Shown here piece after piece: positions 1 through 64,000 of a stretch of 64,000 nt of DNA (positions are counted from its first letter, which is position 1; every line of letters begins with the position of its first letter). A program made the translations under genes and the position numbers. A model generated the notes under the pieces. It was not told where the DNA came from. It searched no databases and was given only the letters and a program-made list of their open reading frames with translations. Where the stretch lies: positions 62,001 through 126,000 of the IMG/VR virus record IMGVR_UViG_3300021962_008382; one strand, written 5' to 3'. Origin of the DNA: a virus.

Positions 1-293
1 GCAACTTGATCGTAAGTAACATCAGTATCTTTAGTCGGAAGATCTGTACTATCGATAGGGTAGTTATTTACTTCACAAAAATGCTTTAAGTAAGGAAGAA
101 GACCGACATACAGCTCTTTTGTCACTAATGAGTATAGTCGAAGTTTACCATCCCACATTTTGTTGCGATACATAGGTGTAAATTTCGCACCAGGTACTTC
201 AAAAGTAAAGTGCTCAGAAATCTCTTGTGCGATAGACATCTCGCACAAAACTTTCATATAGACTTCATCGCGCTTAATTATTTTTACAGACAC
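1..293 (-). CDS. uvsW: UvsW helicase, N-terminal part (cut by window edge)
   Basis: This is the first 97 codons of a gene that runs off the left edge. The translation begins VSVKIIKRDEVYMK and contains the block FTFEVPGAKF followed by RNKMWDGKLRLYS. From memory this matches the N-terminal domain of T4 UvsW (FSFEADGYRF, NWDGRIRLL) with the same spacing from the start. UvsW is an SF2 helicase that unwinds D-loops and R-loops and rescues stalled forks; the helicase motifs lie outside the window. The start is a GTG whose G overlaps the last base of the uvsY stop (TAGTG). An in-frame ATG 12 codons later would drop the conserved first strand, so GTG is preferred. The uvsY-uvsW pairing is the usual T4-like arrangement. 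Confidence 0.88.
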   Translation of the reverse strand, partial: MSVKIIKRDEVYMKVLCEMSIAQEISEHFTFEVPGAKFTPMYRNKMWDGKLRLYSLVTKELYVGLLPYLKHFCEVNNYPIDSTDLPTKDTDVTYDQV

Positions 294-733
294 TAAAATG
301 CACCATTAGTAAACTTAGTATATTCTATTGCTGACTTAATATCCCAAGTTCTAGAATTTATCGAGCGTATAATTTGCTCAAGCGTATAAATTACAGTTTT
401 AAAATACTCGACTTTGTCGACTAGCTCTACCAGGTCAGTATCGCTTTGCAAGAATTCATCCATCTCAGCTTTGAGAGGTTTATTGCCTTGGTACTGCAAC
501 CAGTCCATCGCTTGAAGTTCTTCTTGAGTTAGTTCGCCTCGATAGTAACGATACTTTATCTTGCGAGTACGTAGATAATCTGACTCTGCTTTTCTAAGCT
601 GTAACTTAGCTTTAGATAACAGAGTCAGATACTTGGCGTGTAAAGTTGGAACCTTAGTTGCTTCTCTACCAAGGTTCAACTCATCAATGGCCGAATCAAT
701 AGCCCATTGATCGGTGATATCAGTTAATTTCAT
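293..733 (-). CDS. uvsY: UvsY recombination mediator protein
   Basis: A 146-residue, highly charged, mostly helical protein, close to the T4 UvsY length of 137. UvsY loads UvsX recombinase onto gp32-coated single-stranded DNA during recombination-dependent replication and repair. The Lys/Arg-rich central helix (LRKAESDYLRTRKIKYRYYRG) followed by an aromatic/Gly turn resembles the T4 KARLDYYSGR region. The C-terminal helix with IKSAIEYTKF matches the T4 IKHIQDMRAF end. It overlaps the uvsW start by one base, as expected for translational coupling. Identification rests on residue pattern plus its place next to uvsW. Confidence 0.85.
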   Translation of the reverse strand: MKLTDITDQWAIDSAIDELNLGREATKVPTLHAKYLTLLSKAKLQLRKAESDYLRTRKIKYRYYRGELTQEELQAMDWLQYQGNKPLKAEMDEFLQSDTDLVELVDKVEYFKTVIYTLEQIIRSINSRTWDIKSAIEYTKFTNGAF

Positions 734-751
734 AATATAAGATTAATCTAC

Positions 752-1621
752 TTAGTCAGGAAGATCAATCGTTTTTACTTCTTGTGGTACCGGTTGTTGT
801 TGTTGTGGTTTTTCCCAGTTAATGATCGCTTGCGGGTTACCCTGGAAGCAGAAATGACCGTAATGGTTTAGAGAAATAGTAGGATCTAACCAGATATCAC
901 CGCCAATATCCTGCCAGCGACGACAGAACGTATAATCTTCTGAAAGGTATCGACGATCTACCGGGTCAATCATAGTATCAAATAGCGCATAGAAATTATC
1001 TTTAAGATCGCCGTTATTGATTACTACATCGTTGTTGTACTTAATTTCCGGGTAAGCGCGAATCAGCTTTAGAATAGCGTCTCGCTTGATCATCATGAAA
1101 CCGGTGCCTGCGTCGTGTAATTTAACAAGACCATTCTCTACAGCGATTGATTTGGTTTCACGATTAGTAAATTTAAAGTTAACAGCGTAGTCAGAACCGT
1201 GAGCTGCTATTTCTTTATCTGTAAGCGGTTGGTCGAGAGGAGTAGTGTGCATATTTTGACGAATACGATTCCAGGCAACTCCTTTCTTAGGATACGCCCC
1301 TACAGCCACTTCTTTATCTGCTGCGTAGAGCTTCAACACATCCTCTACACTAAACTCGATATCTGCGTCAATAAAGAGAAGATGTGTATAATCTGAATTA
1401 AGGAAATACGCTAGTAGTACGTTACGGGCTCTAGTAACTAGAGACTCGTTAGCAATTGTACCGAATGCTAGAGGAATTTGATGCTGGTTGAAAAAGGTCA
1501 TCATTCTGATGGTAGACCTAAAATAAGGCTCCATCAATTGACCACCATAGCAGGGGGTTGCGATAAAGAATTTATTCTTGCGGATTTCTTCCAGACTAAT
1601 CTGGCGAGTTTGGTTTTGCAT
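752..1621 (-). CDS. GT-A fold glycosyltransferase-like protein
   Basis: A 289-residue protein with a Rossmann-like opening (FFIATPCYGG) and a DxD motif, IDADIEF, at residues 84-90, the metal and nucleotide-sugar site of GT-A glycosyltransferases. Further on, AGTGFMMIKR and SEDYTFCRRW resemble the acceptor/catalytic segment of family-2-like enzymes. The C-terminal tail is Gln/Pro-rich. A GGAG-type ribosome site precedes the ATG. It sits between uvsY and the tail-tube-like gene, a common spot for accessory genes in marine T4-like phages. The sugar and acceptor are unknown; candidates are virion proteins, phage DNA or host glycans. Confidence 0.75.
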   Translation of the reverse strand: MQNQTRQISLEEIRKNKFFIATPCYGGQLMEPYFRSTIRMMTFFNQHQIPLAFGTIANESLVTRARNVLLAYFLNSDYTHLLFIDADIEFSVEDVLKLYAADKEVAVGAYPKKGVAWNRIRQNMHTTPLDQPLTDKEIAAHGSDYAVNFKFTNRETKSIAVENGLVKLHDAGTGFMMIKRDAILKLIRAYPEIKYNNDVVINNGDLKDNFYALFDTMIDPVDRRYLSEDYTFCRRWQDIGGDIWLDPTISLNHYGHFCFQGNPQAIINWEKPQQQQPVPQEVKTIDLPD

Positions 1622-1639
1622 GATCTACTCCAAGGTTAA

Positions 1640-2227
1640 TTATAATGTTTCAATTGTTAACGTTCTGAACTTAAAAGTTGCTCTTGAGGTTAGATACTCT
1701 AAAGAACCACCCGCAGTAGTAGTATCGAAATCCAAAGGCTCTACTGATATAGGGAATAAGTCTTTGAGTATTATATTAGTTTTAGCATTATTATTGCTAT
1801 CTAAAATGGTCAAAGTTCCGTCTGAATATCCCAAAACTTCATTATTAGATGAACCAGCTTTAAAGGGAAATCTATTAAGTCTTTCATTTGCAAAGTTTTT
1901 AAATTCAGCATAATTGTTAGGAAACCCTAATGCTGTAACCCATTCATATAGCTCAACGTAATTGCTTAGATCTTCTGCAATAATAAATTTAATAGTTAAA
2001 TCGGTGTACATGAGCTTGTCACCGATAATTGGTCTATCAATAAAAGGTGTAGGTTGGTTAATGAAACCTAACTGAATACCAGGTAGGTTAGCAGCCTGGC
2101 AAGTATAAGAAACTTTAGGGAGGTCTTTTATAACTAATCTAAAACCGTTAGGTCTTAGAAAGTTATGGACTGCAACAGAAGGAGATGTTACAGTCGACTT
2201 TAATTCTGAAAGATTAGATGTGTACAT
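1640..2227 (-). CDS. Tail-tube-like (gp19-type fold) virion protein after gp23
   Basis: A 195-residue protein whose pattern (NGFRLVIKDLP, then ANLPGIQLG, then EDLSNYVELYEWV, then a beta-rich end) is typical of the T4 tail-tube superfamily. It is clearly different from the main tube protein at 8610-9188, so it is a paralogue with another role: baseplate-tube adaptor, tail terminator or accessory tube subunit. The position directly downstream of gp23 is where some related marine phages carry a gp3-like tail-completion gene, so that remains an alternative. It has its own late-type promoter and is separated from gp23 by a terminator, which implies independent expression. Confidence 0.65.
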   Translation of the reverse strand: MYTSNLSELKSTVTSPSVAVHNFLRPNGFRLVIKDLPKVSYTCQAANLPGIQLGFINQPTPFIDRPIIGDKLMYTDLTIKFIIAEDLSNYVELYEWVTALGFPNNYAEFKNFANERLNRFPFKAGSSNNEVLGYSDGTLTILDSNNNAKTNIILKDLFPISVEPLDFDTTTAGGSLEYLTSRATFKFRTLTIETL

Positions 2228-2232
2228 ATCAT

Positions 2233-2240
2233 TATTTATC
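2233..2240 (-). promoter_or_regulatory. Late promoter variant (GATAAATA)
   Basis: GATAAATA on the minus strand, six bases upstream of the ATG at 2227 and just downstream of the gp23 terminator. It differs from the T4 late consensus TATAAATA at the first base. The very short distance to the start codon would give a nearly leaderless message, so activity is uncertain. Confidence 0.4.
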
Positions 2241-2250
2241 TCATAAAAAT

Positions 2251-2271
2251 AGGGGGAGCTTAGCTCCCCCT
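2251..2271 (-). terminator. Rho-independent terminator after gp23
   Basis: A 10-bp perfect inverted repeat (AGGGGGAGCT paired with AGCTCCCCCT) followed on the minus strand by ATTTTTA. It lies between the gp23 stop and the next gene. A strong terminator after the most highly expressed capsid gene is expected in T4-like phages. Confidence 0.85.
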
Positions 2272-2297
2272 AATACCACTCTTAATTGGTGGTTCAA

Positions 2298-3629
2298 TTA
2301 CATCAGGTTTACAACTTTGGTACGGCGATAGTACTGGTTGCGGTTTGCTGTAAATGTATCACCATCGGCAGCAGCGCTTCCACCAGTAGTTGTAACGTAC
2401 GGGTTAGCAATCATACCGTAGCGAGTCTTGAAGCCAATCTTTGGCTGGAAGCTACTTGGATCTACTGCACGAACCATCTGGAGAGGTACGTAAGGACAGT
2501 AGAAGATACCTGCGTCATAAGGCGAAGTACCTTTGTAACCAACTACGTAGAACTGCGAGGCTGCACCAAGGTTTGCAGAATATGGATCTACATATACTTT
2601 GAAGCGACCGTTCAGAACACCGGCAAAAGTATTACCAGTATCATCTACGTTCAGGTTGGTTGAAAGAGCGGGTGCATAGTCAAGTACACCAGCCATTGCT
2701 AAGGCGCTTGCAACGTCTGCAGAACAGACGATGAAGTTACCTTTGCCACGACGGGTATCCTGACCGATGTGGTTGGCATCACGTTCGATGTTGAACAGAA
2801 GACCTTTGAAGCGTTCTACCGACCAGCGACCGTTGGAGTCAACGTCAAGGTTAAAGGTACCAGCTGTTGCAGTAGCAGGCGAACCGGCTTTAGCAACTGT
2901 ATAGATGGTACGAACAACTTCACGGTTAATTTCAAACATAATTTCCTGTGACAGGATGTTTGAAAGTTCCGACTCTGCATCAAGACCATGAACTGCTTTC
3001 AGGTCCTGCGCAAGTTCAAGGGTGTATTCAGCTTTCAGAGCACGGGTGCGAGCAGTAACCGTGGTCTTATCGATAGCGAATGCCATTGAACCGAAGTTAT
3101 TAGTAGAAGCGTCACCAAGAGCTTCACCCTGTGCATTGGACATACCTTTGCCAGTAGTGTAAGAACCATCTACTGGGTTATCACCAGCATGTGTTCCGTT
3201 CTTAGGTGTACCGGCGTAGTCGGCATCGAAACCAGATGACGAGAAGTCGGTATCGGCTTCGTTGAAGAGAGCTTCGGTTAAGCCTGAATCAGTACGAACG
3301 TTACCGTATACTGAACGCATTGCAAAAATAAGACCGGTAGGACCAGTCATAGGCTGAACGCCACAGATGTCGTAAGCCATCAGGTTAGGCATCGAACGAC
3401 GAACAAGACCGATAAGGATTGGATCGTAACGATCAATACCTGCGGTTGAATCGTAGTTGTTAGCTGGTGCTACTTCGGAAAGCATCTGACGCTCTTCGCG
3501 AAGTGCTTTCTCCTGGTTTTCAAGAAGAACTGCGGTTACAGACTTCTTGTAGCTGTCTTTGATTTCTGGCAGATCTGCGTGGTCTAGGACAGCGCCCCAC
3601 TTAGTCTGAAGTTGTTCTGATAAGTACAT
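2298..3629 (-). CDS. gp23: Major capsid protein gp23
   Basis: A 443-residue HK97-fold major head protein that forms the hexamers of the T4-like capsid. The order of conserved blocks fits gp23: an N-terminal helical pro-region, MLSEVAPANN, then PILIGLVRRSMPNLMAYDICGVQPM, the Gly/Asp-rich insertion, ARTRALKAEYTLELAQDLKAVHGLDAE, and a C-terminal KIGFKTRYGMIANPYV block. The E52-V53 bond in MLSE-VAP fits the L/I-x-E cleavage rule of the gp21 protease, so removal of about 52 residues during maturation is likely. T4 gp23 is 521 residues; this shorter form is normal in marine relatives. It has an exact TATAAATA late promoter, a strong AGGAGAAGG ribosome site and its own terminator. Confidence 0.97.
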   Translation of the reverse strand: MYLSEQLQTKWGAVLDHADLPEIKDSYKKSVTAVLLENQEKALREERQMLSEVAPANNYDSTAGIDRYDPILIGLVRRSMPNLMAYDICGVQPMTGPTGLIFAMRSVYGNVRTDSGLTEALFNEADTDFSSSGFDADYAGTPKNGTHAGDNPVDGSYTTGKGMSNAQGEALGDASTNNFGSMAFAIDKTTVTARTRALKAEYTLELAQDLKAVHGLDAESELSNILSQEIMFEINREVVRTIYTVAKAGSPATATAGTFNLDVDSNGRWSVERFKGLLFNIERDANHIGQDTRRGKGNFIVCSADVASALAMAGVLDYAPALSTNLNVDDTGNTFAGVLNGRFKVYVDPYSANLGAASQFYVVGYKGTSPYDAGIFYCPYVPLQMVRAVDPSSFQPKIGFKTRYGMIANPYVTTTGGSAAADGDTFTANRNQYYRRTKVVNLM

Positions 3630-3657
3630 TACCTTCTCCTTTTTAGAAGTTCTAAGA

Positions 3658-3665
3658 TATTTATA
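3658..3665 (-). promoter_or_regulatory. Late promoter of gp23 (TATAAATA)
   Basis: Exact match to the T4 late -10 element TATAAATA on the minus strand, 28 bases upstream of the gp23 ATG, followed by a strong AGGAGAAGG ribosome site. In T4 this element is read by host RNA polymerase carrying the phage factor gp55 with gp33 and gp45. Confidence 0.85.
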
Positions 3666-3667
3666 TG

Positions 3668-4768
3668 TTATCGAGTTTTGATAGCGCGCGAGAGATGTCT
3701 CACGTACTGATCAACCGTTGTGTTATTTTCAAACGAGCTAGCGCTGTTTATAGCGGTTTCTTCAACAAGAACCTGCTCTGGTGATTTACCTGTGTGAGTA
3801 GGGAAATAATTTTCCGTAATTACAGCAAGCTTTTCACGATACAGGTCTTCTGATTCAAAATCGACCCCTTCTACTAACTTTTTAAGTTTTTGTGCTTCAG
3901 TAGAAGTTAGATTTTTAGTCTGCTCTTCGAAGATACTAGCTTTTTTAACAGAACTAAGTTCTTTTGAAGTCTCGACATTCTTTTCAATTGCTTCATCAAG
4001 CTTAGCGCTTAATTCTTCGTTCTTAGCTTGAAGGTCAGCAAGTACATCATACTTCTCTTCAGGAATATCTATGTAATGTTCTTTGAAGAGTTCTTTCATA
4101 CCGGTAATGAAGTCTTCTGCAATCTCGGTACGAAGACCTGATTCAACAGCTAATGCATTCTCATCCATCCACTGTTCAACAACATAGTTGAGGTATGAAT
4201 CTACTTTTTCAACTAATGACTCAGTGTATTCTTTAAGCTGGTTTGCATTAGCTTCTTCTAATTTAGCAGTTACTTTTTCCATCTCGTGATTAACACGAGC
4301 GATAACAGCAGCTTCAAATATAGAAGTAGCTTTCGCTTTGAATTCCTCAGATAGTTCTTCTCCGAAAATTGAGTTTAGCTGAGCTGAAACATCAACGTCG
4401 TTTTCGGAAATAGCATTATCTTGTTCTTGTTTTTCTTCCATGTTTGGAACTTTTACTGACTTAGCGTCGCCTTTAGTGGCTGGGACTGGTGCTTTTGATA
4501 CTGAAGAAGAATTCTTGGCACCTAAATTAGTGTCATCTTCGTCAGATGTTGTGAAAGAAGCGTCTTGTGAGGATCCCTGCTTAGGCTGTGTGGTATCACC
4601 AGCTGTAGCTGCCTGACCTGCTTTAGAAGTATCCTTCTTAGCATTTGAAGCGGCTTTTGAGCCGGTGTCGGCCATTCCACCTGCAGCAAGGTTCTCAGTA
4701 GATTCTTCAGTCAGTTTTTGCTTATCTTTTCCAGATAGCAACTGTGCAATTTTACTTTCCACTGACAT
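3668..4768 (-). CDS. gp22: Prohead scaffold core protein gp22
   Basis: A 366-residue, very acidic, helical protein. The first 110 residues are low-complexity (Ser, Thr, Lys, Gln, Ala), followed by long heptad-like coiled coils (ATSIFEAAVIARVNHEME, AKLEEANANQLKEY, LADLQAKNEELSAKLDEAIEKN). This composition and its place between gp21 and gp23 identify the major scaffold core, which shapes the prohead and is degraded by gp21 during maturation. Many Glu-containing sites fit the L/I-x-E cleavage rule. The C-terminal segment ASSFENNTTVDQYVRHLSRAIK is typical of marine gp22 relatives. The long disordered N-terminus makes it larger than T4 gp22 (269 residues). Confidence 0.9.
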   Translation of the reverse strand: MSVESKIAQLLSGKDKQKLTEESTENLAAGGMADTGSKAASNAKKDTSKAGQAATAGDTTQPKQGSSQDASFTTSDEDDTNLGAKNSSSVSKAPVPATKGDAKSVKVPNMEEKQEQDNAISENDVDVSAQLNSIFGEELSEEFKAKATSIFEAAVIARVNHEMEKVTAKLEEANANQLKEYTESLVEKVDSYLNYVVEQWMDENALAVESGLRTEIAEDFITGMKELFKEHYIDIPEEKYDVLADLQAKNEELSAKLDEAIEKNVETSKELSSVKKASIFEEQTKNLTSTEAQKLKKLVEGVDFESEDLYREKLAVITENYFPTHTGKSPEQVLVEETAINSASSFENNTTVDQYVRHLSRAIKTR

Positions 4769-4804
4769 CCGTATTTCTCCTAAGAGTTTTTTGTTTAACG
4801 TTAT

Positions 4805-4812
4805 TATTTATA
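4805..4812 (-). promoter_or_regulatory. Late promoter of gp22 (TATAAATA)
   Basis: Exact TATAAATA on the minus strand about 37 bases before the gp22 ATG, in the short gap between gp21 and gp22. A GGAGAA ribosome site lies just before the start codon. This lets scaffold be expressed apart from the upstream protease. Confidence 0.8.
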
Positions 4813-4820
4813 TGGCTGAG

Positions 4821-5465
4821 TTACTTGATACTTCTCAAGAAAGAATTGAAAACCTTTAGTTTTGTTTCATTTAAACTGTGTTTTGACGCTTTCTTAATAG
4901 CTCTCTGCGCATACTCAACATCAACGGCTTTCCACACCCCGTTGTCTAAAATCCATTCAGCTGATTCCATAATGCCATTAACAAAAGCATCAGGGGCTGA
5001 TGGGTCGGCAACAATATCTACGGTTGCAAGATGAAAATCATCCTGTACTTCGTTGATACCGTCTTTTTCTTTTAAAGAGCCAAGACCACGCGAGGATACT
5101 CCCAATCTCACCCCTTCTTCAATAAAGTTCTGAGCAATCTTTCCCATTGGAGTGTCTAATACCTTGGCACGTCCAATAACATCATTGCCTGTGAACTTTA
5201 ACTCAGTAATAAGATGAGAAACATTATTTAAATTAATTTGAGGATTAGGAGGATGACCTAGCTCTCCTAATGCTCTTTTTTCTTTAATAAGATCTTGATA
5301 ACGGCTAACTTCTCTTTCCATAACTGCTTTTGGATAACGTCTGCCATTACGGTTGTCTTTATCTGCCTGCATAAAGATACCTTCAATAAAGATACCTTTC
5401 TTACCAGACTCTTTAGCTTCAGTAATATACTTAAGCTCTTGTGAAATTTCTTTAATTAGTTTCAT
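4821..5465 (-). CDS. gp21: Prohead core protease gp21
   Basis: A 214-residue serine protease of the T4 gp21 family, related in fold to herpesvirus assemblin. It cuts scaffold, capsid and internal proteins after L/I-x-E and then degrades itself. Visible blocks are NRNGRRYPKAVMEREV, GELGHP with the likely catalytic His at 71, LGVSSRG with the likely nucleophile Ser at 124, and VDIVADPSAPDAF with the conserved Asp at 154. The length equals T4 gp21 (212). The ATG overlaps the preceding stop by one base, so it is translationally coupled to the upstream small head gene. Confidence 0.95.
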   Translation of the reverse strand: MKLIKEISQELKYITEAKESGKKGIFIEGIFMQADKDNRNGRRYPKAVMEREVSRYQDLIKEKRALGELGHPPNPQINLNNVSHLITELKFTGNDVIGRAKVLDTPMGKIAQNFIEEGVRLGVSSRGLGSLKEKDGINEVQDDFHLATVDIVADPSAPDAFVNGIMESAEWILDNGVWKAVDVEYAQRAIKKASKHSLNETKLKVFNSFLRSIK

Positions 5466-5878
5466 TAGTATGGATCCACTCCAGGGCCTTGGTGTTGAAG
5501 GTTACGATCGATATAACCATTCCCTTTTGTAAACTGAATGATCATAGTACCTTGAGCGGCACCTAAATTAACTTCTACGTTAGCGTTAGCTTGGTCACCT
5601 AGTACACAGCCAATCTTTTCGGTAAGGTTAAACTCACCGGAGCCAGATACCGCTAGAATTAAATTACCACCCCTGGTAATATTAGCAGCATTACCAACAT
5701 CGTAAGCAATATCCGTAATAGTTAAAACTACGTTTGCAGGGGTAACAATCTGAGTATCAGTTGTAGCGTTCGGGCCAGGGTGAGCTAGCTCATAAATAGA
5801 GATATTGGCGTTACCAGACCCTACAATTGCAACGGCTGCTTGACGCTTTGTAATTTTTAAAATGCGTTTATCTGCCAT
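5465..5878 (-). CDS. Small head-region virion protein, function unknown
   Basis: A 137-residue protein with a beta-strand-rich pattern and no acidic core-protein character. It begins with a basic strand (RILKITKRQAAVAIVG), then Gly/Asn/Ala-rich strands (GSGNANISIYELAH, NLILAVSGSGEFNLTEKIG), and ends in HQGPGVDPY. It is not recognised as a named T4 gene. It lies between the prohead protease and a predicted internal head protein, overlapping both neighbours by a few bases, so a head role such as decoration, vertex or internal protein is the best inference. Confidence 0.6.
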   Translation of the reverse strand: MADKRILKITKRQAAVAIVGSGNANISIYELAHPGPNATTDTQIVTPANVVLTITDIAYDVGNAANITRGGNLILAVSGSGEFNLTEKIGCVLGDQANANVEVNLGAAQGTMIIQFTKGNGYIDRNLQHQGPGVDPY

Positions 5879-6842
5879 CGTTCATTCTCTTTTTCTTTTT
5901 GTGGTTACCGTGATATTCAGCAAGCATTATATCAAGATCCTCTGTATACACCTTATGAATACCGTCTTTGAATTCTACCATATACCATTCAACCTGACCT
6001 TCGTCATTAGGGTCAGCGTGCTGAGCTTCTAATACAACCCCGTCACCAAGAAGAGCTGAGCGAACGTGCTTAGCGCAGTAATGAACATCTTCTTTCCTGA
6101 TAATACCAGCATCTTCGAGATCTTTTTTGCGCTTTAAAGTATCTTCGATGTTTTTCTTGTACCATGCTTGTCTTTGAGCTAGGGTCTCCCCGGTCTCTTT
6201 TCTAGTTAGTTTATCCCAGCGGTCGTAGACTTTTGCTGCACCGAACAGCTTAGTTTTTTTAGCTTCTTCTATCTCACCTTCTTCTTTTTCACCTTCTTCT
6301 TTTTCATCTACATCTTGTTTGCTGTGCATTAAGAAGTCGTGAACAGAATCTAAATAATCAGAAGCCATGGTAAGCTTAGACTGTACCCAACCATCCAGCT
6401 GAGTATCATCATTCATTATTCTTGCGAGGCCAGATGCCTGATTTACCATGCGCATCAGCTGACCTTTTGCCATGGCTCCTTCATCATCAACGGCTTCTTT
6501 TACACTCGAGGTAGGTTTATTACCTACTATTCTTTCATGCGCTCTTTGAATGCCTTTTAAGCGCTGAGCGAGTTTAGTTTTAGTTTTCGGAATTCCGTAT
6601 ATAGGGTCTACAGCTTTCTTAACATAACTTGTTAGGGTCGATTTTTTTAGTTCATCAATCTGGGTTGATTCTTCAGCAACACGCTTAGCTGTCTTTGTAG
6701 CTATGGCCATCTTCATACCCATGGGCATATCTGGGTTTTCACGCTCAATAGCTTTAGCTACCTCTTCACGCTTCTTTTTTTCGGCGGAGGTAAGAGTCTT
6801 TTCTGTAATATGATTTCGAAAAGAGAAAAAATCTTTAGACAT
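5868..6842 (-). CDS. Predicted internal head/prohead core protein
   Basis: A 324-residue highly charged, helical protein. The N-terminus FRNHITEKTLTSAEKKKREEVAKAIERENPDMPMGMKMAIATKTA... includes a motif, ahead of residue 60, common in head-associated proteins of marine T4-like phages. A Glu/Lys-rich stretch (DEKEEGEKEEGEIEEA) lies near residue 190 and a basic tail (NHKKKKRMNDGR) ends the protein. HITE, QIDE and similar sites match the gp21 cleavage rule, suggesting processing inside the prohead. It takes the place of T4 gp68/internal-protein genes between gp67-like and gp21. The exact function is not known. Confidence 0.55.
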   Translation of the reverse strand: MSKDFFSFRNHITEKTLTSAEKKKREEVAKAIERENPDMPMGMKMAIATKTAKRVAEESTQIDELKKSTLTSYVKKAVDPIYGIPKTKTKLAQRLKGIQRAHERIVGNKPTSSVKEAVDDEGAMAKGQLMRMVNQASGLARIMNDDTQLDGWVQSKLTMASDYLDSVHDFLMHSKQDVDEKEEGEKEEGEIEEAKKTKLFGAAKVYDRWDKLTRKETGETLAQRQAWYKKNIEDTLKRKKDLEDAGIIRKEDVHYCAKHVRSALLGDGVVLEAQHADPNDEGQVEWYMVEFKDGIHKVYTEDLDIMLAEYHGNHKKKKRMNDGR

Positions 6843-7026
6843 GGTCGCTGGTCTCTGTATCTTCTTCTGGTGCGGAATAGACGTTTTGAGCTATTTCCAT
6901 TTTCTTATCGTTAAGCGCAGAGTCTAATTTTGATGCAAGGATTGCATAGACATCTTCCTGCGCCTCTGCATTTTCACCGTTAATAATTTTGTTAACTAAA
7001 TTGTTGACTAATTCTTTATCTGACAT
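6835..7026 (-). CDS. Small acidic prohead core protein (gp67-like position)
   Basis: A 63-residue acidic protein: ELVNNLVNKIINGENAEAQEDVY, then ILASKLDSALNDKKMEIAQNVY, and an acidic tail EEDTETSD. It lies directly downstream of the portal gene, the T4 position of gene 67, whose product is a small, acidic prohead core protein cut by gp21. The ALNDKKMEIAQNVY segment recurs, from memory, in marine T4-like core proteins. The assignment rests on size, charge and position only. It overlaps the next gene by eight bases. Confidence 0.6.
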   Translation of the reverse strand: MSDKELVNNLVNKIINGENAEAQEDVYAILASKLDSALNDKKMEIAQNVYSAPEEDTETSDHV

Positions 7027-7043
7027 AAATCACCCATTAATAT

Positions 7044-7051
7044 TATTTATC
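7044..7051 (-). promoter_or_regulatory. Late promoter variant (GATAAATA) for the prohead core cluster
   Basis: GATAAATA on the minus strand overlapping the end of the portal gene, 18 bases before the small core-protein ATG. It carries the same first-base variant seen near gp4. It would drive the gp67-like, internal-protein and gp21 genes. Confidence 0.5.
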
Positions 7052-8591
7052 TTACTTCTCTGCTTAGAGCAGCTACTTGTTCAGACCCCGGCATTCCTGG
7101 TTGCGATACTGGAGGCTGTTCTTCATTTTCTGCTTCTATTCTTTCTATTTCCGCGTCGGTCATTTTAAGAACATTCTTTTTAACATAACTTTGACTGAAA
7201 TATACTCCAACGTACGGAGACATTTGATTCAATACGTCAAGTCTATTTCTTAAATTCTCAGCTTCTTTCATTTCTTGATAATATTGATCTTGAGCATACT
7301 TGTAATTTATACTTTGTTTTATTTCTTCCCATTCATCTAATCTAATTACTTTTTTAAGCACCAATTGTGTCTTAAGAAGATCATCAAACAGAGCATTAAA
7401 TTTTCTACGGAGTCTAGAAATAAACTTTGCAAATTTAATTTCATCTCTAGAAATTTCAGCCTGTCTGCCGAAATTAAAACCAGATGATTCTTGAAATCTT
7501 GATGTAGGTACATTGAGCGATTGATATACTTTATTCTGAAAGTATTCAATATCTGCGATCTGACCAAGATTCTCTCCTCCAGGTAGAGTACTAATCTCAG
7601 TACCTCTTCCCCCTTCTCGTCTTGGTAACCAGAAATCTTCTAACATAGTCATGAACTTACGGTCATCTTTAATTTCACCCGTGGTGGAATCATAAACAAT
7701 CTTATTTCTATATCTGGTCATTAAATCTTTCATATATTGTTCAGCTTTCTGCTTCGGCAGATTACCAACGTCAATGTAGAAGATTCTTCTTTCTGGTGCG
7801 CGGGATAGACGATATATTACTAGCGAATCTGCCATCATCTTAAGCTGATTAACAGGCTTAATAGCTTTATGAAGGTATCCGTTTATAATATTTCTGTCAA
7901 GATCTAATAGACCGGAAGGAACAAAAGTAACTGCATCAGGGCTTATCTTTATTCCTGTGTTTGTTTGAGCAGGAGCAGCACCCGGAGTATATGACATACC
8001 TTTTTCATTATAAAGAAAATACTCGTCAACAGATTGAATAAGCTCGACGCCTGTATCGTCAACTTTATCTTTTTTAACTTCCCTTACTTTACGAATTTTC
8101 TTAGGATCAATATATCTTAATTCTAAAATTCCTGCAACAGGCTTTGAACTATTAATTAATTTTTGATAGTACAGTCTTCCGTCTACGTACCATCTTCTAA
8201 AAATGTCATGGGCTTTATCTTTAAAATCTAGAAGTTGAAGAATCTTATCAAATTCTTCTCTTATAGATTCTTTTATGGAGTCCGGGATTTCAAGATTATC
8301 AACATCGATAGTCACAGGGTTCTCGCTGTCGATAGCAGCGATTGCCTCTGTGACTATCTCTTCTATAGCGTTATCACAATCTGGATACTTTGCAATCTCT
8401 CTATATCTGGAAATTAGATCTGCTTCATTTCTAGCTGTAGCGTCTATATCGACGTAAGTGCCGTAGTAACCCCCGGCATTTACTGTAGACGCACCGTCAT
8501 CAGACACAGGCGTGATGAATTCTTGCTTCTTCGACGGCTGTGTCTGATCGGTTTCACGACCAATCGTAAATCCAAATAAGGTAATCGCCAT
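7047..8591 (-). CDS. gp20: Portal vertex protein gp20
   Basis: A 514-residue portal protein matching T4 gp20 in length (524). It forms the dodecameric ring through which DNA enters and leaves the head and onto which the neck is built. Conserved blocks include ARNEADLISRYREIAKYPDCDNAIEEIV near the start, RRWYVDGRLYYQKLI, LRYIDPKKIRKVRE, IYRLSRAPERRIFYIDVGNLPKQKAEQYM (central), the LPGGENLGQI stretch and SRFQESSGFNFGR. These are the segments used in environmental g20 surveys. It follows the tail-tube gene with an 18-base gap, as in T4. Confidence 0.97.
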   Translation of the reverse strand: MAITLFGFTIGRETDQTQPSKKQEFITPVSDDGASTVNAGGYYGTYVDIDATARNEADLISRYREIAKYPDCDNAIEEIVTEAIAAIDSENPVTIDVDNLEIPDSIKESIREEFDKILQLLDFKDKAHDIFRRWYVDGRLYYQKLINSSKPVAGILELRYIDPKKIRKVREVKKDKVDDTGVELIQSVDEYFLYNEKGMSYTPGAAPAQTNTGIKISPDAVTFVPSGLLDLDRNIINGYLHKAIKPVNQLKMMADSLVIYRLSRAPERRIFYIDVGNLPKQKAEQYMKDLMTRYRNKIVYDSTTGEIKDDRKFMTMLEDFWLPRREGGRGTEISTLPGGENLGQIADIEYFQNKVYQSLNVPTSRFQESSGFNFGRQAEISRDEIKFAKFISRLRRKFNALFDDLLKTQLVLKKVIRLDEWEEIKQSINYKYAQDQYYQEMKEAENLRNRLDVLNQMSPYVGVYFSQSYVKKNVLKMTDAEIERIEAENEEQPPVSQPGMPGSEQVAALSREVR

Positions 8592-8609
8592 AACTAGTTA
8601 AATACTCAC

Positions 8610-9188
8610 TTATTGATTATTAAATAAACCAGCGAAATCAACTGTACCGCCAGCTGTTGTGGTGGACGTGGTGAAGTGCTGATACTGCCAGGTAACAGTA
8701 AACTGTGAGATCTGATCGTTAGCACCAAAGTCTAATGCCACTGGCGACAGGTCTACAGGGAACGCGTTAACTAGCTTGTAAGACTTAAGTACGTTACCAT
8801 TTCTATCTAGCTGGAATACGTCTAAATCTCTTTGATACTGAGCTGGCTGTAATCTGCCGGTCTTAGTAGCATAGTCTTCCATTCCACCCATCCATTCTTC
8901 TATAGCATTTCTAATGGACATTTCTGAATCGTTTAGAACGGTAATAGTCCATGGTGCGAAGATACGATCGCCAACAAATTTAACCTCACGGCCGCGATAC
9001 TGCACGACCGCTGGGTTAACTGTCTGACCTGGTAGCTCTGCAACTGAAACTAAGAACGGTGAACGCGCTACGGCAGTTGCTTGACCAGTTACATACGTTG
9101 GGTATGATAACTGTACAGCAAACTGGTTAGGGCGAGCACCACCATTGGTAAGAGCTGATTTAAAACGCTCTACGTTAAATGTAGTCAT
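8610..9188 (-). CDS. gp19: Tail tube protein gp19
   Basis: A 192-residue protein of the T4 gp19 family that stacks in hexameric rings to form the inner tail tube. It starts FNVERFKSALTNGGARPNQFAVQLSYP, has YRGREVKFVGDRIFAPWTITVLND in the middle and ends with the conserved FPVDLSPVALDFGANDQISQFTVTWQYQHF. T4 gp19 is 163 residues; a short Thr/Gly-rich tail is added here. It follows the sheath gene by 12 bases and precedes the portal gene, the T4 order 18-19-20. Confidence 0.96.
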   Translation of the reverse strand: MTTFNVERFKSALTNGGARPNQFAVQLSYPTYVTGQATAVARSPFLVSVAELPGQTVNPAVVQYRGREVKFVGDRIFAPWTITVLNDSEMSIRNAIEEWMGGMEDYATKTGRLQPAQYQRDLDVFQLDRNGNVLKSYKLVNAFPVDLSPVALDFGANDQISQFTVTWQYQHFTTSTTTAGGTVDFAGLFNNQ

Positions 9189-9200
9189 CTATTCTCTCCC

Positions 9201-10874
9201 TTATGCGCCAACTTCTTCGAATGCAATACCAGATCTGGTTGCAATGAAGTTCAACTTAATGAAGTTAATCGAGCGTGATGGCTTAACATAAATGTCAGCT
9301 ACAAACTCGTTTCTATCGATAACTTCACCTGTGTTGTTTGTTTCATCACACACAACCTTGTATTCTGTAACACCGCGGCGACCTTGTACATCACGAAGGA
9401 ATGGTTCTACCAGATTACGGAATTGCGCGCGAGTAAAGGCATCATTGAACTCGAACAGCTGGAATTTAGCTGCCGAAGCAATTGCTTTCTCGATCGTGAT
9501 GAACAGTCTGCGTACATTTATTCTATCGAACGCAGATGGTTTAGCAAGCAGAGTCTTATCACCATACAGAACAGTACCCTGACCAGGCATTGAAACTACC
9601 GGATTAACCCCTTTTCTGTATAAGCTATCCCGCTGAGTTTTCGATGGCGACCAGGCTAGCTTAACTGAATTTTTAATCTGACCGCGGTTTAGACCAGCTG
9701 GCGAGAACCAAGGATCAGCGGTATAATCAGTACGAACTGCTGTACCTGCTACGTCACCATTTAAAGGAATCCAGCGGTATACATCGTTATAGCGGTCGTA
9801 CTGGTATTTCCAGCCCGAATCCATTACTGCGTAGGATGAGGATGGAAGAGCATCGCGATATGCAGTAACATCTGTTACTTCTGAACCACCGTTGTTGTAC
9901 ACATCGTCTAGATCTGGGGATACGAATACTACACAATCTTTACGAGCTTCAGCTATGTTTGTAATTACATAACTCGCTACTGCATTAGAAACTGCGCCTA
10001 CCGGAATTAGCGAGATATCGTAAAGTTCATCATTCGCAAATGTTAAGAACCCTACCATGAGGTTACCATCGTTAGGGGCATCGGCAGATACACCACCGGC
10101 TAGCGATACTGTAACGTTAGCTGTTAGGTTAGCAAAGGTTACACCTTGAGCAGATGAACCCCAGTTTGAACCGGCCGATGGGTGATCCATCCACCAGATA
10201 TATTTCGACTGATTGTTTAGTACGTCTTTGTAATAAGCAGATGTACCGTCTGGTCTCTTAGCATCGGTAGCTTTCGAAAGATAAGAAAACTTCTCTAGAA
10301 CACTACCAGATACACCTGTCCACAGACCGTCTTCATCAATTACAATTACATGAAGTTCATCATGGCTTCCGCCAAGATCGCTTGCGTATGTAGACGTAGA
10401 AGGGGTTGTATCGAATTGCGAGGCATAAGCCCAAGAGCTATATGTATTAGCATCTGCTACGGAAACTTTTAATGAGTTACCTAATGCACCTGGATACTTA
10501 GCTGCAAATTCACCTACAGTTGCAGATCCATCCGAATAAGTATCTTCATATTTGGTTTCGTTTGTAATAAGTAGGGCGTTAGCTGATTGTACAACGGCGT
10601 TTTTAGCAGTAGCTTTGTTAACAACGCGGACTACCTGTAGGTTGTTTCCATATGACAGAAAGTTAGCAGCAGTAAAGAAAGATTGATAAACCGTACTGTT
10701 TGGTTTACCAAATCTTTCTACTAATTGATTTTCTGATTCTACAACAACAACTTGATCTACAGGACCCCATTGAAAAGCACCAGCAAAACCGCCAGCAGTA
10801 GTAGCAACCGCAGGAACGACAGCTGTCAGATCCTTTTCGGTAACTAGAACACCTGGTGAAAGCTGAAAGGTCAT
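9201..10874 (-). CDS. gp18: Contractile tail sheath protein gp18
   Basis: A 557-residue sheath subunit. The start LSPGVLVTEKDLT and the GGFAGAFQWGPVDQVVVVESENQLVERFG block are classic for phage sheath proteins. The C-terminal domain (GTVLYGDKTL, INVRRLFITIEKAIASAAKFQLFEFND, FLRDVQGRRGVTEYKVVCDETNNT) carries the sheath handshake and contraction core. T4 gp18 is 659 residues, so the surface-exposed domains are smaller. It has an exact TATAAATA late promoter and a GGAGAAG ribosome site. Confidence 0.97.
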   Translation of the reverse strand: MTFQLSPGVLVTEKDLTAVVPAVATTAGGFAGAFQWGPVDQVVVVESENQLVERFGKPNSTVYQSFFTAANFLSYGNNLQVVRVVNKATAKNAVVQSANALLITNETKYEDTYSDGSATVGEFAAKYPGALGNSLKVSVADANTYSSWAYASQFDTTPSTSTYASDLGGSHDELHVIVIDEDGLWTGVSGSVLEKFSYLSKATDAKRPDGTSAYYKDVLNNQSKYIWWMDHPSAGSNWGSSAQGVTFANLTANVTVSLAGGVSADAPNDGNLMVGFLTFANDELYDISLIPVGAVSNAVASYVITNIAEARKDCVVFVSPDLDDVYNNGGSEVTDVTAYRDALPSSSYAVMDSGWKYQYDRYNDVYRWIPLNGDVAGTAVRTDYTADPWFSPAGLNRGQIKNSVKLAWSPSKTQRDSLYRKGVNPVVSMPGQGTVLYGDKTLLAKPSAFDRINVRRLFITIEKAIASAAKFQLFEFNDAFTRAQFRNLVEPFLRDVQGRRGVTEYKVVCDETNNTGEVIDRNEFVADIYVKPSRSINFIKLNFIATRSGIAFEEVGA

Positions 10875-10924
10875 GTTCTTCTCCTTATAATGTGTAATTT
10901 TTCATAATAAAAATCTCTCGTGTA

Positions 10925-10932
10925 TATTTATA
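10925..10932 (-). promoter_or_regulatory. Late promoter of gp18-gp19-gp20 (TATAAATA)
   Basis: Exact TATAAATA on the minus strand about 51 bases upstream of the gp18 ATG. The motif lies in the only sizeable gap between gp17 and gp18. The same bases also read TATAAATA on the plus strand (10929-10936), which probably reflects AT symmetry. Confidence 0.75.
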
Positions 10933-10944
10933 AATAGCAAAATT

Positions 10945-12606
10945 TTAACGAGTATAATTTTCACGTATGAATGCTTGGAGATCTTTATTATATGAGTCTG
11001 TAAGCCAGAGATCACTGCCTGCTACTTCTACTGCATCTTCAGGTACACCATTATCAATAAAGCCGAATGGTGTTAAATCTTCTTCTATATTCTTAATTTG
11101 TTGGCTGTATAAGGCTTTACGGTTATTAGAATTCATTAGATCTTTAAATAACGGGTCGTTAGAGGCCCATGCAAAAAGAACTAAAGTCATTACTAAGTCG
11201 TCATTATATCCTTCATCTGCTTCAAACGACCCTTTATTTTCAACAAATGTTGAGATTTCGGAAATAATATCTTTATCAAAAATTAACAGTTTACTATTTT
11301 CAACCAGAGATTTTAGAGATGAACAACCTATTCTCTTAATCTGTTTGGTTGTTCTAATACCTAGGCTGGAGTTTTTACCGGATATAGATAGCGTCTGACC
11401 GTACCTTGCATCGCTCCCCACCCATATCATATTTTCATATTCTAATTCATTATATATTAAATCAGCAACTTGTTGACCTATATCATTTATCTCAACAAGA
11501 ATATAAGCGTTATTATAATCTTTAGCCAGTTTTACTATAATATCCGGGTACAACAGCGGGCTGATTGTATTATTGCGATATTTAGCTACTACAGAAAACG
11601 GATACTTTGTAGTATCAATAACGGTAAAAGCAGAGTAATCTCCTCCTACCCCTCTTGATGTATCTACTGTTATAAAATAAGAATTATTTAATTGAGGAGA
11701 TTCTAGTATATCTAGATTATCTTTTTCGTATATGTAACTCTTCGGTGAAAGATTAGAAATAACATCAGGGGAGATAAGTGTGTTAGTGGAACCTAAGAAC
11801 TTACACAACACCTCTTGATTAAACTTAACTTCACCTAGAAGTGCTTTCTGCTCTTCAGCCCACTTTAAATCTCTCTTTGGATGTTCGAAATATTCCACTT
11901 TAATTGGAATAAATCCGTTTGTACCTCTTTCTGCTTCATTCCAAAACTTCCAGAAGTGGTTATATCCTAGCGGAGTAGATGTAAGAATGATCTTGGTTGT
12001 TTGACCGGCTGATACTACGGGATATACGGATGTAAAGAATTGCTCTGCGATGTTATTTGGTACAATTGCCACCTCGTCCACATACAGTAAGTTTACTGAC
12101 TTACCACGAATACCAGACTGAGATGTTGCTGCTGTAAATACGGATGACCCGTTCTCAAGCTCTACGTCACCCTTATTCCATGTCTTTATACCCTGCTGCA
12201 TCCACAAAGGTAGGTTTTCATACATTAATTGATAACGAGATAAAATTTCCATTGCACCATCTGATTTGTGTGCAAGGATAGCAACTGTTTTGTTTCTATT
12301 AAAAAGCGTATACCAGAGAACATATGCAGCCACTACCTGGGACTTACCCATCTGTCTAGGCTGCATACTAATAACGCGTCTATTTTCTTGAATTGCATTT
12401 AGAAATCTTTCTTGATAAGGAAAGAGATCAAAAGGAATAAGCATCTCTGAGTCAAGAGATACTATCTGGCAATATTTACGAATAAAATAGATCGGGTCGT
12501 CTTTGCAAATCATTAATTCAGATACCTGTTCTGAGGTATACTGAATTACGAAACCTATTTGCTTGAGTGATCTATTACCGTTGTAGGAGTTTTTACTTTG
12601 AGTCAA
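10945..12606 (-). CDS. gp17: Terminase large subunit gp17
   Basis: A 553-residue DNA-packaging motor. The ATPase domain has PFDLFPYQERFL (adenine-binding region), the Walker A-type motif QPRQMGKSQ at residues 82-90, and Walker B LLYVDEVA with the Asp-Glu at 177-178, followed by the coupling motif ILTSTP. The C-terminal RNase H-like nuclease domain shows FITVDTSRGVGGDYSAF, the ILVEINDIGQQVADLI segment and the DDLVMTLVLFAWA acidic end. Length is close to T4 gp17 (610). It overlaps the gp16 stop by 14 bases. Confidence 0.97.
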   Translation of the reverse strand: MTQSKNSYNGNRSLKQIGFVIQYTSEQVSELMICKDDPIYFIRKYCQIVSLDSEMLIPFDLFPYQERFLNAIQENRRVISMQPRQMGKSQVVAAYVLWYTLFNRNKTVAILAHKSDGAMEILSRYQLMYENLPLWMQQGIKTWNKGDVELENGSSVFTAATSQSGIRGKSVNLLYVDEVAIVPNNIAEQFFTSVYPVVSAGQTTKIILTSTPLGYNHFWKFWNEAERGTNGFIPIKVEYFEHPKRDLKWAEEQKALLGEVKFNQEVLCKFLGSTNTLISPDVISNLSPKSYIYEKDNLDILESPQLNNSYFITVDTSRGVGGDYSAFTVIDTTKYPFSVVAKYRNNTISPLLYPDIIVKLAKDYNNAYILVEINDIGQQVADLIYNELEYENMIWVGSDARYGQTLSISGKNSSLGIRTTKQIKRIGCSSLKSLVENSKLLIFDKDIISEISTFVENKGSFEADEGYNDDLVMTLVLFAWASNDPLFKDLMNSNNRKALYSQQIKNIEEDLTPFGFIDNGVPEDAVEVAGSDLWLTDSYNKDLQAFIRENYTR

Positions 12607-13009
12607 TTATATTAGCCTTCTGCGCACTTATTAATTTCATAAGTTCTGCTGTAGACCCTGCAAATAATATATTGTTAGTTTGATTACCTATCTTTGATGT
12701 AGGTACCTCATCACCTTTTAATTCACGATTCTGCTTTTGCACCGATAGAAGGCTCTTAGCAATTTCGGTTTGTGTCTTAATCAACTGACCGGCTACTTCG
12801 TATGCAGATCCTCTCTCAGACCTCTTAGCGTTATCTACCATGTTATTGATGAGATCGTTATTAACATCAATAAGTTTTCTAAGAGTATTTCTTGCCAGAT
12901 TAAAATCACTAGTAATCTCATCAGTATTATCTTTCTCGATAATAGGAGATATTTCTTGTATAGCAAGTTCTACATTGAAAAGATTGGAAAGATTTTGATC
13001 CATTAACAT
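12593..13009 (-). CDS. gp16: Terminase small subunit gp16
   Basis: A 138-residue helical protein between gp17 and gp15, the T4 place of gene 16. The central coiled coil (ITSDFNLARNTLRKLIDVNNDLINNM, then GSAYEVAGQLIKTQTEIAKSLLSVQKQNREL) is the oligomerisation core that forms rings recognising concatemeric DNA and stimulating gp17. The first ATG overlaps the gp15 stop by one base (TAATG); a second ATG two codons later is also possible. T4 gp16 is 164 residues. Confidence 0.88.
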   Translation of the reverse strand: MLMDQNLSNLFNVELAIQEISPIIEKDNTDEITSDFNLARNTLRKLIDVNNDLINNMVDNAKRSERGSAYEVAGQLIKTQTEIAKSLLSVQKQNRELKGDEVPTSKIGNQTNNILFAGSTAELMKLISAQKANIIDSK

Positions 13010-13758
13010 TAGAAATCCTCAAACATTTCAATGAAATCAATATCATCCCCTGGTACAGCAGTTCCTGGATCTACCGTTGCACTGTATCTTAGTATCTGTT
13101 GAGTTCTCGCTTCATCATTAAAGATATTAGCAATAGAAGTACGAATGAGACTTTGTCTGCTCGCCGGTCCAAAGAAGTTAAGCTTGAGTGTAAAATTAAG
13201 TGTCCATATAATAGATCTACGAGAAGTAAAATTACCTTCATAAGTATCTTCGTAAGCCACATTATCTAATACGATAGATAGGTCGTTCTTAATATTCATA
13301 CTCGGAACAGCATTCAATGTTAAGTTAAAATCAGGATTGAAATAAGGAAGAATCTGCTCTATTACCTGCAGACCGTCATCTTGATTTTTTGAATACAGGT
13401 ACAACGACATAGAAACATTATATGGTGTTGGTACAAATTGAACAGTACTGGTTGACGTTGAGGTATTATTTACTCTATTTTTTTGAACCAGACTTAATTT
13501 TCTATTTGGGTCGTAAGACAGACCGGTCATTTCAAACGCCATTCTAGGCAAACTTATTTGAAATTTAGCATTTGGAAGATCTGGCTCAGCTTCAACTCTT
13601 GCTAGAAATTTTTGTCTAGGTGCGTACGACAAGGGTACTTTCAACGTCTGTACAACGTTACCAGACGAATCTAATCTATCGAGGTAGATATCGTTAAATA
13701 TATTACCAAAAGCTACAACCGATTTTCGAATCGTACCCCAGTAGAATTTTTGAAGCAT
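13009..13758 (-). CDS. gp15: Proximal tail sheath stabilisation protein gp15
   Basis: A 249-residue tail terminator matching T4 gp15 (272). It caps the assembled tube and sheath and forms the connection to the neck. It begins MLQKFYWGTIRKSVVAFGNIFNDIYL, a gp15 signature, and has VPLSYAPRQKFLARVEA and the RRSIIWTLNFTLKLNFFGPAS block typical of the family. Its ATG overlaps the gp14 stop by one base. Order 13-14-15-16-17 is conserved. Confidence 0.94.
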   Translation of the reverse strand: MLQKFYWGTIRKSVVAFGNIFNDIYLDRLDSSGNVVQTLKVPLSYAPRQKFLARVEAEPDLPNAKFQISLPRMAFEMTGLSYDPNRKLSLVQKNRVNNTSTSTSTVQFVPTPYNVSMSLYLYSKNQDDGLQVIEQILPYFNPDFNLTLNAVPSMNIKNDLSIVLDNVAYEDTYEGNFTSRRSIIWTLNFTLKLNFFGPASRQSLIRTSIANIFNDEARTQQILRYSATVDPGTAVPGDDIDFIEMFEDF

Positions 13759-14501
13759 TATAGAACCTCTCCAAATGGGTTAGTTTCAGAGAAATCTAGA
13801 ATACCTGATTCGTCCTCAAAGTTTTCATTTTGTGCAGAGGGGTCAATTACATTAAGCAGGAAGTTTTCTAGGATAAGCGGAACTTCGGCTTCTGCTTCAA
13901 TTAAGAATCTTGAATTATCTTCTAAATCTAAAGTATATTCTTCAGTAATAGAAATAGATTCTATATCTGCTTGATCATTTATTGAGTCGATAGTTGTGTT
14001 GAATCTTTCTGACGAGAACTGCATTAGCTCGCATTCCAGTTTGTATACGTAAAGCTTACCAACCTGGAAAAACGGGTCGCGTGTCTCGACTCTTCTAATC
14101 TCAAAGAAAGAATTTGTAAGAGGGAAGAATAGAACATCACCTTCAGCAGGTCTTGTAGTAAGCGCTGCTGTTCCTGATTTAGCTACTACATCATCCCATC
14201 TTCTTCTCGATACGATAAATGTTGCAGTATCTCTTATCTCTACCCCAAACTTAGAAAGAAGATCACCCTCGCCTTCGAAACCGGTTACGTTACTCATATA
14301 CATCTCCAACGGAAATGCATTATCGTATTTTTGTAAGGCGTCTTCTGTAAAAATCTGGTCTTTATTTACAGCTGTTTTCGGCAGATAATATACATCGAAT
14401 CCATATATTCTCAGGCATTCGATTATGATGTCCTCCATGAGCAGCTGCTCTGAGGCTCTTCCCCCGGGTATACCAGACTGAAAATAAAAGTTAGTGGGCA
14501 T
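13758..14501 (-). CDS. gp14: Neck protein gp14
   Basis: A 247-residue neck protein equal in size to T4 gp14 (256). With gp13 it seals the portal after packaging and provides the site for tail attachment. Visible blocks are the start PTNFYFQSGIPGGRASEQLLMEDIIIECLRIYGFDVYYLPK and the SFFEIRRVETRDPFFQVGKLYVYKLECEL segment, both characteristic. It precedes gp15 with a one-base overlap and lies 68 bases from gp13; that gap shows no clear promoter or hairpin. Confidence 0.95.
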   Translation of the reverse strand: MPTNFYFQSGIPGGRASEQLLMEDIIIECLRIYGFDVYYLPKTAVNKDQIFTEDALQKYDNAFPLEMYMSNVTGFEGEGDLLSKFGVEIRDTATFIVSRRRWDDVVAKSGTAALTTRPAEGDVLFFPLTNSFFEIRRVETRDPFFQVGKLYVYKLECELMQFSSERFNTTIDSINDQADIESISITEEYTLDLEDNSRFLIEAEAEVPLILENFLLNVIDPSAQNENFEDESGILDFSETNPFGEVL

Positions 14502-14569
14502 AGACGGTATCTTTGCGGTGGCCGTAGATTTCAGTTACTGCTATAATGCATATGTCGAACATGAGAGAA

Positions 14570-15523
14570 TCAACCTACAAACATATCAACGGGTAACTGA
14601 TATGTTTTTTCTGCTTCATCTCTAAGTTCTTTTAACTCTTCAGTAGCTTCATCAAAGATCTTTTGACCATTCAGTGTAACACCCCCGGGTAATTGAACAC
14701 CTTCAAATTTCTTTAGATTAACACCCCATTGTTGCTTTAATAATGCAGTTGCGTATCGTTTGAGAAAATGATCGTTATATACGTCAGTGAATGTACTAGG
14801 ATCAAGAATTCTATACGCTTCGATAACAACGTAGTCTCCGATTTCAACATCAGTATTCCAGTCCATATCGATGTACAAACGATTTTGATGTCTATTAAAG
14901 CGAGTAGGTTTTTGTCCTACAAGAATATCATTGATAAGATTAAGCTGCGTCTTAACCTGACTGTAATATATTATATCGGTTGATTGTAAGGAATATAGAT
15001 CGTTTAGCAGGATTTGATATCTAACATCAAACATATCGATTCCTCGAGTCTTGGAGGAAAACGGCATGATCTTTACAACACCTGTAATGTTATCATTTAA
15101 TGAAAGATATTTGTTATCAAAATTACCTAAAGTAACAGAACTAATCACCGCAGAAGTACTTGACGTACCCCCTGAAAACGTCTCACCAGGGGTAAATGTA
15201 CCGGATACATTCTTAATGGATATTCTATTAGCAGAAATATTAGATATTACAGTAGCAGTCGCACCAGAAGATACACCTGTTAGTCTTTCACCATTTAGGA
15301 AAGATGCAGCATTAACCCCGGTAATTTGAAGAGTACTTGCCGTTATCTTCTCAGAAAGATATACAAGCTCAACCGAATCATAGTGAAACTCGCGATAAAA
15401 TTGAAAAGCTTCGTCAATTCTATCTTCGATCTGGTCGTCATCAATATTAATTTCAAGTACAGGATGACCTAATTTTCTCAGACAATAATCTATAAGTTCT
15501 TGTCTAGATGAAGGATTAGCCAT
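14570..15523 (-). CDS. gp13: Neck protein gp13
   Basis: A 317-residue protein matching T4 gp13 (309). It begins PSSRQELIDYCLRKLGHPVLEINIDDDQIEDRIDEAFQFYREFHYDSVE, the family signature, and ends KKFEGVQLPGGVTLNGQKIFDEATEELKELRDE. Around residues 65-130 it carries a Ser/Thr/Gly-rich beta insert (NGERLTGVSSGATATVI, PGETFSGGTSSTSAVI) of the kind found in other structural proteins here, including the 2035-residue protein. The insert is probably a surface-exposed accessory loop domain. An AATAAATA late-type promoter precedes the gene. Confidence 0.95.
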   Translation of the reverse strand: MANPSSRQELIDYCLRKLGHPVLEINIDDDQIEDRIDEAFQFYREFHYDSVELVYLSEKITASTLQITGVNAASFLNGERLTGVSSGATATVISNISANRISIKNVSGTFTPGETFSGGTSSTSAVISSVTLGNFDNKYLSLNDNITGVVKIMPFSSKTRGIDMFDVRYQILLNDLYSLQSTDIIYYSQVKTQLNLINDILVGQKPTRFNRHQNRLYIDMDWNTDVEIGDYVVIEAYRILDPSTFTDVYNDHFLKRYATALLKQQWGVNLKKFEGVQLPGGVTLNGQKIFDEATEELKELRDEAEKTYQLPVDMFVG

Positions 15524-15546
15524 AAATTTTCCGTAAATTTAATTAA

Positions 15547-15554
15547 TATTTATT
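15547..15554 (-). promoter_or_regulatory. Late promoter variant (AATAAATA) for the neck cluster
   Basis: AATAAATA on the minus strand 23 bases upstream of the gp13 ATG, one base off the T4 late consensus. It is the only promoter candidate before the gp13-gp17 run. Confidence 0.5.
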
Positions 15555-15562
15555 CTTTTTAC

Positions 15563-15796
15563 CTACTCATGAATAGGGACTATTTGATATCCTATCAGTT
15601 TTTTAGAGTCAAATACTTTTACGAAGTTATTCGTTTTAAAAGTTATATCACTTCTACTTTGAAATAGACTTTCAAGATGAGTTACAGCGTGATCGGGGTC
15701 GGTGAGTGTACCATTGATTGTTAAGTCAGGGGTAAATTCAATCAAGTGCATTCTGCCGTTTCTATCAATCACGTAAATCTTTTTAGTACTGTTCAT
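15563..15796 (-). CDS. Small protein of unknown function
   Basis: A 77-residue protein (KKIYVIDRNGRMHLIEF at the start, VKVFDSKKLIGYQIVPIHE at the end), probably mostly beta. No domain recognised. It follows the oxygenase/APS-kinase-like gene by two bases, so it is the last gene of the accessory island, just before the neck genes. Initiation at an ATG is likely. Genuine coding is supported by tight spacing and fully open reading frame. Confidence 0.55.
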   Translation of the reverse strand: MNSTKKIYVIDRNGRMHLIEFTPDLTINGTLTDPDHAVTHLESLFQSRSDITFKTNNFVKVFDSKKLIGYQIVPIHE

Positions 15797-15798
15797 AG

Positions 15799-16722
15799 TT
15801 ACCTCTTAGTATTGATACGTCTAATCATATCTTCAATTGCTAGGTTATTTATTGCAGTATATCTGCTATCATACATCTTAGGTTCTTGAAACTCTTCAAA
15901 TACCTCATCAGTATCATCTATCCAGAATAATAAATCAGGATTTAAAATGCTGCGTTGTTCGTCGAGAGGGCAGACTGAATTAATTAGTACAATATCATCT
16001 GCGGCCGAATTACGAGCCATAGTTAAAAGTCTGTTAGTATGTCGTAACCTACCTCCTTCTGTATAGTCAATATCTTTATGTATTACTCTCTGTTCTCTAC
16101 TATTAAGTACTCTGCACTGATCAAAATGCTTTGTTAGTTCATCTACTACTAGCTTTCTACTCGAACCGGGCTTACCCATTACTAAAACTCTGAAGTGTCT
16201 ATCAGTTATTAATCTATAATATTGAACTAAATTTGAATCCAGTGTATGGAATACCCACGGTCTTATAAAAACACCTTGATTTGGTTCTAGCATTACGTTA
16301 GTGTGTAGATCCCATTCGAATAAGTTTCTGTAGTTAAATTCATAACCCTCTAAAGCAGATTTTGCATCTATTGCCCCGTTTTTATTTTTATGATGAAATA
16401 AATTTAAGGTATTTTTTTCAAGTGCTACTATGAAACACCATTCATTGAGAGAGTTAAAATCTTCGAAATGAATAATGTTGTTGAAGGGTCTACGAAATAT
16501 TCCAGATCTTTTATGATCAATTATTACGCGTTCGCCCAGTACTCTACCTAATATAGGTTCTAACCCGCTTAAAACCATATTAAAATTATCTAGCTCGTAA
16601 CCGTACTCTTTTTCGCTGAACCTAATATCTCTGACTACAGCTGCGCAGCGCTCTACATCTCCAGCTGGAAAAAATCCATCTGCATGGAGCATTTTTACCA
16701 TGGGTCTATTAGATGCTTTCAC
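15799..16722 (-). CDS. Two-domain protein: oxygenase/cupin-like N-terminus and APS-kinase-like C-terminus
   Basis: A 307-residue protein. Residues 1 to about 175 look like a double-stranded beta-helix: LNLFHHKNKNGA, EWDLHTNVMLEPNQGVFIRPWVFHTLD. No clean HxD iron motif is seen, so oxygenase activity is uncertain. Residues from about 176 resemble P-loop kinases of the adenylylsulfate kinase type: RVLVMGKPGSSRKLVVDEL, then DIDYTEGGRLRHTNRLL and IVLINSVCPLDEQRSIL. The P-loop is degenerate: the usual G-K-T is S-R-K here. If active it would make PAPS, the sulfate donor for the two sulfotransferases in the window; that is inference. The start is GTG, chosen because GGAG lies seven bases before it; the next ATG (16701) has no such site. 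Confidence 0.6.
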   Translation of the reverse strand: MKASNRPMVKMLHADGFFPAGDVERCAAVVRDIRFSEKEYGYELDNFNMVLSGLEPILGRVLGERVIIDHKRSGIFRRPFNNIIHFEDFNSLNEWCFIVALEKNTLNLFHHKNKNGAIDAKSALEGYEFNYRNLFEWDLHTNVMLEPNQGVFIRPWVFHTLDSNLVQYYRLITDRHFRVLVMGKPGSSRKLVVDELTKHFDQCRVLNSREQRVIHKDIDYTEGGRLRHTNRLLTMARNSAADDIVLINSVCPLDEQRSILNPDLLFWIDDTDEVFEEFQEPKMYDSRYTAINNLAIEDMIRRINTKR

Positions 16723-17470
16723 AAACTTTCTCCGCTATAGATCTGTAAATATCGCTTATTTTACCGGTATTAAAAGCTATAGGTATTCCTTGATCTGCTT
16801 TTATTCTAATTGATGTCTGAAGAGGTATCTTACCGAGAACTGGTACTGAATACTTCTCACTTAAACTATCAGCACCATTTTCCCCAAAAATATAATCGAC
16901 ATTATTACAATGGTTACACAAGTGTCCACTCATATTTTCTACAATACCCACTATCTTAATATTTCTTTGTACGAATAGCTCAATACCTTTCTTACAATCT
17001 AATAATGCTACATCTTGAGGGGTTGTTACGATTACAGCTTTAGCGTGTGGAATAATCTCACAAAGTGATATCTGAATATCACCGGTACCCGGGGGCATGT
17101 CAACTATAAGATAATCCAATTCACCCCATACCGTATTTAATAATAAGTTTTTAAGGGCAACAGTGGCCATTGGTCCTCGCCAACTTACAGCTTGATCATC
17201 TCTAATACTACTAGCTATCGACATTATTTTTAGTTGGTAAGCTTCAAACGGTAAAGTAAATTTTTTATCTTCTGTAAGATTATATGGTTGATTGTTCTCC
17301 AATCCGAACATCATAAACTGACTAGGACCGTATATGTCAGAATCAAACATACCTACTTTAAGATTTAACATAGAAAGAGAAGCTGCAAGATTAGCTGCAA
17401 CAGTACTCTTACCCACACCTCCTTTTCCAGAGGAAACTAAAATAACATTTTTTATTTGCTCTATACCCAT
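16709..17470 (-). CDS. Mrp/NBP35-type Fe-S cluster carrier ATPase
   Basis: A 253-residue P-loop ATPase of the Mrp/ApbC/NBP35 family. It shows the deviant Walker A GKGGVGKST at residues 15-23, the switch DSDIYGPSQ, SWRGPM near 97, DMPPGTGD at 124-131, TTPQDVALLDCKKG, and VENMS followed by CNHC at 185-188. The CxxC pair is the bridging Fe-S site of this family. It lacks the N-terminal DUF59 domain found in many bacterial Mrp proteins. Family members load Fe-S clusters onto target enzymes. The ATG at 17470 has GGAAT upstream; an alternative ATG seven codons earlier (17491) does not. It is an unusual gene to find inside a virion module. Confidence 0.88.
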   Translation of the reverse strand: MGIEQIKNVILVSSGKGGVGKSTVAANLAASLSMLNLKVGMFDSDIYGPSQFMMFGLENNQPYNLTEDKKFTLPFEAYQLKIMSIASSIRDDQAVSWRGPMATVALKNLLLNTVWGELDYLIVDMPPGTGDIQISLCEIIPHAKAVIVTTPQDVALLDCKKGIELFVQRNIKIVGIVENMSGHLCNHCNNVDYIFGENGADSLSEKYSVPVLGKIPLQTSIRIKADQGIPIAFNTGKISDIYRSIAEKVCESI

Positions 17471-17471
17471 A

Positions 17472-18407
17472 TTATTCCGAATAAATGTCATGGTTAATAA
17501 TATTACACCAATGTTTCAACTCAGTTTTTGAGAAAGACATTATACCATCGTTTATTCTATCTGTAAATTCGCCGTCTACACCTCCGAGCCTGATAGGGTT
17601 ATATACAGGCTGTCTATCTTCTTTCCTAAAAATCCTGAAATGATCTGGATATGTTACATTTTTCTCGAAAGTTGAGCCCATGAATACAGCACCGGGCTTA
17701 TCAAACGCGCGCGCCATATGCTGACCAACCGAATCACACCCTACAAAATAATCACACTCACTAATTAAAGCCATAAACATTCGAAGATCAGTATTAAGAT
17801 TTTGAAAATCTACCGATATATTATCGCCCGGATGTCTAAGTTCCTTAGGACCGAAAAAGAATATTAAACTATCTTTGCTAATATTTTCTATCATATAGAG
17901 ATAGTCGTCGCAATCTAAGCTCCGATGAGAAGTATCATAAGGCCTATTATTATTAATCTGCATTGAACTGCCGTAAGGCTGAAATACAATTACTTTACTC
18001 TTATTTTTATTCGTTTTAAACTCCTGTATTATTCTTTTAACCGAATTTTTTTCGTATGTACTTAGATATAGATTAGGCTTGGTAAGATCTGAATGATCTT
18101 CGGTCTTATTTATTTCTCGATCAAAAGCTTCAGTAAGAGAAATCTTCTGATTATAATAATCATAAAGATAGTAAGGCTCTGGGCACACAACAATATTAGG
18201 CTTTACATAATTATCAAATATATCTTTCTGATGTATACCTATAGTTCGCTGTTGAAGTAGAGGATGACTCCAGTACAGACTCTCCCACCCATGAACAAGC
18301 ACCTTAAAGTTATTACCCGGGTTGAGACGATGAAATTTCTCTAAAGCGGGTATTGCCGTTATAACCCTACCTGCACCACCGTTAATTATAAAAGTTGTAT
18401 TAGTCAT
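17472..18407 (-). CDS. GT-B glycosyltransferase, heptosyltransferase (GT9)-like
   Basis: A 311-residue protein with the layout of GT9 enzymes. It opens FIINGGAGRVITAIPALEKFHR, matching the first GT-B loop (GxGD/R...ALP). The middle has VIVFQPYGSS, and the C-terminal donor domain has SECDYFVGCDSVGQHMARAF, the same pattern as the heptosyltransferase D-S-x-x-x-H-x-A segment. The donor sugar and acceptor are unknown. It overlaps the upstream gene by eight bases and the Mrp gene follows almost at once, all as one operon. Confidence 0.72.
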   Translation of the reverse strand: MTNTTFIINGGAGRVITAIPALEKFHRLNPGNNFKVLVHGWESLYWSHPLLQQRTIGIHQKDIFDNYVKPNIVVCPEPYYLYDYYNQKISLTEAFDREINKTEDHSDLTKPNLYLSTYEKNSVKRIIQEFKTNKNKSKVIVFQPYGSSMQINNNRPYDTSHRSLDCDDYLYMIENISKDSLIFFFGPKELRHPGDNISVDFQNLNTDLRMFMALISECDYFVGCDSVGQHMARAFDKPGAVFMGSTFEKNVTYPDHFRIFRKEDRQPVYNPIRLGGVDGEFTDRINDGIMSFSKTELKHWCNIINHDIYSE

Positions 18408-19065
18408 TTATTAACATATTCCAGGGGGCAATGATACCCTCACAATGTATACTTTCTACTTCCATTAATTTAGATTTATCAATATACATGAACATAGCTT
18501 CTTCAATAGTTATGCCTTGAACTAAGTGTTCATAAAATGATTTGGATATTAAATTACCCATATTATCAATTAGCGTACCACATACGGACCAAAGTCTTGT
18601 GTGTAGGGATATAGCATTATAATCGTTAGTATGGCGAGTTTTAAATACATAACAGTCGTGTAGATTATTATAAAAATTAATATCGAATTGATCACTTAGT
18701 TTATATCGACCAGATATCTTAAAGATTCTCTTTGGAGCTAATTTATTTAGTATTATTAGATCTAAAGCTACTAGTAACATATATGCTTCGCCAGCACCTT
18801 TTGCACCTGAATTGTTTAGCTCTTTACAAGGTGTTCTACTTCCAATATCAATAAAGAAGGTTACATTTTTTGAAAGCTCATTATACCATTTATTTTCAAG
18901 AGGAAAAGAAGAATTATCTATTAAGATAATTATTGCAGCTGGATCTTTTTTCTTTATAGAATCTATAGTTTCGAGTGTTTGTAGATACCGATCACTTATC
19001 GAAATATGTCCCCATGGTGTGTTTATAGTAGATGTGATAATAAAGATATTATTTAGTATACTCAT
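18400..19065 (-). CDS. Glycosyltransferase-like protein, GT-A type, uncertain
   Basis: About 221 residues from the ATG at 19065, which has a GGTGG site upstream; a longer reading frame from 19110 would overlap the previous gene further. It starts NIFIITSTINTPWGHIS and has AAIIILIDNSSF, with RIFKISGRYKLS in the middle, the pattern of a nucleotide-sugar fold with a conserved K-x-x-G-R-Y. No DxD motif is certain. From memory the SGRY segment recurs in small phage and bacterial glycosyltransferase-like proteins. Grouping with the GT9- and GT2-like neighbours supports a sugar-transfer role. Confidence 0.5.
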   Translation of the reverse strand: MSILNNIFIITSTINTPWGHISISDRYLQTLETIDSIKKKDPAAIIILIDNSSFPLENKWYNELSKNVTFFIDIGSRTPCKELNNSGAKGAGEAYMLLVALDLIILNKLAPKRIFKISGRYKLSDQFDINFYNNLHDCYVFKTRHTNDYNAISLHTRLWSVCGTLIDNMGNLISKSFYEHLVQGITIEEAMFMYIDKSKLMEVESIHCEGIIAPWNMLIND

Positions 19066-19831
19066 CCCACCAGGTTTCCCATTTAATAAAAGGGTCTTTC
19101 TGCTGATCAAACTGTAAATGTAATGCTAGACTTGGTATAGGATTAAATCTTATCGCTCGATTATCTAACCAAATATTCCATATGGTGTTTGATTCTTCAT
19201 AATGTTCTGTTCTAGGTTTAAGATAATTCCCGTTATATTTAAGTGCCAAGGTCTCAAACAGCCCCCAGTTAGATTTAAATATCTGAGGTGTAGTGAATAA
19301 GACATTTGTAGTAAAAACACCGGTACGCCAATGCCTGTTAGAGCCATGTACAATAAAATCCGTTCTACTTGGGGGATTATATTCACTTGGTTCATCAAAA
19401 GGGTACAATACTATATCATCTCGCTTTAATCTATCAGAGAAGGTATAAAAACTATCAATCATTTCTTGAATAGCAGAAGGCTGGTGCAGATAGTCATCTT
19501 CAACGGAGTATACTAAATCTGCATGACTATCTCTACATAGCAACCATTGTTGATGCGCTGAATAATTGTACCCCTGCTCCGGTAAAGATATAAACTCACC
19601 GTTAACTTCTTCTATTATTTGTTTTATCTTACTAACAGTTTCCTCAGAGGAACTATCATCTAATACTGTTAATTTGATAAGTACATCGCGTACATTTTTT
19701 ATACTATTTACAAGCGATCTAGTACAGCCTACAACAATATCATTTTTTGGAATATCACAGTATCTTACTCTCCAATCTACGTGAACGTTAGTTCTGTCAC
19801 AGGTTCTTAAGATAATATCTAATGTTTTCAT
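19049..19831 (-). CDS. Glycosyltransferase family 2-like protein
   Basis: A 260-residue GT-A fold protein. It begins LDIILRTCDRTN, has VLIKLTVLDDSSSEETVSKIKQII (the first nucleotide-binding strand and acidic turn) and HADLVYSVEDDYLHQPSA, where EDDY takes the place of the DxD metal site. A C-terminal segment LKPRTEHYEESNTIWNIW may hold the acceptor residues. It lies in the accessory island between a sulfotransferase and two more glycosyltransferase-like genes. Acceptor unknown. Confidence 0.75.
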   Translation of the reverse strand: MKTLDIILRTCDRTNVHVDWRVRYCDIPKNDIVVGCTRSLVNSIKNVRDVLIKLTVLDDSSSEETVSKIKQIIEEVNGEFISLPEQGYNYSAHQQWLLCRDSHADLVYSVEDDYLHQPSAIQEMIDSFYTFSDRLKRDDIVLYPFDEPSEYNPPSRTDFIVHGSNRHWRTGVFTTNVLFTTPQIFKSNWGLFETLALKYNGNYLKPRTEHYEESNTIWNIWLDNRAIRFNPIPSLALHLQFDQQKDPFIKWETWWDEYTK

Positions 19832-19849
19832 GACTTTATTATTTCAACA

Positions 19850-20620
19850 TTATTTACGCCAAACTTCTAAACCATGATACTTATTTAAAATGTCCGGGGG
19901 TAGGATAAAATCCCTAGCCTTGAATTCTACTCGCTTTCTTACATCATGTAGCTTTATACCGATTTCCTGATCATACTCATCCCAACTTGCTTCTACATTG
20001 TTAAAATCATGCTGAAAATAAGGCTCATCAATAAAATTATACAGGGCTTTTAACATTTGCTCAGGTTGTTTAGCTAGTTGCTCATACTCTAAGATAAAAA
20101 GTAAATTTTTTTCTAGACCGGTTATTGCTTGCTTAATACCCACATAAGGAAAACCTACTACACCGGCTTCTGAAAAAAGGGATTCTGCTCTGGAATAAAC
20201 CGAACCTGAAAGACCCCCGGTTACTGTATTAGTTGAGAAAGGATTGCGTCTGTGCGCTAGTTCAAAACTATCCAAGACCCAGTTAATATCTCTAACACAT
20301 ACAATAAATTTAGATTTAGGGTAAAGATCTTTTATAACACCCGTTAAATATGTCCAAGCGCGATTAGTATTAAAAATAATCGGCTTATCAACATCTTGAT
20401 AGAAACCGTCAAACAACCCGGCAACTATATTTTTTCTTCGCTGTACAGGAACCTCTGCTTTCGACCCGGGGCTATCTTGTGTAGCCTCAATTACCCCTTT
20501 TACTAAATTAGCTAAAGGGTCGGTGATAGAGGAATGAAAGCGGGGGTTCTGTCTTAGTATTGAGGTAAGAAGGGTTGACCCTGATCGCGGTAAGCCAGTT
20601 ATAAAATGATATTGTTTCAT
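19850..20620 (-). CDS. Sulfotransferase (PAPS-dependent type)
   Basis: A 256-residue sulfotransferase. The 5'-phosphosulfate-binding loop is GLPRSGSTLL at residues 9-18. The 3'-phosphate-binding segment is CVRDINWVLDSFE at 108-120, followed by RRNPFS. LEYEQLAKQPEQMLKALYNFID is the typical C-terminal helix of the Sulfotransfer_1/3 families. Such enzymes move sulfate from PAPS to hydroxyl or amino groups of sugars, peptides or small molecules. It overlaps the upstream TPR gene by four bases (ATGA). A second sulfotransferase lies at 38159-38860 and an APS-kinase-like domain at 15799-16722. Confidence 0.87.
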   Translation of the reverse strand: MKQYHFITGLPRSGSTLLTSILRQNPRFHSSITDPLANLVKGVIEATQDSPGSKAEVPVQRRKNIVAGLFDGFYQDVDKPIIFNTNRAWTYLTGVIKDLYPKSKFIVCVRDINWVLDSFELAHRRNPFSTNTVTGGLSGSVYSRAESLFSEAGVVGFPYVGIKQAITGLEKNLLFILEYEQLAKQPEQMLKALYNFIDEPYFQHDFNNVEASWDEYDQEIGIKLHDVRKRVEFKARDFILPPDILNKYHGLEVWRK

Positions 20621-21972
20621 AATTTACTCATTAATTTAAGTACTTCTTGTTTAACATTATTAAGCGGTGTGTGCCAATCTCTCACTTTAGTTTGTTTGTG
20701 AACTTGAAAATTGTCACCATACCAAGGGGTAGTGGTACCTTTATGCGAAGTGGACCAGATATAGTATTCAGCAATAGGTACAACAACAAAGCATGTCTTT
20801 CCTATCGCTCCTGCTGCATGTACTAAACTGGTGCAGCTGCTTACAATACAATCCATTTGATCAATAAAATCTAAAGTATCCTCCCAAGTATCAATTCTAC
20901 TGCCTAAGTCAATACAACCTGGGTGACCATCTTCTTTATCAATGTAATAAACCTCTGCACCCTCAGGTATATAGCTGAGCAACAACTCAAGAGGTATCTT
21001 GCGGTATTCATCTTGGGAAAAATATGGATTACCGGAACATTTAATACCTATCTTAAATTTGTCACTATTGATTTTATTTTTAGGATTCCTTACCGGGATA
21101 AGATAAGGTTTTCGCCAAAGCTTATCCTCAGTTAAATTAAGATACCCAGGCAAGCTCATCATAGGAGTCCATAGCTGTCTTCTATCTATAGAGTATGTTT
21201 CAGTTATTACTTCATATCCGTTGCGACGAAACAGACTAACTGTATCCTCTCTATACTTTGACCAAGTAGAATATAATATTGGTCTCATACCTAGATCTTT
21301 AATATGATCAAAGAATCTTATGTTAATTATCTCGTCACCAATACCTCCCTCACCATCAACGTAAATAATTCTGCCTGGTTGAATTGTACCGGACCATTTA
21401 GTCATACCTAAAGCATCTTCAAATCTTCCGTTCTTAGGTTTAATAGAGCCCATGAACGCCAGTACACCTTCAGCGATCCTTCCTTCTCTTAATACCTTTC
21501 CGCTTAAAGCATTCTTCATATCATCAGCTTTTTCAGGGTGTTTTTCAGCCAAAGAAAGTAACAAATCTTCGGAAGTTTTTCTATCACCCATTAAAGCTAT
21601 ATTAAATGCTCTTTGTGTTTGAGTTTCAAAATCATCTGGGGTTAATTTTAAATTAAGATCGATATAGAAAAGAGCTTTTTCCGGCTGATTCAATGCATTA
21701 TAGGCTTTATATAAATTAGCGCGAGCAATGTAAAGTTGATCGGCGTTTTCAGCTCTAGAGTAAGCAGCCTCTGCACATTTCAAGTAAAGAGGTCTATGCT
21801 CTGCTTTTAGGGAAAGATATCCAAGTGTATCAAAATCTTCTACTGAATCTGCACGCTTAAAGTAATGTTCAAGCATTTCAAAAACGATTTTTCGTTTTTC
21901 ATTACCAAGCAAATCCATTACAACAGTAGTTAAATCTTGGATCTTAAATTCTTTATTCTTTAATGACGACAA
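20617..21972 (-). CDS. TPR-repeat protein with GT-B glycosyltransferase-like C-terminal domain
   Basis: A 451-residue protein. Residues 30-190 form helical pairs with TPR spacing (LYIARANLYKAYNALNQPEKALFYIDLNLKLTPDD, AFNIALMGDRKTSEDLLLSLAEKHPE). Residues 200-451 look like a GT9/GT41-type domain: IIYVDGEGGIGDEIINIRFF is the first GT-B loop, followed by KIGIKCSGNP and the donor-side MDCIVSSCTSLVHAAGAIGKTCFVVVP. TPR plus glycosyltransferase is the arrangement of O-GlcNAc transferase-like and many bacterial protein or surface glycosylation enzymes. The target is unknown; a protein acceptor such as a fibre is plausible. Confidence 0.72.
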   Translation of the reverse strand: MSSLKNKEFKIQDLTTVVMDLLGNEKRKIVFEMLEHYFKRADSVEDFDTLGYLSLKAEHRPLYLKCAEAAYSRAENADQLYIARANLYKAYNALNQPEKALFYIDLNLKLTPDDFETQTQRAFNIALMGDRKTSEDLLLSLAEKHPEKADDMKNALSGKVLREGRIAEGVLAFMGSIKPKNGRFEDALGMTKWSGTIQPGRIIYVDGEGGIGDEIINIRFFDHIKDLGMRPILYSTWSKYREDTVSLFRRNGYEVITETYSIDRRQLWTPMMSLPGYLNLTEDKLWRKPYLIPVRNPKNKINSDKFKIGIKCSGNPYFSQDEYRKIPLELLLSYIPEGAEVYYIDKEDGHPGCIDLGSRIDTWEDTLDFIDQMDCIVSSCTSLVHAAGAIGKTCFVVVPIAEYYIWSTSHKGTTTPWYGDNFQVHKQTKVRDWHTPLNNVKQEVLKLMSKL

Positions 21973-22510
21973 GTTTCACCCACAATTCTTCAATAATATT
22001 ATTATGTTGTTTTAAATAAGCTTCTACTTCATTTCGCGGCATGCCTACAAACTGATCTTTAAATTCTTTAGAAGGTATGTAATTCCAGTCTAAAATCTCA
22101 AAATCAACACCAAAATAAAAACCTAATCTCGAAGAAGCAGCGCCCTGCTCTTCGCACAGTCTGTTGTGTTTTTTACTAAATAAAAGCAGACCACCAACAG
22201 TTACTGGTCTACGATGAGTGGGATCGTCGTAGAAGTAATCGTGTCGATGATGGGGTACACGTATATCGATAGTAGCACCGTGCTTGCAGACTCGATACAG
22301 TTCTTGCAAGCAATGGAAGTAGCCCTCTCCTAGATGCTCTAATACATGATGGGCTACAACTACTTCGACGGAATTGTCCGGGAAGGGGAAAGGATCTTTT
22401 TCTAAATTAAAACAATAATCTGGATTTTCTCTAGCATCATAATCACAGGTTACGAAACCTTCAATTTTTGTTGACCCTGCACCAATATTAATCTTCATAA
22501 TTTTATCCAA
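21953..22510 (-). CDS. SAM-dependent methyltransferase (class I)
   Basis: A 185-residue methyltransferase of the Methyltransf_11 type. MKINIGAGSTKIEGFVTCDYD is motif I followed by the acidic residue that binds the SAM ribose; PFPDNSVEVVVAHHVLEHL is motif IV with the usual HVLEH. It also has LQELYRVCKHGATIDIRVPHH. This subgroup is frequent in bacterial and phage surface-polysaccharide clusters, where it methylates sugars or lipid-linked intermediates. A shorter start at the MKIN methionine, four codons in, is possible. It overlaps the next gene by 20 bases and is the first gene of the accessory operon. Confidence 0.8.
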   Translation of the reverse strand: MDKIMKINIGAGSTKIEGFVTCDYDARENPDYCFNLEKDPFPFPDNSVEVVVAHHVLEHLGEGYFHCLQELYRVCKHGATIDIRVPHHRHDYFYDDPTHRRPVTVGGLLLFSKKHNRLCEEQGAASSRLGFYFGVDFEILDWNYIPSKEFKDQFVGMPRNEVEAYLKQHNNIIEELWVKLVVIKE

Positions 22511-22553
22511 GTAAAAATAACAAATTAAATTATATAGTATATTTTATTAAAAA

Positions 22554-23903
22554 TCAATACTTTTGAATACCAAGTGAGTGTAATCTTCCAGCACTTACTT
22601 CGTACCAGCCAACAGAACCCCCTACGACAGAAACGGGCGATGATCTTGATGATGACTGGTTTTCCCCTAACATACCGTCGGCGTTATTACCCCAAGCCCA
22701 AGCTGTTCCATTTCGTCTTACTGCTAACGAATGACCGTATTTACCTGCGCTTATTTGACACCAGTCAGTAAATCCTCCTACCACGGAAACCGGTGATGTT
22801 CTATCAGTAGCACTATTATCCCCTAACTGACCATTGGCATTACGACCCCAGGCCAGTAGGCTACTATTACCTACAATACCTAGCGAATGACAATACCCAG
22901 CACTTACTTGACTCCAATTACTAAAGCCTCCTATGATAGATACAGGTGATGAGCGGCTAGTAGTTGTATTATCGCCTATCTGTCCGCAGTTATTCCTTCC
23001 CCACCCCCATGCTGTACCGTTCTGTCTTACGGCTAATGAATGACCACCGCCAGCACTTATTTGACACCAGTCGGTGAAGCCACCCACAACTGATACAGGC
23101 GAGGATTTGCTAACAGTAGTATTATCACCTAGTTGACCGTCAGTAGCACAACCCCAACTCCACACCGTACCATTAGTTCTTAGTGCAAGGGAAAACTTAA
23201 ATCCGGCACTTACTTGACACCAGTCAGTAAACCCTCCTACCACAGAAACCGGGGATGATCGTGGTATATTAGTACTGTTATTACCTAACACACCATAATT
23301 ACCAAACCCCCATGCCCAAAGAGTACCATTCTCTCTTAAACCTAAGGAATGACAGAATGCAGATACCTGACACCAATCGGTAAAACCTCCTACTACGGAG
23401 ACTGGGGAGGATCTATGTAAATTACAATTATCACCTAAATTTCCGCTACCATACTGCCCCCAACTCCATGCGGTGCCGTTATTTCTAACTGCCAATGAAT
23501 GATTAACACCGGCGCTTATATCATACCAGTCAGTAAAACCACCTGCAACCGAAACGGGGGAGGATCTATCATTAACATCGCCCAACCCGAGTTTGCCTCG
23601 ATAATTGTCACCCCACCCCCACGCTTGACCTGACGTACAGTCCTGTCGTAAAATACGGTTGTCTAGAGACATCCAACAACCAGCACCGGCTACTACCGGT
23701 ATACAGAGAGATTGTACAAATATTACTGTACCTACTGAAATACTATTAGTAGCTTGATCAGGTAAATCACCCGTATCAGACACTACTATTGAACGATTAG
23801 TAGTAGCATTGCTAGTTTCAGCAGCGAGTACAACCATCTCGGTTACTTCAGAGTTGGCTGTTAAATTTGTTATACAAGTTTGAATTTCACTGAGTGTTGG
23901 CAT
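22554..23903 (-). CDS. RCC1-repeat beta-propeller fibre protein F
   Basis: A 449-residue protein with a head of about 90 residues and then seven RCC1-type repeats of about 50 residues to the C-terminus. Each repeat follows the pattern WxWGxNxxGxLGDN, SSPVSVVGGFTDW, CQVSAGxxHSLAVRxNGT. The seven core turns read WGDN, WGQY, WGFG, WGCA, WGRN, WGRN, WGNN. Seven repeats are what closes the RCC1 propeller. The head lacks the YYY/W motif of most paralogues and ends WMSLDNRILRQD, like protein D (25263-26666). It is the last gene of the array. It shares an 84-base identical stretch with the neighbouring gene E. Function inferred: virion adhesin. Confidence 0.85.
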   Translation of the reverse strand: MPTLSEIQTCITNLTANSEVTEMVVLAAETSNATTNRSIVVSDTGDLPDQATNSISVGTVIFVQSLCIPVVAGAGCWMSLDNRILRQDCTSGQAWGWGDNYRGKLGLGDVNDRSSPVSVAGGFTDWYDISAGVNHSLAVRNNGTAWSWGQYGSGNLGDNCNLHRSSPVSVVGGFTDWCQVSAFCHSLGLRENGTLWAWGFGNYGVLGNNSTNIPRSSPVSVVGGFTDWCQVSAGFKFSLALRTNGTVWSWGCATDGQLGDNTTVSKSSPVSVVGGFTDWCQISAGGGHSLAVRQNGTAWGWGRNNCGQIGDNTTTSRSSPVSIIGGFSNWSQVSAGYCHSLGIVGNSSLLAWGRNANGQLGDNSATDRTSPVSVVGGFTDWCQISAGKYGHSLAVRRNGTAWAWGNNADGMLGENQSSSRSSPVSVVGGSVGWYEVSAGRLHSLGIQKY

Positions 23904-23904
23904 T

Positions 23905-32045: not shown

Positions 32046-33250
32046 TAGTTAATCCTTAATGTGGTTACGCTTGAACCATCACTCTTAGTAAATGGTAGAT
32101 ATACATTAGCTAGAGATTGATTCAGAATAGTATCTGAAATCCTCAGTTGAATCGACTTATAAACGTTAGTATTATCATAAAATGGGAATACTTTATTAGT
32201 TGACCCAATAGTGACAGTATTTGTAACGTTGTTAGTTGTAACATCTAATAATCCGGCAGCAGCAATAGTTAATGTTGATTCACCGTTTGCATATAAACTA
32301 CTCTGACCGGTAACACTTATTGTGGTAAAAGAGTTTGATACTGTACCAGTGCCGGTTGCTGTAGAGGTAATCAAACCATTAGCATCGATATTTATGCCGG
32401 CTCCTTCAGTGAAGGCGTTTATGGCTCTTGCATTAGTAAAGTATAAATTACCCGATTCAGCTATATTAGCGGTAGTTAAGGTAACTGTACCGGTAAGACC
32501 GTTAACTGAAACGACATCTCCAGTTACTGTCGAAGATATTAACCCGTTAGAATCGATATTAATACCAGTACCTTCCGTGAAGGCATTAATTGCTCTGGTA
32601 TTAGTAAAATAAAGATTAGTTAATTCAGTAACGTTAGCAGTTGTTAGACTAGCTGTATTAGCTTTGGTAGCTAATGAATTAATAATACTTGTTGAAAAGC
32701 TAGCGTCATTTCCTAGAGCATTTGCCAGTTCGTTCAACGTATCTAGGGTCGCAGGGGCTGAATTAACAAGGTTTGCAATCTCATTACTTACATGCGATAC
32801 AGTTGCATATCCGATACTAACTACATTGGAATATACTCTAGCATTAGTAAAATACAGATTGCTTGATTCAGCTATATTAGCGGTAGTTAAGGTAACTGTA
32901 CCGGTAAGACCGTTAACGGAATCGACCGCGCCCCCGCCAGTTGCGGTAGAGTTAATTCTACCATTAGCATCAATAGTAATACTTTGACCGGCTGTTAGAG
33001 CTGCTACAACTCTAGCGTTAGTAAAGTATAAATTACCCGATTCGGCTATGTTAGCAGTTGTTAATACAGATATGTTACTGTTAAGGTTAGCAACATCTGT
33101 CTTTAAAGCTAAAGGAAATCCCCCTGCAGTTGACCCGTCATGAACAACTACAGTCTTTTTAGAAGTATCTACTGTAACTTCTGCTGCAGCACCAGTAAAT
33201 GTGCTGTGAGCAAGAGTATTACCTTTTCTTAATTGAAGTTGAATGGCCAA
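32045..33250 (-). CDS. Repeat-rich tail fibre protein with Mtd-type N-terminal domain
   Basis: A 401-residue fibre protein. Residues 1-50 (IQLQLRKGNTLAHS, VDTSKKTVVVHDGSTAGGFPLAL) match the small N-terminal domain seen in many phage fibre proteins, including the major tropism determinant type. Then come four or five copies of LTGTVTLTTANIAESGNLYFTNAR and TEGxGINIDxNGLI repeats. The C-terminal ~100 residues (ISVTGQSSLYANGESTLTIAAAG) are non-repeat and may be the tip. Its stop overlaps the next start by one base. Confidence 0.75.
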   Translation of the reverse strand: MAIQLQLRKGNTLAHSTFTGAAAEVTVDTSKKTVVVHDGSTAGGFPLALKTDVANLNSNISVLTTANIAESGNLYFTNARVVAALTAGQSITIDANGRINSTATGGGAVDSVNGLTGTVTLTTANIAESSNLYFTNARVYSNVVSIGYATVSHVSNEIANLVNSAPATLDTLNELANALGNDASFSTSIINSLATKANTASLTTANVTELTNLYFTNTRAINAFTEGTGINIDSNGLISSTVTGDVVSVNGLTGTVTLTTANIAESGNLYFTNARAINAFTEGAGINIDANGLITSTATGTGTVSNSFTTISVTGQSSLYANGESTLTIAAAGLLDVTTNNVTNTVTIGSTNKVFPFYDNTNVYKSIQLRISDTILNQSLANVYLPFTKSDGSSVTTLRIN

Positions 33251-33745
33251 TCAAAGATCCCCATAATCGACTGTAGCGCTACTAAACGGTTCATACACAA
33301 AACCATAATCAAAGGCTCCGCTTGAAGTAGCAATATCTACAGTTACCTGACTACCAACAGCCGAAGCTGTTATTCCTGTTCCAGTAAAGTTAATCGATGA
33401 TACTGAATTTGTTATGTAAGTGCCTTGATTAAGTACTGATAGGTTTGACTGAACCGCACTTACTTGTACTTTAGCTATACCATTAGCTCTATCAATAATA
33501 TCAAAACCCGATTCATTAAACTGTAAGATTCTTACATCGGAAACGGATTTTGAGACTGTATTGCTTGTATCAGCTAGTTGAATGGTAAGATTAGAACCAA
33601 CGACGATAACATTACCTGAACCGTCTTTGGTGTAGAGGATACGATCGACAAGGTTTACAACGGGTTCGCCGACTTGTACGTTAGCAGCGTCTGGTATTTT
33701 ACCCGACACTGATGATCGTTTTAATTGTATACTATTGCCAGCCAT
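33251..33745 (-). CDS. Short fibre/structural protein with Mtd-type N-terminal domain
   Basis: A 164-residue protein starting NSIQLKRSSVSGKIPDAANVQVGEPVVNLVDRILYTKDGSGNV, the same N-terminal domain type as at 32045-33250 and 34023-35969. The rest is beta-rich (GIAKVQVSAVQSNLSVLNQ, FTGTGITASAVGSQVTVDI) and ends in SSATVDYGDL. Small size suggests an adaptor or a short fibre segment. It abuts the next gene directly. Confidence 0.65.
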   Translation of the reverse strand: MAGNSIQLKRSSVSGKIPDAANVQVGEPVVNLVDRILYTKDGSGNVIVVGSNLTIQLADTSNTVSKSVSDVRILQFNESGFDIIDRANGIAKVQVSAVQSNLSVLNQGTYITNSVSSINFTGTGITASAVGSQVTVDIATSSGAFDYGFVYEPFSSATVDYGDL

Positions 33746-33776
33746 TGACGGCTTTTTCCTTTGCTATATAGCGAAT

Positions 33777-33796
33777 TCTAGACTATGTAGTCTAGA
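33777..33796. repeat. Perfect hairpin palindrome
   Basis: TCTAGACTA and TAGTCTAGA separated by two bases, immediately after the stop of the 60-residue coiled-coil gene. No T-run follows on the minus strand. A second short palindrome, GCTATATAGC, lies at 33763-33772. It may be an RNA-processing or 3'-end stabilising structure. Confidence 0.5.
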
Positions 33797-33979
33797 TTAA
33801 TATTCTGAAGGTTTTTCTTTTTTCTTCTGCTTATCAATCTGCTCGTTAAGTTTACTATTTATCTCTACTGCTAACTGCAATTGAGATTCTAAAACTATTA
33901 CCTGGGCTTGTAAATCATTTAATTTTTTATTAGTTTTTTCCATAACTAAATTCATAAATTTAGCGTTATCAATCTGCAT
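33797..33979 (-). CDS. Small coiled-coil protein
   Basis: A 60-residue helical protein with continuous heptads (FMNLVMEKTNKKLNDLQAQVIVLESQLQLAVEINSKLNEQI) and a basic tail. It sits between two fibre genes. A similar small coiled-coil gene lies at 41785-41991, next to the other end of the fibre region. Small trimeric coiled coils can act as fibre trimerisation or attachment elements, or as assembly helpers. Function is not established. Confidence 0.6.
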   Translation of the reverse strand: MQIDNAKFMNLVMEKTNKKLNDLQAQVIVLESQLQLAVEINSKLNEQIDKQKKKEKPSEY

Positions 33980-33990
33980 AAAACCTCATA

Positions 33991-34009
33991 AGGGGGGACA
34001 AGCCCCCCT
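33991..34009 (-). terminator. Hairpin, probable terminator after the large fibre gene
   Basis: A 7-bp GC-only stem (AGGGGGG with CCCCCCT) with a five-base loop, 14 bases after the stop of the 648-residue fibre gene. A T-rich stretch follows on the minus strand only after several bases (GGTTTTATG), so termination may be partial. Confidence 0.55.
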
Positions 34010-34022
34010 ATTTCAAAATTAA

Positions 34023-35969
34023 TTAATATGTACCACCATCAATACCCCCAAACACCGGAACACCAGAAGCATTTAGCTGAAGAACTTGATACGCTGTACC
34101 GGTAACAAGACCTACTGCTGATGTACCTTGACCATACAGGATAGCATTTGTTGTTAAAGTACCTCTTCCTGTACCACCATCACCCACTGTAATATTGGCT
34201 GACAGACCAGATACGGTTCCTCCGGTTAAATTTGCTACCAGGGTAGCGATAGAATAACCATTACCAGAAATATTTACGGTAGTAGTTAGGTTACCACTAC
34301 CTTGCAGACCTTGGAATAATCTGAAATTACCATCAGATGCATCTCGGAATAAACCAGCGTGCTCGTGTTCACCCCCATCAGTGTTGTAGCTGCCGTAGAA
34401 ACCAATATCAACAACATCAGAAGATGTATTGTTATTAGCAAGCTGAATTAAAGAGTCATTAATAATTAAATTATCAGCACTATGAGTAATTACATTACCG
34501 GTAACATTTAAGTTGCCGAGAACGTTTAAGTCTCTCGTTATAGTTACATCATCTGGTAAACCGACCGTGATAGAACCGTTTGCTGCAGATACAGTAATTT
34601 CATTTGTTGTACCAGCTAAACTTGTTACCCCGGTATTAACAATCGTAAAGGCGTTGCTTGCAACGCTTGTACCAATACCTGTACCACCTTTAATGGCAAG
34701 TGTCTCAGATGCAAGTGATAACGTATCAGAACCTGAATCACCTACTAGGCTTAGATCGGTTGAGATAGATACGTTAGCAGCTGATGTTAAGCGACCCTGG
34801 GCATCAACTACAAAGGTTGGGATCTGGGTAGTACCACCGTACGAACCGGCTGTTACTGCTGTGCTTGCCAGACTAATAGTTGGTGTGGCACCTTCAGTTC
34901 CGAAGTTAGAGCCTGTTAAGCCAGTGCCTGGTACAACGTTAGCAAGATAATTACCGGTAGTATCTGTACCAAGTCGAACAGAATTTTCTTGAATCGATGC
35001 AGAGAATGAACCACCATCAGCAGTTGAAATGGTAAATGTATTACCAGATGCTGAGAAGTTAGTTACACCTGCTACAGCTACGTTAGCTGCAGATGTAATT
35101 CTACCATATTGATCAACGGTTATTACAGGAATCTTCGATGCGCTGCCGTATGTGTTAGCAACTACACCGGATGTTTCGAGAGCAACGGTAATAGTATTAT
35201 CAGTTAGAGAAGTATCGATACCTGCACCACCAGATACTCTAAATACATCCCCGTTGTTAATGGTATCACCAGCGCCAGAATCAGCTGCTAATGTAAATGA
35301 TACGGAAACACTTGTATTGGTAGCAGATGTTATTCTGCCTTGAGCATCAACCACCAATGTTGGGATTTGAGTTGCACCACCGTAATGACCAGCAGAAACA
35401 CCAGTGTTAGTTAGAGCAACAGTTGGTGTAGCTGTCTCACCGCCTTGGCCAGTTACGGTAATACCTGTACCAGCTAAGACGTTAGAAACATAATCACCGG
35501 TAGTGTCTGTACCTAATGCAACAGAGTTAGATTTAACGTTTGCATTGATAGTAACATCACCCGTACCATCAAAATAGACATTACCTTCTAAGTCACCTGC
35601 AAGGGTAATGTTTCTAGCAGTCTGTAGTTTGGCTGCTGAATTAGCAACCCCGTCAATTACACCCTGTACGTTACCTACAAAAGTTGCAGCTGTAATAACG
35701 TTTGCGCTAAAACTACCTAGGCTGTCTCTTAACACCAGGCTGTTTGCTGATGTACTGCTAGATGCATTATCAATCTTGTCGGTATAATACTTACCACCAA
35801 GAGTGTGTATTACAGGGCTGCTACCCGAGTCTAATACTTCAATATAAAGTTTGGCGTTTGCACCATTATTACTTTGATCATACGAGTAAGCTAATTCACC
35901 TTCTTCCAATACTGAAGTAGAAGGCGCTGCAATATTAGCAGAACGTTTTATCTGAATTAATGTTGACAT
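34023..35969 (-). CDS. Large tail fibre protein with Mtd-type N-terminal domain
   Basis: A 648-residue fibre protein. The N-terminal domain (LIQIKRSANIAAPSTSVLEEGELAYSYDQS, AKLYIEV) is followed by at least three long repeats of about 90-100 residues centred on VSAGHYGGATQIPTLVVDAQGRITSATN and DSGAGDTINNGD-type blocks. The C-terminal part (NLNVTGNVITHSADNLIINDSLIQLANNN, VDIGFYGSY, GLFRDASDGNFRLFQGL) is a fibre segment common in cyanophage-like genomes. It ends GGIDGGTY, nearly the same as the ADGGTY end of the next upstream gene. A GAGAGAG ribosome site precedes the ATG. Confidence 0.78.
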   Translation of the reverse strand: MSTLIQIKRSANIAAPSTSVLEEGELAYSYDQSNNGANAKLYIEVLDSGSSPVIHTLGGKYYTDKIDNASSSTSANSLVLRDSLGSFSANVITAATFVGNVQGVIDGVANSAAKLQTARNITLAGDLEGNVYFDGTGDVTINANVKSNSVALGTDTTGDYVSNVLAGTGITVTGQGGETATPTVALTNTGVSAGHYGGATQIPTLVVDAQGRITSATNTSVSVSFTLAADSGAGDTINNGDVFRVSGGAGIDTSLTDNTITVALETSGVVANTYGSASKIPVITVDQYGRITSAANVAVAGVTNFSASGNTFTISTADGGSFSASIQENSVRLGTDTTGNYLANVVPGTGLTGSNFGTEGATPTISLASTAVTAGSYGGTTQIPTFVVDAQGRLTSAANVSISTDLSLVGDSGSDTLSLASETLAIKGGTGIGTSVASNAFTIVNTGVTSLAGTTNEITVSAANGSITVGLPDDVTITRDLNVLGNLNVTGNVITHSADNLIINDSLIQLANNNTSSDVVDIGFYGSYNTDGGEHEHAGLFRDASDGNFRLFQGLQGSGNLTTTVNISGNGYSIATLVANLTGGTVSGLSANITVGDGGTGRGTLTTNAILYGQGTSAVGLVTGTAYQVLQLNASGVPVFGGIDGGTY

Positions 35970-35985
35970 TTATTACTCTCTCTCT

Positions 35986-36210
35986 TTAGTATGTGCCGCC
36001 GTCAGCAATTAGCTGCTTAGTCTTAAATTTTTTAGCCTCTTCATCATATGTTAAAATATAACCGTCTTCTAGTAAAGAAGTATCTACGTCTGTAAGACTC
36101 GTAAGAGTTATATCTCCAGCGCGTCTCACTACAATTGAGCTTGTGGAGCTTGTTCCTTGAACCACGGAAACCGGGTTTCTAGTACCTTGTATAACTCTTA
36201 CGGCAGTCAT
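35986..36210 (-). CDS. Small fibre-associated protein
   Basis: A 74-residue protein (RVIQGTRNPVSVVQGTSSTSSIVVRRAGD, LTDVDTSLLEDGYILTYDEEAKKFK) ending in ADGGTY. The LTDVDTS...DGYILTYD block is common in fibre proteins, where it precedes a repeat shaft. The shared DGGTY end with the downstream large fibre suggests a common docking or assembly signal. It overlaps the previous gene by four bases. Confidence 0.6.
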   Translation of the reverse strand: MTAVRVIQGTRNPVSVVQGTSSTSSIVVRRAGDITLTSLTDVDTSLLEDGYILTYDEEAKKFKTKQLIADGGTY

Positions 36211-36536
36211 TTGGTTACCTCGGGATAGACTGTTATTATTCCTTCTACAACTCTTTCAACGTAGTTGGTGGTTACAATTTCTACGTCATAGACATATCTA
36301 CCAGCTTTCAAAGCAGACGTCTGTGTATCGGTTAATGAAAGGTCTATCTCACCTTCGGTCGGATTATCAATAGTAACGGTAAAAGCTGTATTAGTATTTG
36401 TGTAGTATGACCTCTTCAATTGAGCTCGACCAGTAAAACCTGTAAGATTTTTAGCGGTACCAGTATCATCAACTACCGAAATGGTAGCATTAAATGTTGT
36501 ACCTTGGTCGATTGTAAGATTAGAAATAGAAGCCAT
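36207..36536 (-). CDS. Ig-like/BppU-N-type small structural protein
   Basis: A 109-residue all-beta protein: ISNLTIDQGTTFNATISVVDDTGTAKNLTGFTGRAQLKRS, then YVYDVEIVTTNYVERVVEGIITVYPEVT. This is the pattern of the N-terminal baseplate-attachment domain seen in phage BppU-like proteins and in small proteins of marine T4-like phages. A role as an adaptor between baseplate and fibre is likely but inferred. It is the first gene of a fibre operon with an exact late promoter. Confidence 0.65.
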   Translation of the reverse strand: MASISNLTIDQGTTFNATISVVDDTGTAKNLTGFTGRAQLKRSYYTNTNTAFTVTIDNPTEGEIDLSLTDTQTSALKAGRYVYDVEIVTTNYVERVVEGIITVYPEVTK

Positions 36537-36553
36537 ATTAACCCTCGTACCAT

Positions 36554-36561
36554 TATTTATA
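36554..36561 (-). promoter_or_regulatory. Late promoter of the fibre operon (TATAAATA)
   Basis: Exact TATAAATA on the minus strand 17 bases upstream of the ATG at 36536. It heads the run of fibre genes that continues into the RCC1 array, with no other exact match until the end of that array. Confidence 0.75.
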
Positions 36562-36586
36562 TTTTTAGAATTTGGATTAAGTAAAT

Positions 36587-36625
36587 TTCTAAGTTACAAC
36601 CCAAATATAGTTGTAACTAATAGAA
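36587..36625. repeat. Hairpin in the largest intergenic gap
   Basis: AGTTACAAC pairs with GTTGTAACT around a nine-base loop; TTCTA/TAGAA extends the stem after a small bulge. It lies in the 167-base gap 36537-36703, upstream of the fibre late promoter and downstream of gene 36704-37438. No clear T-run follows, so it may be a weak terminator or an RNA-stability element. Confidence 0.45.
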
Positions 36626-36703
36626 TTCTTATAAAATATAATATATTGGAAACAAAGAACTTCTAGAAAAGTATAGTTAATCAGACTATCTTTTTACAGC
36701 ATA

Positions 36704-37438
36704 TTACGGTTCTTTTCGATTTAACTTGAATATCTTTTTTACTGCATATAATTTTCGATAGAACTGCGGTGTGTCTCCATATGCTTCATTTTTTGTATAG
36801 TCAACTTGAGCGTCTGTACCGGGCCCGTATCCGGCAACAATATCTTTACCGTAGAAAGGTATAATATGCAGTAATGGTTCGCCTGCTTTAATATGAACAT
36901 TGCATTTTCGTTTTGGCGAACATATAAAGTTCGTTACTGAGAATTTTTCATAATCAACAGAACCACTCCAAAGATGTAAATCATCTAGCCAGGTAGCATG
37001 ATATAGCGGGGGTAAACATAATGCAGAAATATTTTTCGAAGTACGTATATACCATGGGCACTCAAACTTTATAACCGTTAGTGGAACCCCATCCTCAGGT
37101 GTAAAGAACCCATCAACAATAGAAGCATCCATGTTTATAGGCGGTCTAAAGCCTCTATCCCCCCTGATTGCTGAACCTATTTCACCAATAACACCTGCTT
37201 TATTTGCAAAAATTTTCATGTCAACCCAAGCTGGTATTATATAACCTAATCGACTATAGTCGATAATGCCAGGGCAATGAGGGAACTTAAACACACCGTA
37301 TTTTTCTATTTGATTCGCTTTAGATTTAGGGGTAACATCCTGTGCTCGTTGTACGGGTAACCGATGATATGTCTGTCTCGATACATCAATAAACTCAAAT
37401 TCAGGTGTTTTTTTCTTCAAAAAATTAAATAATTTCAC
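36704..37438 (-). CDS. Protein of unknown function, paralogue of the adjacent gene
   Basis: A 244-residue protein with a basic N-terminal stretch (KLFNFLKKKTPEFEF) and several short motifs: FKFPHCPGIIDYSRLGYIIPAWVDMKI, IKFECPWYIRTSKNISALCLPPLYH and AGEPLLHIIPF. The next gene upstream has the same arrangement (HPEFEG, GFVIPLQADVGI, KTAPGWSTLFLPII, AGTPIVVAIPI), so the two are diverged paralogues. The Trp/Pro-rich pattern resembles DUF6065-like proteins seen in marine phages, but this is from memory and weak. Neighbouring sulfotransferase and oxygenase suggest a role in modification or surface binding. Confidence 0.6.
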   Translation of the reverse strand: MKLFNFLKKKTPEFEFIDVSRQTYHRLPVQRAQDVTPKSKANQIEKYGVFKFPHCPGIIDYSRLGYIIPAWVDMKIFANKAGVIGEIGSAIRGDRGFRPPINMDASIVDGFFTPEDGVPLTVIKFECPWYIRTSKNISALCLPPLYHATWLDDLHLWSGSVDYEKFSVTNFICSPKRKCNVHIKAGEPLLHIIPFYGKDIVAGYGPGTDAQVDYTKNEAYGDTPQFYRKLYAVKKIFKLNRKEP

Positions 37439-38166
37439 TTGCGAGATTCTCTCAGTTCATTTGTATAAACCCCGTGTCTCGTACTTTGAGCTATTCGTAT
37501 ACGCTCTATCTCTCGGAATTCTTTTTTACTCATACTACGAATAATAGGTTCTTTAGATATTTTATAAATTTCTCGATGAATTGGTATAGCTACCACTATA
37601 GGTGTACCAGCATTAAGAACACCGTCAAAGTTAGCAGTGTGCCAAATTGCTGGGAAGTTGACTTCTTTTACATATGTATCTGTGTCTACTAAACCAGCTA
37701 GACATGTGAAGTGAGCTTGCTCTACGTCATTAATAATGGGCAGAAATAACGTCGACCACCCGGGCGCGGTCTTTACTACCCACCAGTTAAGAAATTTAAT
37801 TGGTGGTGCCGGGTACCCGGGCGCAGCAGAGCCTCCAATCTGATCAACATTATGAAACTCTACTGACTTGACGGTCGGTCCGTTTTTAGCTTCAATAATA
37901 GCACAAGTAGAGCTAGATCGTATACCAACATCAGCTTGTAACGGAATAACAAAACCGATTGACATTGCGTCAAGTAGCGGCATGCATTTTTTTGCAGTTA
38001 ACCCAGGTCGTCCAATACTATCGATACTATCTGGTAACGTAGGTTTTATCCTCTTAAACCAATCTGGAATGCACTTCGCAGCTGGCTTAGGAGGAAGTAA
38101 TGATCCTTCAAATTCTGGGTGACACGTAAACTCGATTATAGGGGATTTGCGCCATAAATTAAACAA
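37435..38166 (-). CDS. Protein of unknown function, paralogue of 36704-37438
   Basis: A 243-residue protein starting IIEFTCHPEFEGSLLPPKPAAKCIPDWFKRIKP, where the Pro-rich strand and PDWF are typical of a small family found with bacterial and phage glycan genes. It has the same middle and end pattern as its neighbour (LSL-type strand, KTAPGWSTLFLP, FPAIWH, GTPIVVAIP). It overlaps genes on both sides by four to eight bases. No catalytic motif is identifiable. Confidence 0.6.
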   Translation of the reverse strand: MFNLWRKSPIIEFTCHPEFEGSLLPPKPAAKCIPDWFKRIKPTLPDSIDSIGRPGLTAKKCMPLLDAMSIGFVIPLQADVGIRSSSTCAIIEAKNGPTVKSVEFHNVDQIGGSAAPGYPAPPIKFLNWWVVKTAPGWSTLFLPIINDVEQAHFTCLAGLVDTDTYVKEVNFPAIWHTANFDGVLNAGTPIVVAIPIHREIYKISKEPIIRSMSKKEFREIERIRIAQSTRHGVYTNELRESRK

Positions 38167-38860
38167 AAGACCTCTCCACGAAGGTTATACCTTTCTTTTC
38201 AAAAAAATCATAATCAGCTTTGTAGAACGCTTTAATTCGAGCCGCCTGTTCTGTAGTTACAGTATCATAATAGTCTGCTGCATCAGTGCTGTTCTGTCTA
38301 CCTGCAGAATTATAAGACGGTAAATCTAACAGCGGGACTAATTTGTTATATTCAGCTTCATAATCATGGTAATTAAGTAATACTGTATTATCATTGATAT
38401 ATTCAGTTTGTAGCGAAAGAAGATCTACAGTTGTAAAAAACGCTCTAGATTCTAGAGCAGTTAGATATTCATCTAGAGTAACATTATTTAGTGTGGGTTT
38501 TTCATCGATATTAAATTTCTTTCCCCAAATTAAATGAAATAGCGCAGCGCCTCTTGAATATACTTCAAAGCTTAGTTTAGGGTCGGTACGAGCTTTTTCC
38601 CATTGCGAAATAGAATATCGCCAACCAGATACAAGTCTTTCTATAGGGTCTCTGTAGAATGCGTAGTGGGTTAGTTTACTATAATCTATTTCTGAAAAAA
38701 ACTCTCCCATAACACGCTGTAGCTGATCTTTCTTAATATGTGTCCAGACGCTAGCGTATTTAGATCGACCGTGTTTCGCCTGATATGCTAGCCGAACAGT
38801 AGTAGATCCTGTTTTAGGGATTTCTAAAAATAAACAACCTGTTGATTCGTTAATTATCAT
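38159..38860 (-). CDS. Sulfotransferase, Sulfotransfer_2-like
   Basis: A 233-residue sulfotransferase. The 5'-phosphosulfate loop is IPKTGSTT at residues 14-21 and the 3'-phosphate segment is FYRDPIERLVSGW at 68-80, both in the exact spacing used by carbohydrate sulfotransferases of the HNK-1/chondroitin and heparan-2-O type. It differs from the sulfotransferase at 19850-20620, so two independent acquisitions are likely. It overlaps the upstream hydroxylase-like gene by one base, implying co-expression. The acceptor may be a hydroxylated or glycosylated fibre, or host polysaccharide. Confidence 0.87.
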   Translation of the reverse strand: MIINESTGCLFLEIPKTGSTTVRLAYQAKHGRSKYASVWTHIKKDQLQRVMGEFFSEIDYSKLTHYAFYRDPIERLVSGWRYSISQWEKARTDPKLSFEVYSRGAALFHLIWGKKFNIDEKPTLNNVTLDEYLTALESRAFFTTVDLLSLQTEYINDNTVLLNYHDYEAEYNKLVPLLDLPSYNSAGRQNSTDAADYYDTVTTEQAARIKAFYKADYDFFEKKGITFVERSFV

Positions 38861-39447
38861 TAAGCTATCCTCTCTCCTAATGCCCAGCTAACCAGTGTAA
38901 CCCGCTTTCCTGATGTAACAGGTCTTACACGGTGTGGCATGAACGATGAAAAAAATACACAGTCCCCTCGTTTAGGCTTAAGGACTCTTGGGGCTTCTAT
39001 ATTACCTGTTGTAACTATTTCGAGCTCACCACCTTCGTATTCTTCTGGATCGCTTAAAAATAATACACTGGATATCTTACGTTGATACTTTTCCCACCCA
39101 AATGCAGCATCCCAATGCCAAGAATAGTGTTGATCAGGGTTGTATATAGTATACTGAAAACTATCAAAACCCTCAATATCTAACATAAAATGATCATGAT
39201 TTACTTTTGCAAGGATTATCCCATGAAGATAAAAAAGCCATTCAGAGTTATTATCACGATGTATCCAGGTAATATCGGAATTGCGAATTTTCGGGTCAGC
39301 ATCAGTAGCTTGATTGCCAACCCCCCCTTTACGAAACTCTTGCAACTCTGCAAGAAATTTAATTTTATCTAACTCTTCTGCTGTATAGCCGTTTTCCCAT
39401 ACTGCAAAACACTCAAATCCCCCGCGGTATTTAGGTATCTGATACAT
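38860..39447 (-). CDS. 2-oxoglutarate/Fe(II) oxygenase, prolyl 4-hydroxylase (PKHD)-like
   Basis: A 195-residue double-stranded beta-helix oxygenase. The iron ligands are visible as HWD (His111, Asp113) and PHR (His172); Arg182 in GKRVTLVSW would bind 2-oxoglutarate. SSVLFLSDPEEYEGGELEI and KPKRGDCVFFSSFMPHRVRPV are classic PKHD/P4H segments. Family members hydroxylate proline or related residues in peptides. The gene lies 21 bases downstream of one encoding a Pro/Gly/Asn repeat protein, an obvious candidate substrate, and overlaps the sulfotransferase that follows. Similar oxygenases are common in marine T4-like phages, with mostly unknown targets. Confidence 0.88.
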   Translation of the reverse strand: MYQIPKYRGGFECFAVWENGYTAEELDKIKFLAELQEFRKGGVGNQATDADPKIRNSDITWIHRDNNSEWLFYLHGIILAKVNHDHFMLDIEGFDSFQYTIYNPDQHYSWHWDAAFGWEKYQRKISSVLFLSDPEEYEGGELEIVTTGNIEAPRVLKPKRGDCVFFSSFMPHRVRPVTSGKRVTLVSWALGERIA

Positions 39448-39468
39448 TATCTAATTCACCTCATGTTG

Positions 39469-40545
39469 TTAATTACTTTTAATAGTTACATAGCCCCCGG
39501 GCGGTACACTGACCGGGTATGTCTGTGAGTCAGGGACGTTGCTAGGATTTACTTTCGTTGCCGCAACTACAGATGCAGGTGTTCCTCCTACGTTAGAACC
39601 GGGGAGGGTAATACCTAAAGCGGTACTAGGGTTACCTGCTGCCCCGGGGTTACCTGGTGTATATGATGCCGGATAAGGGTTTCCTGGATTACCTGGTGTA
39701 TATGATGCCGGATAAGGGTTTCCTGGATTACCTGGTGTATATGATGCCGGGAAAGGGTTCCCAGGATTACCCGGAGTATACGAACCTGGGTTCGGAGGAT
39801 TAGAATTACCTGGTGTGTACGAACCTGGGTTCGGAGGATTAGGATTACCCGGTGTATACGAACCTGGGTTCGGGGGATTAGGATTACCCGGTGTATACGA
39901 ACCTGGGTTCGGGGGATTAGGATTACCCGGTGTATACGAACCTGGGTTCGGGGGATTAGCTGTAGGGTTATTCGGGTCTGTCGGGTTGCCTGGGTAGTAC
40001 TGAGGTGGTATATAAAAACCACCGTAGTTATATCCAGGGTAATATGTCCCAGGGTTCGGGGGATTAGCATTACCTGGAGTAGAAGGTGTCGGATTACCTG
40101 GTGTGTATGAGCCCGCATTAGGTGGTGTTGGATTACCCGGTGTAAATGCGCCTGCATTAGGTGGTGTTGGATTACCCGGTGTAAATGCACCTGCATTAGG
40201 TGGTGTTGGATTACCCGGTGTAAATGCACCTGCATTAGGTGGTGTTGGATTACCCGGTGTAAAATTACCCGGATTAGGGGGATTAGTACCGCCTGGTGTA
40301 AAATTACCCGGGTTCGGGGGATTAGTACCGCCTGGTGTAAAATTACCCGGATTAGGGGGATTAGTACCGCCTGGTGTAAAATTACCCGGGTTTGCAGCGT
40401 TTCCCGTACCTCCACGACCTTCTACTGTAATATCATAACGACCGTATGGTATTACATAATTACCTGGAGAGTTAAACGTTGTGGTACCCGTACCAGACGC
40501 ACGCCACGTTTTTTCTAATCCAAATATAGGTGTTTTTCTAGTCAC
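39469..40545 (-). CDS. Pro/Gly/Asn-rich minisatellite fibre protein
   Basis: A 358-residue protein. Residues 1-50 form a fibre-type head (FGLEKTWRASGTGTTTFNSPGNYVIPYGRYDITVEGRGG). Residues 50-310 are 13-residue repeats in blocks: four of PGNFTPGGTNPPN, three of AGAFTPGNPTPPN, four or five of PGSYTPGNPNPPN, three of NPYPASYTPGNPG. A non-repeat linker (YYPGYNYGGFYIPPQYYPGNP) divides them. The C-terminal ~45 residues are beta (TYPVSVPPGGYVTIKSN). The repeats are not strict Gly-X-Y, so a collagen triple helix is not implied, but a polyproline-like extended rod is plausible. Repeat DNA units are 39 bases. Confidence 0.75.
   Translation of the reverse strand: MTRKTPIFGLEKTWRASGTGTTTFNSPGNYVIPYGRYDITVEGRGGTGNAANPGNFTPGGTNPPNPGNFTPGGTNPPNPGNFTPGGTNPPNPGNFTPGNPTPPNAGAFTPGNPTPPNAGAFTPGNPTPPNAGAFTPGNPTPPNAGSYTPGNPTPSTPGNANPPNPGTYYPGYNYGGFYIPPQYYPGNPTDPNNPTANPPNPGSYTPGNPNPPNPGSYTPGNPNPPNPGSYTPGNPNPPNPGSYTPGNSNPPNPGSYTPGNPGNPFPASYTPGNPGNPYPASYTPGNPGNPYPASYTPGNPGAAGNPSTALGITLPGSNVGGTPASVVAATKVNPSNVPDSQTYPVSVPPGGYVTIKSN
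39775..40400 (-). repeat. 39-base tandem repeats within the Pro/Gly fibre gene
   Basis: Two blocks of 39-base units, about 39775-39960 and 40100-40400, encode the PGSYTPGNPNPPN-, AGAFTPGNPTPPN- and PGNFTPGGTNPPN-type units. Some neighbouring units are identical, so slippage could change fibre length. The repeats also produce long open frames in other frames, which are not genes. Confidence 0.85.
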
Positions 40546-40557
40546 TAGAAGACCTCG

Positions 40558-41112
40558 TTACTTCGCGTCTTTCATTGCCAGAGAAACGTATACAGTAGTA
40601 CCACCATCTACGGTAAATAGAGACCAAATATCTACGGCGTTAGCTGTAGTTGTTGCAGGAGGAACAACACCACCAGGGTAGTCAGATGAAGATGGCCAGG
40701 AGTATGTTCTACCTCCAGTTCCATCTTGTACAACTATAGCTGTAACAGCTGCAATTGTATTTGCGCCTGGTACACTTGTAAATGCAAAAGTAGTATTACC
40801 TGTTAGCCGCGTACGTACAACACCTTTTGTAAAATCGATATTAACATTACCGGATACGTTACCGAGATCGACATAATCACTGTTTGCGCCTGCGATGGTT
40901 ATGTTACCCGAACCATTGGTAACTACAATACCTGAACCAGCAGTAAGAGTAGCCTTGTTGAGAGTATTGCCAGTCGAGTTGCCGATTAAAAGCTGACCGT
41001 CAGTATACGTTGTCTGACCGGTGCCGCCTTGCGTAACTGTAAGTGCTGAGCCTAGGTTAGATAGATTTCTACTATTATCAATGACGGTTGTACCGCCAAC
41101 TTGAATTGCCAT
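40558..41112 (-). CDS. Short tail fibre protein
   Basis: A 184-residue protein starting AIQVGGTTVIDNSRNLSNLGSALTVTQGGTGQTTYTDGQLLIGNSTGNTL, a block frequent in phage tail fibres. It continues with beta-rich sequence ending in WSLFTVDGGTTVYVSLAMKDAK, a conserved C-terminal tip fold of small fibre proteins (GGRTYSWPSSSDYPGG). A strong AGGAGAG ribosome site precedes the ATG, with a poly-A run upstream at 41136-41147. Confidence 0.75.
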   Translation of the reverse strand: MAIQVGGTTVIDNSRNLSNLGSALTVTQGGTGQTTYTDGQLLIGNSTGNTLNKATLTAGSGIVVTNGSGNITIAGANSDYVDLGNVSGNVNIDFTKGVVRTRLTGNTTFAFTSVPGANTIAAVTAIVVQDGTGGRTYSWPSSSDYPGGVVPPATTTANAVDIWSLFTVDGGTTVYVSLAMKDAK

Positions 41113-41146
41113 CTTCGCTCTCCTTTAGAACTCGGCATTTTTTTTT

Positions 41147-41773
41147 TTATTTTTTATCTTTTAACATTTGAACTTCCTGTTTCAAATGTTTAATACTCTC
41201 AATCAAAATAGCGATAAAGTTAAGATAGTTTATACCCTTTGTACCATCAGGCCTGTTTTTTACGACCTCAGGCAGTATTTTTTCAACTTCTTGAGCAGAT
41301 AAACCTAAAGATTTTTCCCCCGAGTCTTTCCAGGTAAAGCTATAACCTGTAATTTGAGATAAGATATCAAGGGGGTTAGTTATCGGCTCAATATTGTCTT
41401 TGAGAGTCACATCGGAGGAAGAATTATAATCAGTAGAGGTTAAAAGACCCGTAGAAGGATTGAAAGTTAATTTAGTGCTGGTAATTTTTACCGCTGCATT
41501 CCCTGAGGAGGCTGCTACGAAGGTAGGAAATACCGTTGAGTTAGATGATGTATCATCTACTACTTTAATGTCTAAAGTTACATTTGAAACAGTGCCATTT
41601 GAAACAGAACTAGATGTAGCAAGTTCATTAATAGCAGCTACTAGATTAGCTTTAGCGGTAGTTGAAAGATTACTAACAACACCTAGTTCGTTATTAATAT
41701 TTGAAAAGTTATTATCCACTTCTGTATTAGTAAGTGGAGAACCTTTTACGTTTCGTAAGACTAGAGTAGCCAT
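41147..41773 (-). CDS. Tail fibre protein with S74 intramolecular chaperone domain
   Basis: A 208-residue protein starting ATLVLRNVKGSPLTNTEVDNNFSNINNEL, the common N-terminal domain of marine phage fibres. Residues 117-208 are a Peptidase_S74 auto-processing chaperone: SSSDVTLKDNIEPITNPLDIL, YSFTWKDSGEKSLGLSAQEVEKILPEVV, and a C-terminal coiled coil ESIKHLKQEVQMLKDK. S120/D121/K125 match the self-cleavage site. The domain trimerises the fibre and is then released. The fibre part before it is only about 115 residues. Confidence 0.85.
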   Translation of the reverse strand: MATLVLRNVKGSPLTNTEVDNNFSNINNELGVVSNLSTTAKANLVAAINELATSSSVSNGTVSNVTLDIKVVDDTSSNSTVFPTFVAASSGNAAVKITSTKLTFNPSTGLLTSTDYNSSSDVTLKDNIEPITNPLDILSQITGYSFTWKDSGEKSLGLSAQEVEKILPEVVKNRPDGTKGINYLNFIAILIESIKHLKQEVQMLKDKK

Positions 41774-41784
41774 TTAATTTCTCG

Positions 41785-41991
41785 TTACACTATATTACTA
41801 TTTATAAGTAATGCATTAATCTTTTTGACTTCATTTTCAAGCAACTCAATTCGTTGCTGTTGTTTTAAGACTGTTTCAAAAAGTTTCTTCTTTTCTAAGT
41901 AAGTATTCAGACCTGCTTGATCAGTATTTATGATCGCTTTCGAGGCTGAGTCTCTTACTAAATTTGGTTTACCTTCTACTTTTAATTTCAT
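41785..41991 (-). CDS. Small coiled-coil protein
   Basis: A 68-residue protein with a short N-terminus (KLKVEGKPNLVRDSASKAIINTDQAGL) and a C-terminal coiled coil (KKKLFETVLKQQQRIELLENEVKKINALL). From memory, proteins of this kind lie beside the DUF4815-like gene in cyanophage-like genomes. It overlaps that gene's stop by one base. A role as a fibre-attachment or assembly helper is possible; none is known. Confidence 0.6.
   Translation of the reverse strand: MKLKVEGKPNLVRDSASKAIINTDQAGLNTYLEKKKLFETVLKQQQRIELLENEVKKINALLINSNIV
41799..41806 (-). promoter_or_regulatory. Late promoter of the S74 fibre cluster (TATAAATA)
   Basis: Exact TATAAATA on the minus strand, inside the 3' end of the small coiled-coil gene and 26 bases upstream of the ATG at 41773. 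It starts expression of the S74 fibre, the short fibre, the Pro/Gly fibre and the oxygenase/sulfotransferase genes. Confidence 0.7.
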
Positions 41992-44900
41992 TATGCGAGA
42001 GCAACTAACCTCAGATTTTTACACTTAGGGGGCTTAGCGCTATTTGTAGATAGTAATACAATCTTTAGAACTATGCCAGTAAATGGGGTTAAATTATCTA
42101 TCTGTTTTTCAACTTCATAATATTCACCACCTATAGAGTTAGGAATAGTTAAACCAGTAAGCTCGGTATATTCCTTATCTTTAATTGTAGTATCACTTGG
42201 TAGTTTAAGCTTGTAGTAGATCTTTAAATCTCCGTCAGATGGTTTAGCGATATCTAAACGCAGATTGAGAGATGTGGACGGATTTAAGAAATCTACCTGC
42301 TTAGTAATGTACTTAGCGAGAGCTGACCCCCCGGTAACCGCTTCTTCAGCTACAAAAGCAATACCGTTCGTTACTGTGATTACGTTAGCTGCAGCAGCAT
42401 TGGTTATTGTACCATAAACTTTAATGTTTGCCCCGTCATCAAGAACATCGAGTACTCTAAAAGTATTAGAATTAACGTTTGAATTAGATACTGTGACAGT
42501 TGTACCTTTGGTAATAGTAGCGGCATTTGCTTTATCTAGGGCATCAGGTATAGTTATGTATCCAGTTGTTGTAGATATATTTGTAAAATAAATGTTTGCT
42601 GATCTTGCAACTGTAACGATTTCAGATGAGAGATTTTCATTTGCATATGTTGGAGAATTCACTATATTATTTACAAATACTGCACCAAGAGATTGTATAT
42701 CAATAACCGGAGAGAGTGTAGAAGAATCGGAGGACATTTCAAGACGAAGAGTTAACGGTCTTTGACCTGACATGCTCGCGCTTATATTTGTATTTCCTGC
42801 TAAAACTTTAGTAGCTGACAACTCTGTGTCATCTTTTGTTAGAGTAGTAAAGCTAGAATCAATTGTATATCCTACAGATGTACCTTTAAGCTTGTACACT
42901 ACGTCTGTACCAGCTGGAGTTAAAGTAGATATAGCAGGGTATATCGTGTCGTACTTAACATCCTGAGTAGCAAACAGTCCTGCGCCACCACCACGAGTTA
43001 CAGAGGTAACGCTAGGTGTTGACGGTAAGTTGATGGTGTATGAGTTAGGCTTAACGTTAGAGACTGCAAACTGAACTCCGCTTACTGTATCAACGTTAAT
43101 TCCAAATATATTACCTATGGCAACATTAGCACGCATACCATCTAAATCAAAACCACTTAATACTACATACGAGCCGTTGGTAAGACCGTGATCACTGTGA
43201 AGTACTTTCATTGTAGTCTTGTTAGGATAAACTTCTAACGGGTCGCTACCTAATTTTTTATTAGAGTATTCTGCTGGGTTAACCACAAGATCCAGGGTAC
43301 CGCTAGTGCTAGTAAACTCCGCGTTATATAATTTAAACTTAAGATCTTGCAGTTGATCTGGGGTCCAAGAAACAGCATTTTGAGACTTATATAGAACACC
43401 TACGAACGGTTGCTCTGATATAACACGATTAGTATATACATCAGTTTCACCTATCTGAGAGATCCAGACGCTGTAGTTAATAGAGCTGGTTAACAATACA
43501 ATTGAATATTGTCCCGGTTCGAGATAAACTAGACCATCAAAATAAATTGTAGTTGCTGTCTGACCATCGGTCGATGTAGTAATTTGACTTGGCTGTACTA
43601 CAACGCGCGAGAATGGAACTACTGTTTGCGATGGAATACCTGCAACTAGAGGTCTAATCTCTACAAACATAGGTAGGACTTCATCCTTCGAGTAGAAGAA
43701 TAAATCTACCTTACTGAGATAAACCGGGGATCCGGATATTGCGAATGTTTGCGCTAACGGGTCTGTACCGTAGCACACTCTACCAGTAGATATTGATGGT
43801 GCTGCTGTGGCAGCTATGTTATCTGTATCTGCATCACTATTATTAACGATAGAAAGAACAAAATCTTTATATCCAGCCCCATCAGGGATTGAGTCTCTGG
43901 CAATTAACGCAGCAGTTATCTCAATAGAAGCTGCACGTATGGCAGCAGCTTCATCCAATCCTCTATTAATCCAAGATTGAACACCGCCCTGCGATTGTTC
44001 GGTACCGTGCTGTTGTAATCCGCGGGCCCAGCCATCTGATACCATCTCATGAACCGCATTAAATGCAGCTAATGTTTCTGCTGACGGTACATATGCACCA
44101 GTTCTAAGATCGTCATCAATACTGTAGACGTCTATACCGCCACCTGAATCGATATAGCTAGCCGCGACGGCTTTTTCAGCAGTAGCAGCTACTGTATTAG
44201 TATTATCTAAAATTGTTGTTAATGTGCCTTTTTCTTCCCACTTAGTAGCTGTTTCTTGATCTACGGGTATTCTAAATGCATAGCTTACAATACCATCAGA
44301 AATTGTAGGCGGTGGGGTAGAAGCAGGTTCTACTATGTTCTCACCCCCGGGGCGTACAGTAACATCTGGTACGTCTCTTCTATCATACACTGTTTCAGCT
44401 GCTGTAGGTGCAAGTCGAATTAATTCACCTGAGGACTTAAATATAGCTTCTGCTTGAGTCTCGCTATCATTCCCGTTCGTGGTAGAATCAGATAATCTAA
44501 AGATTTTATCCCCGGTAGGTAATTGTAAGAACGCGCTATCATAATAAAAAGCACCGGTAACTACCCCTTGATAATTCGTGTATAGATTACCTTTATTGAT
44601 TGCCATGTCAGCGAATACGTTACCGCTTACAGCAACATTACCTCTGCAGAATTGAGTAACATTATAATTATCAAAGTAAGCATTAAGTTTAGTGTTAGGC
44701 TTTAACCCCCTGCCAACAAAATTAATTACAATACTTCTCATTTTTGGAATAACAACTTTCGATATTACAACATCATTAGTTGATGTATTATCTACTGTTT
44801 CAGCAACTGTATATCTCGTACCAGTTCTCTCTTCGACACGATCATTACCGTACCATACTTCGCGCCAGTCACCCCATATAGTTTCAAACGATGCATTACT

Positions 44901-47900
44901 ATTAGTTAGAGTAGAAAGATTTTCATTTTGATCTTTATATACTGCAGGAGCACGAACAGTATCAAACCAGATGTCAGAAGGAGGGTTTAATTCAATAGAA
45001 CCAGTGAAGTTAACGACGCTAAATGGATTGATATTTTCGCGTCTACTTGCTGCATTATTCTGAGCTATGACATTACTTGTATACGGGAATGTAATTACAT
45101 TGCCAGTAAGTGCATAATTATTAGAAGTTCTTTGGCTTGTAGATGTATTAAGTTCTTTTAATCTTAAAGTTTTTTGAGAGAACTTAGGGCGAATTTCCCT
45201 CTTATTAAAGTCCATGGCAATCTTATAATCAGGGTTTGTGGTATCCCCGACTCTATGACCTTCAAAGTTATCGACTAAGAACCCGTTTTTAAATCTATCA
45301 AAACCTAGACTATCTTGAATTTGGAAAGACTCTGTATCTTTTTCAAGAAGAGATAAAGTTGTATAGTATTCTAGATTTTTAACCCGATTTTCTATACGAC
45401 CGATATCTCTCATCGTATAGCGTTTGTTATCAATTATTGTAATATCAATATCTTGTTGCAGATCAAAGACATAAGGCTTCTGCTTAAGAACATAAAGAAG
45501 CATTGAGTTGTCAGGGGTCTTAGGTTCTTTAGGGTCTAACGAACTTGTTCCAGCTATGTATTTAAGCGACCCAGTGCTATCTAAAACTATCTTATCTGTT
45601 CTAGCTAGATAATAAGAATAATCTGTGAAGAGAGTGTCGTTAGGTTCGGGAATTTCAGATGGGGTAACGAATGTAGCACCATCGGTATTTATTCTAGGTC
45701 TAAAATCTAAGCAATCTCTTAGCTGATAAGTAACATCCCCAGATGTAAAAGATGGTATATCTTTATAATCAATACCCGCATAAGATGATACCGAGAAGTA
45801 ATCGCCTGCTGAGTGGGTAAAGTAGCTATATGTAACTCTTACTGGGCCGGTTGGTTTTGGCTGACCAGGCTTTAGACTTATGGATCCAAGATCATAATGT
45901 GTAAGTCTTTGACCGCTGTCTAGTGTGTATCGATCAGTAATATCTGTAGCATTAGAAGATGAATATGCTGTTCCAAAAGCGTTAGCGGACATGCTAACGC
46001 TTGTTAGTTCGAAGATATCTGCCTGACCAAGAGAAAGTGTAGACAAAGCTGCGGTATTGCTAGTTGTAAAGTCTACAGTAGTTCCGGTAACTAAAGTCTT
46101 TACTTTCTTGTCAGCAGCAGAGTTAGTCTTATCTACTGTAGCCATTACTGTGATAGTGTCCGAGCCAAAGCTCGCACCTAATGTAATAGTTAGTGTTGTA
46201 CCTCCGCCCCCTATAGTAATGTTAGAGGAATAAAGCGGGGGAATTGCGCCTGTCGTTCTATCAATAATAAGATAATTTTGAGTAGAAAATCCTGCAAAAG
46301 TTTCATCTGTACCAGCGGTAATAGTAACAGAGCCGGTTGTCAGGGTTCTGTTATAGTATCTTTTCGTGGTATATACAGTTTCAATGTTTGTAGGATCGAC
46401 TTCTTTAATAGACTCATACGGGAACGGATAAATGAAAGTATCGTATTGAGTATCACTTACAGTTGCCTGCTCAACAAATCCCGCCACACCAGAGAGATTG
46501 CCTACTACTGCTGCGCTAGCAACTAATGCTACATCACTGGTAATCGAAGATACAAGTATGGTGTTGCCGTTAACTCTTAAATAGTCCCCGGTACTAAGCT
46601 CGGTAGTGAAGCGAGTACCGGTACCAGTGACAGTTGTTGAGCCATTAGTAGTATTAATTGAACCGGTAAGCAACACAGTAGACGCAGAAACGTTTGCGGT
46701 AAAGTCTGCTCCAGAAGAATTATCAAAAAATAGTTGCCTAACATCCTGCTCGAACACATAACCAGTGCTCATGGATATATCGAATAAGTAGCATTTGTAA
46801 ATAGCGGATGAACCTGATCCAGAAACATACTCGATATGTCTAACTCTTGCTGTACCTACTTGTGTACCGGAAGCAGTACCATTAGCTGCAGTGTAGGTAT
46901 TATAGAGTTTTACGCGACTTAAAGTTGTAAAATCTGGTGCTGAATACATCCCCGTAATTAGAATATAGTTTCCGACAGTAAGCGATACTGGAGAGTTGTT
47001 TAGGGATATGAAATCTCGTGCCTTCGTTGCATTAAGATAACGGGTCTTTAGATTATCTATTTCATACCCTTGCACATACGCTTTACCTGGGGTTATAACG
47101 TTAACAAATAATTGACTATTGCCGTTAACGTTTGCGGTAAGTAAACCATCTCGTACGCTGGTATTGCTTGTTCTTAGATGTTCGATAAGCTCTAAGCCAT
47201 AAGGTCTAACAACATAATTACCTGACTCATCATATGTTCTTCTAGCTAGTGTATCACCTAGAACGTTGTAATCTGTGTTTATTTTTTGATTTACAACAAA
47301 ACCATCTTCTATTCTAAGAAGTTCTATAAAATTAACATCGTCTGCGGCAGTTGCAGTTAAATCTCTAGCTTCTAAAGTAAGAGTAATTGAATAGCGATCG
47401 GCTCCAGGGGCAAAATAATTTGAAGATCCTAAAGCTGGGTCTAATAGATCAATATCATCTTGACTTGTTATAAAAGATTCTGTTATTACAAAGCCAGCCA
47501 CTTTATTAAGACCGGCTGATTCACCACCGGTATATTTTGAGATTAAAACAGTTTGTTCGTCAAAATAAACAAGATTATTCTTTGTAAATATAACCCCGGA
47601 ACGAATAGTTAAGGCTGTACCTACACCCGTAGCGCTAGATGATGCAACTGTTAGTGTGGTTGTAGAATCAGCGACTTGAAGTGTTTCGCTCGCTGTAAAC
47701 CCGGTAGCTGTTCTACTTGTACCTGAATCAAGATACTTTACATAGATAGTGGGAGGATCGTTATTTTCTGATTTAACTGCTTTCAGAATAATAGCGTTAA
47801 CACCTGATGTTTGACCGGTTATCTTACTACCTACCAAACTTTCGATAATTCCGTTATCTGCTGCTGTAAGTTTAACAAACTTATAGTAGTAGTCAATTTG

Positions 47901-48098
47901 CTGCTGTCCGTTTAATACAAGCGAACCTTCTTTAAAAAAGTGCTTACCCAAATAACCAATTTGAGTCTGTATTTGAGTTTGAAGCTGAGTTAATTCTCTA
48001 GCCTGGACTGCACGACCAGGTCTAAAAAGAATACGATAGAAGCCTTTAGATTCGCTAAAATCATCATAGTATGGGGCGGCATTAAATTCCAGCGTCAT
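41991..48098 (-). CDS. Giant baseplate/fibre-attachment structural protein (DUF4815-like)
   Basis: A 2035-residue protein, the largest in the window. Its start (TLEFNAAPYYDDFSESKGFYRILFRPGRAVQARELTQLQTQIQTQIG, then GKHFFKEGSLVLNG) is the DUF4815 signature of large virion structural proteins in cyanophage-like genomes. The rest is a string of beta-rich domains with an RDIGRIENRVKNLEYYTTLSLLEKDT helix near residue 900 and a C-terminal PPKCKNLRLVALA end. It lies after gp8, where T4 has genes 9-12, so it probably replaces the outer wedge and fibre-attachment proteins. The first 150 residues are the most confidently matched. Confidence 0.75.
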   Translation of the reverse strand: MTLEFNAAPYYDDFSESKGFYRILFRPGRAVQARELTQLQTQIQTQIGYLGKHFFKEGSLVLNGQQQIDYYYKFVKLTAADNGIIESLVGSKITGQTSGVNAIILKAVKSENNDPPTIYVKYLDSGTSRTATGFTASETLQVADSTTTLTVASSSATGVGTALTIRSGVIFTKNNLVYFDEQTVLISKYTGGESAGLNKVAGFVITESFITSQDDIDLLDPALGSSNYFAPGADRYSITLTLEARDLTATAADDVNFIELLRIEDGFVVNQKINTDYNVLGDTLARRTYDESGNYVVRPYGLELIEHLRTSNTSVRDGLLTANVNGNSQLFVNVITPGKAYVQGYEIDNLKTRYLNATKARDFISLNNSPVSLTVGNYILITGMYSAPDFTTLSRVKLYNTYTAANGTASGTQVGTARVRHIEYVSGSGSSAIYKCYLFDISMSTGYVFEQDVRQLFFDNSSGADFTANVSASTVLLTGSINTTNGSTTVTGTGTRFTTELSTGDYLRVNGNTILVSSITSDVALVASAAVVGNLSGVAGFVEQATVSDTQYDTFIYPFPYESIKEVDPTNIETVYTTKRYYNRTLTTGSVTITAGTDETFAGFSTQNYLIIDRTTGAIPPLYSSNITIGGGGTTLTITLGASFGSDTITVMATVDKTNSAADKKVKTLVTGTTVDFTTSNTAALSTLSLGQADIFELTSVSMSANAFGTAYSSSNATDITDRYTLDSGQRLTHYDLGSISLKPGQPKPTGPVRVTYSYFTHSAGDYFSVSSYAGIDYKDIPSFTSGDVTYQLRDCLDFRPRINTDGATFVTPSEIPEPNDTLFTDYSYYLARTDKIVLDSTGSLKYIAGTSSLDPKEPKTPDNSMLLYVLKQKPYVFDLQQDIDITIIDNKRYTMRDIGRIENRVKNLEYYTTLSLLEKDTESFQIQDSLGFDRFKNGFLVDNFEGHRVGDTTNPDYKIAMDFNKREIRPKFSQKTLRLKELNTSTSQRTSNNYALTGNVITFPYTSNVIAQNNAASRRENINPFSVVNFTGSIELNPPSDIWFDTVRAPAVYKDQNENLSTLTNSNASFETIWGDWREVWYGNDRVEERTGTRYTVAETVDNTSTNDVVISKVVIPKMRSIVINFVGRGLKPNTKLNAYFDNYNVTQFCRGNVAVSGNVFADMAINKGNLYTNYQGVVTGAFYYDSAFLQLPTGDKIFRLSDSTTNGNDSETQAEAIFKSSGELIRLAPTAAETVYDRRDVPDVTVRPGGENIVEPASTPPPTISDGIVSYAFRIPVDQETATKWEEKGTLTTILDNTNTVAATAEKAVAASYIDSGGGIDVYSIDDDLRTGAYVPSAETLAAFNAVHEMVSDGWARGLQQHGTEQSQGGVQSWINRGLDEAAAIRAASIEITAALIARDSIPDGAGYKDFVLSIVNNSDADTDNIAATAAPSISTGRVCYGTDPLAQTFAISGSPVYLSKVDLFFYSKDEVLPMFVEIRPLVAGIPSQTVVPFSRVVVQPSQITTSTDGQTATTIYFDGLVYLEPGQYSIVLLTSSINYSVWISQIGETDVYTNRVISEQPFVGVLYKSQNAVSWTPDQLQDLKFKLYNAEFTSTSGTLDLVVNPAEYSNKKLGSDPLEVYPNKTTMKVLHSDHGLTNGSYVVLSGFDLDGMRANVAIGNIFGINVDTVSGVQFAVSNVKPNSYTINLPSTPSVTSVTRGGGAGLFATQDVKYDTIYPAISTLTPAGTDVVYKLKGTSVGYTIDSSFTTLTKDDTELSATKVLAGNTNISASMSGQRPLTLRLEMSSDSSTLSPVIDIQSLGAVFVNNIVNSPTYANENLSSEIVTVARSANIYFTNISTTTGYITIPDALDKANAATITKGTTVTVSNSNVNSNTFRVLDVLDDGANIKVYGTITNAAAANVITVTNGIAFVAEEAVTGGSALAKYITKQVDFLNPSTSLNLRLDIAKPSDGDLKIYYKLKLPSDTTIKDKEYTELTGLTIPNSIGGEYYEVEKQIDNLTPFTGIVLKIVLLSTNSAKPPKCKNLRLVALA

Positions 48099-48107
48099 GA
48101 CCTACCT

Positions 48108-50699
48108 TTAATAAGTGAATACGGATTTTATTGATATTGATTGATTTTCAGTGGGTGTAAATGCAAGGCGATTATCTATATAAATTATCTTGCCAGAATA
48201 TTTATCAACATCTGGAGTAGTTATATCAGTAGCGAACACCGTATTACCTAAGTAAGTAAACGTATCGTTAGCTGCTGGGGCTTTATCTTCTAACGGTGTA
48301 AGCAGCATAGCATTATTTTCTGAGGTAATAATTTTAAATGTTGCACCATCGGACACTCTGCTTATAATTGCATCTTCCGTGAATACAGATGTGTTAACGT
48401 TACCAGAAACTAACCAGCAAGCTGAGCCGGTAATGTTATTAAAAAATCCAGTATCGCCGTAGCGACGCATATCTTTAATAAGACCAATTTGTCGAAAATC
48501 GTTCGTTACAACTAAACCCTGATTTTTATCAGTACCTATTGTTGTATAGAAAGCAAGCGATCTCGCGTGGAGTTCTGATACTGGATCTCTACCGTGACCG
48601 TAGTATGGGGCAATTATAGGTCTTGCCGCAGCGCCTGCACCTGTAGTATTAGAGGTAATAACTACATCTGCTTCAGTGTAGTTTTGCCCTTCAGTCAGTA
48701 CATTTATTTTAGTTACCCTTCCGTTGATTACTGTTGCATTTGCGGTACATCCCGTACCATTACCATTCACTGTAACAGTTACGTTACCCGGGTAGTTATA
48801 TCCTTGTGATACAACTTTAATAGCATGAATAGCACCCGGTACGGCTAATATTTCGCTCGTTGCTTGTACGGAATCAACATCACCTTCAACAAAGGATACC
48901 TCGAATTCAGCGTTATCACCATCCCCTTCTGCAGTTACTGATGCGTAAGTATAACCTATACCACCATCTTGTATCTGAAAATTAACTATTTTACCCCCAT
49001 CAACAACAGGGTAAATAATAGCTTCTGATTTTTCTCCTCTCAACACCGCTGTTGCGTTAGAGCCAGCTCCGGTGATGGTAACGTTTGGTATACGATTGTA
49101 TCCTGAGCCGTACTTTAAAGTGGCTGTTGCGGTTGCTCTAAACCCAGCATACGCTAAGTTAGCTGTTCCGAATGTCTGAGTACCTGTAGTATGTGTTGGC
49201 GGGGTTGCATTAGCAGTTCCCCCTGCTGTGCAGGTGTACAACCTTGTGTTGTAATATACCTGTGTGTTTATATCTAAGTTAGCATTAGCTACCCAACCGC
49301 TTCCTATCACAACTGTAGGTGCAGTAGTAAAATCTTTACCGCTGCTAACCATTACAACTCTGCCTACAGAATTACCATTCAACGTAGTAATAGCAGATGC
49401 CCCGGTACCTCCTCCCCCTGATATAGTAACATTAGGAGCATCAAGATACCCCGATCCACCTTCGCTTAGAGTAATATAACTAACAGCCCCGTTTAAATCT
49501 TTAAGTGTATCGATAGTACCAGCAGCTGTAACGTTAGCATTAGCAGTGAATGTTGTAGCTCTGTATTTTAATCCTACGGTTCCATTGCTTGTTGTACCAC
49601 GAGTATGTACGGGGCCAGATGCACCTGATATGCCAGATTTTACAACTTCGTAAATGTTGTTTTGAAAATTTAAATACTGACCTGTAAAGTATGTATTTGA
49701 TGATAACCAGTTTGTTGTACCTGAAATAGGGGGTTCTATAGTTACTGTAGTATTACCAGAGTAATACCCACTACCAGCATTCTCGACAACGGCTTGAATA
49801 ATAACACATGGATTATCTTCCTGATAACCATCACCTACAACTACCAGGGAAGCATATGTATAGTTATCCCCGGAATTAATTATATTAATTTTTCTAATTT
49901 CCCCGCTAGAATAAAATTGATCGCTAAGCGATGTTTTAACCGGCATTTTTGTTGCGGATAAAAACTTACTCTGTAAGGACAGGGGAATCGTACCTATAAA
50001 TTTCCATTTGTACCCGTCGCTGAGTGTAAACGGTTCAGGTTGAGTGGAGATAGGCTTAACTGTTGACAGTGAATCATTGTTGTTGTTTAGACATTTGTAG
50101 ATATGATAATCTTCAGTTAATACATAGAAGTTTGCGTCTTGTATAGTATTAGCGCCAGAGTAAGAATACCCTAAAACCGCGTTAGCTAGAGCACCGGACC
50201 CGTAAGTATCTGTTATGTTAATACTAATATTAGCAACATTATTTGTATAACCATATCCATTATTAAGCATCGTTATCGCAGTTATCACACCGTCTGTAAT
50301 CGTAAGATTAGCAGTCGCACCTATACCGTTGCCCCCGGTAATAGATATAGCAGTATTAGCGCTATAATTTGATCCACCGTTTATTAAATTAATACCTATA
50401 ATTTGATCTGAGCATTGATCATCATACATATCATAAACAGTATTAGCGGTCCAATTAACCCGGTCAACGACATAGCTAACATCCCCCGGTTGCACCTGCT
50501 TTACTGAAACTATTCTTCGGCGAACGTATTGTTCGTATGAAGGTGAATCAACCGGGGTAGGGGGATTATCTGGATCATCCCACTCAACTACTTGACCAAT
50601 AAAATAGAAGTACTTACCTGCTCTCGAGGTAACTTCGTCATAAACAGCATCTGCTACTGTTGTAAATAGCAGTGGTTTAGTTAGAGTGGTAGATGACAT
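48108..50699 (-). CDS. gp8: Baseplate wedge protein gp8, enlarged with repeats
   Basis: An 863-residue relative of T4 gp8 (334). Conserved parts are YVLTEDYHIYKCLNNNN, PEPFTLSDGYKWKFIGTIPLSLQSKFLSATKMPV, and the C-terminal GKIIYIDNRLAFTPTENQSISIKSVFTY, matching T4 GDGYVWEYLFEIPP and GEMIYMENRPP...ILFTF. Between and before them are about nine beta units of the form GSGYxxxPNVTIxGGGGTGA (for example GSGYLDAPNVTISGGGGTG and GSGYNRIPNVTITGAGSNA), accounting for the extra 500 residues. In T4, gp8 dimers join the wedge gp6/gp7/gp10. The insertion is probably an exposed, decorative domain series. Confidence 0.85.
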   Translation of the reverse strand: MSSTTLTKPLLFTTVADAVYDEVTSRAGKYFYFIGQVVEWDDPDNPPTPVDSPSYEQYVRRRIVSVKQVQPGDVSYVVDRVNWTANTVYDMYDDQCSDQIIGINLINGGSNYSANTAISITGGNGIGATANLTITDGVITAITMLNNGYGYTNNVANISINITDTYGSGALANAVLGYSYSGANTIQDANFYVLTEDYHIYKCLNNNNDSLSTVKPISTQPEPFTLSDGYKWKFIGTIPLSLQSKFLSATKMPVKTSLSDQFYSSGEIRKINIINSGDNYTYASLVVVGDGYQEDNPCVIIQAVVENAGSGYYSGNTTVTIEPPISGTTNWLSSNTYFTGQYLNFQNNIYEVVKSGISGASGPVHTRGTTSNGTVGLKYRATTFTANANVTAAGTIDTLKDLNGAVSYITLSEGGSGYLDAPNVTISGGGGTGASAITTLNGNSVGRVVMVSSGKDFTTAPTVVIGSGWVANANLDINTQVYYNTRLYTCTAGGTANATPPTHTTGTQTFGTANLAYAGFRATATATLKYGSGYNRIPNVTITGAGSNATAVLRGEKSEAIIYPVVDGGKIVNFQIQDGGIGYTYASVTAEGDGDNAEFEVSFVEGDVDSVQATSEILAVPGAIHAIKVVSQGYNYPGNVTVTVNGNGTGCTANATVINGRVTKINVLTEGQNYTEADVVITSNTTGAGAAARPIIAPYYGHGRDPVSELHARSLAFYTTIGTDKNQGLVVTNDFRQIGLIKDMRRYGDTGFFNNITGSACWLVSGNVNTSVFTEDAIISRVSDGATFKIITSENNAMLLTPLEDKAPAANDTFTYLGNTVFATDITTPDVDKYSGKIIYIDNRLAFTPTENQSISIKSVFTY

Positions 50700-50700
50700 G

Positions 50701-51165
50701 TTATACTATCGAGATCGTCCAGGTAATCGTAATAGCATCACTTGCAGATTTATTAATTACGGGGAACACAGTTCTACACAACATTGAACCCGTGGTACCA
50801 TTGTTAAAAATGCCAGCCTCAGCAAGCGCACCTGTACCTGTACCTGCAGGATAAGATGCAGAATACGAAATAGTATTTGATGATGGGGAACCACCCGCAA
50901 CCGTTAGTGCCACTCTAGCAAGCTCAGTTTCTAGAGTTGTATTGCCAACTACAGGTGATGTATTACCAGTTCCTACTGCCATATGGCTCATAACAGCAGC
51001 GGTATTACCTGCTAGGCGAGCGGCAATTACCGACTTACCTGCAGTAACCACAAGATTCTTGTGATGGTACTCTTCTCTCGCACCATCAACTTCTGATGTC
51101 TTTACAACAATTAAATCGCCAACAACTTTTAGATTGTTGGAAATATCTTCATTAAAGGTTAGCAT
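50701..51165 (-). CDS. Small beta-rich baseplate or fibre-associated protein
   Basis: A 154-residue protein: NNLKVVGDLIVVKTSEVDGAREEYHHKNLVVTAGKSVIAARLAG, then MSHMAVGTGNTSPVVGNTTLETELARVALT, and GALAEAGIFNNGTTGSMLCRTVFPVINKSASDAITITWTISI. This arrangement is a common stand-alone virion protein in many tailed phages, often near the baseplate. The function is not established. It has an exact late promoter and starts the gp8 to DUF4815-like transcript. Confidence 0.65.
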   Translation of the reverse strand: MLTFNEDISNNLKVVGDLIVVKTSEVDGAREEYHHKNLVVTAGKSVIAARLAGNTAAVMSHMAVGTGNTSPVVGNTTLETELARVALTVAGGSPSSNTISYSASYPAGTGTGALAEAGIFNNGTTGSMLCRTVFPVINKSASDAITITWTISIV

Positions 51166-51190
51166 TAGTTTCTCCTACGGGATATTCTAT

Positions 51191-51198
51191 TATTTATA
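51191..51198 (-). promoter_or_regulatory. Late promoter for the gp8 cluster (TATAAATA)
   Basis: Exact TATAAATA on the minus strand 25 bases upstream of the ATG at 51165, with GGAG-type ribosome site in between. It drives the small protein, gp8 and the 2035-residue protein. Confidence 0.75.
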
Positions 51199-51203
51199 AT
51201 AAA

Positions 51204-52880
51204 CTACGATACAGTTATATCTATTTCATCGCTGAAAGATATAAAGCTTGCACTTAGATTTTCAACATAGTCTTCTAAGAAATACTCTGAAGCATACGGT
51301 GCTTCAGTTGTAATGAAATTTAACGATATATCCAACGATAACGAATCAGTAATAGAAATATTGCTTTCTATATTACTAGAGATTTCTAAAACATGAAAAT
51401 CGGATACGGTTGTGTTACTGGCTTGAACTGCCCCGTACAGATAGGTAAAGTTATCATTTGGTGTAGTATTGTCCGATAAGATCTTAGACATACTATATTG
51501 AAGAGAGTCAACAGCAGAATAAGAGTCTGTAAGTATACTTCTTAAGAAGTTAACAGTTGACGCTATTTCAGTAATAACGTTGAAATTAGATTCAAGGACT
51601 AACTCACCAAACATTCGTGTACCTGCAGGATGAATAATATCCATCACTGCTTTTTTGTATTTTTCTAACCGTTCGTCTATACGGAGAACATAAGAATACG
51701 GTTGATAATAGGCATCGTCCTCAAGATACATAACATCACTTAAGAAGCCATCTGTAGTATCATAATGACCTGGATAATTAATTACTGAGCCAAGCTCTAC
51801 GAATATGGAAGCGTCAGATAATGAGCCAAGAGATGTTGATCCTAGATCTGATATGGCTGTAGAAGTTACAAAGTCTCTTAATAAAGTACCAGTAAAATCT
51901 TCAGCGAAATAACTTAGAGCATAATTACCTTCTAGTGATACTGTACCACGATCTACAAAACCTCTAGTGCTATCTGTAATAGTAGCTGCACCACCAATGA
52001 AGGTAAAGGTTGTAGATGCGGGCGCACGCGTAGAAGAGGTAAAGAAATTATAAAAATCACTAGTGTATCCTATACCAGAACTTACTAGCTGTACGTTTAC
52101 AATACCCCCACCAGTAGATATTTTAGTTACTTTAATTCTTGTGGTATTACCTGCACCGGCTTCTAAAGTAAAAACATCGCCCACTCTGAAGCCTGTCCCG
52201 GGGTTTGAAATTGTAAACTTATTAGGTACAGCGATTACAATCCCTTTATAATTAGGGGCTTCAACTCTATCCCCTACATTAATTGGAACGTTCTGTCTAT
52301 TATCAATAAAAAATTCAAATATATCTTCACTTATACCGGCAAGAGAAGAGCATATATCTTTTTCTTGAACAAATAAAGTATACTGAGATGTATCCGATGT
52401 AATTAGTACGTTTTTATCTAAGATTGTATCAGGATTACCGTATACAGTTTGGAGAAAAATTGAACTTCTTTGAATCCATTTGCCGTCAGATGCTCTAAGT
52501 ATTTGATTAGACGGGTAATAAACTTCTACCTCTTTATCAAATAATAATCTAAAAAGTAAATGAAAACCTTTTTCGGTACCTTTACTTGTATACAGATCTT
52601 TTATTTTTTTAACTAAAACTTTCTTATCTAAGGAGGCAATTCTAGGTATATCGTCGCAGTACTGTCTTTGAAAATTCTCTATAAAGCTAGTTATAGTTCT
52701 ATCAACATCATTATATGAAAGAGCGTTTTGTAAAACTTCTTGTGCACCGCTATCTTGCTCTAAAAACTTATAGTATGCTTCTACGAAAGCAACAAATGTA
52801 GGAAAGTCGCTCTGTACAAACTCAGGTACTTGATTGCTAACTATCGCTGATAGTTTTTCTGTTATTCTAGTCGTGGTCAT
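51204..52880 (-). CDS. Baseplate wedge/structural protein, gp7-like position
   Basis: A 558-residue protein. The first 150 residues (VQSDFPTFVAFVEAYYKFLEQDSGAQ, LVKKIKDLYTSKGTEKGFHLLFRLLFDKEVEVYYPSNQILRASDGKW) are a conserved domain in marine T4-like baseplate regions. The middle is beta-rich (PGTGFRVGDVFTLEAGAG, SSGIGYTSDF), and a helical segment (LEKYKKAVMDIIHPAGTRMFGELVLESN) follows. It lies between gp6 and gp8, the T4 place of gene 7 (1032 residues), so a gp7-like wedge role is the best inference. Sequence identity to T4 gp7 cannot be judged by eye. It overlaps the gp6 stop by four bases. Confidence 0.65.
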   Translation of the reverse strand: MTTTRITEKLSAIVSNQVPEFVQSDFPTFVAFVEAYYKFLEQDSGAQEVLQNALSYNDVDRTITSFIENFQRQYCDDIPRIASLDKKVLVKKIKDLYTSKGTEKGFHLLFRLLFDKEVEVYYPSNQILRASDGKWIQRSSIFLQTVYGNPDTILDKNVLITSDTSQYTLFVQEKDICSSLAGISEDIFEFFIDNRQNVPINVGDRVEAPNYKGIVIAVPNKFTISNPGTGFRVGDVFTLEAGAGNTTRIKVTKISTGGGIVNVQLVSSGIGYTSDFYNFFTSSTRAPASTTFTFIGGAATITDSTRGFVDRGTVSLEGNYALSYFAEDFTGTLLRDFVTSTAISDLGSTSLGSLSDASIFVELGSVINYPGHYDTTDGFLSDVMYLEDDAYYQPYSYVLRIDERLEKYKKAVMDIIHPAGTRMFGELVLESNFNVITEIASTVNFLRSILTDSYSAVDSLQYSMSKILSDNTTPNDNFTYLYGAVQASNTTVSDFHVLEISSNIESNISITDSLSLDISLNFITTEAPYASEYFLEDYVENLSASFISFSDEIDITVS

Positions 52881-54721
52881 GAAATAGCAGTAATGTTAAT
52901 AGTTAGACCGGCAGTTCTATTAGCTGGGATACTCTTTGTACTATTATCATAAGTTACGATTTGATTACGAGTAGCGATAATATTATAACTATCTTTCTGA
53001 AGATCTACGTTAAATCTTACATCAAATTGACCGGCTGGATAACCTATAGGTATAATATCATTTATAACAATTTCACCCAGTCTATAATTGATTGTACCTA
53101 CAGCACCAAGATCTACATCTGTAAGGAAGTTATATAATCGAAGAGTACCGGTGCCATTAAGATCTGGCGGCATTGAGTCTGGCAGGTCTCTTATAATTAC
53201 CCCAACACTTTCGCCCAGATAAGATACGTAGAATAGAGTTGACGTGAGCGTACCAGGTTGTAGTTTGTTACTGAATTTAAGTTTAGAATCACTTAGGTAG
53301 GAGTTGGAAACGTTGAGAACTGGTTGTATTCTTTTTTGTAACTCTATTTGAGCAACTGCACTAATTATTGATGTATTAACAGCCAAAACTTTATTAATAA
53401 GCTGAGAATAGTAGAACGGTGTTTCAAACTCTTGAAGTGTATTTGTAAAATAATTTATTACAGCTGTATTTACTAAGCTACTTATCTGAGCAGCTGTTGA
53501 TGTTGTTCTATTCTTGTTATAAGAAACATCGACGGTCAAACCAACGTACGTGTAATCTGGATCTACAAATTCTGGAAATACTGTAAGAACTTGTCTTTCT
53601 TTTAATAAGGTATTTTTAATAGACTGCTTAGTAGCTTCATTAATTACATACCCTTCGTACGGTTTAAGAGATATAAAAACTTTGCCGTAAATAGGAGGGT
53701 CGTTATCTTCACCGCCCCAGACCGATACAGCTTCTACCTGCGGATAAGAGGCTTTAATTATCGAAGAATAGTCATTTTTAGTTACAGCTCTATCCATAGA
53801 CAGATAGGCTCTTGGTGCATTAAACTTAATCGAGGTAATGCTCTCTTTAGCAGATCCGTTAGTAGAATTGCTTACAGTTGTAATAGCGATATCGTTTGAT
53901 CCCCCTATCGCACCACCTGACTGAAACGTCTGGGCAATATTACCTGATACATTAGTTTCTGCACCAACTGAAACTAGATATTTAATTGTTATAATATTAC
54001 CCGCAGTTAGTTTCTTACCTATTATTCCATCACCAAAATAAATCTGATACTTACCTAATGGGTTTTCTTCTAGGAAATATACCGTTGAAGCGCTATCTAC
54101 ATCTACGATTGTATTTGAATTAGTATACGTGGTAGTTGTAGTATCTGAAGTAGAAGTCTGTACGGTAACTAACATTGTAGTTGTATCGACGTCAACGTTA
54201 GGTATTTCATACTTCTCGTCTGGACCCGGCGCAACGACCGTAAAGGAATACTGAAGTAACGTTCCCTGCTTAACAGTAATATTATCAAACAAATAAACCC
54301 CGTTTGATGGGGTTATTGTATACGCTTGAGTTGTTAAGAATGTATATTGCGAGCTATTAATCGTCGTAGTAAACGGTGAGTAGATAGGTAATGTTAAAGA
54401 TGTAGGTAGGTTAACTGGATTATTAACTGTGACGTCTAGAACGGCAGTTGAGCCTACGATTGATCTAGGTGTATACCCGAGATGCTTAGCTATTGAAACA
54501 GCAGATGATCTTTTAACAGCTGAATCTAAAAACATCTCATTAACTAACATATTAGCTAAGTATGCGTTATAATGAGTATTATAAGCAAGCAGATCGATAA
54601 GAACCGATAGACCAGACCCTTCAAAATCGTAATCTGTAAATTCATTTTGAGCATTCAGAAATGTCTTTAAATTAGTTTTGATTGTATCAAAATCTAACTC
54701 TGTAATTCTCAGATTAGCCAT
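52877..54721 (-). CDS. gp6: Baseplate wedge protein gp6
   Basis: A 614-residue wedge protein, close to T4 gp6 (660). The N-terminus ELDFDTIKTNLKTFLNAQNEFTDYDFEGSGLSVLIDLLAYNTHYNAYLANMLVNEMFLDSA is a strong gp6 signature, and the gpJ-like core continues with APRAYLSMDRAVTKNDYSSIIKASYPQVEAVSVWGGEDNDPP. Gp6 dimers form the iris ring around the hub that opens on contraction. The C-terminal third is more divergent. It abuts gp25 directly. Confidence 0.95.
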   Translation of the reverse strand: MANLRITELDFDTIKTNLKTFLNAQNEFTDYDFEGSGLSVLIDLLAYNTHYNAYLANMLVNEMFLDSAVKRSSAVSIAKHLGYTPRSIVGSTAVLDVTVNNPVNLPTSLTLPIYSPFTTTINSSQYTFLTTQAYTITPSNGVYLFDNITVKQGTLLQYSFTVVAPGPDEKYEIPNVDVDTTTMLVTVQTSTSDTTTTTYTNSNTIVDVDSASTVYFLEENPLGKYQIYFGDGIIGKKLTAGNIITIKYLVSVGAETNVSGNIAQTFQSGGAIGGSNDIAITTVSNSTNGSAKESITSIKFNAPRAYLSMDRAVTKNDYSSIIKASYPQVEAVSVWGGEDNDPPIYGKVFISLKPYEGYVINEATKQSIKNTLLKERQVLTVFPEFVDPDYTYVGLTVDVSYNKNRTTSTAAQISSLVNTAVINYFTNTLQEFETPFYYSQLINKVLAVNTSIISAVAQIELQKRIQPVLNVSNSYLSDSKLKFSNKLQPGTLTSTLFYVSYLGESVGVIIRDLPDSMPPDLNGTGTLRLYNFLTDVDLGAVGTINYRLGEIVINDIIPIGYPAGQFDVRFNVDLQKDSYNIIATRNQIVTYDNSTKSIPANRTAGLTINITAIS

Positions 54722-55114
54722 TTATCGGATTCTCGTTAATGCAGTCTTTACGGTTATCGGTCTTTCATTATTTACTGTTCGAAATACTACCTCTACCTCT
54801 ATACCATTTTCATCTACCTGCTCATCTATATTAACTTCTAGAACTATAACTCTAGGTTCGAATTTTGCAAGCACATCGAATATAGTTCTTCTCATAACAG
54901 AAACAGTAATCGGTGAGAAGTTTTCAAAGAGAAGAGAATATATTTGACAACCTATCTCTGGATGAAACGGTCTTTCATAATGCTGAGTCGATATCAAGTT
55001 TCGTACCGACTGTTTTATAGCTTCTTCATCATACTTTAAAACAACATCTCCTGTCGAAGGATGTTGTGTAAAGCTTAATCCTAAATCAGAAAATTGTCTG
55101 GATGATCTTGCCAT
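54722..55114 (-). CDS. gp25: Baseplate wedge protein gp25
   Basis: A 130-residue protein matching T4 gp25 (132) and its type VI secretion relative TssE. It shows YDEEAIKQSVRNLISTQHYERPFHPEIGCQIYSLLFENFSP and the FEPR motif followed by VIVLEVNIDEQ. The EPR motif links gp25 to gp6 and to the first sheath ring, so it helps to start sheath assembly. It lies next to gp6 as in many contractile systems. A CATAAATA promoter variant lies upstream. Confidence 0.95.
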   Translation of the reverse strand: MARSSRQFSDLGLSFTQHPSTGDVVLKYDEEAIKQSVRNLISTQHYERPFHPEIGCQIYSLLFENFSPITVSVMRRTIFDVLAKFEPRVIVLEVNIDEQVDENGIEVEVVFRTVNNERPITVKTALTRIR

Positions 55115-55128
55115 ATGCTTTTCTATAG

Positions 55129-55136
55129 TATTTATG
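55129..55136 (-). promoter_or_regulatory. Possible late promoter variant (CATAAATA) for gp25-gp6
   Basis: CATAAATA on the minus strand 14 bases before the gp25 ATG, overlapping the end of the upstream needle gene. It differs from the late consensus at the first base. Confidence 0.4.
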
Positions 55137-57366
55137 CCAGTTTGGATAGACCATCACTGTGTTTTCTATTGTTCCAGAACGTCATAACTTGCTTTCGATT
55201 GTTTTCCCCTTTATAGGAGATATGAATCCAAGGGGTATTCGAATAGCTGGTATATTCCAATATTAACTGATCGTAGTTTAATACTCGTGCTAGGCGTTTA
55301 GCTATATTAAAATAATCAGATGGTTTATAACCTAAGAATTGAATATCTACACATGAACCGAATGGGTGTTCTGAGTTGATAGAACTTATGTCTTTAGACC
55401 GATAACCAGAAGCTATAATAAGACTAGGGAATAAACTAGCCGCTGGTTCCAAGATATTAAGTGCTACCTGTTGCAGATTATAATAAATCTGACCAGAATT
55501 TTCTGATTGAGGTATTCTGCTTCTAACAAGGGACGCTTTAGCAGATAACATATCAACTGTAAAGCTAGATGACAAGAAGAAGTTACCTGGTAGGGGATTT
55601 TTTGAGAGCAGGGATTCAGATGCAGTAATCAATTTACTCTGCTGGCTTTGTATTGAGGCAGTCTCAATAACTTTAGGCTGCCTTTCAAAGTCAACTATCG
55701 AGGATAGTCCTGAGAGTACAATAAGACTCTTATGATTATCATATTCACCTTCTGCGGCTAAATCTTCCTCTAATCTTAAAGCGTAAGGATCTGCTATTGT
55801 GGGAACAACGGGATCATCAATTTCTACCGGATCAATATCTTTTCTACCATCAAGTACACCAAACTTTGATCTTCCAGCGGTAGCTGCGATAGGGCCCTGA
55901 GGTTTTATCGAGGTACCTACGTTTTCGTTTATTAATGGTGAATCAATATTAAATGTTTGAGCTGCTGTAAAATAAAAATTACCAGCTGTATTACCATACC
56001 TGTCGTTACCAATTTGCTCATGTAAATCAAGTACAGTACGAATGTAGTTGTACACACTATATGTGTACATATAAAAGGACTTAATGTTTAAATTCTCATC
56101 TGCGAGCATATTCAAGTCTTTATTTGAATATAAATTCAACGCAACATTAGCTTCTATATTAACATTGCTGCTAGAAATATTAAACTCTTCTGCTGCTGAA
56201 AGATTAAACTTACCCCCTGCAGCTGCTGATATATCATTATGACAAGTAATGCTTGTATTACCTTCTACTTCAATATTAGCATCGGTACCTACGTAGATAT
56301 TACATCCTCCGTTAACTGAAATATCAGCTTTACCAGAGATAGCAATCTTACCGTTGCGATCAATAATTTCATAAGAAGAACCTGTAGTGCGCTTAGTTAC
56401 TGAGCCACTTGCATCAATTTCGACAAAGGTACCTGATCTATGGTAGATATGAAGTCGTTCAGAACCAGGAGTATCATCCATTTCAATAATATGACCCCTT
56501 TCAGTCTGTATTACTTTATTGAAAGGATACTCACCCACGAATGGAGAAAGAGGTTGACTCCAAGATTCTTCACCAGGTAGTTTAGCACCTTGCATTCTAT
56601 TTAAATTTTTCTTTTGAACTATAGTACCTCTAATATCACCAACAGCTAGCTTATTAACATCAGTTAAGCCTTGGTATTCTTTAGTAGGATAGGTACCTGT
56701 AGGGTCCACAAAGCCTAAAGAGGTGGTTGAGACAATGTTTGTATTTTCTACGTTGTCAGTATTATACGTCTCAGATTTAGAAAGTTCATTATTTACGGTT
56801 TGATCAGAATAATTTTGTGTAGCTGTCTCTACAAGATTATCACGATCTTGCTCTGCTGCTTCTGCTGCGGATGTCTCGACCGCGTCTTTAACTTTTTTTG
56901 GTTTAAATAATCCGGATATAGCCGAGAATAGCGAAGAGACTATAGAAGACTTAACTGAGCTACTTAAACTACCAGCAAGAGCTTCAATATTAAGTATTGA
57001 AGCTTTATCTGTAGGTAACGCGTTAATCAACTCACCTTGCAGCTTATTTGCAAATTTAGATGTGATATCATCAACTAGTTGATTTTGTATCTCGGTTTTA
57101 AGGGTATTAGTTAATTCACTGGATGAAAAGTTACCAGCTACAATGTCTACTGGATTCGAAGTTCCTATTAGATTATTTTTTACATCATTAATTGTCTGGT
57201 TAGTAGACCTATTAACACTCTGTACAAGTTCATTAGAAATTTCTTGCGAAACTTTGCCCGCGATATTATTAGCATTTGTATTATCAAGACCTGTTGCATC
57301 TATAATCGCTTGTGATGCAGATGTCTTAAGCTCTTCGTTTACTTGTGATTGTATATTAGTCGTCAT
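55132..57366 (-). CDS. Tail needle (gp5 C-terminal beta-helix-like) with M15 peptidase domain
   Basis: A 744-residue protein. Residues 1-200 are helical and Ser/Asn-rich. Residues 230-500 have the needle pattern: PFNKVIQTERGHIIEMDDTPGSERLHIYHRSGTFVEIDASGSVTKRT, then short beta repeats (GKADISVNGGCNIYVG, NLYSNKDLNMLADENLNIKS). This matches gp5/VgrG beta-helix spikes. The end is a zinc D,D-carboxypeptidase-type M15 domain: SGYRSK, then SEHPFGSCVD (S665, H667, D674), E704 and WIHIS (H715), giving the full set of metal and catalytic residues. It would cleave peptidoglycan cross-bridges. It follows the gp5-like OB/lysozyme gene by one base. Confidence 0.85.
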   Translation of the reverse strand: MTTNIQSQVNEELKTSASQAIIDATGLDNTNANNIAGKVSQEISNELVQSVNRSTNQTINDVKNNLIGTSNPVDIVAGNFSSSELTNTLKTEIQNQLVDDITSKFANKLQGELINALPTDKASILNIEALAGSLSSSVKSSIVSSLFSAISGLFKPKKVKDAVETSAAEAAEQDRDNLVETATQNYSDQTVNNELSKSETYNTDNVENTNIVSTTSLGFVDPTGTYPTKEYQGLTDVNKLAVGDIRGTIVQKKNLNRMQGAKLPGEESWSQPLSPFVGEYPFNKVIQTERGHIIEMDDTPGSERLHIYHRSGTFVEIDASGSVTKRTTGSSYEIIDRNGKIAISGKADISVNGGCNIYVGTDANIEVEGNTSITCHNDISAAAGGKFNLSAAEEFNISSSNVNIEANVALNLYSNKDLNMLADENLNIKSFYMYTYSVYNYIRTVLDLHEQIGNDRYGNTAGNFYFTAAQTFNIDSPLINENVGTSIKPQGPIAATAGRSKFGVLDGRKDIDPVEIDDPVVPTIADPYALRLEEDLAAEGEYDNHKSLIVLSGLSSIVDFERQPKVIETASIQSQQSKLITASESLLSKNPLPGNFFLSSSFTVDMLSAKASLVRSRIPQSENSGQIYYNLQQVALNILEPAASLFPSLIIASGYRSKDISSINSEHPFGSCVDIQFLGYKPSDYFNIAKRLARVLNYDQLILEYTSYSNTPWIHISYKGENNRKQVMTFWNNRKHSDGLSKLA

Positions 57367-57367
57367 G

Positions 57368-64000: not shown

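Follow-up and report, generated by a model that had tools for sequence, protein, structure and literature searches.

The window analysed here is a stretch of 64,000 nucleotides, which corresponds to positions 62001-126000 of a virus contig of 158,915 bp and originates from a T4-like phage. It carries a module of enzyme genes (15799-22510) that, judged by sequence comparison, is compact and widely conserved, and that is flanked by the neck genes gp13/gp14 (13758-15523) and by RCC1 and tail-fibre genes (22554-31406; Table 1). An earlier note on this DNA had located sulfation and glycosylation genes near fibre genes, and the module indeed adjoins six RCC1-repeat genes and a tail-fibre-type gene. 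No transmembrane segments are found in the module enzymes, all of which look soluble. In the module genes dS is saturated, and the dN/dS of whole genes is about 0.03-0.12 where measurable, a sign of purifying selection. PHROGs assigns the RCC1 proteins to DNA metabolism, probably in error; they are probably tail adhesins. A second sugar cluster is present elsewhere in the record, at 2020-15986. The TonB receptor cargo shares only 31-34% identity with gammaproteobacterial MAGs, which is too weak for a host assignment.

Table 1. Genes of the module and its surroundings (positions in the window).
Feature	Position	Strand	Evidence
T4 gp14-like head closure (module boundary)	13758..14501	-	PHROG head closure Hc2, E 1.1e-72
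T4 gp13-like head-tail adaptor (module boundary)	14570..15523	-	PHROG Ad2, E 7.2e-42
Two-domain protein: N-terminal conserved domain, C-terminal APS-kinase-fold pseudokinase	15799..16722	-	Fold, motifs, homologues
Mrp/ApbC-type Fe-S carrier P-loop ATPase	16709..17491	-	Pfam ParA (NUBPL), E 8.3e-89
GT9-like protein	17472..18407	-	Pfam Glyco_transf_9, E 8.8e-4, below cut-off; PHROG 8954
Optional module gene	18400..19110	-	No family match; glycosyltransferase-like only by eye
GT2-like glycosyltransferase, weak	19049..19831	-	Pfam GT2, E 0.005
ST1, PAPS-dependent sulfotransferase	19850..20620	-	Pfam Sulfotransfer_3, E 2.5e-15
TPR domain and GT-B/GT9-fold glycosyltransferase (TPR-glycosyltransferase)	20617..21972	-	AF2 model, fold comparison
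MT, SAM-dependent methyltransferase	21953..22510	-	Methyltransf_11, E 4e-7
Three RCC1-repeat beta-propeller proteins	22554-23903, 23905-25260, 25263-26666	-	Pfam RCC1, E 2.4e-51 (22554-23903); alignment
Tail-fibre-type protein between RCC1 genes	26669..27292	-	PHROG tail fiber protein, E 5.1e-15
Three further RCC1-repeat proteins	27328-28704, 28701-30059, 30063-31406	-	Translations; homology
ST2, second sulfotransferase, other family than ST1	38159..38860	-	Pfam Sulfotransfer_2, E 4.8e-10

Transferases of the module

The sulfotransferase and the methyltransferase named in the earlier note both stand. By its motifs ST1 is a sulfotransferase with intact PAPS-binding sites: it scores 57.8 bits against Sulfotransfer_3 (cut-off 27), contains the 5'-phosphosulfate loop (PRxGS/T) as well as the 3'-phosphate motif (R...S), and its PAPS-binding residues P11, R12, G14, R110 and S118 are invariant among 19 homologues. 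MT is fused to the TPR-glycosyltransferase in one open reading frame in two phages, one of which is the isolate BUCT-ZZ01. ST2, which had been assigned to the same pathway, is likewise a sulfotransferase, with the motifs PKTGSTT and RDPxxRxxS recognisable by eye. Its sole relative in the viral collection lies on one other contig and is 100% identical, and a conserved neighbourhood is lacking; therefore, ST2 is to be regarded, on sequence grounds, as an accessory gene outside the conserved module and not as a member of the pathway.

The three to five glycosyltransferase-like genes postulated previously differ in their standing. The protein encoded at 20617-21972 qualifies by fold: its AF2 model (pLDDT 88.5) comprises a TPR domain (residues about 10-190) and a glycosyltransferase domain (about 195-451), the latter resembling GT9/WaaF structures (3tov, 1psw; Z 15.7, rmsd 3.3, 229-235 residues aligned) and TibC (Z 14.9), and its best Foldseek matches are SPY/OGT, which share the TPR plus GT-B architecture. 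The aspartate of its GGIGDE motif, D213, is invariant in 22 diverse members, and from the offset in the structural alignment we infer that it may be the counterpart of the catalytic Asp (GD motif) in WaaC/TibC. Pfam returns no match for this protein and only weak Glyco_transf_9 matches for 2 of the 22 members (best E 0.0075); because the cut-off is not reached, the protein is filed as GT9-like by fold and not as a Pfam GT9 member. In 84,980 bacterial genomes a pattern search gave 63 matches, none of which was confirmed as a relative; being pattern-limited, this search does not prove a phage-only distribution. The genes at 17472-18407, which shows GGAGR where a GD motif is usual, and at 19049-19831, which is kept in the module across relatives, are weak glycosyltransferase candidates, and the gene between them is without a family match.

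The APS-kinase fold and PAPS supply

The gene at 15799-16722 had been proposed to provide PAPS through an APS-kinase-like domain. The fold is upheld for the C-terminal part (residues about 175-307 only), with Z 17.4 to 7yq0. PAPS supply from this protein is unsupported, because its P-loop has the sequence GKPGSSRK where GxxGxGK[ST] is expected, and the Gly-Lys-Ser/Thr core is absent; the reading as an active APS kinase is rejected on account of this broken P-loop. Homologues carry GKPSSSRK and GD-GANRK at this site, profile searches gave no PF01583 or TIGR00455 match, and the gene is under purifying selection. The N-terminal domain of approximately 174 amino acids, which occurs as a stand-alone protein in relatives, harbours conserved HFE and H motifs and is possibly a metal-dependent (2OG-Fe(II)) oxygenase; we advance this as a working idea, since the domain has no Pfam family and no PDB sequence match and its structure model is of low confidence. 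The ATPase encoded next to it (16709-17491) pairs with the two-domain protein in relatives, as judged by co-occurrence; it lies inside the span covered by the earlier note and is absent from that account.

A paralogue of the APS-kinase-fold domain with an intact P-loop is encoded at 43510-43962 of the record, outside the window and far from the module. It scores 35.9 bits against PF01583 (cut-off 21.1), covering only about 90 of 152 positions, and 29.7 bits against TIGR00455, far under the curated cut-off of 138.7; it is a putative APS kinase of uncertain substrate. In relatives, APS-kinase-like genes often directly follow ST1, and among 34 complete clusters they occur only with ST1 (18/30 versus 0/4 without it, weak statistics). 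In one relative (L058) the kinase reaches 65.1 bits, well above the Pfam cut-off, and is located 108 bp from ST1. Kinases related to it carry an NMN-adenylyltransferase-like domain in the same protein, so that APS is only a candidate substrate.

Linkage in related phages

Linkage was assessed in 44 clusters of TPR-glycosyltransferase loci, whose phages are related and thus not independent. MT lies directly upstream of the TPR-glycosyltransferase in all 39 testable clusters, RCC1 genes are nearby in 37 of 39, and ST1 is present in 30 of 34. In the reverse direction, a search seeded with RCC1 alone gave 81 loci, and 59 of them contain the TPR-glycosyltransferase in spite of short contigs. At least eight clearly different gene orders are found, among them an arrangement with RCC1 on the opposite strand (L117), and the gene content of the module varies between phages. 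A few RCC1 records lack the TPR-glycosyltransferase, e.g., L064 (100.6 kb), and these records may be fragments. The co-location of the module genes is beyond chance, and RCC1, MT and the TPR-glycosyltransferase are the most constant partners. The comparison across related genomes suggested in the earlier note thus yielded strong co-occurrence in several gene orders. The idea of glycosylation and sulfation tied to the tail-fibre region survives this comparison, while PAPS supply and ST2 drop out and capsid or host targets are weakened.

Sister modules encode homologues of hldE1, hldE2 and hldD for ADP-heptose synthesis, and by analogy the sugar donor of the TPR-glycosyltransferase is probably ADP-heptose. 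A tblastn search found no hldE homologue in the present record, and hence any heptose donor would need to be supplied by the host.

Candidate acceptor and competing readings

The reading that we prefer, and to which we give an even chance, is that 15799-22510 is a late-gene module which modifies the adjoining RCC1 beta-propeller proteins by glycosylation (probably with heptose), methylation and sulfation. The TPR domain would hold the RCC1 protein in the cytosol, while the GT9-type domain would glycosylate an RCC1 side chain, probably with heptose donated by the ADP-heptose of the host. The small glycosyltransferases may lengthen the glycan in some phages, MT and ST1 would add terminal methyl and sulfate groups, the PAPS coming from host or phage, and the modified adhesin would enter the virion, where it may tune receptor binding, stability or shielding. 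Which protein is the acceptor, which sugar it receives, in what sequence the steps follow and what the phage gains are inferred here. Fibres, capsid and host surface glycans had all been considered as targets; RCC1 tail proteins are favoured over the latter two, because the enzymes look soluble and RCC1, MT and the TPR-glycosyltransferase are the most constant partners.

Modification of the host surface is the main rival and in our view rather unlikely: sulfated, methylated sugars would be placed on host LPS or capsule during infection and block superinfection or alter adsorption. The module resembles sugar clusters of pelagimyophages (glycosyltransferases and rfaE-type genes; PMC7029224) and cyanophages (epimerase, cupin, PfkB kinase, nucleotidyltransferase and glycosyltransferase genes; PMC7824862) in its gene repertoire and its position beside tail fibres; those clusters, unlike our reading of the window module, were interpreted as modifying host O-chain or capsule, and the second sugar cluster of the record fits the same view. 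However, the module is devoid of a membrane-bound glycosyltransferase, flippase or ligase, its enzymes look soluble, and neither the constancy of RCC1 in both search directions nor the protein-binding TPR domain on a glycosyltransferase would be explained. Direct sulfation of tyrosine or another side chain of RCC1 or fibre proteins by ST1, with no glycan and with the glycosyltransferases acting separately, is improbable. Among solved structures, protein-tyrosine sulfotransferases come nearest to the ST1 profile (E 3e-14), but their GEETR aligns to SITDP/ITSP in the ST1 phage family, so the catalytic Glu is not kept, and the tight linkage of ST1 to glycosyltransferase and MT suggests a shared product.

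An equally poor prospect is that the genes are unlinked accessories which share no pathway and have gathered in a hypervariable host-recognition region. Differing gene content and the sporadic occurrence of ST2 and some other genes would agree with this, yet the invariable MT-glycosyltransferase adjacency, the near-constant RCC1 neighbours, the recurrence of the same partners in several orders and the two fusions largely refute it for RCC1, MT, TPR-glycosyltransferase and ST1. The self-contained sulfation pathway of the earlier note, with PAPS from 15799-16722, is very improbable: the APS-kinase fold, the kinase genes restricted to ST1 clusters and the L058 kinase speak for it, whereas the degenerate P-loop, the missing family match, the remoteness of the intact paralogue and its scores below NCBIfam cut-offs, and the NMN-adenylyltransferase-like fusions speak against it.

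Known systems offer partial parallels to the preferred glycosylation of RCC1 proteins. The bacterial autotransporter heptosyltransferases TibC and AAH are characterised by an iron-finger motif, an N-terminal barrel and a dodecameric assembly. Both adopt the GT9 fold (PMC4358343). The TPR-glycosyltransferase shares with them a GT9-type GT-B catalytic domain, an invariant Asp in the first loop, an activity presumed to be cytosolic and directed at a repetitive adhesin and, in sister modules, ADP-heptose genes. Unlike TibC it has a TPR domain instead of the N-terminal barrel, and unlike both enzymes it is encoded by phages, where its gene is linked to those of RCC1 propellers, MT and a sulfotransferase, its donor and acceptor being putative. 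As in OGT and SPINDLY (GT41), a TPR superhelix precedes the GT-B domains; in contrast to these, its catalytic domain is structurally nearer to GT9 than to GT41 and has no detectable sequence family match. Mycobacteriophages, according to Freeman et al. 2023 as cited in PMC12619734, glycosylate capsid and tail-tube C-termini; phage-encoded enzymes would modify virion proteins here as well, but the candidates are RCC1 tail proteins, and sulfation and methylation would be added.

The core of RCC1, TPR-glycosyltransferase, MT and sulfotransferase was not found described in PMC7029224 or PMC7824862, where a term search gave no mention of sulfotransferase or RCC1, and a search of a literature collection on phage sulfotransferases with tail fiber and glycosyltransferase retrieved no paper. 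Phage sulfotransferases recur in annotations, and what they do is described as unclear (PMC10580990). A broader proposition, tentative and somewhat doubtful, is that phages widely employ cytosolic heptosylation of RCC1 tail adhesins by a TPR-guided GT9-type enzyme, followed by methylation and sulfation. If true, virions would bear sulfated glycoprotein adhesins, TPR plus GT9 would constitute a new class of protein glycosyltransferase, and phage sulfotransferases would gain a role. With RCC1 as the substrate, such adhesins would exist in aquatic T4-like phages and be relevant to adsorption and to the stability of virions. A single conserved module beside its candidate substrate makes the role of phage sulfotransferases testable in cultured phages on laboratory hosts; the cultured Synechococcus phages S-SRM01 and BUCT-ZZ01 carry versions of it, with the order fibre-RCC1-TPR...RCC1-sulfotransferase in S-SRM01.

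Composition and conservation of the module

The window covers positions 62001-126000 of a virus record 158,915 bp long. Among the T4-like genes of this record are gp32 (Pfam) and the neck proteins gp13 and gp14 (PHROGs). The neck genes bound the module block on one side and six RCC1-repeat genes, which encode putative tail adhesins, on the other; all lie on the minus strand.

Genes of the block and related kinase fusions (window coordinates, or positions in related loci L098 and L121)
Feature	Coordinates	Strand	Source
Two-domain protein	15799-16722	-	
Mrp/ApbC ATPase	16709-17491	-	
GT9-like protein	17472-18407	-	
Gene without family name	18400-19110	-	
GT2-like gene	19049-19831	-	
Sulfotransferase ST1	19850-20620	-	
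TPR-glycosyltransferase	20617-21972	-	
Methyltransferase	21953-22510	-	
Tail-fibre-type gene among the RCC1 genes	26669-27292		PHROGs
APSK-like kinase fused to NMN-adenylyltransferase-like nucleotidyltransferase	L098:8897-9700		
APSK-like kinase fused to NMN-adenylyltransferase-like nucleotidyltransferase	L121:12415-13242		

Starting from the two-domain protein, from ST1 and from the Mrp ATPase, searches retrieved contigs with a syntenic block. A TPR-glycosyltransferase profile search with gene mapping yielded 44 clusters at 90% identity, in which the contigs are fragments and the phages are related, not independent samples. Co-occurrence across relatives, proposed in the earlier note as a check on its pathway, was borne out among these related phages: the methyltransferase lies directly upstream of the TPR-glycosyltransferase in 39/39 and RCC1 genes are present in 37/39 clusters with at least 3.5 kb upstream, and ST1 occurs in 30 of the 34 clusters with 4.5 kb on both sides. 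An APSK-like kinase is found in 18 of these 34, never without ST1. In the RCC1-seeded search, the TPR-glycosyltransferase was present in 59 of 81 loci (including three annotated phage records) among the matches listed, which are the closest relatives and do not provide an unbiased rate; two of 14 RCC1 records lacking it in the stretch examined carry one elsewhere. Gene order is highly variable: the RCC1 genes lie on the opposite strand in one related locus (L117), and glycosyltransferase and methyltransferase form a single ORF in two phages. The cultured phages S-SRM01 and BUCT-ZZ01 also carry versions of the module.

The GT9-like family has a conserved GGAGR at the place of the GD in GT9 enzymes, and is possibly inactive or altered in its chemistry.

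Glycosyltransferase and sugar donor

The TPR-glycosyltransferase has no Pfam match. Its AlphaFold model (pLDDT 88.5; structure models were built on alignments of 13-16 sequences) is best matched in Foldseek by SPINDLY and OGT, which likewise combine TPR and GT-B, and the catalytic half is nearest to GT9 (VIA-align; 3tov and WaaF, Z 15.7; TibC, 14.9; WaaC, 14.1). All 22 members compared, at 31-84% identity to the window protein, share the motif E-x-G-x-G-D-E without change. Since residue 213 sits 12 residues past the aligned start of WaaF, D213 probably corresponds to the TibC base Asp-110 (PMC4358343).

The GT9 fold, together with Hld-type genes in sister modules (best NCBIfam matches HldE kinase, HldE adenylyltransferase and HldD epimerase, plus a WbuC-type cupin), points to heptose as the sugar. 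In the window's own record hldE was not found, and the top match of an epimerase at record 10366-11286 is to the heptose epimerase model, though a weak one (62 versus 274.6 bits). An ADP-heptose-type donor could come from a host with heptose LPS.

Sulfotransferases and PAPS supply

The PAPS motifs of ST1 are kept in 19 homologues, down to approximately 25% identity. The nearest solved structures to its profile are protein-tyrosine sulfotransferases, whose GEETR motif is not conserved in the ST1 alignment; the function of phage sulfotransferases has been stated to be unclear (PMC10580990). The second sulfotransferase, ST2 (38159-38860), belongs to a different family, and its proposed place in the pathway was rejected, as a viral collection search returned no relatives beyond one identical contig.

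The earlier note had also assigned PAPS supply to the APS-kinase-like domain of the two-domain protein, a role which its sequence disfavours. The C-terminal domain folds like an APS kinase (Z 17.4), but its P-loop reads GKPGSSRK in the DNA, and no Pfam or NCBIfam family model matches it. Homologues carry GKPSSSRK and GD-GANRK, and fused homologues in loci L062 and L064 retain GRPGQGKT. Because its evolution is still constrained (dN/dS 0.06 and 0.29 against two relatives), junk is a less likely reading of the domain than a retained pseudoenzyme. The Mrp/ApbC ATPase, of an Fe-S carrier type, accompanies the two-domain protein also in L062 and L064, where the TPR-glycosyltransferase was not seen.

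A 37% identical paralogue outside the window (record 43510-43962; P-loop GLPGSGKT) exceeds the Pfam APS_kinase cut-off over about 90 of 152 positions and falls below that of TIGR00455. Relatives of this kinase often adjoin ST1, and the distant locus L058 has a stronger APS kinase 108 bp from a sulfotransferase; other relatives are fused to an NMN-adenylyltransferase-like domain or to DUF2061. Given these fusions and the failed TIGR00455 match, APS is only a candidate substrate of the kinase, and host PAPS may serve as sulfate donor. The DUF2061 membrane domain recurs close to, or in fusion with, sulfotransferase-linked kinases (L038:10762-11448, L032:12270-12470, L055:11894-12340).

Proposed modification target and other cargo

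Comparable clusters have been interpreted in print as modifying the host surface (PMC7029224; PMC7824862), and this is the main rival explanation for the module enzymes. We favour the RCC1 proteins as the putative target, because searches run from either side find them as constant neighbours, a TPR domain suits holding a protein, and the enzymes appear soluble, with no transmembrane segments in any of them. Near the fibre genes, window 39469-40545 encodes a protein built of proline-rich repeats of the PGNPxPPNPGSYTPGNP type.

Elsewhere, a second sugar cluster (record 2020-15986) comprises GT2s, a C-methyltransferase, an epimerase, a PseC-like aminotransferase, and 2OG-oxygenase-like, FkbM methyltransferase, GNAT and GT1-like genes. 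Record 16042-24390 and 30694-31713 of this T4-like phage contig encode a TonB-dependent receptor, a di-haem cytochrome c peroxidase (CCP/MauG) and a DUF1552 (HXXSHH) protein next to one that looks similar. This cargo, odd for a phage, possibly represents host genes; the receptor shares only 31-34% identity with gammaproteobacterial MAGs. QueC-, QueD-, QueE- and FolE-like genes, recognized by eye at record ~51.8-59.8 kb, suggest a 7-deazaguanine DNA modification.
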